Shown here piece by piece: positions 1 to 64,000 of a stretch of DNA of 64,000 nt. The stretch comes from Asterias amurensis (taxonomy: Eukaryota > Echinodermata > Asteroidea > Forcipulatida > Asteriidae). Numbering within the stretch: position 1 is the stretch's first letter; each line of letters opens with the position of its first letter. The DNA lies in NCBI RefSeq assembly GCF_032118995.1, contig NC_092666.1, forward strand, positions 14,272,501 to 14,336,500, in the 5' to 3' direction. The notes beneath the pieces are model-generated. The model made no database searches. It was not told the DNA's origin and worked only from the letters and a program-made list of their open reading frames with translations. The position numbers were made by a program, and so were the translations under genes.

Positions 1-1216
1 CGAGTGGTACCGGTCACCTCAGTCCGAAGCCAACTCGGTCCAAGATCTTTTTGTATTGAGGGATAAAAGCTTGCTAGGCTAAGCCCGAAAAGTCTTCTTG
101 ATCTCATAAAAACATAAATGTGCAAGTCTCTCGCGTATTTGAACCGCTAAGACCATTGGTCCCCCCATTTCTACCTCCATTTTTTTAATTTTACGTCTGG
201 CAAGATTTTATTAAACAAACCATATTCGGACCTATTTCTATCTCCATGTTCGGACCAAGTTGACTTCGGACAGAGTTGGACTCGTACCCAGTTGACTTAT
301 GACCGATTTGACTCATAATACATGAGTCATTTGTAAGCATCAGGAAGCCCCAAATTAACATCAATTATTCAATATCATAAATCAATCATATTAATTGTAA
401 TCTTCCCAACGTTGTTGTATTTGTAAACTAACCATGCTAAATAATAGCGTTAAGGAGGCCCAAAATATTAGGCTCACAGGGAAGCCTTAATATAGTTTCT
501 AGAAGTGGGAAGCCTTTAGTTTCTAGAAGTACACTGTCTGTAGTCAGTAGTAGCAGACTGAATAGTCCTACGGTAGTTTGTTTTGGTTTTAATATTTTTT
601 TAAATAAAACTTTCATTTTTTTATCACTCACCAACACCAGTGACGACAACTCTCCTTCGATGCGACGTCTTTCCATGGCTGCAATACTTCCTACGAAGAC
701 CACTACAGTACAGAAATGTCAGCAGCTTCCTTTCATTCCGTGCTTCTTGTAATAAATGTTTGTTTATAAACAACATTGTCGTTTTTAAAGTTGTAAATGT
801 GCGCGCGTCAACATACAACACTGTCAATATTGGTCCCAACATCAATTTCAAGCGTCGGTCAACATTCGTGTACGACCGTCAAGACATACTAAACTGCGGC
901 ATGTAGATGCGAGTGATGTATGAAACTCGGTCGTTGACGAACGTTTTAGGTTAGGTCCAACTTTGATGTGAATGCACTTCCGGGGTGGGTCAAAGGTCGT
1001 TTCGTGGAAAAACAAGATCATGAAGATGGCAGCGCTCGTGGGATGGTCAGGTCATGGTTTTCGGAAAAGTTTTGAAATTGGTAACTGAAACTAACTGTAC
1101 ACAAATGGACATTATTAAAAACCATTTAACCATACTTTTTATTTGCAGGAAACTTTCACTCATTTCCTCATTTTTTGAAATTCCTGAAAAGTTAAAGCGT
1201 CTTTAACTCAGCTCTA
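1..1216. other. intergenic, no gene recognised
   Basis: No reading frame with exon-like properties stands out. Around 200-320 there are several loosely repeated GTTGACT/TCGGAC-type phrases, too degenerate to call a repeat array. Confidence 0.5.
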
Positions 1217-1341
1217 GCCCACCTTGTTGAGCTGTTACTATTTTAAGTGTTAGTGTTAATGGCTCCGCTTTTAACATCGGTCTCATCATCATCTTTCACC
1301 ATGTTAAAAGCGGAGCCATTAACAGCTCAACAAGGTGGGCT
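1217..1341. repeat. asymmetric fold-back repeat
   Basis: The right arm (1302-1341) is the reverse complement of the left arm, but the left arm is split in two (1217-1236 and 1257-1276) by a 20-nt insertion. The structure forms a hairpin of about 40 bp with one large bulge. No coding role is seen. Confidence 0.75.
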
Positions 1342-2907
1342 AACTCAGCTCATGGTCGGACTGAGGAGCTCAGCAGACATGACACGAGCTACAGTCATGG
1401 ACTCTCACTCTGGAGAATTTTTTGAATCGATCCCAACATCCCAAGCATATTTAGTTTCCATGGTATACACTCAACAATAATAATAAATTAATATGTCCAA
1501 TCAATTACACTGACTGAGCGACAGTTTTGTCTCAGGTCTATCATTTTTGACACAGTTCGAGTTATATTATTTTTTATTACGACTTGCAAAATATCTCAAA
1601 ATTTATTGCCTATAAAAATAAAGTACAGAGTCCATGGACTTTTTTGAGGTGATAAAAAAATGGATACAAAAGTAAATAATATATTAACTGTAAAATAATG
1701 ATGTTATTTTTAATTCATTTTTTTGTTACATGATCACATACCTATTTTATTGTTATTCGTATACATTTAAATGAATATTTTACTATACAAGTTGCTTATA
1801 AAAAATACACAATTACAAATCATTTGCTAAACCAACCACATCACATGCCAACCGTACTCCTAGAACAATGATGTTTGTTTCGCTATACAGTTCGTGAAGA
1901 TGAAAGCAGATAGTGGAACAAACCTCTCATACATGTAGTGCTAGGAGTGTAGAAAAATATGCCAACCTTGTTAACTTGCATGGACTCTTTGGATTTAGGA
2001 AGTTCTAAATTCTACCTCCATGATTGATCCTAGTTGATCAAGTAGTGAGAAATCCGAACCCTCCATCCTCCCGAAGGTCGCAGTCAGGCATAGTACTTTA
2101 GAAGAAGCTGTTTTCCTTCCTCCAAGTAGTACTGACTTGAACCAAGGCTAGAAATTTGGCCCAATATAACCGGTAACCCCATCCAAAAGTTTATAGTCTT
2201 GGTGCAATGTGACCTTCTCGTTTTAGTTTTTTAACAACTCTCAAAGCACAAATTAATGTAAACAAGGAAGTCTTGCACCATGCTAAAAAGAAAACTTCCC
2301 CACAGCTTGGAGACAATGAACAAATTTTAAGAAATTAATAAAATATCTTACACCCGGTTCAGACATCAGGCCCTCCAGACTCCGAACCAAATAGATTAGG
2401 AGCGACTCTGGGTCGACCCAATTAAATTTTGGTTTCATCAGGCGAACATAACATTTACATTTACATTAAGTTCAGCTCATGACAAGTTCTACGTCTGAAA
2501 CAATGCGCTCCAGAGACAATCCTACTTGTTTGAGACGTTGACCTTTTCATGTTAATTCAGAGTTTGGTTCGGTATGACTCCAATGGAGCGCCTGTCTAAA
2601 ACGATGTTACTAAATTACTTCTGATTTCAGCTCAACAATATGATTGCCTGTTAATAATATAAGTGACTTTATTTTTTAGCGCTAGTACTAGTAGACAAAA
2701 TACATGTCTCAAAAAATTATACATTTAAAATGCAATGCCCAGATTGAATAGTGGTTGGTGCTGAAATTTGTTTGACAACTATTGTTTGAAAATTTAATTG
2801 GTTGGACCAGAAAGTTTACCATGATTCAATGTAGTTGTATACACTAATTTAAAAGCCATTTTAAAAGCCAAGTTCAGGTCATTTAGTTGATATAATTCAG
2901 TCAAAAG
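1342..2907. other. AT-rich intergenic, no gene recognised
   Basis: AT-rich sequence with short frames only. No domain, RNA gene or clear repeat structure was recognised. Confidence 0.5.
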
Positions 2908-3105
2908 AACCTGGGTCCAATTCCATAAAGCCTGTAAACACAAATACTTGCTAAGCACCACAAAATATTGCTTAGCAGAAAATGGTTACCTGCCAAAAGT
3001 CCATGCAGTTTGCATTGTGTGACTGGTGCCCCACCCACTTTTTGCTTAGCATCAGCAGTATTTTCTGCTTTAAAAAAAACATGTAGCTTGATGAAATTGG
3101 GCCCA
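2908..3105. mobile_element. fold-back MITE, family B (copy 1)
   Basis: Imperfect inverted repeat whose ends read GGGTCCAATTCCATAAAGC and, on the other side, the complement of a GGGCCCAATTTCAT-type end. TGCTTAGCA-type segments recur in both arms. The same ends recur at about 3732, 5143, 5955, 25242 and 60648, which supports a dispersed non-autonomous family. The family was recognised by comparison within the window only. Confidence 0.75.
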
Positions 3106-3731
3106 GTCCAACAACAAGCATGGGCAATATTTTGTCTGTTCACTTGTTTACCCTTATCAAAGAAATTATTATAAAAACTGTTTTTTTTTTCATTTGGCCT
3201 ACAAAACATTATTTAATATTCATAGCATTTCTTGCCTTGGTTTCTAAGAAAGATTTTGTGAATTTGATTTTAATCTCAGCCAAGCAATTAATTCTAAAAA
3301 CTTCGCTCCTTAGTAAACAATTTTTTACGAGTGGTAAAGCTTGCAAAAAATGTGGTTTTGTTTTATCAAAAAGTTTCATCGAGCCAAAAACACTGCATAA
3401 AGTGCACTTTTACATTTTGGGTAACCTCAAATTTTGATTGTTTCTAAAGACAAAAGCTGCTCTTTAAAGTTGTCTTTCTAACTACTGTGAATCCATCAAA
3501 GTCCAAGGTTAATTGTACTAGAATGTACTTCATGAGGCCAGGCGGGCCAATTTTATTAAACCAAAGGATGAAAGTACCGGGCTACATTGTACGATGGCAT
3601 TTGAGTTTGATGGATTCAAGAAAAACTTATTTACTAAATGTTACACTGGGACTGGGTAAGTGGCTGCCATGGAGCAATAAACTGCTACATGTAGTTGATT
3701 GCTCCATGGTGGCTCGAATGCGACTGTGACC

Positions 3732-3919
3732 TTTAGCTCAACTTCATAAAGCTGTGAAGCAGAAAGTACTTCTTAGCAAAAAAACAAGTGCGGCACCAGT
3801 TGCCACAATTTAAACTTTGTGGAATTTTGGCTGCTACCCAGTCTCTGCTAAGCAAGATATTTCTGTGCCTACTGCTTAGCATATTTTTGTGCTTACAGGC
3901 TTTATGAAATTGAGCCCCG
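3732..3919. mobile_element. fold-back MITE, family B (copy 2)
   Basis: Starts with a CTCAACTTCATAAAGCTG end and finishes with the inverted form before GAGCCCC. Internal GCTTAGCA motifs match copy 1. It lies 27 bp before a family T3 element. Confidence 0.7.
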
Positions 3920-3946
3920 ATATCAAGTGAATACATGTTTGTGCAT

Positions 3947-4335
3947 TTAAAGGAACACGTTGCCTTGGATCGGACGAGTTGGTCAAAACAAAAGCGTTTG
4001 TAACCGTTTTTTATAAAATGCATATGGTTGGAAAGATGTTTTAAAAGTAGAATACAATGATCCACACAAGTTTGCCTCGAAATTGCGTGGTTTTCCTTCT
4101 ACTGTGCGAACTAACACGGTCGGCCATTTATGGGAGTCAAAATTTTGACCCCCATAAATGGCCGACGTGTTTGTCGACGAGGTAAAAGGAAAACCACGCA
4201 ATTTCGAGGCATGTTTGTGTGGATCATTGTATTCTACTTTTACAACATCTTTCTACCCATATGCATTTTATAAAAAACGGTTCGAACGCTTTTCAAAGAC
4301 CAACTCGACCGATCCAAGGCAACGTGTTCCTTTAA
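3947..4335. mobile_element. TTAA MITE, family T3 (copy 1)
   Basis: Bounded by TTAA on both sides. The two halves are long inverted repeats of roughly 190 bp, starting TTAAAGGAACACGTTGCC and ending with its complement. The centre is a near-perfect palindrome at about 4120-4165 containing CATTTATGG and CCATAAATG. Two more copies lie at 33819 and 40185. TTAA target duplication is the known signature of piggyBac-type transposition; no transposase is present, so the element is non-autonomous. Confidence 0.9.
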
Positions 4336-4496
4336 GCGCGATGCCATAGCAACAACCACAGCCATACCACAGCCATAGCTGCAGTCACAAACTCAGACAT
4401 AGCCTAAGCTCCTCTCTTCAAGTGTCTTTATCCAATAAGGCGCTGTCATGATCCTGCTTGTTTCAGTTGAACATACGTGGGGAATCATAATGGCTA

Positions 4497-4990
4497 TACT
4501 TGACCCAGTCTAACTATTGTCAGTTGGTGGTAGTCTAAAAAGTGTTGTCCATGTAGACCAAATCCAATGGTTGAACTTGTAGCAGAGTCTTAAGACCTTT
4601 AGATGGTGGCACATCGTCCAAAAAGTTTAATTATTTTGGTCTCCTCAACATCCCTACATGCCCTACATGAGTTGAATAGTTGAACTTGTCAATGAGTGTC
4701 ACCTGGCAAGACTTGACGCAATCTCGTTGAGCTGGTGGCACAAAGTCTAAAAAGTTTTGGTATGCCTTTACGCTGATCCTAGGTCACTTCAATGGTTCAA
4801 CATGCAGCGGAAAAATCATCTGGGTAGACTTCCCACAGTCTTTAAGCTGATGGTACAAAGTCTGAAATGCAAAGTGTATGTCACTTGAACGGCGGTTGAA
4901 CTGATAGTGAAGAATCATCTGGCTAGACTTATGCAGTCCTTCCTCAGCTATTGGCACAGTCTAAAAAGCAGTGATGAGCCTCAAGGTTGG
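4497..4990. repeat. degenerate tandem repeat, about 110-120 bp unit
   Basis: Phrases of the type GTTGAACTTG, CTGGCAAGACTT, GCTGATGGTACAAAGTCT and AGTCTAAAAAG recur in the same order about every 110-120 bp, some four or five times. Units differ by many substitutions, so this is an old array. It sits in non-coding DNA. Confidence 0.6.
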
Positions 4991-5142
4991 GTGTATGTTA
5001 TCTTAAAGGTCATCATCTCAATCTGCAGAAGAAAATTAAAAATTAAAAAGAAATGAACTTTTATGAAATATTTTAATACAATATCAGTTGTTCTGAGAAG
5101 GACAGACTGAATGTGTTCTTCTCATGTGTTCTTCTCAAGCTC

Positions 5143-5392
5143 GGGGCCCAATTTCAAAGAGCTGCTAAGCACAAAAATTTGCTCAGCATGAAATTTCTTC
5201 TTTGATAAAAACAGGATTACCAACCAAATTTCCACATGATTTTCAGGATAAGCAAACAACAGCTGAATACGAGTAACAAGAAATATTTAACAAACGGAAT
5301 TTTTGTTTGTAATCCCCCGTTTTTATCATGGTAGAAGTTTCATGCTAAGCAATTTTTTTTGTGCTAAGCAGCTCCATGTAATTGGGCCCAGA
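5143..5392. mobile_element. fold-back MITE, family B (copy 3, most complete)
   Basis: Begins GGGGCCCAATTTCAAAGAGC and ends with the inverse before GGGCCCAG. Both arms carry GCTAAGCA close to the ends. This copy shows the family structure best. Confidence 0.8.
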
Positions 5393-5596
5393 TCAGCTCT
5401 TCAACTCACATCACACAACATTCACTTTGTTGTTGATGTGGTTTTAAAAAAAAAAAATCTTAAAAATCTTGACTTAGTTTTCACAGAGAATAGCTGGAAC
5501 AAATGAAATTTAAAACCTTTAACTCTTTTGCAAAATTTGCCGATTCTTCTCTTTAAACAAGTCAAAGTAGGATTTGAAACCTTGCATGGTGGGAGT

Positions 5597-5877
5597 TAGT
5601 CTTGGTTCCAAGACCATTGCTGTTGCAGGGTCATACACAATCAACGTTCCGATCTATGCACAGCAAACTGCACACGCTTGTAATGAATGAACAAAGAGGG
5701 CGCTGTGACTAGTGTTCTTTTCCCCCTAACAACAAATCCGGTCTGGGAATCAGAAATACAAAGCTCCATCTATGTTCATTTATTACAAGCGTGCACAATT
5801 TGCTGCGCATAAACACATAGATCGAAACAATGGTTGTGTGTGACCGCGCAACACCAATGGTCTTGGAACCAAGACTA
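5597..5877. mobile_element. TIR MITE, family E (copy 1), 9-bp target duplication
   Basis: Terminal inverted repeats start TAGTCTTGGTTCCAAGACCA and extend through most of the arms. The 281-bp element is flanked by an exact direct repeat GGTGGGAGT (5588-5596 and 5878-5886), a 9-bp target duplication. Removing it rejoins an older repeat, also found near 38055, that contains a TTTGCGGTA segment. Duplications of this length are typical of Mutator-like elements, but that class call is inference. Confidence 0.85.
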
Positions 5878-5954
5878 GGTGGGAGTTTAATTAGGTGAAG
5901 TTTGCGGTAGCAGCATGTGCGAATCTCTTTAAAGTAGTGTTGGTTCTGTTAAGA

Positions 5955-6165
5955 ACTGAGCACGAAAATTTGCTTGGCATGAAATTTCTTCCTCTTACCA
6001 ACCAAATTTCCATTCTTTTTCTATTGCTTGATACTGGTGTTCAGCTATTGTTTGCTTAGTCTTGAAAATTATGTGGAAATTCAGTTGGTAATCCTACTTT
6101 TATCGAGGCAAAAAATTTCATGATAAGCAAATTTTTGTGCTAAGCAGCTTTATGAAACATGGCCC
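5955..6165. mobile_element. fold-back MITE, family B (copy 4)
   Basis: Carries the B-family GAGCACGAAAATTTGCTTGG segment on the left and GCTAAGCAGCTTTATGAAAC on the right. The terminal GGGCCC is partly lost, so this is a slightly decayed copy. Confidence 0.7.
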
Positions 6166-6535
6166 TGGTGGTTGCCAACAACTCAATGTTTTGATCAGTG
6201 TACTTTGATTGTATTCTGGAGAAAGCTGGACTCTGTTGCAAGAAATGTTTTGGACTAATTTTTTCAAACTTACCAAGTGGTTTGTCTTAAAGTATTCGCA
6301 TCTGTGTCCTTGCAACAACACAACAGAAAGTAGCCTTCAGTCAAGGTGCTCGCTGAACCCCAGGTGGTATGCACTCACGATGCATCGGTGGTGTCCATCC
6401 GAACAGCTGTTGTAGTCACCACTCTACCAAAGACTTCTCAACTATGAGGGAACAGAAAAGAAGACACAGATCACTTTGTTACCATGAGTTCATAACATTT
6501 TGTTTGTGAAAAATTCAATTGCAGGAAGAGCTTAC

Positions 6536-7203
6536 TTCCATTGCTTCAGGAAGGGTTGCAGTTTTGGGTGATAGTTCAGAACAGAACTTTGTAAAAAGAA
6601 CTTGAGAATGAAACAACTTGCTTTTAAGTGCTCAAGTTGTTTCATTCTCAAGTTGTTTTTAACTCGATGGTTTTGAAGGTTGTCCATGGATGTCCAATCC
6701 CAAATGTCACAAGTATCTTGGCTGCTGTTTTTTTTAACTATACTGTTTGCTTCTGTCCATAGATAGTACTTGAAAGATTTTTTAGCAGGATTCAAAAACT
6801 TTGTTTTTTCTTCTTTATAATTTCAAGGATTGGCTGAAGTATATTTTCAAGGATAAAATAATGTTTAGATATGTTCATAGTTCTCAAAATTTCCTGAGCG
6901 ATTGTCCCATTTTTAAAGTTCTTTCTTCACAAGTAAAGGCCCGGTCACACAGGACCTTATAAGGAAATCGAGAGAGATAAAAATGCACGCACTCGATTTG
7001 CGTGTTCTGCGCGAAGACTTTCAACCAATCGAAGACGTGCAGTTCTTGTTCTTGTTCTCATTATCGGGGCCTGTGTGACAGGGCCTAAACTTGTAAAAAC
7101 TTGATACATTACCAAACCTTTTGTAAGTCATCATCCATCAACACTCTTACAATGTCAGCACAGACTTCTTTATCATCTTCAGAAAGAACCGATAATCTGC
7201 TTC
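6536..7203 (-). CDS. two candidate exons of an unidentified minus-strand gene
   Basis: On the minus strand, 7203-7113 follows a good acceptor (TTTTTCTTCCAG) and ends before GTAATG. In one frame it reads SRLSVLSEDDKEVCADIVRV and continues LMDDDLQKV, with no stop. The next segment, 6586-6536, starts after TTTTTACAAAG, ends before GTAAGC, and joins in phase (2/2) to read SVLNYHPKLQPFLKQWK. Composition and phase agreement look exon-like, but I recognise no family, and I could not extend the chain confidently in either direction. It could be a helical-repeat protein, a decayed gene or chance. Confidence 0.35.
6593..6660. repeat. near-perfect 28-bp-stem hairpin
   Basis: Arms 6593-6620 and 6633-6660 pair over 28 positions with a single G-G mismatch, around a 12-nt loop. 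The stem core is CTTGAGAATGAAACAACTTG and its exact complement. It could be a young palindrome or a small-RNA precursor; no mature arm can be identified by eye. Confidence 0.85.
6939..7086. mobile_element. fold-back repeat with GGCCCGGTCACAC ends
   Basis: Begins AGGCCCGGTCACACAGGACC and ends with the complementary CCTGTGTGACAGGGCCT. A similar terminus type (GGGCCATGTCACACGAGG) bounds the element at 19789, so this is probably a loose family of non-autonomous inverted-repeat elements. Confidence 0.65.
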
Positions 7204-7473
7204 CTGGAAGAAAAACTTACATCTAGAAAGGTTAGCATTTTTAGATCAAATCAATTAGCAAAAGTCAGGTTCACCATATTGACTTGACATGGGTTTTTTG
7301 GTAACAGAGTAGATGAACAGATGGAGTCGGGTCTTTCAGAAAAAAATAGTCAAGGCTTGAATGCAAGATTGAATTTAAGATTGATAGAAATGAAGTCTAG
7401 AATTTTGCCTTCAACATTGGTACTATCCGTTACCTCAGAAAGTGCCCAATACTTTACCAATAATGTCATCTAC

Positions 7474-7532
7474 AGTGGCCAAGAGATGCCATCAGTGCAC
7501 GATTCCTTGCCACAACATCTACTTTGGAATAG
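7474..7532 (-). CDS. candidate exon, minus strand
   Basis: Preceded on the minus strand by CTATTAACAG and followed by GTAGATG. The open frame reads YSKVDVVARNRALMASLGH. Splicing directly to 7203 would create a TGA at the junction, so either the donor is wrong, another exon lies between, or the gene is broken. No family recognised. Confidence 0.25.
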
Positions 7533-7817
7533 CTGTTAATAGAAAGTGGAAAACAAAAACATGGTTAAGCTCAGTTCATACTTCCTGTAAATGCGATTGC
7601 GGTACAAGTTTGACGTCACACATTTGCAAGGAATAATTCGAAAAAATTAGACTGAGCTCAACTCCTGCAAAACATTCTCAGTAAAAACAGGGCTGTGACG
7701 TCAAAATTTGTATTACACTTGAAACTGTAGCTGTGAAGGGATCGAGTATTTCTCGATCAACCTCAAACATACTTTACCTAATACTTAACCTGATACAAAA
7801 TCCGATTATGAAGAACA

Positions 7818-8072
7818 TAGTCTTGGCCCAAGATAGTGCTCGTTAATGAACAGTGTACATGTGCGCAGTTGTACAGCGCTAAAGCTCGCCCTTTACTGTA
7901 TGATTTAATATACTGGTGAGCTTGAAATCTAGACTATACTGGCAAGCTATGGGGTAGATTTTAGCCTCGCCAGTAAATTAAATCATATCGTAAAGGGCGC
8001 ACTTTAGTGATTTACAACCAACTGCGCGTAGTACACTATCCAATACGATCACTATAGTCTTGGCCAAGACTA
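7818..8072. mobile_element. TIR MITE, family E (related copy)
   Basis: Ends are TAGTCTTGGCC and its complement. Flanks are TGAAGAACA (7809-7817) and GGAAGAACA (8073-8081), an 8/9 match that fits the 9-bp target duplication of the copy at 5597. The inner sequence differs from that copy, so this is a sister subfamily. Confidence 0.75.
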
Positions 8073-8631
8073 GGAAGAACAGGACACTGTGGAAGACAAA
8101 ACAAAAAGAGAGTGGATTAGAACATGTTTAGAGGCTACAGGTAAAGGCTGAAAGAAAAGGTTAGGTACATGGAGAATTTAGTTTTAAAAACCTGCTGGGA
8201 GAAAAAGTTTGGTTAGCCCTGTGGAGAAAATGGTTAGCGTTCTTACCCATACTTAACCTATGATGTTAAACTTGCCCTTTGCTGCGACCCTTGACCTCAC
8301 TGACCTCCGGCTCACTCATCATCAGAGACATCAGAGGGAGAGACTTCACCATCTACTCAAAGTCTAGTGACGGCATAGTTCTTAGTTTTGATTAAAGACA
8401 TCAGATTTTTTCATTCAAGGCATTTTTTTTTTTTCATTAAAATGTGGCGCTGCAAAGGCAATGAGATTGAGCATCTTGAATCAAGACTAAGCACTACACC
8501 AGTCACACCTTATACTTAACCTGTACCAGGACACCTGCTGAAAGAATAGAGAGTTAGTCTTATCTCTAGGCCTTTACTAAATACTCTAGGCCTTTCTATC
8601 TTACCATTCATACTTACCTCACTGTAGCTAA

Positions 8632-8754
8632 TTTCACGAAACTTTACGCAACTGCGTAAATCCACTTGCACAACGTTTATGATGTAAGTTGCGCCATAGA
8701 CGTTGCGCAAGTGGGGCTTACGCAGTTGTGTAAAGTTTTGTGAAATCGGCTGCT
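8632..8754. repeat. fold-back repeat
   Basis: Arms ATTTCACGAAACTTTACGCA and the near-complement near 8735-8750 (TAAAGTTTTGTGAAAT) flank a second inverted pair around GCGCAAGTGG/CCACTTGCAC. An element with similar GATTTCAC ends lies near 61280-61410. Confidence 0.7.
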
Positions 8755-10739
8755 GAGTCTTTTTTCTTGGCTTGTTCCTGTCCCTCTTCTCTTATCTTTG
8801 TATGTTTTGTCTTCTCCTCTCTTGTGTTGATTTCTTTGTTTTCTTCTTTCTTCACATTTTTTTTTTTTTTTGCAGCGCTCACCAATTGATTGATTTATAT
8901 TTTAGACAACGTATTTGGAATGAGCCATAAAAGAAATAAAACTCAAACTCATTTGCATTTCAGGACTACAGCTTTAACTGAAACTTGTATTTCTTACAAG
9001 TTTTCAATTTTTATTTTTATTTTTTATTTTGGTCTAAATAAGTAAGGGATACAGCAATTTAGTTTATCATTTTGACTTAAACTTTGTTGTTCATGCTTTA
9101 TCGAAAATGTCCAACATTCAGAATGGAATGCTGATATTATTAGGATTATTTAAATATTAATTTAGCTAATGTCTAAATTATATATTTAAATTTCCTAAAT
9201 CAATCATCAAATCTTCAATTCTATTTTCCTTTAGTTTGAACTTAATCTGTTGAGAAGGGTTACATATATTTTTTATTTACTTTACTAATTTTGAATTTAC
9301 TAAACTTTATGCTCTTTAAGTTAAACATGTCTGCATTCAGATTTGATGTATTGCTGTTATTAGGCATAAATATTAATTTAGATGTTCTAAATTATATATT
9401 TATTACTCCTAAATTAAACATACCATCAAATGAATGCTGATTGGACTTGATGAGTATTTGACTGCATATCAAGCATTAGACTATTTCTTATTGTTGAGGG
9501 TCACTTTGTGCTTACAGTTAATAGGTCTGCGCTGCAGCTTAAGTTAAAGACCCCCCCCCCAAAAAAAAAAAATAAATAAAATAAAATAAAAAAGATGTTT
9601 TTCTTTCAAGACAATTACATGCTCATCTTTTTTGAGACAATATTGAAAATTAGTAAGAAAAGCATATTATTTAGGCCTATTTGAATTACAAATTGTTTAT
9701 TTAAACGTTATGACAACTTATAGATAAACATGACAACTGATGACTTGAAGTATCAACCCCTCGCAAGAAATTTCCAGAAAAGTCTCCTAATTAAAAAGCA
9801 TCACTGGCTTCGACCAATATGCAAATCAAGAAATACCAAAGACAATGCGATGTCCCCTTGAAAGCTACACAATATTAAGGGACAACATCAACAAGATCGC
9901 AGAACATCTTGGAGGGGGGAAAGGGGTGGTAGCGAGGGTGGGACTCTGCAAGAGAACGGGTTAGATCTTCTCTTACACTTCGATGTCTTCGTCTTGTCTT
10001 GGTCTTGATTAAGGACAACTTGCATTTTCCGACCTCCACTATTATTGCATTTCATTTTTTTTTCTTTTTCTTTTTTAAGTAAGTTTTTATCAGTAATTGT
10101 TTTTATTGTTTATTTTTCTAAACTTGTTTTCTTTCAAGTCAAATTCATTTTTAATCATTTTTTTTTTTTAATTCTTTTTTTTTTCCAAAACTGAAAAACT
10201 TGAAAAAGTTAGTTTTTGTATGTCTGTATTGCAAGGTTGCTCAAGTGATTAAAATTGTTTGTGGGGGGGGGGGTGCAAGGGGTAATGGTCCAACATAATA
10301 AACTACCTAGTGAAACTACCTAGCTGTTATTTAGCTGTCACGCTGACTGTTTATGGGTTCAACCCAAATACATTCTGTGCCTCCGATGTAGTTCTGATGA
10401 TTTTTTCTTCCATTGAGTTTGTATGGGGGGGGGGGCCTTTGGGGATGTATGCTTCTTTGTAGTGTTGACAAATAGTTTGGTCTGTTGTAAGCCTTTCTGA
10501 AACTTCTCTTGGATGTTGTTCTCTACTGTTCTTCTTAAAAATGTTTAGGAGTATGGCAATTAAGGCCATAAAAGCTAATTTTTTATCAAAGAGGAGAATT
10601 ACACTTGAGCAAACTTGACTAGAGTGGAGGTCGAATTTTGCCAAGTTTTCCTTACCTGAATCCGGCGATGACTCCAGCGAAGACTCAGGCGATGACTCCA
10701 CTGTTCGTCCACAAACCACATATCCATAGATACTCTAAC
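8755..10739. other. AT-rich low-complexity intergenic region
   Basis: Contains long T runs, A-rich patches, a C9A11 junction near 9547, and G runs near 10263 and 10427. A region near 9120-9470 has a loosely repeated ATATTAATTTAG...CTAAATTATATATTTA phrase about 230 bp apart. No gene recognised. Confidence 0.5.
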
Positions 10740-10775
10740 TGCCATCTGGTTTCACATGTCTCTCAGACGGAGAAG
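10740..10775 (-). CDS. candidate 36-bp micro-exon, minus strand
   Basis: A strong polypyrimidine tract and acceptor (TTAACTTTCACTTTATAG) precede it on the minus strand, and GTTAGAG follows. In one phase it reads SPSERHVKPDG. The phase does not match the candidate exon at 11228-11393, so the link is unproven. Confidence 0.2.
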
Positions 10776-11227
10776 CTATAAAGTGAAAGTTAAAAAAAAT
10801 TAATTAGGCCAAACAAATTTAATAATTATTCAATAAAATCCTCAATACTATTCCTTTCATTCCCTGGAATGAAGTTATTTCCCTCAAAATAAACTATTTC
10901 ATTCCAGCGACAAAATAATATTTCGACTGAATGAAAAAAAAATTCTGATGGAAAAACAATTTTGAGCATAAAATATAAAAAAATTATTGGGGGGGGGGGG
11001 TAACTTTCCAAGGGAAAAGTATTTAGAGATAATGAGAGTTATTTTTGGAGGTTAACAAACTCAAAAAGGAAAGAACTTCATTTTCTGCCTTCACGTTTTA
11101 TAATTTTTTTATACAAAAAAGGAACATGGTGGCAGGATACGGACATTTTTTTCCCCGAACAAATAACTTGTGAGAACAAAACACCGTTTTTGAAGAAAGA
11201 ATGTTTTTTATTCAGTTTGGTCTTAAC

Positions 11228-11393
11228 CTGTCCCTTGAAGACTCTGTGCTCATGAGAGACGGCAGTAGAATGAACTTCCCTCTTCCCGCACCCCGCTGGA
11301 TGGACGGCACTGGCTGGGTGGGTCTCCGCTTCGTTGTTCCCCCGTCTCGGTCCACCGCGCGCACCGCCGACTTCCCGGTCATTTTCACCGACG
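11228..11393 (-). CDS. candidate CpG-rich exon with start codon, minus strand
   Basis: This GC- and CpG-rich island stands out in AT-rich surroundings. On the minus strand it follows TTTTTTCTCAACAG and ends before GTTAAG. From the ATG at complement(11380-11382) it begins MTGKSAVRAVDRDGG and later reads GAGRGKFILLPSLMS. The plus strand is also open here over about 70 codons, as is common in GC-rich sequence, so strand is not certain. It could be the first coding exon of the gene hinted at by 6536-7203. Family unknown. Confidence 0.3.
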
Positions 11394-12789
11394 CTGTTGA
11401 GAAAAAATTAAACCTATAAATGCTACAGTTTTAGGTCTAAACTGAGTCACTTTATTGGACAAAATGGAGTCAGTTAAAAGACAACTACTTTGTGGTGATT
11501 GTGTTAAAGGAAGACTCTCAAAAAATAAGTTTACCTAAACGGATGTCGGTGCATGAAAAAATTTCGGCTTTGGTCATGAAGTTTTCTTTGTAGTATACGA
11601 TGGCTCAACGGAGGAACGGCCACTCCCAAATCTCGACACAGACTTAATTAATTTGCTTGTAAAAGTCTCTGTAGTCGAAATAGAGTACTTCAAGGAACCC
11701 ATAATAGTGTTCTGAAGGGTTCAACACTGTGAATTGTGTTTCAAATAATGTGCTGCAGTTTTGACTGAGTCAAAAGGTTTTATCTGGCCTCACAAAGCAC
11801 TTCACAGGCATGGCTTGTTGGCAAAACGCACGTGGTTCACGTGGCTTGCCCGACAAAAAGCACAGGTTCATTTCTTGCCGAATTTTTGACCGAGTTTTTC
11901 CTCAAGAATATCACACTAAATTGTTGTAAAAAGTGAACCAGCATGTCTTGAAATAATTCCTGAATGCACATGACCAGCTTTGGTAAGAATTTTGATAGTT
12001 TTTGCAAGTAAAGTTCATCAGAAAAGGCGAAGTCCAAGTCCCACGATGAGCTGAGATGTCCCCACGGCCGCCATGCTGCTCTCCTCGAAACGCAATGGCC
12101 GAGATGTGTGCAGTAATTTTCCACAACCAGTCTTCTTCGAACAGCGAGCGCCAAAACACCTCATTTGCATACTGCACAATGAAGATCTTCAATAGGTTGG
12201 CATTCCACATCAACCCCAGTCCAAGGAATGTCTAGAACAGGTGTGCGTTAACAATGTCTATCCTGAATCTGATTGGCTATAGCGAGAACACAACGCAGGT
12301 TTGGCGAAAATGTATAAAAAAAAAACACTTTGAGAAAAAAAGGTCTCGCATTGGATAATGGATAAACTGCCTTCTTTATTAGAAAGGGTTGTGGGATAGT
12401 GAATTTGGGATGTTTGGTTGTACGTTTTATGATTATTTATTGTGTTGGAAATGAAACAAACCCACAACTTCAAACAAAACAAACAAATTGCAAGGGGTAT
12501 AATCAGCATGCAGGAAAGAAAATATCAGAAAGTATTTTTAGCCTTCAAAATAATATAATGTGAGATAGCCTACTCCGTTTTGTGAAGTTTAGTCACAATT
12601 AACTTCGTTTCTTACTCGGAATAAAAAGAACGAAAAACAGCGCCCTTATTTTATGGGGAAGCAATGTTCAATATTATGGCTTTATCACAAAATCTTGAAA
12701 ATCTTGAAACCTTTTTACGATAAGAAAGAAGCGGGGGAAATTTTAGAGGCAATTCCATAAAATTAAACCGAGTGAACTTCGTTTTTTTT
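11394..12789. other. intergenic, no confident gene
   Basis: Two overlapping minus-strand frames of about 100 codons occur at 11837-12213 in a moderately CpG-rich patch containing GCATGGCGGCCG. No consistent splice sites or recognised domain support either frame. Confidence 0.4.
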
Positions 12790-13985
12790 TAGGGTTAGGA
12801 TTTGGGGTTACGGTTAGGAATTGGGGTTATAGGATTAGGATGGGGTAAGCGTTGTGATTTTGGGGTTAGCGTTGGATGGGGGTACGGTAGGGTTGGAATT
12901 TGGAGTTAGGGCTTTGGGGTTAGGGTAAGGATGTGGGGTTAGGGCTGGTTGCGGTTAGGGTTGGGATTTGGGGTTAGGGTTGGGAATTGGGATTAGGGTT
13001 GGGATTATGGGGTAGGGTTGAGATTTGGGGTTAGGGTTAAAATTTGGGTTAAGGGTATGGATTTGGGGATGGGTTGGAATTTGGGGTTAGGGTTAGGGTA
13101 AGGAAATGGGGTTCGGGTTGGGATAGGGTTTGGATTTGGGGTTAAGGTTTGGATTTTGGGTTAGGGTTAGGATAAGGATTTGGGTTAGGGTTAGGGTTTA
13201 GGGTTAGGATTAGGGTAAGGGTTAGGGTTAGGGTAAGAGTAAGGGTTAGGGTTAGGGTTAGGATTAGGGATTTGGGTTAGGGTTAGGATTAGGATTAGGA
13301 TTTGGGTTAGGGTTAGGGTTAGGGTTAGGGTTAGGGTTAGGGTTAGGGTTAGGGTTAGGGTTAGGGTTAGGGTTAGGGTTAGGGTTAGGGTTAGGGTTAG
13401 GGTGTGGGTTAGGGTTAGGGTTATGGTCAGGGTTAGGGTTAGGGTTAGGATTTGGGGTTTGGGTTTGGGTTAGGGTTAGGGTTAGGGTTAGGGTTAGGGT
13501 TAGGGTTAGGGTTAGGTTAGGGTTAGGGTTAGGGTTAGGGTTAGGGTTAGGGTTAGGGTTAGGGTTAGGGTTAGGGTGTGGGTTAGGGTTAGGGTTATGG
13601 TCAGGGTTAGGGTTAGGGTTAGGATTTGGGGTTTGGGTTTGGGTTAGGGTTAGGGTTAGGGTTAGGGTTAGGGTTAGGGTTAGGGTTAGGGTTAGGGTTA
13701 GGGTTGGGTTAGGGTTAGGGTTGGGGTTAGGGTTAAGGTTAGGGTTAGTATTAGGGTTAGGGTTAGGCTGAGGGTTAGGATTTGGGTTAGGGCTAAGGTT
13801 AAGATTAGGATTTGGGTTAGGGTTAGGGTTAGGATTTTCTATTAGGGTTAGGGTTAGAGTTAGGATTAGGATTTGGGGCTAGGGTTAGGATTTGGGAAGG
13901 GTTAGGGTTAGGGTTATGGTTAGAGTTAGGGTTAGGGTTAGGGTTAGGGTTAGGGTTAGGGTTAGGGTTAGGGTTAGGGTTAGGG

Positions 13986-14344
13986 TTAATCGGTACAGAA
14001 AAAGAAAAAAAAGTTCACAGATTTACAAATAATTTACAGGGTTTACAGAAGGTAATGTTGAAAGACTTCTCTTGAAATATTAGTCCATGAAATGCTTTAC
14101 TTTTTGAGAAAACGGTAAAACAATATAAATTCTCGTTAGCGAGAATTGCGGATTTGTTATAAACACATGTCATGACACTGCGAAACGCGCGAAAACAGGA
14201 GTGGGTTTTCCCGTTATTTTCTCCCGACTCCGATGTCCGATTGAGCCTAAATCTCCACAGGATTGTTATTTTATATATAAGTTGTGTTACACGAAGTGTG
14301 GGACTTGGACAATACTGTTTACCGAAAGTGTATAATGGCTTTAA
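13986..14344. mobile_element. TTAA MITE, family T2 (copy inside telomeric array)
   Basis: The interior is the reverse complement of the copy at 32440-32799, including ATTCTCGTTAGCGAGAAT and the ACACATGTCATGACA segment. The right terminus reads AAAGTGTATAATGGCTTTAA. The left terminus has lost about 16-20 bp of the inverted repeat and begins TTAATCGGTACAG. TTAGGG repeats lie on both sides, so it inserted into the array. Confidence 0.9.
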
Positions 14345-15117
14345 GGTTAGGGTTAGGGTTAGAGTTAGGGCTAGGGTTAGGACTAGGATTTGGGTTAGGG
14401 TTTGGGTTAGGATTAGGATTAGGATTAGGGTTAGGGTAAGGGTTAGGGTCAGGGTTAGGGTGAGGGTTAGGATTTGGTTTAGGGCTAGGGTTAGGATTAA
14501 GATTTGGGTTAGGGTTAGGGTTAGGATTTGGATTAGGGTTAGGATTTGGATTAGGGTTAGGGTTAGAGTTAGGATTAGGATTTAGGTTAGGGTTAGGATT
14601 TGGGAAGGGTTAGGGTTAGGGTTAGGGTTAGGGTTAGGGTTAGGGTTAGGGTTAGTATTAGGGTTAGGGTTAGGGTTTGGGTTAGGGTTAGGATTTTGGT
14701 TAGGGTAAGGGTTAGGTTTAGGGTTAGGATTTGTGTTAGGGTAAGGGTTAGGGTTAGGGTTAGGATTAGGGTAAGGGTTAGAGTTAGGGTTAGGGTTAGG
14801 GTTAGGGTTAAGATTAGGGTTAGGGTTAGGGTTAGGGCTAGGGCTATGGTTAGGGTTGGGGTTAGGGCTAAGGGTTAGGGTTGGGGTTAGGGTAAGGGTT
14901 AGGGTTTAGGGTTAGGGTTAGTATAATGGTTAGGGTTAGGGTTAGGGTTGGGATTTGGGTTAGGGTTAGGGTAAGGGTTAGGGTTAGGGTTAGGGTTAGG
15001 GATAGGGTTAGGGTTAGGATTAGGGTTAGGGTTAGGGTTAGGGTTAGGGTTAGGGTTAGGGTTAGGGTTAGGGTTTGGTTTGGGGTTAGGGTTGAGATTA
15101 GGGATAGGGTCAAGGAT

Positions 15118-16719
15118 CCCAGGTGAAAATTGCAGTTGAAACCAGTTCAACTGGTTTTAACTGGTCCCAACTGGTCCAGTTGAACTGGGATTTGGTAACT
15201 TGTTTAACTGGTTTTCAACTGGTTTCGAACTGGTTTGACTTGTTTCGAACTGGTTTTAAACTGGTTTGACTGGTTTTGAACTGGTTTTACTGATTTGAAC
15301 TGGTTTTGAACTGGTTTAACTGGTTTCGAAATGGTTTAGCTGGTATAAACTGGTTTGTGACTTGTCTGAACTGGTTTTCAACTGGTACCAACTGATTTTG
15401 AGTGCATCAACTGTTGTCACCAGTTAGCAGGTTTGCTTAGATTATGACTGACAGACAGACAGTCTGACAAACATGTAGTCCGGCGGACAGCCAGTCAGTC
15501 TAAAACTTTTGTCAACATCACCAATGGTGCCATGATATTAGTCATGCTAAGATCAAGCACATTACTTTTGTAAGGTCCGATCCAAGTATACACTTTTTGG
15601 GCTTTGCTTTCTACCTATGGTGTGTAATTTTGAAGTGCGCTGACCAATATGATACACCAAAATTTGTTTTAGTTCATTTCTATACCAAATTATAACTACA
15701 TGTACATAAACTTACACACATTTAAGTGTAACTTTTGTTATACCTACAATGGTTTTGAATAAACATAGAGTTCTATATTTGTGCATAATTAATTAGATCC
15801 CGCCCATTTAATTCTAACAAAAATTAATTGCATTTATGTTTTTGTTCAGTATAATATTTATATACTTTAATTTGGGGACTAGTTCCAACAATGGTCTCTG
15901 TGGGTGAGAAAATCCAGTTGCTTAATTGGTTTCAACTGTCCCTGTTCATAAGAATTAGTGTGACCAGTTGGTAACTGGTTCCTTCAACTGGTTTTAACTG
16001 GTCCCTGTTCCTGAGAATAACCAGTTGGTAACTGGTTCCTCCAACTATATAATTTCAACTGGTCCCTTTGGTAATTATTTCCAGTTGGTAACTGGTTCTT
16101 TCAACTGGTTCCTGTTGACACCACATGAATGGCCAGTTGCTAACTGGTTCCTCAACTGGTTGCAACTAGTTCTTGTTGACACAACAAGAATTACAAGTTG
16201 GTAACTGGTTCCTTCAACTGGTTTGAACTGGTTCCTGTTTACACCACAATAATTACCAGTTGGCAACTATTTCCTTCAACTGTTTCAACTGGTCCCTGTT
16301 TACACCACAATATTACCAGTTGGCAACTACTTCCTTCAACTGGTTTCAACTGGTCCCTGTTGACACAACAAGAATTACCAGTTGGCAACTACTTCCTTCA
16401 ACTGGTTTCAACTGGTCCTCGTTGACACAACAAGAATTACCAGTTGGTAACTACTTCCTTCAACTGGTTTCAACTGGTCCTCGTTGACACAACAAGAATT
16501 ACCAGTTGGTAACTACTTCCTTCAACTGGTTTCAACTGGTCCCTGTTGACACAACAAGTACTACCAGTTGGTAACTACTTTCTTCAACTGGTTTCAACTG
16601 GATTTTCTTCAAACCAGTTGAATCCAACTGGTACTAGTTGGACACCAGTTAATTCCAGTTGAACCCAGTTGAAACCAGTTGACTGTTCAACTGGTTTCAA
16701 CTGGATTTTTCACCTGGGA
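15118..16719. mobile_element. TIR element filled with CAACTGG motifs, inside telomeric array
   Basis: The ends are inverted repeats: CCCAGGTGAAAATTGCAGTT on the left, and on the right the complement of CCCAGGTGAAAAATCCAGTT. Both sides abut AT and then TTAGGG-type sequence. The interior holds dozens of AACTGG/CCAGTT motifs in both orientations. A tandem block of 62-bp units runs from about 16080 to 16610 (CCAGTTGG starts every 62 bp near 16315, 16377, 16439, 16501 and 16563). About 15420-15900 is unique sequence without the motif. No transposase is visible. Confidence 0.85.
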
Positions 16720-17159
16720 TAGGGTTAGGGTTAGTGCTAGGGCTATTGTTAGGGTTGGGGTTAGGGTTAGGTGTAGGGTTAGGGGTAGGGATAGGGTTGG
16801 GGTTAGGGTTAGAATTAGGATTTGGGTTAGGGTTATAGGGTTATAGGGTTAGGGGTAGGGTAAGGGTCAGAGTTAGGATTAGTATTTGGGTTAGGGTTAG
16901 GGTTAGGGTTAGGGTTAGGGTTAGTATTAGGATTAGGGTTAGGGTTAGGGTAAGGGTTAAGGTTAGGGTTACAGGTACTGTTAGGGTTAGGGTTAGGATT
17001 TGGGTTTGGAATGGGATTCGGGGTTAGGGTAGGATTTGGGGTACGGTTCTAATTTTTGGTTAGTGTTGGGATTTGGGGTTTCGGTTAAAAAATAGTCATA
17101 GCTCTCACACTAAAAACCCTAACTCATAACATCCAACCCTTTCTCCTAAAACCCTCACC

Positions 17160-18240
17160 TCTAAAGATCTTAATCGTTAGTTTATTTTGGCCTACAAGGA
17201 GCGTGTGTATTAAACTTACCCCGCCCTCCTCCGCGAAAGCTTTGCTTGGTGGCAGCTGCAGATAACTTAAGCGGTCGGCAAAATAAATAAATATAATATA
17301 TCGTTTTGGTTTTTTTAATGTGGTGTTGCTCGACATTTTTAACTCACCAGCTATGATTGACTGAAAAATGATTTTGTAATAAATTTAACTGTGGGATATC
17401 AGTATTTAATGTTTAGTTTATTGACCTGTTCATGTTTGGGACGGTGACTTTAATTTTTGCGTTATTAAACCATTAAACAGCAATGGTGACCATTCAGTAT
17501 CATTGGTGATAATAATCAATGGTTTATAACTGAACACCATTGTTCTTGCCAATCAATGGTGATATCAGTGATATCAATTCATTCAATTCAATTCAATTCA
17601 ATAATTTATTTGTCCATAAAAAGATACAAATTAGATTTTTGTTTTTGGTATACAATTGAACACCATTTTGTCTAGCCAGTTGTATACAATTGAACAGATT
17701 GGCAGAGCCATTCATTACCATCTGTGATATCACGTTGGTGTGGGTTGGGATTTGGTGTTATCGGATTGAAACAAAGTCACTCACCATAAAAACCCTAACT
17801 CATAACGCCACACCCTAACCCTGAAACCCTAACCCCTACAAATCTTAACCGTTAGTTTATTTAGGCCTGTGTACACGTGTGTTTTAAACTTACCCCGCCC
17901 TCCAACGCGAAAAGCTTCGCTTGGTGGCAGCAGATGACTTTAGCGGTCGGCAAGAAAAAGCCCCAATTTCGTTTTTTTCCCTTTTCTTTTAATAATATTA
18001 TGGTGTTGCTAGACACTTTTAACTGAGCAGCTATGATTGACTGAAAAACGATTGGCTTTTAATAGTTACAAGGAGTTTGTATTAAGTTTAACGGTGTGAT
18101 AATTTTTATCAGTAATTAGTGTTTAGCTTAATAATTGGCCTGTTGAGAATGCGTGGGACGGTGACTTTAAACTAACCCCGCCCCTCCCCAAAAAGCTTCG
18201 CTTGGTGGCGGCAGATAACATTAGCGGTCGGCAGAGTGCT
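17160..18240. repeat. threefold-repeated segment next to telomeric array
   Basis: A core containing TAAACTTACCCCGCCCTCC, then AAGCTT(T/C)GCTTGGTGGC and GCGGTCGGCA occurs at about 17211-17285, 17886-17955 and 18172-18236. The first two copies also share about 300 bp of flank (CGTTAGTTTATTT, GCTATGATTGACTGAAAAA, GGGACGGTGACTTTAA). This is a local tandem duplication with a period of about 680 bp; the third is partial. Between copies lie (ATTCA)n near 17575-17605 and CAATGGTGATATCA-type phrases. Confidence 0.8.
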
Positions 18241-19665
18241 CCATCCCTGTACTGCATGGATTGTACGTGCAGTGATTGGTTGTTGTGTGTACACATCTTT
18301 CATTTGACAACACGGGCTGAAAAAGGAGCGTAGCCATGGTAGCTGTGGACTTGGAATTGGATAAAAAATAAGGTATTTATTTTTAAATTTCATTCTAATC
18401 TAATTATTAAATTAACCCTGTGATTTGTGTGATGTCAGGGAGGTTATACAGGTCAACTGCAGTAGGGTAATTGATCCGACAGTCAAACGGGAAAACGCAC
18501 TGATTATATCGATAATGTCAATGACAATGTCAATGGTAATGTCAATAATTAATGGCTGTGTGTTGTTGTGACAATGTGAATTTGTTATTTTTGTGAAAAT
18601 AATTCCAACTTCAATTGTGTGTTGATCTCTTTTAGTTTTAGTTAAGTTTTACTTGATTTAGTTGCAACAAGAACATTGTGTAACATGTGTTGAAATTATC
18701 CTAAGTTTGCATGATGTGGTAGATCCAGTATAGAAAAGGGGGAGAATTGATTTCGGGAGGCTGTCAATATTGTTAAATATTGTATATGTACAGTTTATTT
18801 ACCTCTGTCTGACATGTCTGACTCTAGAGGTCATAAATTGTTATATATAAATATCAGAGCTTTATAAACAAACAAAGCATTATTTTATGAACATGTTGAA
18901 TTTAGTTAGAGTTGCTGATATAATTATAGTATGGAACTACACGTAGGCTATAGGGGGATAGTGAGATTGTCTGATGTGCAAATATTATTATTATTTTAAA
19001 ACTAAACAGGGGCCTACTATTTTTTATTATAAAAATAGAACATTGATCATGTTGATAAAAAAAAGGGGAGGGGAATTACATTATTTGTATAGATTTTCAG
19101 TTTAGAATATTTAACACAACTTGAGTGATAAACGAATTGTTTTATAGTCTGAGTTACTCCTAGAACTATTTCGGTTTCGTCTCGTCTCCCGTACGATAGC
19201 GGACAAAACCGAAATAGTTCTAGAAGTAGTCTAATGTAAGCCCAAATAAAAAAAATACCAGTTGATGGTACTCGCCGCATCTTTTTTTTGGGCAGCATCT
19301 TTTTTTAAACTATTTGTTATTTTCATTTTTTTATTTTTTTATTATTCTAAGTTCATCCTTTTAAAAGGACTGGCCTATCGTGATGCTCTCGAACATGTGT
19401 AACTGTCTGTTTCAAAAACAAAATTAATGAATCTTTTGAGTGTCATAATCCAGCCCTGTGAACCTGTACAACAACAAAGATTGGTGGCCTGTCTAGTTTG
19501 AAATACCAACTGGCCATCTTGGCATTTTCTTTTTTAAACGTCCCTCATCCTCCTCTTTTTGGAAAAATCTGGACGATCAACTGGTATTTTTTTTAATTTT
19601 TCACCTAAAAAATGTTGCTTTCTTTCTCTGAGTTAAGTTTGAAGCTGCTATAGCAACCCATCAAG
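18241..19665. other. upstream region of the WD40 gene
   Basis: AT-rich non-coding DNA with no clear TATA box or initiator. A hairpin at about 19154-19226 pairs CTAGAACTATTTCGGTTT with its complement. Around 19545-19595 is a segment whose reverse complement recurs at 50722-50775. Confidence 0.5.
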
Positions 19666-22600
19666 ATGGCGATGGAGAAGCAAGCTGTTATTAAGGACAC
19701 GCATCATCGTTCCGTAACGGCCGTTGGTTACCATCCGATGAGGCGGGAAATCCTGGCAGGATTCGAAGGTACTTTGTCCTGAAAGTCAAAGGGCCATGTC
19801 ACACGAGGAAACTTACAGGCAACCAGTTCTCAAAGAAAAGATTCAACTCACATTTGAATCTACTCATAATTTAATTGGGAATCGTAAGACATTGTTAAAA
19901 AGATACTCATACTGTGCTACAAAAGTGGTCCTGTAGCATCACTGTAAAGTTATTTGCCTCCAAGTTGCCTACAAAATTTGCCTCATGTGACAAGGCCCAA
20001 AGGCAGTGGACACTATTGGTAATTACTCAAAATAATTATTAGAATGAAACCTTTCTTGGTAACGAGTAATGGGGAAAGTTGGTTGTACATGTATAAAACA
20101 TTGTGAGAAATGGCTCCCTCTGAAGTAATGTAGTTTTTGAGAAAAAAAGTAATTTTCAATGAATTTGATTTCGAGACCTCAGATTTAGAATTTGAGGTCT
20201 CGAAAGCAAGCATCTGAAAGCACACAACTTCGTGTGACAATGGTGTTTTTTTTCTTTCATAATTATCTCGCAACTTCGACGACCGATTGAGCTCAAATTT
20301 TCACAGTTTTGTTATTTTATGCTTATGTTGAGATACACTGACTGTGTAGGCTAGTTTTTGACAATTAACGATAGTGTCCAGTGTCTTTTAATGCTACTGT
20401 TTTATTTATAAGCAAATTTATCAACAAAGATACAATAAAAGTCACCTTTGAAAGGGTAACCTTAATACAGTGTCTTCTCGTGGAGAAAGTAGCAACAACC
20501 ATCTCATCAAGAAAGTCAAATCCATCTAGGTTTAGTGAGGTGACAGTGACTACCAACTGAATCTCTGGCCGCAGTATTCGCAAACTGAAAAATAATAACT
20601 TGTGTTTTTTTGCCTTGAAGATGGAGTTATTAAAACATGGGAAGCTGAGGGGTCAAAGTTGGTTCTGACGACTTATGAACATCAAGGCTGGGTGACAGAT
20701 TTTCTTTATTGGTAAGTGGTCAACTAAAATGAGCCCAAGTTGCAACACTTTTGGGGTGACAGGTCTTCTTTTTTCAGCTGTGCCACGTATCTGGAACTCT
20801 CTACCACTTAATCTTAGATCTTGTCTTTGTACCACAGCATTCAAATCTCTTCTCAAAGCTCATCTTATGTCACAGGTTATCAAGGACTAATTTTGTTAAA
20901 AACCTGTGACATTATAAGACAAGATCCCTCCCCTCGATCTCCCCTCCCTAGCCTGGCAAATGGTTTTCAGTCTGAGCCCACTTCTGATGACCTGTTACTT
21001 TTGCTCCCGTTTGTTTGAAGGCATGGGAGACTATGTGCTTCTCCAAATGTTTCCCATTGACCGTTAGATTTGTCAATGGGAGTGCCCTTTTGCAAAAAGA
21101 AATCTGCCTTGCCCTCTCAAAAAATGAAATTCCAGACCTGTGATTACTGTTTCTAGAGTAACTTTTGAATCCCGTTTTTTTTTCAGGCATGATGGAAAGG
21201 TGATGTTCTCCTCATCCAACGATGGATTGATCATCGCTTGGTCGTCTGGAGGTGGCGTCTTTGACAGAATCAAGGTAGGTCTAATAATAGAAGACAATAC
21301 TTTGACATCAAATTGGCTGTTGCCAGCTTGGTGTTTAATATATCCCCTTGTGGGAGTTTGCTGAGTTCTCTTGAAATAAAGATCATCCAAACAATTAAAT
21401 TGTGGCAAGTTGTGGCTGAGTGGTTGAGAGCACTTGACACAAGGTCTGGTGTTTCTGATTATCAGACTGTGCGTTTGATCCATAGTTGCATTGTCTAATT
21501 CAGGTGTATACCCTTGTTGCACTGAAACAATCATTTATCAGTGATTTGACCAATCATTTGCAACTGTTAATAGACCAATCCATTAAGCTCTGTCCCATTG
21601 CGTATTGACCAATCACAACCCATTGCACAACCAAAAGTCCGACACTATAAACTCCATCATGTGTGCGCGTATGCTTGGCACACGCGGCAGAGTTGTACAG
21701 AATGGCATTGGAGAGGCTCACGTGTTCTTGCTCACACGTGCGCCGTGGGCGGAGCCAAATGAATCGGTGTATTGCCATTTGACCAAAGAGCACTGTGATG
21801 GCAACTGTTCTCATTCGTAGTAACTGTGGACTATTTGTTGGGAAACTTACAAATGTACATAGTATAAACACTCCATGTATGGCCAAAGTCTGAAATTATT
21901 TATTGACTATTTCCTTTCTAAATCTGTAATTTCTGTGTAGATTGGTTCTCCTGTTTACTGCATGGCATTAAACACACGCAGGCACCAGCTTGTTTGCGGC
22001 TTGAACGGAAGCATCAAAGTCTACAGCCTGGATGACAGTAAGTTATAACGCATAGAATTCAAACTTCTCCTGCTGACATACAAATCTCTTCACCAATCCG
22101 CACCTCACTATCTTCAAGATCTCCTTTATCCATATGTACCTCATCGTACCCTCCGCTCCAGCTCTACCTCTCAACTAGTCCCATACATCACTCGCACGAA
22201 GTCTTATGGCCACCGCTCATTCTCATATTCTTCACCCTCACTCTGGAACAACTTACCGCACAACATCAGAACTGCTCCGAACGAGAACATTTTCAAACAT
22301 CTGCTGAAAACTTACCTGTTTACTCATTAATTTTTGTAAAGCGCTTTGGGACTGTTGTGTGAAGTGGTATATAAGTGCCATTCATTATTATTATTATTAT
22401 AACCGTTCCTCAGAATCTATTCACACACTTTTATACTGTCGTAAACTCCTGGCTGCCACTTCCCAGGTTGTATCAAAAACTCCTGGCTGCCGCGTCCCAG
22501 GATGTATCAGAAACTTGGGGTGTGATCTGGGCCCGAGAAACCTGATACTTCACGGAGGCAACACAGGTCATTGTCTTGGTGCCCTTGAAATGCTCCGGTA

Positions 22601-25600
22601 GGAATTTACAACTTCCTCATAGGGTGCCCTTTACCATGGAGAAAATGCCGTGGTGCCCTTGCCCTTTCAAGAACCAAGCATACGGGCCTGGATCCCTAAC
22701 TACATGGCAGGTATTGGACAATGGCTTATGACTAGTACCCCCAAACAACGATTTTGCCAGTATATTCATCAAATTCACATATTTTATGTTATTCTTTTGT
22801 TCTGCAGAGAGAGAAAAGAGCAGCATTATTCAACTTGAAGATCCATTTATCTCTAGAGAGCACACCGACATTGTCAAGTGCATCGTATGTCTGGAGTCTC
22901 GTGTCTTCTCAGCAGGGTGAGTATACAAAATGCCAATTATTTTGGGAACAGACATACAGGGAACAGACTAAAGAAGAAGCTCCATGCAGGGGCTGGAGAT
23001 TTACACTAGACTGCAGGGCCTAGGCCATCAGTGATTTAAGCATTGGGTTTCCAGTAAACCCAAGACAGGACAAATCCGGCGGTCTTTTGTTTATGTTCAA
23101 ATGTTCATTTTTAGTCTGCCCAAATGGTTGTGGTACCCGCTACCAAAACATAGGCTTCAAACTGCCTATAGTTACCGGCCATCTTGTAGTCTAGTTGGTA
23201 AGACTTTGCACTAGAATTGCAAGGGTCGTGGGTTCGAATCCCACCCGAGTAATAGGCCTGTGATATTATTTCACAGGACTCGGGAAAGTACTGAGTATAC
23301 AGTGCTACACACATAGGTTTATGGAAAAAATAAAATTAATATTCTTTATCTCCGATGCAATGATTGTTTTCTCACATATTATTTAGATTTTTTTTCAGTG
23401 TATCATATAACTGACAGTTTTTTGTATGTTGATTGCTGCAAGCAAAATAAGCCTGTAGACATGAATCTCTGACTAAAAGTTTTTTTTTTTTTTCTCACTG
23501 AAAAAGCTTATTACAATTTGTATTGTATCTTTTGCAAAAGGTTTGACTGCAAGTTGATTATCTATGACTCGTCATCCTACCCTGGAAACAAAGGACTAAA
23601 TCCAGTCTTCTGGTAAGTGACCCCACCCCCCCTCCAAAAAAAAAAAAAAATGAGAAGGGAAAAAAACTATCCTTCCTTTAATGCAGTGGACAGTATGGGT
23701 AATTACTCAAAATAATTATTAGCATAAAACTTTACTTTGTGACGAGTAATGGGGAGAGGTTGATTGTATAAAACGTTGTGAGAAACGGCTCCCTCTGAAG
23801 TGACGAGAAAGAAGTAATTTTGAACAAATATGATTTCGAGACCTCAGATTTAGAAATTGAGGTCTCGAAGTCAAGCATCTGAAAGCACACAATTTCATGT
23901 GACAAGGGTGTTGTTTCTTTCATTATTATCTTGCAACTTCGACGACCAATTGAGCTCAAATTTTCACAGTGTTTGTTATTTTGTGCATATGTTGAGATAC
24001 AGCAAATGAAAAGACTGGTCTCTGACAATTACCAATAGTGTCCATTGTCTTTAATATGTACGCATAGTATAACCATTTCTTTAAAATAAAAATTAATACC
24101 ATTTTCCATATAATTTTTGCGCAAGCAACAATTTAAAACGTTTTTCTGCAAAAACAACTTTAATGTTACCATTTTTCTGCATCTCTATATGTGATGATTA
24201 TAACAAAACTAATGGTGTGAACAAATTGTTGATTGTTCAATTGTGCAAAATTTCATTTCCATATCTTCACTGCATGTTTCTATTCATAACGTTGTACTGC
24301 ATTTCATATTTTTTATTTCTTCATAAATGCATCTTTGGATCTCATCGTGTCATGACAGTAAGTCTATCAATAAAATGTGTTTTTCCCACCACTTTTGTGT
24401 CTGTTGTAAGCTGCACCAATAAAATAATTTGTATCTACATATTACCCATGCAACGATGTAAAACAATAATTACTGAGCAGTTTGACTGATTTATGTGTTG
24501 ACCACCATTTTTGATTACAAGGCAAGCTCAGAATTTCTGTCCTAGCTGTTTAAGTGAAGAAAACTTACACCCGGAGTAGACACATGCACAAGCTAAAATT
24601 CCCAGCCAAAAACCTGTGAAATTCGTTTCACTTAAGCGCGGAATTTCCTGCTGTGTAAGCGCTGACTCGTTGCTAATAATGGTAAGCAGACCTAAGGTCC
24701 TGATTCATGGCTCTGCTTACCCCTGCATTTTGCGCTTATGATCTCCATTCTCTGCTTATAGGGCAAGCATTGCATTTCTGCCCTAGCTGATGTGTAAGCA
24801 AAGAATGCCTTTATTTCTTGGAAATAGCTTGACGTAAGCATGTAACTCCCTGCTCCCGTTAGCACAAACTCTGTCTAGTCAAGTTCAACTATCATTGACT
24901 AGACACTGTAGGAGGGTTGATGTGCTTTGTAAATTCATCACCATTATGATATCAAAGTACTGGCTGGCCAAGCCTAATTACTATTGAACACTGATTTATT
25001 TTGCTAATGATCCAACATTGTGAGGCTTAATTAAGTGTGCGTCATGAATTTGTTGTTGACTTCTAACTCCTGTTTTTTCATCGTAACAGTAATCCTAAAG
25101 CCCATGATGCTGGAATATCCTGCCTGGCTCTGGTCAAAGATACAGAGAATAACACATTGTAAGAACATCAAAATACTCTTTTACTTTGTTCCTAGGGGCA
25201 TCATTTTTTCTCACAACGTGCTTCTTGCTTATACATTGTAGCCTCTTAAAAAAACACAAAAACATAGCTAAGCAAAGCAAAGTTATCCTTACCAGAAAAA
25301 GGTTACCAGCTAAAATAGTATTTCACTTTGTAGCAGAATTGTCTTAAGCAATATTTTCTACTTAAGCAGCTCTATGAAGTTGGGCCCTAGTATTGTTTAA
25401 CTACAATGTGGCGGTAAACAGCTTTTTTTTAACCTCGGCCTGTGGCCAATCCACTCTACATGCTTGCTCAGGTATGGTAGCCCAAAATCATTCCGGTCTG
25501 ATAATAAAATGTCTGCCGAAAGTCAAGAACTATTTTGCGGATAAACTTGTCAAGTGCTTAAAAATAAAAAAAAACAAAAGTGGAAGTGAGCTTGTAAACA

Positions 25601-28600
25601 ACTTACTTGATAATTCCAACATGACCCCTCATTCACCTCTGACCCTAACTTCCTCCCCTTCATTCACCTCTGACCCTAACTCCCCCCCCCCCTTTTATAG
25701 GCTCGTCACCGGATCATTTGACAAGGTCGTTAAGATCTGGTCTCAGGACGGCAAACTAACCCATCGCCTGGACGGTTTTGTGTCAACAATAACGGATTTA
25801 TGCTACTCACCAAAGAATAAGACGCTATGGGTTGCCAGTGGATTGCCAACGGCTACCTTGTACGATCCCAAGTCTGGTGAAAACGTATGTAGTCTTTGTG
25901 TCTACTTTTCTCTGTTATCTTTAAAACAAATCTTGTTCGAAAGTCAGTAGTATTTGTCTTTGTTTCTCCTTGGTAAGGCTTGTAAAGTTGTATATTTTAC
26001 ATAGATCACTGTATAATACTGTTGTGAATGGCGCTATATGGTTATCCTATAGCAACATTCGGGGAATATTTACCGAATAGGTCAGTTGCTTGTTCTGAAG
26101 CCTGGGGGTTGAGAGGAACTCTAAGGAGACACACAAGCACACAGGATGGTTTCAGGAATACGACTGGCGTGGCCAGGGCTTGCTTGGTGCACGCCCCAGT
26201 CACTCCTGACTGGTTTATTGCTTAACCTCATCACCTGGTGCAATCGCACATTATAACAATACTAAATTCAATAGTGATAATATATCTCCTTTGTTTTCAC
26301 ACTTCTATTCTCACAAAATGTTGTTGTGAAGTCAAAGAAAAGTATCACTTGCTTTACCCTCTTTAATATTTTAGGTGACAGATTTCATCTTTGCGATGTG
26401 TTTCATTTCTTCTATTTTTTAATCTTGGTTAAACTTGTATCTTTTCCAAAAATCACCAGACAGTCTACTAAATCCAACAGAAAAAACATAACTGTTTGTA
26501 TCTGTTGTAACAAAAAGTTAACACTAATTTTGTCACAAATTTTCTTGGAATACAATGACAGTGTCTCTTGTACATTTTTTTAATTATTCAGGTGACAGAT
26601 TTCATCGGGACATTTCAGGAGGAAGAAGAAAACGAGAAATATCATCTGCACATCTTGAAATATATTCCAGAAATCAACGAAGTCATCGGTAAGAGGACGG
26701 GATGTCTAAAGGTTCCTTACAATAAATAATCAAGCAATTTATAGTAACATGTTATGTTTTATATTTTGGTTACACTTGTATCTTTTACAAAAACCACAAG
26801 GAAAAATGTTTTTTTGACGAAAATTAAAAGTTGACGTAAATTATTCGCAAGTTTGATGTATTCTTATTTCAGCAAGTACGAGTCGTAGACATTTGATGAT
26901 GTGGAAGTACAATCCGTCTGGATGCATCACGGCACTGAAATGCAAGCACGCTGTGGAGTGTCTCACATACAGTAAGTCTGTCTATTTGTTTGTCTTACTG
27001 TTTGTTTCTCTGTTTGTTTATCACGGCGCTGAAATGCAAACATGCTGTGGAGTGTCTCACATACAGTAAGTCTGTCTGTTTGTTTGTCTTACTGTTTGTT
27101 TCTCTGTTTGTTTATCACGGCGCTGAAATGCAAACATGCTGTGGAGTGTCTCACATACAGTAAGTCTGTCTGTTTGTTTGTCTTACTGTTTGTTTCTCTG
27201 TTTGTTTATCACGTCGCTGAAATGCAAACATGCTGTGGAGTGTCTCACATACAGTAAGTCTGTCTGTTTGTTTGTCTTACTGTTTGTTTATCACGGCGCT
27301 GAAATGCAAACATGCTGTGGAGTGTCTCACATACAGTAAGTCTGTCTGTTTGTTTGTCTTACTGTTGGTTCTCTGTTTGTTTATCACGGCGCTGAAATGC
27401 AAACATGCTGTGGAGTGTCTCACATACAGTAAGTCTGTCTGTTTGTTTCTCTGTTTGTTTATCACGGCGCTGAAATGCAAACATGTTGTGGAGTGTCTCA
27501 CATACAGTAAGTCTGTCTGTTTGTTTGTCTTACTGTTTGTTTCTCTGTTTGTTTATCACGGCGCTGAAATGCAAACATGCTGTTGACAATGGTGGAGTGT
27601 CTCACATACAGTAAGTTTGTCTGTTTGTTTGTCTTACTGTTGGTTTCTCTGTTTGTTTATCACGGCGCTGAAATGCAAACATGTTGTGGAGTGTCTCACA
27701 TACAGTAAGTCTGTCTGTTTGTTTGTCTTACTGTTTGTTTCTCTGTTTGTTTATCACGGCGCTGAAATGCAAACATGCTGTGGAGTGTCTCACATACAGT
27801 AAGTCTGTCTGTTTGTTTGTATGTCTTACTGATTGTGTCACTAGGGTTTTAGGGCTGAGTGTTTGAAGCATTGAATTCAAGTTCTGGGGGTTAAGTCAAC
27901 GGAGTGTACATGTAGGTTGGAGTTCTGGTGAGCAAAGTGCTTTACTATAATTGCTTCTATTCACCCAGGGGTATAAATTGGTACCTGCGAGGGTAGAGCT
28001 TGATATTGTGTATGGGAAGTCCTTCAGAGCGCCACGGCAGCTCAGGGCTGTATACTCCCTGGGGAGCTGAGAAAGATTAAAGGGATATTATTGGCCCATT
28101 GACCAGGGGACTAATGTAAAGCGCATTGCTAGGTTATTGTAAAATGTGCTGTATAAGAACTAGTTATTATCATTATTTCAGCTCGGAAGGTTCCAATTCT
28201 GATTTTTGATGGTGGGAGTGACGGCCAAGCTAACAAATGGGAAAGACTCCAGTCTAACCACTTCATGTACAGGTGAGTTTGGTTCTGCAAGTTTCATTTG
28301 TTGACAAACAAAACGAAATAAAATAAGACACCCAGCCCATAGGTCACCAATACAATAAGACACCCAGACCAAGAGACACTCAGCACCCAGAGCATAACAC
28401 ACCCACTCGCCCCTCTAGCTCTCACCAGTCCCTGGCCAGGAAAATCCCTTGACCAAAACTGTTAAACATTGTTGCCATGCCCATTGCCCATACAAATACC
28501 TCGCTGAATGGTTTTATTCTCAATATATAATTAACAGTGCTTATTACATTGTTAATTACCAGAATCTCTCTTTTACCAAGTTTGTATTTTAAAATGCCCG

Positions 28601-31600
28601 TATGAACTTTATAGTTTTAATTACATGTATTGTTCTCATATTTTTAAAATGTATTAAAGCCATGTGTTATTAAAGACACTGGACACTATTGGTAATTGTC
28701 AAAGACCAGTCTTCTCACTTGGTGTATCTCAACATATGCATAAAATAACAAACCTCTGAAAATTTGAACTCAATTGGTCATCGAAGTTGCGAGATAATAA
28801 TGAAAGAAAAAACCACTGTTGTCACATGAAGTTGTGTGCTTTCAGATACTTGATTTCGAGACCTCAAATTCTAACTCTGAGGTCTCGAAATCAAATTCAT
28901 CGAAAATTACTTCTTTCTCGAAAACTACGTTACTTCAGAGGGAGCCGTTTCTCACAATGTTTTATACTATCAACAGCTCCCCATTACTCGTTACCAAAGT
29001 TTTTATGCTAATAATTGTTTTGAGTAATTACCAATAGTGTCCAGTGCATTTAATGTCAATAATGTCCTTTTATATTGTCTAATTCTTAAATTGTGGCGTC
29101 AGGAGATTAACTTGAGAATAATTTAGTTAACTTTTTTTTGTAATCCATAAGGGGTGCTACTTTTGTTGTTTTCTCTTCTATGAGTACGTTAATGTTTTTT
29201 TATCATTCTTTTTGTTTGTACTTTGCATTTTTATCTGTGTACATGTAAGTAATTATTAAAATGAAATACCTTGACAATCTCTCCACAGCAAAGAAACGTT
29301 TCTATTGGCCGAGGCTAAGAACAAGTTAGCTCAAGTAATGAACTTGAAGAAGGAACCATGCCAGCCCGTTCAAATCAGCTCAGTGGTTCGTAACGTCAGC
29401 ACGCAAGTCGGCAGCCATTACACCCTTAACAAACCAGATAATAAGGTAGATTTTTCATTTTTTTTCTTTTTCATTTTTATAAATAATGGTTTATTTTTGC
29501 AAAAATGTCTTATGGTTACTGAAGGGTAGAAAACAGGAGAATAGGCACATGAAATAGAATGGAAAAGAGGAAAATTGAAAAAAAAAAATTTTTTTTTGGG
29601 GGGGAAACAAGTATTTCACAGATTAAAATTACACATTGTTTTTTGTTCAGTAGTAGTCAAACCACTACTTTGTACATGTTTCTGCAGCCTACAGACCACC
29701 AGAAGCACTATCACCCAGCTCTTCTTAAAGCAACTTTTGCTGAGGATCTTGATCTACTCTTGCTCGGGTCGGAAGACGGCAACATTTGTAAGTGCCAACT
29801 CAAACCTTCCTCTCATGTCAAAATGTTTTGCGCTGTCCGGTTTTACCCACTTTACTGTCAGACTGTTGCGTGTTGTGGTCGAACGGTTTAGTGCCTCGAA
29901 CTCAAGTTCTGATTGCCAAGTCATCAGGGTGTGGGTTTGAATTCCGGTCATGACACTGACCTGTGTCCTTAAGCAAGACGCTTTAAGGGTCTGGGTACTT
30001 TTTGTAGACCAAAAAAACACAATGTTTAAGATTTACATTAATCTTACACAGTTTGAAGATAATGATGGTAGAAAGCTCCCTGAAAATATTACTAGCTGAG
30101 GTGCTGTAGTTTTTGAGAAATGAATAAAACAATGTCATGAAAATAATTTTTGTCTCACTGATCATGAGCATGTAAAAATTATTTCAGCATGTAAAAACGT
30201 TTTTTCATGACATTGTTTTACTCATTTCTCAAAAAAATACAGCACCTCAGCAATTAATATTTTAAGGTACGCTTTCTACTATCATCTTCAATCGGTGTAA
30301 GTTTAATGTAAATCTGTGGACACTGTGTATTGTGTTACAAAAAGTACCCCAATTCTTTAGAGACAGTGGACACTATTGGTAAATGTTATACACCAGTCTT
30401 CTCACTTGGTGTATCTCAACATATGCATGAAATAAAAAACCTGTGAAAATTTGAGCTCAATCGGTCGTAGAAGTTGCGAGATAATAATGAAAGAAAAAAC
30501 ACCCTTGTCACACGAAGTTGTGTGCGTTTGGATGGTTGATTGTGAGTCGAAATCAAATTCGTGGAAAATTACTTCTTTCTCGAAAACTACGTCACTTCAG
30601 AGGGAGCTGTTTCTCACAATGTTTGATACTATCAACCTCTCCTCATTACTCATAATCAAGAAAGGTTTTATGATGATAATTATTTTGAGTAATTACCAAT
30701 ATAGTGTCCACTGCCTTTAATATAAATGCCTCTCTTCAGTAAGCGGGTAATTGTGAGGGCAGAGACTGTTATTGTGACTGATACAGCTTGATGCGCTACA
30801 TAGTTGGCACTGTTAAGCATGTTAAGAGATAAAAAGAATACATTCTGAAATCCTGAATATCATTTCTGCTTTGTGTTTCTTTGTTTTGCTGTCCTCTTAT
30901 AACAACATTAAGGGAGTAAAAGGGTAGCGACTCGTTCTTTCACAGCCTTTGAGAACCGGCAGGGTCTTGCCGTGTGATAAAGGCCCGAGCCTTCGGCTCG
31001 GGCCTTTATCACACGGCAACGACCCTGCAAGGTTTTAAACGGCCGTGAAAGAACGAGTCACTACTCTTTTATTCCCATTCATAAATGCCCTTTTGGTTAA
31101 AAGGCGTAATAAAGTAAGAAACTCTGTAAAACTTATCTGTTTCTGACGTGCTTGAGGTCTGTATGTACATGTACGACGTCCATGTGTTGCATTGTTCTGA
31201 CTGAGACGCCTCTATTTACGACAGTTTCCGGCTCCGTTCGTGCGCATGCGCATATGGTCTTGGTGCAACACGTTCTTGTTTTCCTTTCACACACAGCACG
31301 GCCAACTCACCGACAGAACCCGCATCGCCCGTAACAAGAAACGTCTTGCACCAAGACTAGCGCGGAGTATCCGCTCACAACCAGTTATAAACACTGGTCA
31401 TTATCAAAAGTTTAAACACCCCCACGTGACGCGCTCTCCACAAAATAGGAATAGCGAAACTGTCTGAGGTATTTATGAATCCTGTTTTACAACATTCCTG
31501 TTATAAAGAGGCTCTGTTTATAAAGAGTACATTCTGAAGTCTCGAATCTCATTTCTGCTTAGTGATTGTTTGTTTTTGCTGTCCTCATATAGCAACATTC

Positions 31601-34600
31601 CTGGATTAGAAGCAAAAACAATATTATTTATTATTATCATTATTATTATTGTTATTATTTCATGATAGATGTTTGGGGGTTTGATGACGCGGCCGTCAAC
31701 GCTCTACAGAATATGAAGCCAATGGGAATGCCAGAGCTTGTTAAGAAGTACGCTGTGCTACTCAATGATGACTCAGAGCTACTGGCTGATAGTGGTCTCC
31801 ATCAGACTGGCATGATGGACAATCAAGTAAGAACATTTAACCATCAGAAGACTCTCATCTGCTTGTAACCTTGATGTTGCCTTCAGGCCTTGTGTGCCTG
31901 GCGACTTGCCAACAAAAAATATTAAAACTTTATGGTGTTTGATATCGTTTAAACCAAAGTTTATATAATACAACCTGTGAAGCAGCAGGAGAAAGGATAA
32001 CATTGAGGGGATTTGACTTTTTATTTCAAATCTCAAGTAATAACCCACATGGGAAACTGTCTATATTGGCAGTGTCCAATTGTTTATAGTGGTAATGCTC
32101 ACAGTACAACAAACAGTTTAAACCAATAGTTTGACCAATGACAACATTTGTTTTTGAAGGCTCAGGACTCTGTGACCAATCGAGTGGCAGGTTTCATCTG
32201 TAAGAATGTTCTGATTGGCCACAGTAGCTGTGTGACATGCTTGACCCTGATTGGAGGAGAGAGCGGCTATGACACAACGTATTTAGTAAGTCAAAAATTT
32301 TTTTTTTTTTAAATCAGTTGTTGATGAAGAACACGAACTGAGCTTCAGTACTTATTATTCCTCTATAATCTTGGTTTATGTTCCATTGAGGTGACCAACC
32401 ATTTGAAACCAGTCAATCATAGTGTTTGTGGCGCAGAGGTTAAAGCCATTGGACCCTTTCGGTAAACAGTGTTGTCCAAGGCCCACACTTTGTGTACCAC
32501 AACTTCTATATCAAATAACAAACCTGTGAAAATTTAGGCTCAATCGGTCATCTGAGTCCGGAGAAAACAACGGAAAACCCCACCCTTGTTTCCGCGCGTT
32601 TCGCCATGTCATGACATGTGTTAAAAATAAATCCGTAATTCTCATTAACGAGAATTCATGTTGTTTTGCTGTTTTCTCAAAAAGTAAAGCTATTTCAAGA
32701 GAAGTCTTTCCCCATTGCCTTCTGTAAACCCTGTAAGTTATTTGTAAATCTGTGAATTTTTTTTTTTTTCTCTGAACCAAAAGTGTATAATGGCTTTAAG
32801 AGCACCGAACTCAAACTCTGGTGTTTCTGATAAGCAGAGTGTGGATTTGAATCCAGGCCGTGGCAATTGTATCCTCAAGCAAGATACTTTACTACAATTG
32901 CTTTATTGCTTAATCCTTTGGATGGGACTTACGTAGGTCCTGTGTACTAGGATTGGTAATACATGTAAAAGAAAACAGAGCACTTGTCGTTGAAGAGTAG
33001 CGGTTAACCCAGGTGTTCCTGGTTCACATACATAATAAATTGGGGGGCTAATCATCCTTACTCGCAGCTAAGAGCTGAATTGCTAAGGATGCGGTAACAA
33101 CAAGTTTGAGAAGCAGGCATGCAAGGGCGCCTTTGGCAGCCGGCCACATCAACCCACGGAGCACAACCAAGATCAAAAGTGTTTGATTTTAGAAGAGGGA
33201 GGGAAACAGGATAGTCTGGAAAACCCTCGTGGCATAGCAGAGAACCAACGCACAACTCAACTCACATATGGCCCTGGCCGGGAATCGAACCGGGGTCACC
33301 TTGGTGAGCGGCGAGCGCTTTACGCACAAGCCAACCATGCCACCATACATGTAGTAAGCACTGTTGTTTACAGGTTTCCTTCGGCTTGCGAGTTACAGCG
33401 ATGAAGTTCACTTATGAGGTGTCCTTTGTTTTTTTACAAGAAATGTTTGGTGTATCCCTGAATTAATCACATTTTTTTGTTTACAGTTGAGCTCCGGATG
33501 GGACAGAAGAATTTGCATATGGAATTTGGAAACTGGAAAGTGAGTTTTGCTACGTCTGTGTTGATATTTGGTTTTTAATATTTCTGTCTGTCGTTCCACC
33601 AGTCTCTCGTCTCTCTATTCTACTATCATGTCTTTAAAGTTAGATCACAATGATTTTGTCATTCTGCATAATTCCTTCTTGTCATTTAAATTACGTTGGT
33701 GATTTGTTTTTTTGTTGCTTGGGCATTTCAATATACACCTCCCTTTTACTCCATATTGGTTTACTCCTAATCCATTTCATTAACAAACAAAAATATCAAT
33801 TATTAAAATGTCTTTGGTTTAAGAGAACACGTTGCCTAGGATCGGACGAGTTGGTCTACAAAAAGCGTTTGAAACTGTTTGTTATAAAATGCATATGATT
33901 AGAAAGATGTTTTAAAAGTAAAATATAATGATCCACACAAGTATCACTCAAAATTGCACGGTTTTCCTTTTACGTCGCGGACTATCGCGGTCGGTCATTT
34001 ATCATGGAGTCAAAATTTTGACCCCCATAAATGGCCGACCGTGTTATTGGACGAGGTAAAAAGAAAACCACGCAATTTTGAGGCATATTTGTGTAGATCA
34101 TTGTATTCTACTTTTACAACATCTTTCTAACCATATGCCTTTATAACAAACAGTTACAAACGCTTTTCAAAGACCAACTCGACCGATCCAAGGCAACGTG
34201 TTCCTTTAATGTTCATTCTTTTCCTTACATTTTCCGCAAAGATGGAAATGCATATAGAAATCAATGTCAAATTGAATTGAATTGATTATCTTTTCTTATA
34301 TGTGTTTGTCGTCAGGCTTCATGATACATTTCGGAACACATCGCCGGATTCTTTTGAAGTCCAGGAGTTGGCTTGTGATGGTATTGTCATTGACATGGAC
34401 TACAGTAGTCAAAGGTTAGACTTTATTTGTAAATATCTCTATTTGTAGTTTTTCTTTGTTTCTGAGTATATATTTTCACTTGAATTGGTTTTTGTTTTTA
34501 GTATGAACTCACAGCAACTGTTTATTTTTAAACAAATAGCATATTGTCCTATTTGTCGATATATTTTTGGGTCATTTTCAATTGCAAATATTTTATGAGA

Positions 34601-37600
34601 AATTTCGTTCTTTCTTTTTCAACCTCTGAAGCTTAAATTTTGTTCTTACCCAATACATCGATATATATATTCAGTATTTTCCTGAGATCTGTGAAAAAAA
34701 TCAATTTGCATTTTTTTCACAAAACACCCGAGTATACAAAGCTTAGTACACATCGGTGTAAGGGTAAAAACAAACATTATACAAAAATGAGTATACAGTG
34801 CTAACACACATCGGTGTATGGGTACCAAAGTTAATATTCTTTATCCCCGATGCAAATTTAACATTTTGTACATCGTTGCGGTACCCGCTGCCAAAACATA
34901 GGATTCGAACTGCCTCTTGCTGCCGGGCAACCTCGGTAGGCTTGTTGGTAAGACACTGCTCTAGGATTGCAAGGGTCGTGGGTTCGAATCCCACCCGAGT
35001 AATATGCCTGTGATAATTTTTCACAGGACTCTGGAGTATACAGTGCTAACACACATCGGTCTATGGGTAAAAACCAAAGTTAATATTTTTTATCCCCGAT
35101 GCAAATTTAACATCTCTTACAACAATATTTATTTTTTCCATCTTTAGAAATGAGTTTGCCTACGCGTCTAGCGACAAGATGGTTTACATTCGTAGCTTTG
35201 AACCGGATGGTAGCAAGATGCGTCTCACCAATACCTTACAAGGTCATGATGGTGAGATCACTCAGGTCAAATGGTCCAGGACAAGACGAAATTGGATCAC
35301 TGCCTCTGAAGATGGAACAATCCGTGTTTGGGTGAGTGGCACAGTTCTCTTGGGTTTTATGAGCAGAAGGTGATCTCTTTTTAATAAGACCACTTCCCGG
35401 GTAAACCGGCATGTTAATCTGATTTTGAAGCATAGGACACTCAGAAAAGCGAACTTAATCACTTTGTTGGAAAGAGACTAAGAAGGACGTTTCAGTTTTA
35501 CATGTGGGAGGGAAACCATACAGAATTATTTTCACGCAAAACACCCGCAGTCAGGTAGGGACTGAAAACCTAATCTATATAGTTCCCTGGCGTGATTCAA
35601 AACCAGGGCCCTAGTTGGGGGAGGCGAGAAAAGAATACCACTAAAGGCCAGTTTTTAGTCGGTCGCGCAATGGAAATCTTGACGCGAAATCATAAAAAGA
35701 CACAGTTTTTAAGGCCTCAGTCTAGGGATCGCACGCAAGATTTCCATCGCACAACCATCGCGCGACCGACTATAAACCGGCCTTAAGCCAACCTGACCAC
35801 CCTTGCATGTCTATCATGATAGATAGCTATAGAAAAATAATACTAATAATTTATTGGTTTTGTATTGAGCTCTCTTCACGACCAGCCTGTTCGAGGGCGC
35901 ATAACAGAACACCATAAAACAACAAAGAGCTGAAAAAACATGCAACATTGGTACATGAAAGCATTTAAAAAGCTCACAATCAAACAAAAACCAAAAATCG
36001 ACAGATACAAAACTCACTGACATTAATTAGTGCACATTAATAAAGGCTTTCTTAGAAAGGAAAGTTTGAAGGTGTGATTTGAAAAGACTTTGAGAGAATG
36101 CAGTAAACGAATATGAGATGGCAAGTTGTTTCATAGACGAGGTGCTGCCGGATAAAAAGCTTGATTTCCTAAAGTAGTAAGCTTTTTGCCCTTCGGATAT
36201 TCAAAATAGATAAAATAGTTAATTAAAAAACTGTCCTCACAGCACAAAAGCTAAAATAAAACAAATTTTCACTTTGAAATAGTCAGTTGTTTTTTCTTAT
36301 TTGCAGAGTGGTGATGGTATGACATGTTTGCAAGTCCTGGCCGCCCATGGTTCGGTTACAGCGCTCTGCATTGATGCATATAATAGCTGCATAGTGGCCG
36401 GTGTCCAAAACACAATCAAGTGAGTACATTCATCAAGGAGACAATTTATATGTAATTTGTATTAAAGACACTGGACACTATTGTTAATCACTCAAAATAA
36501 GTGTTACTGTACCACAAACTTTGCTTGGAAACAAGCGATGGAGAGCTGTTGACAGTAAACAGCATTGTGAGAAACAACTCTCTCGGCTGAAGTATTTTAT
36601 TGTGCAACTGTAAGCACACAAAGTAATGCAGCAAGGGTGTGGTTTCTTTCATTATTCTCTTGCAAATTCGATGACAAATTAAAGACACTGGACACTATTG
36701 GTAGTTGTCAAAGACCAGTCTTCTCACTTGGTGTATCTCAACATATGCATAAAATAACAAACCTGTGAAAATTTGAGCTCAATTGGTCGTCAAAGTTGGG
36801 AGATAATAATGAAAGAAAAAACACCCTTGTCACACACAGTTGTGTGCTTTCAGATGCTTGATTTCGAGACCTCACTTTCTAAACTTGAGGTCTTGAAATC
36901 AAGTTCGTGGAAAACTACTTCTTTCTCGAAAACTAGGTCACTTCAGAGGGAGCCGTTTCGCACAATGTTTTATACTATCAACCTCTCCCCATTACTCATT
37001 ACCAAGTGAGGTTTTTTGCTGATAATTATTTTGAGTAATTACCAATAGTGTCCACTGCCTTTAAGCCCAAATTTTCACAGGTTTGTTATTTGTATGCATA
37101 ATGTTTGGCTACACCTAGTGAGAAGACATTTACTAAACGTGTTCAGTGCCTTTAGAGGCAATGTATTGCTTTTGTTTTAAGGAATCGTTTTTATTGTATT
37201 CTAATATTGTTACTGTTTTTATTTTTGCAGTGGTGCTCATTTCATGATGAATGAACACAATGTGTAATTTCAGACTTTCTTTGTGTAGCTCTATCTGCGT
37301 TGTGTATTTTCTTCATAACATTTGTGTTTTGATATTACTTGCATATTAATTTGTCTATTTTCTTTCAGACAGATTTTTATTTTTTTTTCATGAAAGTATT
37401 CTAGATGCCCAGCTGCCCTGGGTGTGATTTTACCGCTTACCAAAGACAGTTGAAAATAAATAGAATGCAATCATGCAACTTCCAGCTTTTTATCAGCTGA
37501 ATTCCTTTTTTTCCCCCTGTTTTTTGTGCCACAGAAAACTTAACAATACTGTGCAAAAGATGTTTGTGCGTGGTAGTTTCTCTTCCTCCCCCCCCCCCAA

Positions 37601-39264
37601 GAACAGAAAATTTGCATTATTTTGAAATAAATGATTGTATAATGTAATTAAGTGTAGTAAAATTAATATGATCTGCTCAGCTGAGTGTCTTCCTTTGGTG
37701 GTAAATAATTAGTCAAAGTACATAGATATATTAATTGTTGTTTCAGGCATGACACTCTTCGTACTTAAGTTTGATTTCCGATTTTGGACTATGGAAAATC
37801 TGAAAAATTATGATTCAGAAGCTTGAAATGTCTTTTAAAAATTATGTTATAATTACATGTAGGTCAATCCTTTTTTGTATTTAACTTTTTATCTTCTCCA
37901 ATTTTGGATGTTTTCGAGGAAATAAATCAACAATAAATAACTGTATTATAAAGTGCCAAATTGCCAAAGGATACATGGCGCTGAACATAAAGCCAAAGCA
38001 GGTAGGCCTAGCATGGCAGATATTTATGATGGTTAGTTAAACTCGATTCCATAAGTAGGATTTGAAACTTTGCATGGTGGAAATACGATATAGAAAGGTT
38101 TGCAGTAACACCATGTAATGACTATCTGTAATGAGTTGGGGTGGTTCTGAAAAGAACCGTTGGTTTCAACTCGACGTTTCGATCAGTATGCTCTGATCAT
38201 CTTCTGGAGAATAGAGATAGTCATTGCATGGTGTTACCGCAAATCTTTCCATATTGATTCAATAACTTTTCAATGTTGTTTTCTTTTCTTTTAGAGTTTA
38301 TGATCCTGACACCTACAAGCTGGTACAAACTAACGTTGGACACTCAGACTCCATACGTTGTATCATTCATCTACCAGAGAGAAATCAGGTATGGGTTGGA
38401 TTCCAGGCTAGGGCAGAAATAGTGTTCGATCTTCACTCATCATTTTATTTAAGCAAATCTCCTAATAAAGAGCACTTATATATCTTAAATAAGGAGGTTC
38501 TGCTCACAAAGAGTACATTCTCAAGTGTTGAATCTCACTTTCAACTTTGTTCGTCTTTGTCTTGCTACCCTCTTTATAGAAAATATAATAAGCTGTTGCA
38601 AACAACTTACCAACCAAATGGACCGATGATATAAATGCAAAACATTGTCACTTAGCCTTCAAGAAAGATTCTGCTAGAATCTCCTAATAAAGAGCACTTA
38701 TATATCTTAAATAAAGAGGTTCTGCTTACAAGGAGTACTTTCTCAAGTGTTGAATCTTATTTTCTAATTTGTTTGTCTTTGTTTTCCTGCCCTCTTTTAA
38801 CAACAAGAAAATATAATCAGTTGTTGCAAACAACTTTCCAACCAAATGGGACGAGAAATATAAACAATAGTTAATGGCCGGACACTTTGACCCTAGTAGA
38901 ATCTTTCGACCCTAGCAGAATCTTTCTCAATGACAACGTTGTCATTATTAGCCTTTGAGAAAGATTCTGCTAGGGTCGAAAAGTCTTGCCATTAAACTAT
39001 TGTTTGCTCTTATAACAATAGTCCTATTTTAAAAAGGTAACTTGGCCAGTCCCAGCAGTTTTATTATAGCAAGAGTCAACTGAGTTTATGTTTTTTGTCT
39101 TGCAGTACGTGTCGGGCTCGTGGGACGGAAGTCTGCGCGTCTGGAACGCCTTCAAGCCGGTGGCTCGCAAAAAACGCCTCAAGATGGAAGAAAAACGAGA
39201 GAGTATCGCTGGATTCAGTGCTAACAATCCAAACTACCTCATCGAAGATGAAGACCTGGCATGA
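19666..39264 (+). CDS. WD40-repeat protein, 780 aa, 21 coding exons
   Basis: Exons: 19666-19768, 20621-20711, 21187-21274, 21941-22037, 22808-22916, 23541-23612, 25090-25158, 25701-25884, 26592-26688, 26873-26971, 28182-28272, 29289-29445, 29688-29787, 31669-31826, 32160-32285, 33487-33539, 34316-34414, 35148-35331, 36307-36419, 38295-38388, 39106-39264. All introns are GT-AG and phases chain without a stop (2343 nt). The start ATG is preceded by AAG, and a second ATG follows two codons later. About 14 blade ends are visible, for example GVIKTWEAEG (about residue 40), GLIIAWSSGG, GSIKVYSL, KVVKIWSQDGK, HLMMWKYN, DGNIYVWGFD, RRICIWNLETGK, DGTIRVWSGDG and DGSLRVWNAF (about 740). That fits two seven-bladed propellers with a less regular stretch at about 370-520. 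The C-terminus is a basic then acidic tail (KKRLKMEEKRES...IEDEDLA). No catalytic domain or signal peptide is seen; a scaffold role is the family default. I do not assign an orthologue. Confidence 0.93.
19789..19996. repeat. fold-back element in intron 1
   Basis: Starts GGGCCATGTCACACGAGG and ends TGCCTCATGTGACAAGGCCC; further pairing includes CAAGTTGCCT with AGGCAACC. It abuts the following T1 element directly. Confidence 0.7.
19997..20391. mobile_element. TTAA MITE, family T1 (copy 1, intron 1)
   Basis: Starts with AAAGGCAGTGGACACTATTGG and ends GTGTCCAGTGTCTTTTAA. The family interior has GATTTCGAGACCTCA...TGAGGTCTCGAAA, a short inner palindrome, and GAGCTCAAATTTTCACAG. The left TTAA is mutated to CCAA. 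Eight or more T1 copies lie in this window. Confidence 0.85.
20775..20890 (+). mobile_element. LINE (CR1/L2-like) 3' fragment
   Basis: Translates as SAVPRIWNSLPLNLRS and then AFKSLLKAHL. The WNSLP plus SFKxLLKxxL pattern marks the C-terminus of CR1/L2-clade LINE reverse-transcriptase proteins. It is severely 5'-truncated and sits in intron 2 of the WD40 gene. Confidence 0.75.
21404..21530 (+). mobile_element. tRNA-derived SINE, family S2 (fragment)
   Basis: The A-box region TGGCTGAGTGGTTGAGAGCA resembles class II (Leu/Ser) tRNAs. A long variable-arm-like stem (GTCTGG...CAGAC) and a degraded B-box region (TGCGTTTGATCC) follow. Related copies occur at 27838, 29868 and 32415. Confidence 0.7.
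22045..22405 (+). mobile_element. LINE (CR1/L2-like) 3' end with ATT tail
   Basis: An open frame from 22052 to the TAA at 22330 reads EFKLLLLTYKSLHQSAPHYL, later SLWNNLPHNIR and FKHLLKTYLF. This is the conserved C-terminus of CR1/L2-type reverse-transcriptase polyproteins. A short 3' UTR with AAAGCGCTTTGGGAC and a (ATT)n tail follow, as expected for this clade. The frame is still intact. It begins about 7 bp after the donor of WD40 exon 4. Confidence 0.88.
23120..23330 (+). mobile_element. tRNA-derived SINE, family S1 (copy 1)
   Basis: The B box GGGTTCGAATCCC and an A-box-like TAGTCTAGTTGGTAAGAC are present, with a perfect 5-bp anticodon-type stem (TTGCA/TGCAA, loop CTAGAAT). The non-tRNA tail has CCTGTGATATTATTTCACAGG and TATCTCCGATGCAA. 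Related copies lie at about 34870-35110 and, reversed, 54200-54375. It is a SINE rather than a tRNA gene because head and tail recur as a unit. Confidence 0.85.
23678..24054. mobile_element. TTAA MITE, family T1 (copy 2, intron 6)
   Basis: Flanked by TTAA at both ends. Contains GCAGTGGACAG at the left, the GAGACCTCAG/TGAGGTCTCG inner palindrome and GTCCATTGTCTTTAA at the right. Confidence 0.88.
24520..24900. repeat. degenerate fold-back sequence, B-like motifs
   Basis: GGCAAGC, GCTTAC and TTCTGCCCTAGCTG phrases recur in direct and inverted order (for example near 24530-24550 and 24760-24795). It is probably a decayed inverted-repeat element of intron 6. Confidence 0.4.
25242..25390. mobile_element. 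fold-back MITE, family B (intron 7 copy)
   Basis: Ends AAGCAGCTCTATGAAGTTGGGCCC, a close match to the B-family terminus; the left end is truncated. Confidence 0.65.
26926..27835 (+). repeat. tandem array of exon 3' end plus splice donor
   Basis: A unit of about 94 bp contains the last ~46 nt of WD40 exon 10 (ATCACGGCGCTGAAATGC...CTCACATACA), its GTAAGT donor and a CTGTTTGTTT-rich intron segment. Donors occur at 26972, 27066, 27160, 27254, 27336, 27429, 27507, 27611, 27705 and 27799: one genuine and nine copies. Some units are shortened (78, 82 and 93 bp) or lengthened (104 bp). Copies match each other more closely than the first unit, which differs at several positions in its exonic part. 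Confidence 0.95.
27838..28170 (+). mobile_element. SINE, family S2 (long copy, intron 10)
   Basis: Degraded tRNA-like head (GGGCTGAGTGTTTGAAGCAT) followed by the body: GCAAAGTGCTTTACTATAATTGC, GGGTATAAATTGGTACCTGC, and the terminal TAAAGCGCATTGCTAGG with a TATTATCATTATT tail. It ends immediately before the acceptor of exon 11. Confidence 0.7.
28670..29053. mobile_element. TTAA MITE, family T1 (copy 3, intron 11)
   Basis: TTAA at both boundaries, starting TTAAAGACACTGGACACTAT. Orientation is opposite to copies 1 and 2 (CAAAGACCAGTCTTCTCACTT comes first). The inner GAGACCTC palindrome is intact. Confidence 0.9.
29983..30360. mobile_element. TTAA MITE, family T4 (complete copy)
   Basis: Starts TTAAGGGTCTGGGTACTTTT and ends with the inverted AAAAGTACCCCAATTCTTTAG. 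The two halves are inverted repeats with a centre near 30150-30185 (AAAATTATTTCAGCATG). Partial copies of the same family lie at 47541 and 62262. Confidence 0.85.
30357..30720. mobile_element. TTAA MITE, family T1 (copy 4, abutting T4)
   Basis: Begins at TTAGAGACAGTGGACACTAT and ends CACTGCCTTTAA. The left tetranucleotide (TTAG, from TTAA) is also the right boundary of the T4 element. The inner GAGACCTC palindrome is deleted. Confidence 0.85.
30926..31072. repeat. GC-rich perfect palindrome within fold-back element
   Basis: The centre pairs GTGTGATAAAGGCCCGAGCC with its exact complement around a TTC-type loop (about 30970-31017). Outer arms GACTCGTTCTTTCAC and GTGAAAGAACGAGTC extend the structure. 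It lies in WD40 intron 13. Confidence 0.9.
32415..33000 (+). mobile_element. SINE S2 interrupted in its A-box region
   Basis: GTTTGTGGCGCAGAGG lies before a T2 MITE and GAGCACCGAACTCAAACTCTG after it. Removing the MITE restores a TGGCGCAGAGGTTAAGAGCA A-box region, followed by a TGGATTTGAATCC B-box-like segment and the S2 body (TTACTACAATTGCTT). Confidence 0.75.
32440..32799. mobile_element. TTAA MITE, family T2 (copy inside SINE)
   Basis: TTAA at both ends. Terminal inverted repeats are TTAAAGCCATT...CGGTAAACA and AAGTGTATAATGGCTTTAA. Interior carries ATTCTCATTAACGAGAAT and CATGTCATGACATG. Length 360 bp. Confidence 0.9.
33055..33345 (-). mobile_element. tRNA-derived SINE, family S3
   Basis: On the minus strand the right end reads GTGGCATGGTTGGCTTGTGC (A-box-like), then CCCCGGTTCGATTCCCGG (B box), followed by a non-tRNA body. 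Polarity is opposite to the host gene. Only one copy was recognised here. Confidence 0.7.
33819..34209. mobile_element. TTAA MITE, family T3 (copy 2, intron 16)
   Basis: TTAA at both ends, with long inverted halves and the CATAAATGGCCGACCGTGTT core. It matches the copy at 3947-4335 over its whole length with scattered substitutions. Confidence 0.9.
34745..35115 (+). mobile_element. tRNA-derived SINE, family S1 (copy 2, tandem tails)
   Basis: A partial tail (34745-34860: GCTAACACACATCGGTGTA, CCCCGATGCAAATTTAAC) precedes a full head plus tail. The head has acceptor-like CTCGG/CCGAG pairing, GTTGGTAAGAC and GGGTTCGAATCCC, and ends shortly before the acceptor of exon 18. The duplicated tail suggests insertion of one copy next to another. 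Confidence 0.8.
35642..35786. repeat. fold-back repeat, intron 18
   Basis: Arms TAAAGGCCAGTTTTTAGTCG and the complementary CGACTATAAACCGGCCTTA, plus GGAAATCTTGACGCG paired with GCAAGATTTCC. The TTAA-like end resembles the T families. Confidence 0.7.
36462..37155. mobile_element. TTAA MITE T1 (older copy split by a younger T1)
   Basis: The left part (36462-36682) starts TTAAAGACACTGGACACTAT; the right part (37061-37155) resumes at GCCCAAATTTTCACAGG and ends GTGCCTTTAG. The older copy is more diverged and lacks the inner palindrome. Confidence 0.88.
36679..37064. mobile_element. TTAA MITE T1 (younger copy nested in older)
   Basis: Complete 386-bp copy with TTAA at both ends. It is inserted exactly at a TTAA inside the older T1 (GACAAATTAAGCCCAAATTT when rejoined) and in the opposite orientation. 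Confidence 0.92.
38055..38262. mobile_element. fold-back repeat with TTTGCGGTAACACCATG arms
   Basis: GTTTGCAGTAACACCATGTA and GCATGGTGTTACCGCAAAT are inverted, as are AATGACTATCT and AGATAGTCATT. The left flank (GTAGGATTTGAAACTTTGCA) matches 5566-5590. Partial relatives lie near 58182 and 61831. Confidence 0.75.
38456..38868 (+). repeat. 222-bp tandem duplication, intron 20
   Basis: AATCTCCTAATAAAGAGCAC recurs at 38456 and 38678 and similarity continues through most of the unit. Diverged relatives of the middle part (AGTACATTCTGAAG...CATTTCTGCTT) are at 30840 and 31530. Confidence 0.85.
38885..38992. repeat. fold-back repeat, intron 20
   Basis: CGACCCTAGCAGAATCTTTC (left, with a partial extra unit before it) pairs with GAAAGATTCTGCTAGGGTCG. 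The loop contains GACAACGTTGTC, itself palindromic. Confidence 0.85.
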
Positions 39265-39380
39265 GCCCCCCACCCCCCCTCTCCCGTTCTCCCAACCCTC
39301 AATCCGTCAAAATAGAGAAAATCTGTTAGGAAAGTATCATTAGCCCATTAGATAGAATGGTATGCTTGCTGATATGATGA

Positions 39381-39796
39381 TTAAAGGCACTGGACACTGT
39401 TGGTAATTAATCAAAATAATTGTTAGCATAACAACTTTCTTGGTAACGAGCAAAGCAGAGCTGATGATAGTAAAAAATAAATTGTGAGAATTGGCTCCCT
39501 TTGAAGTAAAAGTAATTTTTTTAGAAAGAGGTAAGTTATCACTCAAATATTTGAATCTCATCAGAGACTTCAGGCCTGAAGCCTTTTTCTGGCATCTAGA
39601 AGCACAAAACTTTGTGCAGAGAGTGTGTGTTTTATTCTTTCATTATTCTCTTGCAACCTCGAAGACCAATTGAGCCCAAATTTTCACAGATTGGTTATTT
39701 CATGCATATGTTGGGATACCCCATGGAGGTAGAAATTTATACCCCAAGTGAGAATACTGGTCTTTGACAATTACCAAAGGTGTCCGGTGCCTTTAA
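39381..39796. mobile_element. TTAA MITE T1 in probable 3' UTR
   Basis: TTAA boundaries, starting TTAAAGGCACTGGACACTGT and ending TGTCCGGTGCCTTTAA. It lies 117 bp after the WD40 stop codon and before any good AATAAA. Confidence 0.85.
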
Positions 39797-39935
39797 AACG
39801 GATTTGATCTGATGTTTAAAATTGAATTTGTTCATGTGTAAATGCTGCAGGGACAGTCTTTCTAGAGAAAACAAAACCAAAACATACTGACACAGATTGG
39901 ACAGATTAAAGGCGATAAGTATGTAAATTTATGTA

Positions 39936-40036
39936 AATAAAAAAAGAAAACTAACCATCAACTCATGCAATTTTAACAAGAACGCAAAGAAAACCACACC
40001 TTTTTGCAATAGAATAAAAGGTGTTGACATAATAAA
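39936..40036 (+). terminator. candidate polyadenylation signals of WD40 gene
   Basis: AATAAA occurs at 39936-39941, 40013-40018 and 40031-40036, followed by a GT-rich stretch (GGTCTTTGTGAG). These are the first clustered signals after the stop; an isolated AATAAA near 39475 lies inside the MITE. Confidence 0.5.
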
Positions 40037-40184
40037 TGGCACTTCTGTAGAATAGGTCTTTGTGAGTAAAAGGTGTAAATTAATTTAAACATTCCGTCCA
40101 AAATGATTTTTTTTACACAAAATGCTTATTGATACATTTTAGATTAAGAAGACAAGTTTTTCTGACCTTTTTGGAAGAAGACAT

Positions 40185-40547
40185 TTAGAGGAACACGTTG
40201 CCTTGGACCGGTCGAGTTGGTCTATGAAAAGCGTTTGAAACAGATGTTGTAAAAGTAGAATACAATGATCCACACAAGTATCACTCAAAATTGCACGGTT
40301 TTCATTTTATGTCGCGAACTAACACAGTCGGCCATTTATGGGAGTCACAAATTTGACTCCCATAAATGGCCGACCATGTATGTCGACGAGGTAAAACGAA
40401 AAACCATGCAATTTCGAGGCATATTTGTGTAGATCATTGTATTCTACTTTTACAACATCTTTCTAACCATATCGACTTTATAACAAACGGTTACAGAACG
40501 CTTTTCAAAGACCAACTCGACCAATCCAAGGCAACGTGTTCCTTTAA
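40185..40547. mobile_element. TTAA MITE, family T3 (copy 3)
   Basis: Same inverted halves and CATTTATGGGAGTCA...TGACTCCCATAAATGGCCG centre as the other copies. The left end is TTAG, the right TTAA; the left arm has lost about 25 bp. Confidence 0.88.
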
Positions 40548-40717
40548 CACAGCACACTTTCTTTCAGTTAATTTTAATTAACTGCTGCATGCAAAAATTA
40601 ATGTAAATATCTACAATGTATCTGTGTAATTATTATTAATATGTTAAATAATTGTAAATATGTTGTTGCAGAGTTTCTATACAGACAAGGACGAGAAAAT
40701 GGTGCTTTTAGCTGTTC

Positions 40718-40855
40718 CATAAAACAACCGTAGTGTTAACCATAAACAGCCGTGGTGTTTACCATAAAACAGCCGTTGTGTGAACCATCAAACAGTCGTG
40801 GTGTTAACCATAAAACAGCCGTGGTGTGAACCATAAAACAGCCGTGGTGTTAATC
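40718..40855 (+). repeat. 23-bp minisatellite, six units
   Basis: Unit CCATAAAACAGCCGTGGTGT plus a 3-base TAA/GAA end, repeated six times with small variations. Confidence 0.9.
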
Positions 40856-42641
40856 AGGTACTCCACATATTATAAAGTTTGGGGTTTGCAAATTCAAAAT
40901 TTGTAAAAACGACTCATAGTTTTCGCTGAGGACGTAGTAGTCTTCCCACCATAGTGGACGTTGTTGTTATTGTTTTTGCTCGGTAAGATTACTCATTGTC
41001 GACTGCATTTAAATAAAACAATAACAAATCCGGGTCAAGCTATTGGTGGCGTGCTATAATTCAGTTGGAAGTCGTGAAGTTACAGTTGACAAGTTGCGTT
41101 GGAGTACCTGGTAAGTGCAGCCCACCCAATAAAATTGTACATTTAAATTCAGCATTCCATAATATCCCACCTTCATGTCATTGTAATGATTATTATCTAT
41201 ACTTTTAAACAGCTACCTGAGCGGAATGTTTTCAACAGAAACGGTATTTTTACTTGTTTATAATGCACTTGTTCACCATTTTAATGTAATTTTGATATGT
41301 GTGTACACTTCTGAACTTTTCGTAATTATCGATTAAAAAATCAGGCCCCTACCTAAAGGTTTTTTGAAAAACTAAAAACACTTCTGCCGTTGAGAGCGGG
41401 CGTCAAAGGACAATGCCGCTGACGTCATTTGTGGGAGTTTGCTTTATTATACATCAACGCTGCAACAAAGCGACTTTATCTACTTATGACGTTTTGAGAG
41501 TGATTACGTAACGGGGCTTTTCGCAAATCTCGGAGAAAAGCTCTGGACAAGGGCATACAAAATGATTGTTTTTTTACACAATTGAAACCTATTTATAATC
41601 ATATGACTCGATTTCCTTATTCATCGAAAACATTTTAAGTGGAATTCAGCAAAGTTCACGACTTGGCATTTTCGTTCAGGCAGGTCTTTAAGCATTCATT
41701 CATACCATTATATATTCAAGTTGAAATATTTCTGTGTACTTAAATTTATATTATTCCAGATTATATTAAAAAAAAAACATGTTATTGTTCCTGTGTTTGT
41801 AAACAATTTAAATGTAATTGTAAATAACAAATGTTGCTAACAGCTGTGTTTCTTATTGTTGCTTTTGTTTCTGTGTTGTTTCTTATTGTGCTGAGGATAC
41901 TGTGACTACAACCTATAGAGACTCTAAACCCCACAGTTTACTAAAAGGTGAACATGCCATAATTTCAACTTATCTCTTCAAATTCAGATCCTGTAGTTCG
42001 GACCCTATAGTCTCCAGAGTTTTTTTTAGCAGCGACTCTGACCTTGATTGGTAGACATGATTTAACAACATTTGTTTTTTACGAAAACCTCTGACTATTT
42101 GCTGACATTATAATCTGGGTAATAAATTGGGTAATAAGTGAAATGATTAAATCTGCTTCGGTGACTTTCTTTCCTACAGAAGTATTAAAGTGTATGCATA
42201 AAAATACACATAATCTGCATACAATATTTTAGTAACCACCAGTTAACTTTGCACCGATAGCAGTCGTAAACAACTAAGCTATGAATATTAATTTTGGTTT
42301 TGCACTTTACTCAGTACTTTCCCCGTGTCCTGTGATATCGGGTGGGAGTCGAACCCACGACCTTTAATAATAACAATAATCCAAATCATTGTAAGGTGAA
42401 ACCAAGATAAATATTCAGTATCCCCGGTGCAAACTTAAACAAATTATATAAAATTAAGCCATGGTCGGGAAGAATTGTGGTCGGTCGAGGGTGATACCTA
42501 TCGTCTCCTCCTGGGTGAACGTCGAACCATGCCCTCTGCCCTCTGCCGTGTTAGAACGTGGTTTTACGGGGGAGAGCTGACTGCCGTGGCGGCCGGAACT
42601 ACGGTCGGATTGTGCTCCGGACCGGGCGGCAGACCTAGCTA
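40856..42641. other. intergenic, no gene recognised
   Basis: AT-rich sequence. A degraded S1 SINE piece occurs at about 42310-42425, reversed (GTGGGAGTCGAACCCACGAC plus TATCCCCGGTGCAAAC). About 42470-42640 is CpG-rich and open on both strands, without a recognised product. Confidence 0.5.
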
Positions 42642-43989
42642 CCCACACAGCATACCGACGTCGGGCTGACATTAAAAAGGGTCAATTTAGGTCGGTGAAG
42701 GTCGCCGTCGGTGTCTGACGTTTGTGTGACGTCATATTTTGGTCAGTCTATGACGTTCAGGTTGGTGATTAAATTTTGACGTCAGAAATACGTCAAACTG
42801 TTGTCAAATTGAGACGTCAGTGAGGTGTGAAACTATTGACGTTATTTAGACGTCGTTATTTGGTCATGTGTAGATGTCATTTTGAAGTCATAATGCTGAC
42901 GTTTTTGCAACGTCATATTATGGTCAACCTGCGATGTCATTTTAGCGACCAATTATTGACATCAATATAACGTCATTTAATGGTCAATTTTTTGACATCA
43001 GTTTAGCGTCGAAATATTGTAGTTAGTTAGACGTCATATTTAAGTCAGGTTTAGATGTAATTTTGAAGTCATTATGCTGACGTTTTTGCAACGTCATATT
43101 ATGGTTAACCTGCGATGTCATTTTGGCGACCAATTATTGACATCGATATAACGTCATTTAATGGTAAATTTTTGACATCAGTTTAGCGTCGAAATATTGT
43201 AGTTATTTTAGACGTCATATTTTGGTCATGTTTAGATGTTATTTTGGAGTTAAACGCGGACGTTAAAATAACGTCATATTAAGGTCAACCTGCGATGTCA
43301 TTTTGGCGTCAAATTATTGACATCAGTAAAACGTCATTTAATGGTCAACTTTTGACATCAATTTGGCGTCGGAATTAAATAGTTAGTTAGACTTAATATT
43401 TTGGTCACGTTGAGATGTAATGTTTGAGTCATTATGCTGACATTAATACAACATCATTTTTGGTCAAGCTGTGATGTCAATTTGGCGTCTAATTATTGAT
43501 ATCAATTAAATATCATTTAATGGTCAACTTTTGACATCAATTAGCGTCGGAATTAAGTAAATAGTTATACGTCATATTTTGTTCATGTCAAGATAGAGTA
43601 AAATGCTGGTACGTTGTTAATACAATGTCCATTTTATAAGGTCATCCCGTGATGTAAATTTGGCGTCAATTTACCGACATCGGTAAAATGCTATTTGAAG
43701 GTCAACTTTTGACATCAATTTGGCGCTGATATATTGTAGTTAGTTTCTGACCAAAGTATGACGTCTAATAGACGTCAAGACCAACGTCTAACTGACGTTG
43801 AATTAACATTGTATCAGTGTAGGAATGACGTCAAACAGAGTCATGCAACGTCAGTTAGACGTTGGGTTTGACCAAAAACCTATGTCAATTTGACGTCGCG
43901 CATGGGTGCAAAAATTACGTCACTTTAACGTCAAACATTCAGGTCTGACCTGAAAATGACGTCATAACAACGTCGGTCTGCTGTGTGGG
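42642..43989. mobile_element. TIR element filled with GACGT/GGTCA motifs, 180-bp repeats
   Basis: Terminal inverted repeats CCCACACAGCATACCGACGT and, on the right, the complement of CCCACACAGCAGACCGACGT, flanked by TA on both sides. The interior is five or more tandem units of 180 bp; the TGACGT(T/C) landmark falls at 42898, 43078, 43258 and 43437. TGACGTCA-like, ATGGTCAA and TTTGGCGTC phrases recur throughout, inverted near the right end. No transposase. A TA duplication suits several DNA-transposon classes. Confidence 0.88.
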
Positions 43990-44994
43990 TATACACCCTC
44001 TCAGTGATTCCGCGGCTGCAATCAAGAACCAACAGAAACACTTTTTAAAAGTACTGCCTATTTCATCTTTTTTCTCGTTTAGGTTTATTAAAAAATACAT
44101 TGCAACTAAACGACCGAATTGAGTGATTTAAAGGGGAAAAATACTATTTCTTAAGCGCCCTTCGAAGCATTTACGTAACAGCTTGATATAATGTGGAGCT
44201 AACATTGTGACGCACTTTGGGCAAATTATAGACTTAATTGGCTCATAGTCCAAATCCCTTGGCAATCTCAGAAAAGTATTGTTTCACGCGGGACCACAAT
44301 AGCTACACTTTGACGGCGGCGGGTATGCGGGTATGCTTAGGGACCTCCCGCACGAGAACGGGACTTGAACCATTTTTGTTTTGGGTAGTAACAACAAATC
44401 GTGGTACATGTACTTTTCGAACGATTGGCACCCTTCCTCTCCCAAATAAATAACGACAGTATCCTTAAAACTAAGTTAAAGTGCCAACCCAATAGAAGTG
44501 GCGCTTGGCCATAGGCATTTAAAACATATTGTTTGTCTTACCTTTTTTAGAAGTTTACTTTTAAATTTTAGTTTTTCACTCACCGACATCATTATGTCTG
44601 TGCCATCACGGACCCTCTCAGACTTCTTTCTACCAATGACTGAAATGACTAGATAAATAACAACAAAGATGACAAGATGAATATTACAAGAAAATTAGTT
44701 GTGTCTTTTCTAGGTGACGTCACCACTTTTGGCTTAAGTCATGCTCACGTATTGCGTCTGCACGTACGTACCTGACGTGAAAAAATGGCAACTTCATCAC
44801 GTATGCTTAAAAAGTTAAATTTTTACAACACTTTTTTCATGTTCACGTTCACGTTTTTGCTCGCGCAACGTGCAGCTAACCTCCCCAGTATGGCTCTGAT
44901 AGCAGCTGTTATATCGGGCTCGACGTTTCAAAATACTCTGCTCGTCTTCAACAAGAAGTGATAGTTCTTGTTATTTCATACTCACCTACAACAG
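43990..44994. other. intergenic, no gene recognised
   Basis: Mixed sequence with short frames only. The GTATGCGGGTATGC phrase near 44320 is locally repeated. Confidence 0.4.
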
Positions 44995-45288
44995 TAGTCT
45001 TGTTCCAAGACCATTGGTGTTGCGCGGTAACACACGATCAACGTTCCGATCTCTGCACGACAAAAACTGTACACGCTTTGTAATAACCGAACGCTAGCGG
45101 GCGCTCTGTTTCTCTGATTATGATCTCACCATGGTGAGATCATGGTGAGAGAGATCAGAAAAATCAGAGAAACAGAGCGCCCGCTAGCGTTTGGTCATTA
45201 CAAAGCGTGTACAGGTTTTGCCGTGCATAGATCGGAACGTTGATTGTGTGTGACCGCGCAACACCAATGGTCTTGGAACCAAGACTAT
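44995..45288. mobile_element. TIR MITE, family E (copy 2)
   Basis: Ends TAGTCTTGTTCCAAGACCAT and its complement. Arms pair almost completely; the centre is CTCACCATGGTGAG. It matches 5597-5877 at both termini and in the ATCAACGTTCCGATC segment. No clear flanking duplication. Confidence 0.88.
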
Positions 45289-47540
45289 AACAAAGTCGAC
45301 AGAGAGAAGAATAAAAGGCCTAATAGCCGCTAGCGCCCACCCATGTGCTGCATTATGTAATCGGCCCCTACCGAAGTGCTGGTTTTCGCGGGAAACAGAC
45401 AAAAACATCAAGCTGAAACAACGTTTGTTACACAACAAACAGTGGCACACACACACTTGTTGAGTTTCCGAATCTGCTGAAAAGTAATGATTAAATCGGC
45501 CAAAGAAACCATGGATCGTCATTTAATGCAAGCAGAGTAATTTCGGAATTATAATTATTTCGTCGGTGAGCCCTTTGGATCAACGAAAAGTGGAAATGTC
45601 TCTGCGAGAAATGGAGTGCCCTGTGTGCCTGGCTGCCGGCCGGAAGCATCAACCTTGAATGCTCAGCCTATATGGGGATGGCTCAGAATCAAGATTGCAA
45701 GGTATTTAGGTATTTAATAGTCTATCAATTCATGATAAAATCATACCCTGTTCCAGCTAGGAAGTAGAAATTCACAAACCGGCAGATTAGAGTTGCAAAC
45801 CTCTGCTGAATGTTCAACACGGTTATTTACATTTTGCAAGCCATAAAACTACAATAAGCGTATTCCTTACTAAGTAAAAGCATGGAGAAAAGCCAACAGT
45901 GCAACTGGTACTGCTTGTATTTTGTAACAAATAATATTGCCGGCGTAAACGCAGCAAAAGTTCCTTCGTCTGTACGAGTCAAATCTTTAAATAATCCGTT
46001 TACAAACTGCCTAATTTGTAACTAACCATGACAAGATTTAGTTTATAGCGGTCGTGTCACGATTCCTCACCGCATACTTTAAAATAAATATTAAAAGAAC
46101 GTTTAATATATGTAGAAGAGTCATCATATGCATCAAAATCACATCACCTTCAATTTAAACTGTTAATATTATGTCCTAGACACCCCCTCCGTTATTTACT
46201 TTTCTTTTCCGCGAACTTGATTGATCAATGGATTTTTTTTCTTCCTACGAAATTGCCACTCTCATAATGCTTTTTAATGGGATTTTTCCGCTTTCTTTTC
46301 TCTAAATCGATTTAAAAGAGGGAATCCTTAAAAAGAATCAGGGAAAAATAATTGCCGCCAGGCATGTGCACGGCCGAATTTCATGGCTCTGCTTACTTTG
46401 CAAAGAACTTTGCGCCTACGTAAGCGTGATTTAGCGCTTACACGGCCGGGCTGCATGGATAGCCATGATTTAAAAATAATATAAAGGATTGTTAACATGC
46501 ATCGAGAGAACCGAAAACAAAGACAAACATCAAAATATGTAATTAAGCATAAAACATTTTCAAAGCATTAGCTTTTACACACCATTTAAATGATGTACCA
46601 AGTACCTGATTGTGGTGTAGTTAATGTTAATGTTGATTCCCAAACTAAACTATTTTTTGTAAGCAGTTAGTTCAGAGGCCCTATTCTTTCCACCTGCACG
46701 GCACAACAGGCTGCAAGGGACGACGCCATCTGGTTTTCTGTTTACGGTTTCTGTTCTTGTATGATGGAGACCATTGACTGTCTTCATCACAGCAATGTTG
46801 ATCAATTTAACGGTTATATAGCCTCCATGAATGCACAAAATAAAGGTTCTGACCCGGTTCAGAACATCTGACAATTTTATTCCATCTACATGTATCACCG
46901 CTTTGTACACTATAGATATCGAAAGGTGCTTGAGATCCAGTAATGATGAATCAGATGCGGCAAAGGAAAAAGTCATTTGGATGTGGTGGGTAAAAATGTC
47001 TCCACCAAAGCTGGTGTGCTTGTCTGCATTACATTTAGTGTCATCAACTGATATGCAAGGCTGTCGAATGTTTATGTATGGACAACAATGTTATAGGAAG
47101 GATTTATTCCTCCATGGGACAACGTACTGGATGGGATAGGGCTCTTTATAACCACGAATGTCTTTCACCTTTACTCCCATTATACATGTAGTCTTATGAT
47201 GAGAAACTTAACCTGTCACTTAAAAACAATTTTTTTAAGGCAAATATAGTTTTTGCATGTTTTTGTAATGTTCCCCTACATATGACTTGCACACAAACAG
47301 TTCGTGCTCAGTCATTACTCATGGTTAACTTATTTATTGAATGCAACCATGGGGGTACAGAACTCGACTTTCATGGCACAAAAGTCATACGTAGCACCCA
47401 TTATTAGAACCAATATTATTATGTGAACAAACTTGACAAAGGCATTTAGTTTTTCAACAAGAAGTGTAACGGCGACGACCCGCCCCACACATGATAATGT
47501 CAGATTTTTTTTAATGTCCAAGGGTCTAATTAGGCGAATA
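45289..47540. other. intergenic, no confident gene
   Basis: Overlapping frames of about 100 codons on opposite strands near 46650-47139 have no supporting splice sites or domain. A small inverted repeat with GGCCGAATTTCATGGCTCTG lies near 46370-46460. Confidence 0.4.
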
Positions 47541-47704
47541 ATTTTCGTGTCAGGAGATGAAAATTATTTCAGCATGTAAAACGTATTTTCGTGACGTTGT
47601 GTTATTCGTTTCTCAAAAAAAAACTACACCACCTCAGCATTTTAATGTAAGCTTTTGACGATCATTATCTTCACACGGTGTAAGTCAATCTGTGGACATT
47701 GTAA
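47541..47704. mobile_element. partial TTAA MITE, family T4
   Basis: Matches the right half of the T4 copy at 29983-30360 (ATTATTTCAGCATGTAAAA, CTCAGCATTTTAATGTA, GGTGTAAG, CTGTGGACA). Left half is missing. Confidence 0.75.
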
Positions 47705-49991
47705 TTTTCGAATGCGCGGCTTATTAACCGTAAGACTAAGAAGCAGGATGACCATTCTAGGAAAGGGCGTGGTCGCTTTCCGATTGAGGCAGAATGAACT
47801 GATGTTTTCTTTGAACAATAGTTGTTGTTTGTCACTGTCAGCATGACAGTGTTGCAACATTTGTTGTTAGGTGAATGTATTATATGACTGGAGTTGGCCT
47901 TACTCTGTCCTTACTCTACCCATGGTCATACTGCATAATGACCATGCATTATGACGATACCTTACTGCAGGCATCCCTAAATAACTTACCAGTGCCAGAG
48001 CAAGGACCAGCTGTCAACAAATGATGCTGGTTCCTAAACTACTTTACACCTTTTTATGTCTCGTCATCATATTTAACTTGCTATGACTAGTGGCCAATCC
48101 GAAACCTGAGGTGAAAGTTGTTTATTACACAACTTGTTCTAAGTTAAAGAAAATAAACTTTAACAAGGATCACCATAATGGCAGCATTTTTTTTTTTTTT
48201 GGGGGGGGGGGGGAAACAAATAAAAAAACAAAAACACAAAGTAATTAATCCAGTGATTGATTTCCCCCAAAATCAGTATACTACATTGTAATTGTATTAT
48301 TTGACAGAACTTGTTTTTCTTTGTAGGGCCTACTTGAAAACCCATTATTTCATGGAGATATCCTAAAGTACAGTTAGGCTACATTAGGGAGACCATCATT
48401 AATATTTTCGGTCCATGATCCCAAAAGGTGGAGCATAATGGCGAAACCATTAATGATGAAAATACCTCTATGACCGGACAAGCCGAAGAGAGTTGAAAGT
48501 TGTTCAGACAGGTAATAATTTTGGTATTATCAGACAATTTGAAAATACAGATCACAAGGCTTGACAGGACAATTTGAGAAATGCTGTCCCTTGGTGTTCA
48601 CTTGTTTTCAAGACGCAATGTTCTTGATTTACGAACAAGCTTAATATAAACTGGTACTAAGAAACAGGCCACATTTGTCGACAGCTGGTCTTGCCCCAGC
48701 ACTGGTAAATAGTATTCAGGGATGTTTTAGGGACCATCATTACTGCAGGAAGGCGGTCACCCGTTAGTAATTAGGTTATGTAACACAGCTCTGTGGGTCA
48801 GGCCATGGCAGAGTTAACATTTATGCCAACTAAATAACAAATTGATGAACAAAATCTCAACATAAAATCGAAAGGAAAGAAAGTTTACCACCGAATAGAT
48901 AATGTATATTTCAAAATTGCCTGAGTTGTGTTAATTTCAAAGAAGCAAGGTTTTATTGTGACATTAAAACGAAGTTTTCAAATCATGCATGTACATAATT
49001 TTTCAGCTGTTCAGATTTTGAAATTTCATTTTATCAGACAATAGCTTTTTATTTTCTGTGGTTTCTTTTAAATTTACACCACTTTGTTTTATATGTCAGA
49101 TTGATTTTTACAATTTCGAAAACAAAATACAGTAATGAATTTGCCAACAAATTATTGGAACATAAACAATTGTAGTTTTTTTTTATTTTTGTCCTGCTGT
49201 GTAGGCCTACTTGCACTAACACTTATAATCATGGGGATTATGAAGTACATCATTGACTTATACATTTACAATTATGGTGACCCTCAATGAATAAATAAAT
49301 CAGTAAAACAATTGTAGTCCTTGACAGACCTTGTTCTTCTGTGTAGGGCCTACTTGAAAACCTTTTATTTCATGGTTATATCTTAAATATTGAGACCATC
49401 ATGATTCCATAGTCCTAAATGGTGAAACCACTATTCCTCCATGGTGAAAATAGGGGGAACACTGAATCCAGTCTACACACACATAGATACTGCATACAGT
49501 ACGCCATGGGACCCACTTCTAGAGAGCATTCATCTGTAAGTTATTGGTTACATAATCGGACAAGGTTTTTGCAAAGGTCAGATCGTTGCTATGACTACTG
49601 GACATTCCGAAGCCTGTGGTGAAGGTTCTGGTTCTGGTGAATAACTGCACAATCTCCACATATCGGGATGTACACGTTAAGAAAGTCTCCACTTAGGTGG
49701 CAGAAAGGTGGGGGGGTCATGTTAAAAAAAAAAAGCTCTATCTTCTTTGCGTTCACGCAGGCAGGGTATAATAATACATGCACTACTGCAGTGTTTTATA
49801 GGTCTGTTACCGACTCCAAATTGCTCTTACCCCAACGATTCTCCCTGCACTGACAGGCAGAGTACCAGTGAAACACACACGACTCCTTGCCGCAGAGAAT
49901 TCATCCCAATGGTCCGTGTGCTTTGCACTCTGTCAATAGAACAGTGGGTGATTTTATATTCACTACCTCATGGGGACCGAAAACACAACAG
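47705..49991. other. intergenic, no gene recognised
   Basis: AT-rich. A T14G12 homopolymer junction lies at 48187-48212. GGCCTACTTGAAAACC phrases near 48325 and 49347 show a diverged direct repeat about 1 kb apart. Confidence 0.45.
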
Positions 49992-50121
49992 TAAAAGCCG
50001 GTTCATACCGGATGCTTTGCGCGATGCGCGAATTTCAATGCGTCAAAAAGGGAAATGGAGTGCGTTGTGTCACCAAAATTCGCTTCGTATTCGCATTTGC
50101 AGGAAGTATGAACCGGCTTAA
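49992..50121. repeat. fold-back repeat
   Basis: TAAAAGCCGGTTCATACC and the complementary AGTATGAACCGGCTTA bound a 130-bp inverted repeat containing GCGCGATGCGCG. Confidence 0.8.
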
Positions 50122-50143
50122 AGGGGAAAACAAAGGGTATTCA

Positions 50144-50322
50144 TAGACCTTTATCACGCTGTCACCATCTTGGTCGTGTTCCCTGTTTCCAATATAAGTA
50201 ATGAATGCTACATTCATTGCGCAAATATGGCACCAGACTATTATTTCATCCAGCCTCAGTTTGGTTACAGTGAGTTGGAATTGAGTAAAATCAAGATGGC
50301 CACACCGTGATAAAGGTCTATA
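50144..50322. repeat. fold-back repeat
   Basis: TAGACCTTTATCACG and CGTGATAAAGGTCTA ends, with CCATCTTGG paired to CAAGATGG inside. Confidence 0.8.
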
Positions 50323-50354
50323 GGGGAATTCTAAATCCACAAGGATCTTATAGT

Positions 50355-50675
50355 ACACTGCAAATCACGTTGGTCAACATTTGCCGCACTTTTTTGCCCA
50401 ACGTTGGTTTAAATATCAACTGACTAGGCATAACATAACCAACTGTGGTTGGGCAATAACTTTTATCCAATAGTTGGGCAAACAGTTTGACAAAACCAGT
50501 TGGTCAAATCATTTTACCCAGCAGTTGGGTAACTTTTGACCAATAGTTGGGCAAGTTTGTTTACCATTATGTTGGTAAAAATGTTACCCAATAATGTAAT
50601 CAGTTGATATTTAAACCAACGTTGGGCAACCGTGTTGGGCAAAGGTTGCTACCCAACAAAAGCAGCAATGATTGA
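50355..50675. mobile_element. fold-back element filled with GTTGGGCAA motifs
   Basis: Perfect inner inverted repeats CCCAACGTTGGTTTAAATAT (50398) and its complement (to 50623). Outer arms GTTGGTCAACATTTGCC and GGCAAAGGTTGCTACCCAAC are imperfect. The interior has many GTTGGGCAA, GTTGGTAAA and TTGACCAA phrases in both orientations. Exact ends are uncertain. Confidence 0.7.
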
Positions 50676-50721
50676 TTGTTTGTTGGTTACTCTTTGTTCA
50701 ATGGTTGGTTGGGCCAAATGA

Positions 50722-50775
50722 CAAAAAAATACCAGTTGATCGTCCGGATTTTTCCAAAAAGATGAAGATGAGGGC
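50722..50775. repeat. inverted copy of the segment at about 19545-19595
   Basis: AATACCAGTTGATCGTCC and TTTTTCCAAAAAGATGA match the reverse complement of sequence just upstream of the WD40 gene. It marks an unclassified dispersed repeat end. Confidence 0.65.
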
Positions 50776-52180
50776 CTTTTTATTTATGTATTCTTCCAAA
50801 CGTAAAATATGATGGTTGCAACAACAATTTTAAAAGGGCATCTGCTGGTACATCTAACTCTTTCCACACTGGATTCATCTGATAATTATGTGCAGTCAAT
50901 AATGTTTTCAGCTAGCATTCCTCCTCACTTCTGCTTAAACTTCTGCTTTGTTGTAACTGCTGGAACTGGGCAGCGTAGTATTTTTCAATCTGATGAGGTA
51001 AATAAATGCATCATGTCAGAAGTAAAAGAGTCAGCAATCAACAGACGGTGTTCATTGCAATTTTTATTATTTATAGTTTTCTTTTTTAAAATTACCATTT
51101 CCGAAGCATTTGGGTCTATGTAATTATGTCGAGATAACTGAGCCCGATCTCAAAAAGTCTGGAACACAACGGATTCCGCCCTGTTCACATGGGAGCATTG
51201 TGCACACACTCACAATGTATCGCTTGCATCAAACTATGTATGTGTAAGGTGGGCTCCGTCCTACTTGACTTACTATTGTTCTGAAAACTATGTGTCACTA
51301 CACATGAATCAGTGTATTCTATGGGTAAACCTTTAAATGTCGGCTGTTGTTAGCATCTTACCTATAACGTTTTAGAGAAGCACTTCATCCCCTAATCTCG
51401 AAGAGTATTTTTGACAGACAGCCGCCATTTATGTTGCTTGTTATGCGTTGCGTGCTTAGCATGCTAGAGGGAATTCCCCTTTTGCTGGGCGCTGGTGCGC
51501 CGGCTGCGGTCCGTGCATCAGCTGGCATTGCGGGTACCCCGCGCGGGTATAGCCCTCCGTCTGTGATATGAATACTTGAGGAAACCCACTCCCCCTTTTA
51601 TAATTCTACCAAAATCTTCGTATCCGGGGAAACAGAAAACACTCCAGGAAAGATAAGATTTTAAAGTCCTGAGGAAACTTTATATGTGATACAGAACAAA
51701 TTTTCATATCAACATCTGACATATCATTTACTTTGGTGATACAGGATTCGTTTTCAATTCTTTGAGGGTTAATTTTTATATCTTGTTATGACTGGTTATC
51801 TTTATTAAACCACTCAATGTTTGGATGCCTGGTCACCCGGATTTTCTAGGACATGTGCAATAATACAGTCACAACTATGAAAGTGTGCTATTTGGGACTA
51901 GAGCCAAACTCCACTTCACTGAGGGAAATTTACATGCGGAGACCGTTGACAGCAAGCCTTTTTAAGATATGGCGAACACAACGCTACAACATTAAATTGT
52001 GGACAATTTGTGTGTATTATGCACCCAAACCGCGGTACACTCCTATCGCGTCCGCCATACTTCAAAAAAGCTTATACCAGTGATAATGTTGATCATTTTA
52101 AGTATTGTTGATCGCTTAAGGTGTCTGACTAAATCAATCTTTATCTTGGAGTGATGCACACATTGAGAAACAAGACTGTT

Positions 52181-52462
52181 CAGGGGTCGAAATTGCCACT
52201 AGCCCGCTAGCCCGGGACTACCAGATTTACAGCCGGGCTACTGATTTTTCCAGTTTGATAGCCCGACGGGCTAGTGGAAAAACAATGCAAAAATCATCAT
52301 TACAAACAACAAAGAACTGTGCTATGGTGTATTATAAAGTTTGAGCCGTGACGCGAGACATAATGTGTCTTTCGGGCAACCAAAATCTCATCAGGGCTAC
52401 TAAAAATTATTGGTTACTAGCCCTGCTGACTACACTGAAAATACACTTAATTTCGACCCCTG
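52181..52462. mobile_element. TIR MITE with CAGGGGTCGAAATT ends
   Basis: Inverted ends CAGGGGTCGAAATT at both sides, inner AGCCCG/CGGGCT motifs, length 282 bp, flanked by direct CTGTT (52176-52180 and 52463-52467). CAGGGG-type ends recall hAT elements, but the 5-bp duplication is shorter than the usual 8 bp. Confidence 0.8.
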
Positions 52463-54199
52463 CTGTTAATAAACGTGTGGGGGTTCTCTGGAGGGATAAT
52501 AAGTGTTCTTCCTTTTCACAAACTCTAAACAAACTGGTTACACAAAACTCTGATAGTACTACGACTGGTTCAAACATTGGTATCAAACTCTCACAAAAAT
52601 TGATACAATCCAAAAGATTGCTGGTCGAGATATCCTTGGCCTCAGTCTGGAGATCCCAAACTGTTTCATTTACTTTTGGTTTGCAGTTGTTAATTGAAAG
52701 AAAATACTCATTTAACCACTTAATTTATAAGAGTCTTAGTTCCGGACTGACACGAAACTATGCAATGTTTTCATCATTGGACTGCACACTGTTACAAAAT
52801 CAGATCGGTTTTTAAGGTAATCTAATTTTCCACACTGCCAAATCTAATTTCTGATAAACGTAAGTTTTCTGCTCTTAGGGCCAACTTAAGGAACTTGCCC
52901 TACACTTAAAGAAATTATTATAATCCGAAGGAACACAGGGGACCATTCTACAGCACAGCGACTCCTCTCGTTGAACTTGACTTCTCCTGAGCAGACGCTT
53001 GGTGGCGCTCTAAACTTACCCTCAAAATGAATGCCCACACACCGTTGGAATTGTCAGTCATTTCCATCCGTCATTTACGAACAGTTTTAAAAGAATGCCA
53101 GGCTCCATGACTAAAGTATGCCGGTTCTTACTGTGTTTGTTACGCTTTGTGATAGCTACGGTCACACTTAGTAATGACACACGACCCCAAACGCACAAAT
53201 CTCTTAGTAAATTGCTTACACATGAACAATAAAGTCTAATAAAACAAGTTTGCAGTTCCCTTAAGACCGAACAAGTTGTCATTTTTAAAATTCATGCTTT
53301 TATTTTCTGTATTTTTGTAACATGATATGTTTTTGTTGGAGGGGTCTGGGAGGGCACATCGCTTTGATGACAGTTTTTAAAACTTTTGCCTTACCCTGGA
53401 CGGCCCCTGCCAACAAAAAATTATGTCCGAAGATTTAAACTAAAATAATTAAATAATAAATAAGTTATTTAATTTTCTTATGATGAATACTCTTACGATA
53501 TGGTGAATTTCGTCACACTCCCTTTTCTGAATCCTTTTTGCTTTAATTATGTAAACAAAAACGGCACACAAACATAATTAGCTATGGGGAGAGTTGTTTT
53601 GCATTGTGGGTCAAAGATTTGGTTCTGCCAGATGGCGGACTGTATACAGTTAACAAAGTAACAGGAAAACAACCCAGTTTCGAGGCGTTATTGTTCACCG
53701 TAATATATTCTGCTCTAAGTTGGCAACAACATTAACTTCTTAACAACTTTTTATAAACCCGAAGCGCCCAATATATACGAAAACATGTCCCTTAGACAAA
53801 CGAAAGAAACACTTGAGGAGCCTTCATCCGTGTTTTACTAGTTTTATCTATAACTCTATAAATTTATAATAAACCTTGGATTGAAGATAACAGTAATACA
53901 TCCCCGTGTGTACATTGCAAGGTGAGCCCGCCCTCTATTCAAACGTGCACTGGTCCCCTGCCTCTCATATCCGCAACATAAAAACACGTATCGGTTTTAC
54001 AGAACCAACGATTTCATTGGCTAGAATGATTTCATTGGATAAACGGGCAGTGACGTAAGCTTTCCATATCTGTTTTTTGATTGGTCAAAAGTAATGTTTA
54101 GCAGCTACGCTCGTATGCGTGAGCAGCTACACTTTCGGTCGTTTGTATGCAGCGTGCATTGTGTAGGCAAAATTATTAGATGTTAAATTTTGATTTTAC
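52463..54199. other. intergenic, no gene recognised
   Basis: AT-rich; short frames only. A degraded T3-like phrase (AACCCAGTTTCGAGGCGTTA) occurs near 53670. Confidence 0.45.
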
Positions 54200-54375
54200 C
54201 CACTTTCCCGAGTCCTGTGAAAAAATATCACAGGCATATTACTCGGGTGGGATTCGAACCCACAACCCTTGCAATTCTAGAGCAGTGTCTTAATACCAAC
54301 TAGACAACCGAGATTGCCCGGTAGCTGGAGGCAGTTCGAATCCTATGTTTTGGGAGCGGGTACCGCAACGATATA
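54200..54375 (-). mobile_element. tRNA-derived SINE, family S1 (minus strand)
   Basis: Reads on the minus strand: GGTACCCGCTCCCAAAACAT leader, A-box-like TAGTTGGTATTAAGAC, B box GGGTTCGAATCCC and the CCTGTGATATTTTTTCACAGG hairpin. It has the leader seen also at 23125 and 34875. Confidence 0.85.
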
Positions 54376-55585
54376 GGTGAAAGGTGATTATGGACAGGGA
54401 TTGACGTAGGCTAAAAGCACGTAATATCTGGCGTTATGTTTAGGATAATGGGTACTACGTGGACTATCATGACTATGTTCGTACAGAGACAGTACTCCGC
54501 CGACTTTTGATGAGCATAGTTTTCCCACAGTCCAGAGTTGTACTTTGGATTTACTTTTCTAAATCAACTTCGAATTTAAATGTAAATATTGAAAACCTAA
54601 TAATTAATAGTAGCACAAGGGTTCACTCATTTTAAAGATTGATTTCCTGAACACTAAGGTTTTGCTTTTTGAACTTTTTATTGATTACCTTTATTTATCA
54701 ACGTTGCACAATCTTGGTTACATTGATTATTTTATAAATACAAATGGAAATTAAAAGTATAGGAAATGTCACATTACAGAAAGACACTCTAACCCCGAGC
54801 GTCTTTGTACAGCTTTAAATTACCAAACGGTTATTAGGCAAAATGTCCACATGCAATGTACAGTCAAAACTCCTTCAATCCGGCAATCTCAAAGCCTGGC
54901 AAAAAGGGTCACTTACAATGACAACTGTTTGGACCAGTACTATAGTACTATTTATTTCAATAATAGTTTTTGTTAACGTACAAAACATAATATAACATCT
55001 TGTTTGAACAACAATGACGGCACCATACATGTTAATCTGGGAGGGGGCAAGAGCGGACGAGCTGAAAAAAAAAACCAGAAAAAAAAAAGGTTTTGGTTGA
55101 ATTTTGTTCTGCTGTAAAAGCAATGAACCAAAGTTATGAACTTATACCAGCCGTGTCTTGGGCTCGGGCCGAGTGGTAACGCGAACATTATCTGATAATG
55201 TGGTGCAATTGCTTTGGGCTAAACTCAATGTCAGCCGTGGAAGGGGGTTTTGCAATGGGTTTTTTTCTGTACATCAAAATTGCCATCCTCAACAATTTTC
55301 CCTTTTGTTTTTAAGGATTTTATTGAATCGATTTTAGGAAAGTACAATCCCCATTGAAACGCACTACGACAGTGGCAATTTTGATGTACAGAAAACAACT
55401 TATGGGTTGAGAGGGTGTTTAAATTTTGGCCCAAACTGGGTGAGCATAGACATTTTTTGTAATTTTGCTGCCCTCTCCCCAGCGTTACCCCTTGTCAACA
55501 ATATTGAGATGTATCACAGTTCAGCAACATGAAAATAAGTGTATACTTTTTACAACTTGATCAAAATGCTCAATACACTTTTGGG
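54376..55585. other. intergenic, no gene recognised
   Basis: AT-rich with an inverted pair CTGTACATCAAAATTGCCA (55268) and TGGCAATTTTGATGTACAG (55373), a third fold-back structure of about 125 bp. No gene recognised. Confidence 0.5.
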
Positions 55586-55797
55586 AACACTAGGTGGCAG
55601 CAGATTCCAATACCGGGTAAACCCAACAAGAAAGGTTAGGTTACAGTGGAAGCACTTAAATACTAACAATTAAAAAATGCTTGTGCTTTCGTAACAATAA
55701 CTCCTTCATCAGATGCAAATCCATTGTCCTCGCAAATGTGCCTTTGCTCAGAACTACGAAAACAATTACCTGGTAAGTCTGCTGCCACCTAGCGTTT
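55586..55797. mobile_element. fold-back MITE, family G (copy 1), CTCF-like ends
   Basis: Inverted ends ACACTAGGTGGCAGCAGA and, complemented, ACGCTAGGTGGCAGCAGA, followed inside by ACCGGGTAAACCC-type sequence. A second copy is at 60112. The end motif is close to the known animal CTCF core (CCACTAGGTGGCAGC-type). Confidence 0.8.
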
Positions 55798-58207
55798 AAA
55801 AGTATCCCAGTGGGGAGTGTAAATGGTCTACTCTTTAATAGCTGCAAGCAAAATAACAATCGTGCATACAAAGCGGGGCTTGCAACAGCATGGTAAATCC
55901 AAATTACGGGGACCGTAGGTAGACTGAGTGCGAAAATCATCAAACACCAGAAAACAAAACAAACATAACGGACAATTTTGTATAAACCTGTTTTGTACAC
56001 AGTTATCCCAAGTAGTTTTTGACTCTATAACAACAACACCTTTTTGGCATGTTAACCTTGTGTTACTCTGAATATTAATTTCCTTTCGATTTGAAGTCAC
56101 AATTTTTAACATTCATTTTGATTTCTGTATACAATACAATGTACCATCGTTTTGCTGATAAGACTAAACAAATTTTAAATATATAATTATAAATAATGAT
56201 TATGTTGAACATTTCTAGTGCACTATGTCTGTCAATGATGACACTCCAGGCACAAAAACAAAATCTATCAGTAAAACATACACAGGGTGGGATTGATTGG
56301 GTAATTTAAAAGTTACTTCAAACAGTTGACATCTTTTCCCTCTCTCTTTAACGATTCATAACCCATCACTCTTTCTTATACATGAATGACATTTTGTTAA
56401 GGTACGTGTATAAAATGACTAAAACCCACATACTATAATCAGCTTATTGCTTTCCAATTATATATAAATGTAAAAGAAAAAAAAAAAACTTTTGCGATGC
56501 AGTTCGGATATCATTATATCTCACTGCATTTTTATAGCAATAATTAGCAGGACACCAGTCACACATTGTACACGTGGCATGGTATTTTAGCTGGTGACCT
56601 TTCTGGTTAGCATATTCGTTTCTGAGTAGCTCGTTTTGTGACTAAGCTCTAAACTGGGCCCTGTATTTGCTATAAGCTTTATGCGTGCTGCGTACAGGTG
56701 CATTTTGGCGTAGCTTAATTCAGCAAGGGTGAATTTCAGAATGAGTTTCAAGACTCTTATCTGGAATAACTTAGGGACTAATCTTGGGTGTTTTTTTTAC
56801 TCCTAGGACTAGCCCTAAGCTAGGACTGCCTATTGTGAAATAGACCCAGTACACTGATTGCATTTATTAACTTAAAAATGTATATATTTATTATTTCTTT
56901 CTGTCAACCTCATCTTTAAAACATGCATAATATTTATTCAATGTCCATTTAAACGCTTGGAACATGTAATAATATAGGAAGCCCAGAATTGTTTTACTAG
57001 TAATAGGGCCCAACTAATGTCTCTGCTTCGCTTCGCGTAAATTAAACATCGATTACGTCACCTACATAGGCCTTTTTTGAAACATCGGATGTATGCTTGT
57101 GCGTTTGCGTTCACCTTTCTACTATTTAATCGCTAACGCTTTATACAGTTTGTGCAGAAACTCCACACTCACTATCTACGGGCGGCCATTAAGGCAAACA
57201 AAGACGACTGCAAAAAAAAAAAAAAAATTGTCAGAAAAAAATCATATATATATTTTTTTTTTAGTTGTCCTTTGCCCCACTGGCTGCCCATACACTTACT
57301 ATGTTAGCAGATCGCGGCTAAGCAGAGGCACTGAATTGGGGCCCAGTGACCAGAATGCGGCATGCGGTAGAAAACAAAATGGTGGCCCGTTCTGTACTTG
57401 GTTCTTGTCAACCTCAAATGCGAGTTAAGGTCAGTCAGAGGTCAGCTCATGCAGAAAGGTCACACGAGAACGACTTGGGGATCGGATCACATCTGCAAAG
57501 GTTGAAAAGTCAGACAGGTAGATTTTATTGTCTGTTTCAGTTGAAGTGGTTACAGGGGTTCAGTTAAAATATTTGCTTACTTTAAAGCACGTTTAATTAG
57601 CCCAGTCCATGTCACTCTATTATGGCGTTTGTTTTCAACACTTTTTCAGACAAGATGAATCCGATCCCCGTTGAAGCATGCAAAGAGATGTTGCAGTTTC
57701 AGAGAAAACAAAATCTCAAGTATAAAAACAAAATATGTTTTGCAGCAGAAATTAGAAAAAGATATCAGCCACTGACTTCTGACTGTTTTTGATGGGGAAA
57801 TGTGTAACTCTCATAAGCTAATAGCCAATTAGAAAAAGGACAAGTTACAACATGTTAACTATAAGGCGTTTGCAAGGCTCACGCAGCCTAATTGAATTAT
57901 TTCATTCGTAGACCTACTCTAGACCAGTAGTTTGAAAACTTCCTTTGGGTGATCCATTGAAAGTTTGGGTAACTTCATCACGTTATTTTAGTGCAAGTAG
58001 CTCTTTATACGTCACTAAACCATAAAAAGTCATTACGCAAAACAACAGAAATTGGGAGCACTTGTTGCACTGACGCGACGTTTTATGGGTTACAACATTT
58101 TTAATTGATAATAGGCTGGGAGCATTGGGTAATTTTTCTCTAAACTTTAATAATAATAAGCTAATTATTTAGTTTGCGGTAACACCATGACTATGTGTGG
58201 TTCTACT
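55798..58207. other. intergenic, no gene recognised
   Basis: AT-rich, with A16 and T-rich tracts near 57212-57262. A TTTGCGGTAACACCATG fragment at 58182-58198 precedes the LTR and is a piece of the fold-back family seen at 38055. Confidence 0.45.
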
Positions 58208-59444
58208 TGTCACGGAGTGATATAAGTTTTTTAAAGAATTACTTAAGTTTCCTCAGTTTGCTGGCCGTTATGTATAATACAGGAAGAAACAAGGTTTTAA
58301 ATAGTTATGGCCAAAGCGCCGCCATCATGACTTGGCATTTTCTTTTCATTGTGTTCAAGTTCTGTAAAGGTTAGTAAACTTTTGGGGCAGTTTAAAGGTT
58401 CTGATTGGCCAAGAAGGCATCAGACCAATAGTTCTTTTATGTTAAAGGTTTGGAATGCGTGCAAGTCACGAGATCTTACAGCGGGAAGTTATTTTGTGTT
58501 AATTTAAGGGGAACAGAAATTTAGGTGTGTCACTTTGCATTTTGAGATTCCCGAGGAGAGGACTCTGTCAGCCTCGACGATCGAGTTATTGAGAACTCCT
58601 GTATTTTGCTTATGGGTTATTGAGAGCCCTAAGTATACAGTCATCCAGCCTTAGTTGCTGAGTTTTTGCAAAAGCAGTTTATTCTGGCGAGTGAGACACA
58701 CCGAAATTTTGTTGAAGAGATCCGCCACTGTAGAAACCAGGATCGACAAATCGACCTGTAAGTAGCTATTGATAATGTTATTTATTTCAAAGAGATTGTG
58801 TTAATGAAATTCAGTTTTGTTGTATTTAATTGTGGAACTTCCTCTCAATAGAACTGTGATTTACTTTGATTTAATTGTTCGAGGATGTCGTGAAAAGAAA
58901 GTTTTGTACATAGCATTGATTTGAATTTATGCGTTAAAGATGGAAGTGCGTTGTCGAACTTCCGTGAAGAAAACATTGATCATAAGTTGATAATGTGCTA
59001 TTTTACTTTAAGTTTTGTAAATGTAGATTTGGGTTTATTTGCTTATTGCAGGGTTTTTCCCGCAAGGGCTAAAACACCACACTTGAAGTTGATGTGCTAA
59101 ACTGAGGGCTAACAGAAGGCCGGGCAGAGATACGACCCAGTGCCAAAGACTAATCTAAACTTAAAGAATACTCGAAAGACGTGATGGGAGTGATGTTAAA
59201 CTAGGAACCGAAAGAGACACACAGAGAGAGCAAGAGAAGATTGTAATATTAACCGGCAACCATTATTGAAAGTCATTGATAGGACAACGTTTATTTTATT
59301 AATTTTGTGAAGACACACTTAATGTAAGTTGTAAATAAATCTGTATATTTTCTTGTAAATACAAACTTGTTTCCCTTGCCTTCAATTCTCTGTTTGTCCG
59401 AAGGTCATGGCCGCCGAGGTCGGGGAAAGACTCGGGGCATGACA
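58208..59444 (+). mobile_element. solo LTR of a retrotransposon
   Basis: A 1237-bp element with TGTCA...TGACA termini is flanked by perfect 5-bp duplications CTACT (58203-58207 and 59445-59449). It contains an AATAAA at 59334-59339 followed by TGTATATTTTCTTG, as expected for the R region, and no coding frame. Five-bp duplications fit Ty3/Gypsy or Bel/Pao retrotransposons; no internal region remains, so the clade cannot be told. A single LTR implies recombination between the two LTRs of a former full element. Confidence 0.9.
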
Positions 59445-59640
59445 CTACTCGCCAGGTAGATTTAGTTCTTTTAGAAAACTGTCTTTTTATAATTATTCTA
59501 CTACCGCGGAGTAGATTTTTGGATTTTTGGGAGACTTCTCAGTTCTGAAAACAACTAGGATAATACGTTTTTAGGGGCATCGAGTAATTTTGCTCTAAAC
59601 TGATACTAAGCTTTTAGGGCCAATGTGTAGTTTATCTCTA

Positions 59641-59768
59641 CTGCATTACGGCTAAATACAGATCTTCGTTATCATCAACATTACTCTTTGTGGGCGGTTT
59701 GTCGTAGCTTTCATAAACGTCATCACCATAAGTATTCGGAGTCGACTCCGGTGAACCGAAATTCTCAA
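59641..59768 (-). CDS. candidate terminal exon with acidic, tyrosine-rich tail
   Basis: After an acceptor-like CATTATACTGTTTGAG on the minus strand, the frame reads NFGSPESTPNTYGDDVYESY, then DKPPTKSNVDD, then NEDLYLAVMQ and a stop. Acidic residues, YESYDKPP and DLYLAV look like a cytoplasmic tail. However, the preceding EGF exon ends in phase 1 and this frame needs phase 0. With phase 1 the exon gives a different short peptide and stops. No membrane segment is seen. It may belong to an alternative transcript or be chance. Confidence 0.35.
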
Positions 59769-59850
59769 ACAGTATAATGAGCATCGTCGTCATCATCTTG
59801 AGCCGATACCCGTGTGTCCATGCGGTCACTTACCATGGATGGCTACTTAC

Positions 59851-62800
59851 CGTCACAAGTTGCGTTGACCCCTTGACCTCTGAGGAAGCCATTCATGCAC
59901 AGGCACTCGTAGCCTCCAATCGTGTTGTTACAAGTCTCCATGTCAGTGCAATCATGTATCATCTCACCACAACCGCCACCTAGTCGAAAAAAAAAAAAAA
60001 AAAAAACGATTGAAAAAGAAGAAAAAAAATGACCGAAAATATACTGGTCAGTCAACATTGGAGTTAAATGACACTCTCGGCTTAGCCTAGGGTGCTTAGG
60101 AAAACTTTGAAAACGCTAGGTGGCAGCACATTTACCGGGTGAATTTTTTATATTTACGTTGTTTTTGACCACGCACACATACCAAGAACAATGGGTTTAC
60201 CTTGTAACTCTGCTGCCACCTAGTGTCCAGAAAAGGCCCAAATTGCCTCCTCAGGCGTACAAAATCAAAATAACATGGAACCCCTCATACAGACCATGCA
60301 ATATTGTATACCAGTCCACAAAAACCATCAAGCCCTCTTTAGTACGTATTAACGTTCCCTTGGTAGGATTACATGTAATTATAGCACTTACCTTTGCAAG
60401 GCAAACTGTCACTGTTGAGAAAATATTCCGGATAGCAGGTGCAAGCGCCACCAACGCACACCTCCAGATCAGTACAGCCTGCAGAACATTTCCCTGAGTG
60501 AAGTCACAAAATACATTACCAATTAATTAATACCAGTTACGCCTGGAAAACTGCCGTTGAGCCCACATAGGTAGTCACCTTTGACCCTGCATCATTTCAC
60601 ATGGCTTTAAAGGCAGTGGTCATATATTGGTAATTGTCAAAGACCGGGGCCCAACTTCATAGAGCTGCTTAGCAGATTTTCAGGTTAAGCAAACAACACC
60701 CGAATACCAGTAACAAGCAATATGCAACAAATGCAAATGTGGTTGGAAATCCTGTTTTTTTTTCAAGGAAGAAATTTCATGCTAAGCAATTCTTTTTTTT
60801 TGGTAAGCAGCTCTGTGACACTATTGGTAATAGTCAAAGACCAGTCTTCTCACTTGGTGTATCTCAACATATGCATAAAATAACCAACCTGTACAAATTT
60901 GAGCTCAATCGGTCGTTGAAGTTTCGAGATAATACTGAAAGAAGAAAAAACATTATCACACGAAGTTGTGTACTTTCAAATGCTTGATTTCGAGACCTCA
61001 AATTCTAAATCTGAGGTCTCGAAATCAAATTCGTGGAAAATTATTTCTTTCTCGAAAACTACGTTACTTCAAAGGGAGCCATTTCTAACAATGTTTTATA
61101 CTATCAACCTCTCCCCATTACTCGTTACCAAGTAATGTTTTATGCTAACAATTACTTTGAGTAATTACCATTAGTGTCAACTGCCTTTAAGCATTGTTCT
61201 GGAGATTCGAGGTTAAATCTGACGTACATGTGTAAACATAAACAGTACCTGTCTTAGCAGATAAGGACAGGGGACCAGTGGCCGATTTCACTGAGAGTTA
61301 AGATTGATCTTATCTGCAAATCAATCGTGGTTATTAAAGTGTGATGTCACAAAACAAATCACTGTGGTAAATACGGTTTTAAATGAATTGTTGCTTTGTG
61401 AAATCGGCCCATGTCTATTACTAGGTGATGCTTACCCCGCTCACACACATTGATGTCGCCCTCAAGACATTCACAGACAATGGTGTTGTTCCTGTTGTTG
61501 TAACAGATTTGTACATTTTCATCCGGGCAATTCATGTAGTCGGTTGAGCACTCGTCAATATCTGAAGTGATAGAGTCAAATCAAATGTAATATCACTCAA
61601 ATATAATATCACATAATCATTGAAGTGATTAACCGGGTAGTAGGACCTGGAGCTATTTTCAACTGTTTTGTCTTCAAAAAGTCCTCTCCAAAACAATCAC
61701 TTGGTGGCGCCCTTTACTGTGACTCCTCCATTATTCCCAACATAACGCCAACGGTGGTAAATGTTACTGAACATCTACATCTATAGATCTATGTCGGTTC
61801 TCATTAAAGCCTGTTTAGCATCTAGATAGATTTGCGGTTACATCATGTAAATAATATGTCATCTTTTGAGTGTAGTGTTGGTTCTGAAAGTACTGAGTTT
61901 AGTTGTAAATGTTTTCTGATTTTTTTTCTTCACAAAACATCTCCCGAGTGCCGTGTCCATAAATCTTACCATCACATTCCCCTGTCTCAGTGTTGTTGAG
62001 ATACCCTGCTTTACATGGACACTCATAGCCACCTGGCGTGTTCTTACAAGTTTGCATCGAGGTGCAGTTATTCAGATCCTTATCTGTGAAAAAAAAACTC
62101 ATTTTAAGGTCATAAAAGGCATGGGAAACCTGCAGGTTATTGTCAAAAACCAGTATTCTCACTTTGTGTATCCCAACATGCATAAACACAAATCTGAGAA
62201 AACTTGGGCTGAATTGGTTTATCTGGGTTTGGGTTATTTTGGTAGGACACAAAACACAATGTCCACATAAGTACTTACTTAAAAAAAAATACAGTTTGAA
62301 GATAATGGTGGTATAAAGGATTCCTTAAAATATTACTTGCTGAGGTAATGTAGTTTTTGAGAAATGAGTTAACAATACCACGAAAATAATTATTGTCTCA
62401 GGAGACAAAAATTACTTTTGCATATTTTTACACAACGTATTTACCATTACTGGTATTTATGCGACTCTCCTGAAAACATCGCTCTGTGATTTTCTTTTTC
62501 GTTTCCCTCAAAAACTTGACGACTCGTGAAGAAACTTCTACAGGTAAATTATATAACATATCACATACATCTTCATTCACAGTGAGTATGGATTCATGGC
62601 ATGGCCAACAAACTTGATCTACAAATGGTATTAAACTCCTTTAACCCCCAAAACCAAACTTACCCTGGCAGAACTCATTGCCAATCAATAGTCGATACCC
62701 TTCCACACAATTGCAGTTACGTACTCCGGCGGAGTTCCGACACACATGAAGTTTTGTTAGGTTTGACGGATCAGCATTATCACAGTCTCCTAGAAAAAAA

Positions 62801-63962
62801 AATTGTCATAAAACAAAAAGGGGAAATCAAAATCAGGTTGGATGTGGGTTAGCCCAATAAAAGGACTCTTCCTCTGTACTGTACACGGATATAACTACAT
62901 AACAACACGAAAGTGAAATGCTGCCAGGACTACGTGAGAAGCTTTCAAATAGTCCGATCTTGAGCTGCCACTTCTGCCTCTTCCACAGATCACTCAGTGC
63001 CCATGGAGAGGTCCTTCTGGATTACATTTTTTATGTTGTCATATGGTGGTCTGGTCTACGTTTCCCATGGGTTGGTAACAAGTTGTCGAGTTAAATATCA
63101 TGTTTGACCAATTTCCGTGTCAACTTGACCTCCTAGAAGTGGGTCAGTCCTCCCTGGTATCCAGAATCCGGGTCAAATTTGAACCAGCAGTTTTTAGAGT
63201 GTAATGTTTTGGCAAAGGTTATCGTTAGAATAATATTCAAATTAACTTATTCACTCACCTTCATAAAAGTCAGTGACATTACTCAGCGCATGTCCATCGT
63301 CTTCAACACATGCACACGTTAAGGCTAGACCTATCTGACTGCAGATTTGCAGCTCTGAACAGTTGGCGCTAAGTGGTGGTTCATCTGGAAAACAATATAC
63401 AAACAAACCAACATTCTTAAAACTAAAAGAGGGATCATTATTACAACTCTGGGCCCAAACGTTTACTCATCATGATGAGCAGAGTATGCTGTTCGAAACG
63501 TTGAGATCGAACCGGCTCTTTTTAGAGCCAAGTCTCACACAAAAGATAAGTATTACATGGTTGTATCCGAAGGTTTACTAGTTTGTTTTTATAGTTAATT
63601 CTGTAGTTTTGGTAGCGACCTATTGAGTGTATATACACATTTTAACGTTTGGTGTCTGCACTACAAAATACCAATCAATAAAATGATTAATAATAAACCG
63701 TTTTACCATTTACCAAATACAATTTGTTGCCCTTACCGTCTTGATTATTGTTCTGTTCTTTTATACAGTTTTTTGCAGTTTAGCGTAAATATTCAACGAG
63801 AATAACACGTCACGAGGTTGATAACAAACAAACCTGTAGGTCCCTGACGCTCAGTAACATTGCCGTTGATATAATAGCACTTCGACCCCTGATCTGTTTT
63901 GACAATTTCACAGATTTGTATTGTGTCACAGTTCATGTTCGGAGGTGCACACTCGTCAATAT
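59851..63962 (-). CDS. EGF-repeat protein, partial (3' part of gene)
   Basis: Seven consecutive minus-strand exons: 63962-63834, 63384-63259, 62789-62664, 62083-61970, 61561-61436, 60493-60392, 59979-59851. Every exon is a multiple of three and phase 1-1, the classic exchangeable EGF arrangement, with good AG and GT(A/G)AG sites. Two modules open with DIDEC (calcium-binding type: DIDECAPPNMNC, DIDECSTDYMNC). Others show CxCxxGY or C-x-C ends, for example NTPGGYECPCKAGY, NTIGGYECLCMNGF and CNCVEGYRLL. The protein is probably extracellular, disulphide-rich and secreted or membrane-anchored. The N-terminus, signal peptide and any membrane segment lie outside the window or were not found. After the last EGF exon, reading into the intron gives a stop four bases on. 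Many EGF families are possible, so no symbol is given. Confidence 0.9.
60112..60227. mobile_element. fold-back MITE, family G (copy 2), CTCF-like ends
   Basis: AACGCTAGGTGGCAGCACAT on the left and CTGCTGCCACCTAGTGT on the right, with ACCGGGTGAA and GGGTTTACCTTGTAA inside. About half the length of the copy at 55586. It lies in an intron of the EGF gene. Confidence 0.8.
60607..61190. mobile_element. T1 MITE interrupted by a truncated family B element
   Basis: TTAA boundaries and T1 ends. About 40 bp of T1 (to CAAAGACC) are followed by a B element (60648-60817), and then T1 resumes from CACTATTGG, so about 25 bp of T1 are present on both sides. The B element lacks its right terminus. It lies in an EGF-gene intron. 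Confidence 0.8.
62135..62445. mobile_element. T1 fragment followed by T4 fragment (EGF-gene intron)
   Basis: 62135-62235 matches T1 (CCAGTATTCTCACTTTGTGT, CCCAACATGCATAAA) and 62262-62445 matches T4 (CAGTTTGAAGATAATGGTGG, GAGGTAATGTAGTTTTTGAG). Both are truncated and diverged. Confidence 0.65.
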
Positions 63963-64000
63963 CTGCAAACAAAGCATAGCAAAATGTAATTTAAAGGGTC

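Follow-up and report, generated by a model that had tools for sequence, protein, structure and literature searches.

A Probable Non-Autonomous EnSpm/CACTA-Like DNA Transposon with Subterminal AACTGG Arrays in a TTAGGG Repeat of Asterias amurensis

Structure of the Element

The window, by which we mean the whole 64,000-nucleotide stretch of the Asterias amurensis genome analysed here (C19:14272501-14336500), contains, at positions 15118-16718, an element of 1,601 bp whose inverted ends read CCCAGGTGAAAA and TTTTCACCTGGG. It lies in a degenerate, telomere-type TTAGGG array that is present on both flanks (12917-15110 and 16716-17006; Tandem Repeats Finder, period 6), as the initial annotation had reported; the contig is 15.77 Mb long, so this array is not at a contig end. 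The array is the site of insertion and is not part of the design of the element. The main features, in window positions, are as follows.

12917-15110, no strand: interstitial TTAGGG-type array, left part, the insertion target (Tandem Repeats Finder, period 6)
15116-15117, no strand: 2-bp target duplication AT, left copy (flank comparison)
15118-15151, plus strand: left terminal inverted repeat, beginning CCCAGGTGAAAA (exact 12-base ends in nine of nine full copies)
15142-15430, plus strand: left subterminal array, chiefly plus-strand AACTGG (motif count)
15431-15930, no strand: motif-poor middle of about 500 bp, without a long open frame (motif count, frame list)
15931-16684, plus strand: right subterminal array of AACTGG and CCAGTT (motif count)
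16099-16601, plus strand: 62-bp tandem block within the right array, 8.2 units (tandem repeat call)
16685-16718, minus strand: right terminal inverted repeat, ending CACCTGGG (inverted-end match)
16719-16720, no strand: 2-bp target duplication AT, right copy (flank comparison)
16721-17006, no strand: TTAGGG array to the right of the element (Tandem Repeats Finder)
42642-43989, plus strand: second element of like design, with ends CCCACACAGCA, an ACGTCA-type motif and a TA duplication (end and motif match)

The boundaries first proposed, 15118-16719, hold on the left; on the right the element stops one base earlier, at 16718, and 16719 is the first base of the AT duplication. Its inverted termini pair over 36 nt with 92% complementarity (15116-15151 with 16685-16720, flanking AT included). 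Counts of AACTGG (42) and CCAGTT (19) give 61 motif copies against 1.9 expected and a maximum of 9 among 500 order-1 Markov sequences built from the element's own dinucleotides. The interior thus has a gross excess of the motif, but its description as almost entirely motif was too strong, overall coverage being 32%. Motif letters (at most one mismatch) make up 52% of 15118-15430, 6% of 15431-15930 and 41% of 15931-16719. The extended form CAACTGG occurs 23 times in the element and three times across the rest of the window. The 62-bp tandem block noted earlier is present (90% match between units), and no open frame of 120 or more amino acids was found in the element.

Full-Length Copies and Target Sites

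When the host genome (491.5 Mb, 23 contigs) was searched with the window element, nine copies of full length were found, one of which is the window element itself. They are 1,595-1,823 bp long and hold 60-71 motif copies each, and both 12-base ends occur without mismatch in all nine, bearing out the expectation that the paired inverted ends would recur across the genome. Mean pairwise divergence among the nine is 2.2% (0.8-3.6%) over aligned bases; they reflect recent spread. The BLAST identity of the eight other copies to the window element is 75-80%, a low value that probably comes from out-of-register alignment of repeats. Copies differ by gaps of 62, 124 and 186 bp close to the 62-bp block, and 246 bp found in other copies are missing from the window copy.

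All nine are flanked by 2-bp duplications (AT, CA, CT, AG, AT, TA, AT, AA and CA), with the third flanking base unequal in every case. At one copy on C4 (C4b), the joined flanks, with one duplicate removed, match a paralogous repeat unit over 152 bases at 97.4% identity without a gap. Joined flanks of the other (C4a) are gap-free against a neighbouring unit free of the element, over the bases shown around the junction. A paralogous unit also aligns at the C8 copy, with a one-base gap 13 bases from the junction, and the joined flanks of the C5 copy show a one-base difference in or near an A run. The equal flanking bases and the empty sites indicate a target duplication of two bases with no fixed sequence. 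Together with the exact ends, these data confirm an element with terminal inverted repeats, and they contradict a simple satellite, a reading that the initial annotation had also set aside and that we have dropped.

For three of the nine full copies the junction falls inside a tandem array (Tandem Repeats Finder), and for the C5 copy it lies 22 bp from one; the other five, and the 15-kb relative described below, have no array within 50 bp. The array-associated copies are as follows.

C8:20640061-20641669: junction inside an array, 24 bp
C4:13255543-13257356 (C4a): junction inside an array, 21 bp
C5:6464642-6466343: junction 22 bp from an array with a 16-bp unit
Window copy: junction inside the TTAGGG array, 6 bp

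Positions within 50 bp of an array account for 7.7% (window without its TTAGGG region) to 12.4% (L018-L044, loci that hold family repeats) of the background sequence. Against this background, four of nine copies near an array has a probability of 0.003-0.018, calculated for an idea formed after the data were seen; as a post hoc lead, the family may prefer tandem arrays for insertion. The array surrounding the C5 copy has CCCAGGTGAAAACATATTCAAGTGAACTCG units at positions 1384 and 3717 of locus L008 (and at 626 and 4490 with one mismatch), the first 12 bases of CCCAGGTGAAAACATATTCAAGTGAACTCG being the same as the element's end, which may be a coincidence or may reflect recognition of the target.

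Short and Old Members of the Family

With up to three mismatches allowed, the end pattern CCCAGGTGAAAAWYCCAGTTGAAACCAGTT matches the genome 141 times in forward and 160 times in reverse orientation, and not at all when read backwards. Among the approximately 100 matches listed, most of those with two or three mismatches come from a subfamily whose ends read CCCAGGTC. This subfamily forms at least eight facing end pairs 260-357 bp apart, six of them at 270-276 bp (among the matches listed), and all eight have 2-bp duplications: CC, AA, CA and TA in one set of four, and AA, TT, AA and TT in the other. These figures refer to paired ends, four pairs having been read whole and four at the ends. The copies of about 270 bp hold 9-11 motif sites. 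A 2-bp duplication is thus found in all 18 copies with intact ends (nine full-length copies, the 15-kb relative and eight of the CCCAGGTC subfamily).

Older partial copies have CCCAGGTG-like ends. Candidate end pairs were absent at 13 of 27 partial-match loci (L018-L044); two equal flanking bases were seen in one of the 14 candidate pairs, which is the chance level, and two of the 14 have identical flanks and represent one duplicated insertion. These copies are degenerate, and we draw no conclusion from their flanks.

A Transposase-Bearing Relative

A 14,960-bp element (C10:9548254-9563213) has the same ends as the window element and a GT/GT target duplication. It contains 169 AACTGG/CCAGTT motifs, of which 119 lie in its first 1.5 kb, 43 in its last 0.96 kb and seven in the 12.5 kb between. 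Positions 1-284 of the window element are 80% identical to its left end and positions 857-1601 are 78% identical to its right end, in collinear order; for the window element's central 500 bp, the matches listed include no counterpart in it. Its transposase gene consists of two frames (9558358-9559428 and 9559432-9560406) with one TGA between them. Read with X at the stop, the product matches Pfam PF02992 (Transposase family tnp2) at 29.1 bits (cut-off 28.6); taken alone, the first piece gives E = 0.12 and the second has no match. The initial annotation had proposed looking for an autonomous relative whose matching ends enclose a transposase. Such a relative was found, but its gene, the sole transposase gene found between CCCAGGTGAAAA ends, is broken by the in-frame stop.

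In a genome search for PF02992, four places lie above the cut-off (seven candidates scored): the gene of the 14.96-kb element, its tandem duplicate, and two stop-free frames of 755 amino acids on C3 and C11. The C11 protein (370 of its 755 residues were read) scores 42.0 bits for PF02992 and is 41% identical to the transposase of the 14.96-kb element. The acidic, C(2)C and H(3)H motifs of the two proteins align, with SDGVPIF, CVDAPAR, GCSLC, NVHSLTH and FPFES in the transposase facing TDGVPIF, TVDTVAR, GCGFC, NVHLLLH and FMFED in the C11 protein. In the transposase, CVDAPAR and FPFES flank CSLC and HSLTH on either side, with the catalytic acidic residues assigned by eye. The second piece of the transposase has 24 matches in the genome, and a search of solved structures with the second half found nothing. 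Stop-free frames were seen for the relatives at C11:18129487, C3:27820004, C10:13470957, C7:17461741, C10:8114402, C10:12981908 and C10:14075620. A 10.84-kb tandem duplication, 99.7% identical (C10:9557263-9578934), repeats the right part of the element together with the stop codon.

Four further loci were considered and rejected. C10:9277858-9308759 has facing ends, but its flanks are AA and AT, and at its left end the right end of the 14.96-kb element is repeated in inverted orientation (163 bp, 99.4%); on these two grounds we did not treat the region as an element. The right part of the 14.96-kb element does occur in it a second time (2.3 kb, 88.7%). Three candidate autonomous copies (C2:10825000, C4:16025000 and C13:11130000) have two, zero and one frames of at least 150 amino acids, respectively, with no match to a Pfam transposase. 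Separately, a TCCGACA array with two inverted arms was seen at C10:9289502-9290265 (L058), perhaps another element with a private motif; a frame for a Ulp1-like protease (PF02902, 30.3 bits) and a transposase-like frame lie near it.

Five frames of at least 110 amino acids besides the transposase were scanned in the 14.96-kb element. One of them (C10:9552220-9552681, or L053:6220-6681; 154 amino acids, minus strand, opposite to the transposase) matches the BEN domain PF10523 at 26.4 bits (cut-off 23.2); the other four have no Pfam match. Its best match among solved structures is a weak one to BEND6 (E = 0.37). One other match was found in the genome (four candidates scored), at C10:9303842-9304117, 41% identical and with two stops. 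This second frame is flanked on one side by tnp2-like fragments (9297751-9300408) and on the other by the right end of an incomplete second family copy (9305711-9308759), and is about 4-5 kb from that right end. Both places with a BEN frame, C10:9552220 and C10:9303842, therefore hold the AACTGG family; they are 250 kb apart on the same chromosome and differ in the order of their parts, and the BEN frame may be part of a nested insertion in the 14.96-kb element. BEN is a DNA-binding domain, and CCAATTGG-like palindromes are among the targets of BEN proteins. The sequence CCAGTTGG, contained in the array units, occurs 11 times in the window element. The BEN frame of the transposase-bearing relative points to a candidate motif-binding protein.

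Other Motif-Rich Places and Features of the Window

A recurrence of the same design in unrelated sequence at 42642 and 50355, as a general type of element, had also been suggested. At 42642 this is borne out: the element there has paired ends (CCCACACAGCA), a different motif (31 ACGTCA/TGACGT in 42642-43989) and a TA duplication, and likewise starts with CCC. Both of its ends are present at two of the eight loci fetched (the window and L066), with duplications TA and AA. The end pattern has 17 genome matches against six for a reversed control, so several of the 17 are due to chance, and none of the eight end matches with zero or one mismatch lies within 100 kb of a place matching the second transposase piece. 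The stretch at 50355 is motif-rich and recurs, but the window copy has no right inverted end. This GTTGGGC-rich sequence has many relatives in the genome; the two that were read have a common left boundary (TACACTGCAAA) and remain alike beyond their only right inverted match, and paired ends were not established in either. The general type is thus supported by 42642, but not by paired ends at 50355. Window positions 50330-50800 recur at C19:14344398, 14392326, 14419366 and 14446168 (92-96% identity, two over the full length and two over 357 of 471 bases), all within about 124 kb, so this neighbourhood looks like a local duplication.

Two repeat families of about 390 bp are abundant, with several copies each in the 64 kb: a palindromic one (3946-4335, 33818-34209 and 40182-40547) and a second (19999-20388, 23676-24059, 28669-29053, 30357-30720, 36678-37064, 39380-39796 and 60817-61192). 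A 94-bp tandem array (26926-27820, 9.7 copies) overlaps a frame with a repeated ITALKCKHAVECLTYSKSVCLF-type unit. Two frames are exon-like, one WD40-like (25378-25950, plus strand; 24.7 bits, under the cut-off of 27) and one resembling calcium-binding EGF (61899-62324, minus strand; 29.5 bits, over the cut-off of 27). Matches to tRNA at 23180-23252, 34930-35002 and 54239-54314 share a repeat, about 170-240 bp long, that is probably a SINE derived from a tRNA, and the window also has a match to the histone 3′ stem-loop.

Classification

On the characters of its transposase, protein motifs, duplication length and subterminal repeats, the family belongs with the EnSpm/CACTA group, within the CMCT of PMC12730594. 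The CMC clade is described there as having C(2)C and H(3-4)H motifs between the second D and the last E and target duplications of 2-5 bp. The 14.96-kb element encodes a tnp2-type DDE transposase (29.1 bits, with the stop read as X) in which both motifs occupy this position, by residues assigned by eye. The duplication is 2 bp in all 18 intact-ended copies (against one of 14 old short candidates), and 162 of the 169 family-specific motifs of the large element lie in its terminal 1.5 and 0.96 kb. Without exception the nine full copies have CCC..GGG termini, as does the 15-kb element, in contrast to the CA..TG ends of most CMCT members, which PMC12730594 gives as holding "in most cases" and which are hence not strictly defining. 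Having CCC..GGG instead of CA..TG, the family is named here as an EnSpm-like variant.

Resemblance to the plant elements En/Spm, Tam1 and Tgm, as described in PMC2613891, extends to the tnp2-type transposase with a short target duplication, to asymmetric subterminal arrays of one family-specific short motif in direct and inverted orientation, and to non-autonomous derivatives that retain the ends. En/Spm makes a larger product, the transposase, and a second one that binds the subterminal repeats; these repeats are family-specific in sequence and act as cis signals, and deletion derivatives can be moved in trans (PMC2613891). Such a second DNA-binding product is a possible further likeness, TNPA in the plant and the BEN frame here; if real, however, the product here has a BEN domain and is encoded on the opposite strand. 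Plant members have CACTA termini, in contrast to the CCC..GGG found here, and the host here is an animal. The present family also differs in its 2-bp duplication, that of Tgmt being 3 bp, and in the density of the motif, with 61 copies in 1.6 kb. The common bean element pvCACTA1 is non-randomly placed, with telomeric enrichment by cytology, but it has an AT-rich target, 3-bp duplications and fewer centromeric copies (PMC4938662). Among the literature matches listed, no title or abstract opening names the AACTGG family; it may be catalogued in Repbase or Dfam.

Mobilisation and the Role of the Arrays

In our estimate the window element is a cut-and-paste DNA transposon that is non-autonomous and owes its movement to an EnSpm/CACTA-like (CMC-clade) transposase acting in trans, with a probability of roughly 0.85. 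Two other kinds of element were weighed. A foldback or MuDR/P-type element resembling Galileo/Tetris of Drosophila, with repeats inside long inverted ends, would account for terminal repeats followed by internal tandem repeats, and some repeats beside the ends of Galileo are extra transposase-binding sites (cited in PMC4079207). We regard it as very improbable, since Tetris has 8-10 bp duplications (PMC4079207) and these elements have foldback arms and a suggested transposase of another superfamily, whereas here the duplication is 2 bp in 18 of 18 copies, the third flanking base differs in nine of nine full copies, and the transposase of the relative is tnp2-type. An element of the ISL2EU or Tc1/mariner kind, which would duplicate AT or TA, is suggested by the AT beside the window copy and by the two-base length of the duplications, and is less credible still. 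The duplications also include CA, CT, AG, AA, TT, CC and GT; TA is found at one of nine full copies, and the fixed AT within A|AT|T described for ISL2EU (PMC4482050) contrasts with the varied sequences here. Between the same ends there is a tnp2-type (PF02992) gene, not the THAP transposase and YqaJ of ISL2EU, and no YqaJ or THAP match was found in the five other frames of at least 110 amino acids that were scanned in the 15-kb element, outside the array frame 9562471-9562983.

By a strict search pattern the arrays appear confined to the family. A 29-base array pattern (up to three mismatches) has 67 matches in the 491.5 Mb and none in a reversed control, and all 67 lie inside elements, 40 in the nine full copies and 27 in the left array of the 14.96-kb element. 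The initial annotation had held that CAACTGG arrays lying mainly without these termini would speak against it; the reverse is seen with this strict pattern, which leaves looser arrays uncounted. A few looser matches lie without clear ends (for example, at L024 and L042).

By analogy with En/Spm, the AACTGG arrays probably serve as docking sites for proteins by which the element is mobilised. Amplified binding sites, as the initial annotation had suggested, are the best reading because the 14.96-kb relative keeps the motif almost solely in its subterminal regions. The arrays could instead be a passive minisatellite by-product of slippage or unequal exchange in an element with terminal inverted repeats, with no role in transposition. 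The number of 62-bp higher-order units does differ among copies, and satellite expansion out of foldback-transposon repeats is reported for Tetris (PMC4079207). We consider this unlikely, given the 162 of 169 motifs confined to two subterminal regions of the transposase-bearing relative and the motif shared by the 1.6-kb, approximately 270-bp and 15-kb members. Motif letters also vary less among the nine copies than other array letters (0.52% versus 0.93%; Fisher p = 0.027), a weak point because the copies are related and not independent and the repeats were aligned with gaps.

For the arrays as docking sites, the proposed sequence of events is that a protein of the 14.96-kb relative, either the transposase or a TNPA-like BEN product, would bind the tandem AACTGG/CCAGTT sites next to the ends, and the bound sites would join the two ends of the element. 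Elements without genes that retain the ends and arrays would stay mobile, and the window element would have been moved by proteins supplied in trans. The binder of these putative sites may be the BEN-domain product rather than the transposase. From the patterns above we infer the binding, the end pairing, the requirement for the arrays and the identity of the binder; the length of the array differs in 62-bp units among copies that have all moved. A wider reading, conceivable but doubtful, is that these elements represent an animal EnSpm-like branch with CCC..GGG ends, in which a BEN protein in the role of TNPA binds a greatly amplified, family-specific subterminal motif and motif and protein coevolve family by family, with AACTGG in the present family and ACGTCA in the one at 42642.

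Elements packed with a short motif and without coding sequence easily stay unclassified; here, one of them can be linked to EnSpm/CACTA by its ends and target duplications, by empty sites and by a relative that carries a transposase gene. The family may offer an animal system for the role of subterminal site number, since its natural copies run from members of about 270 bp, which hold 9-11 sites, up to members of 1.6-1.8 kb, which hold 60-71.
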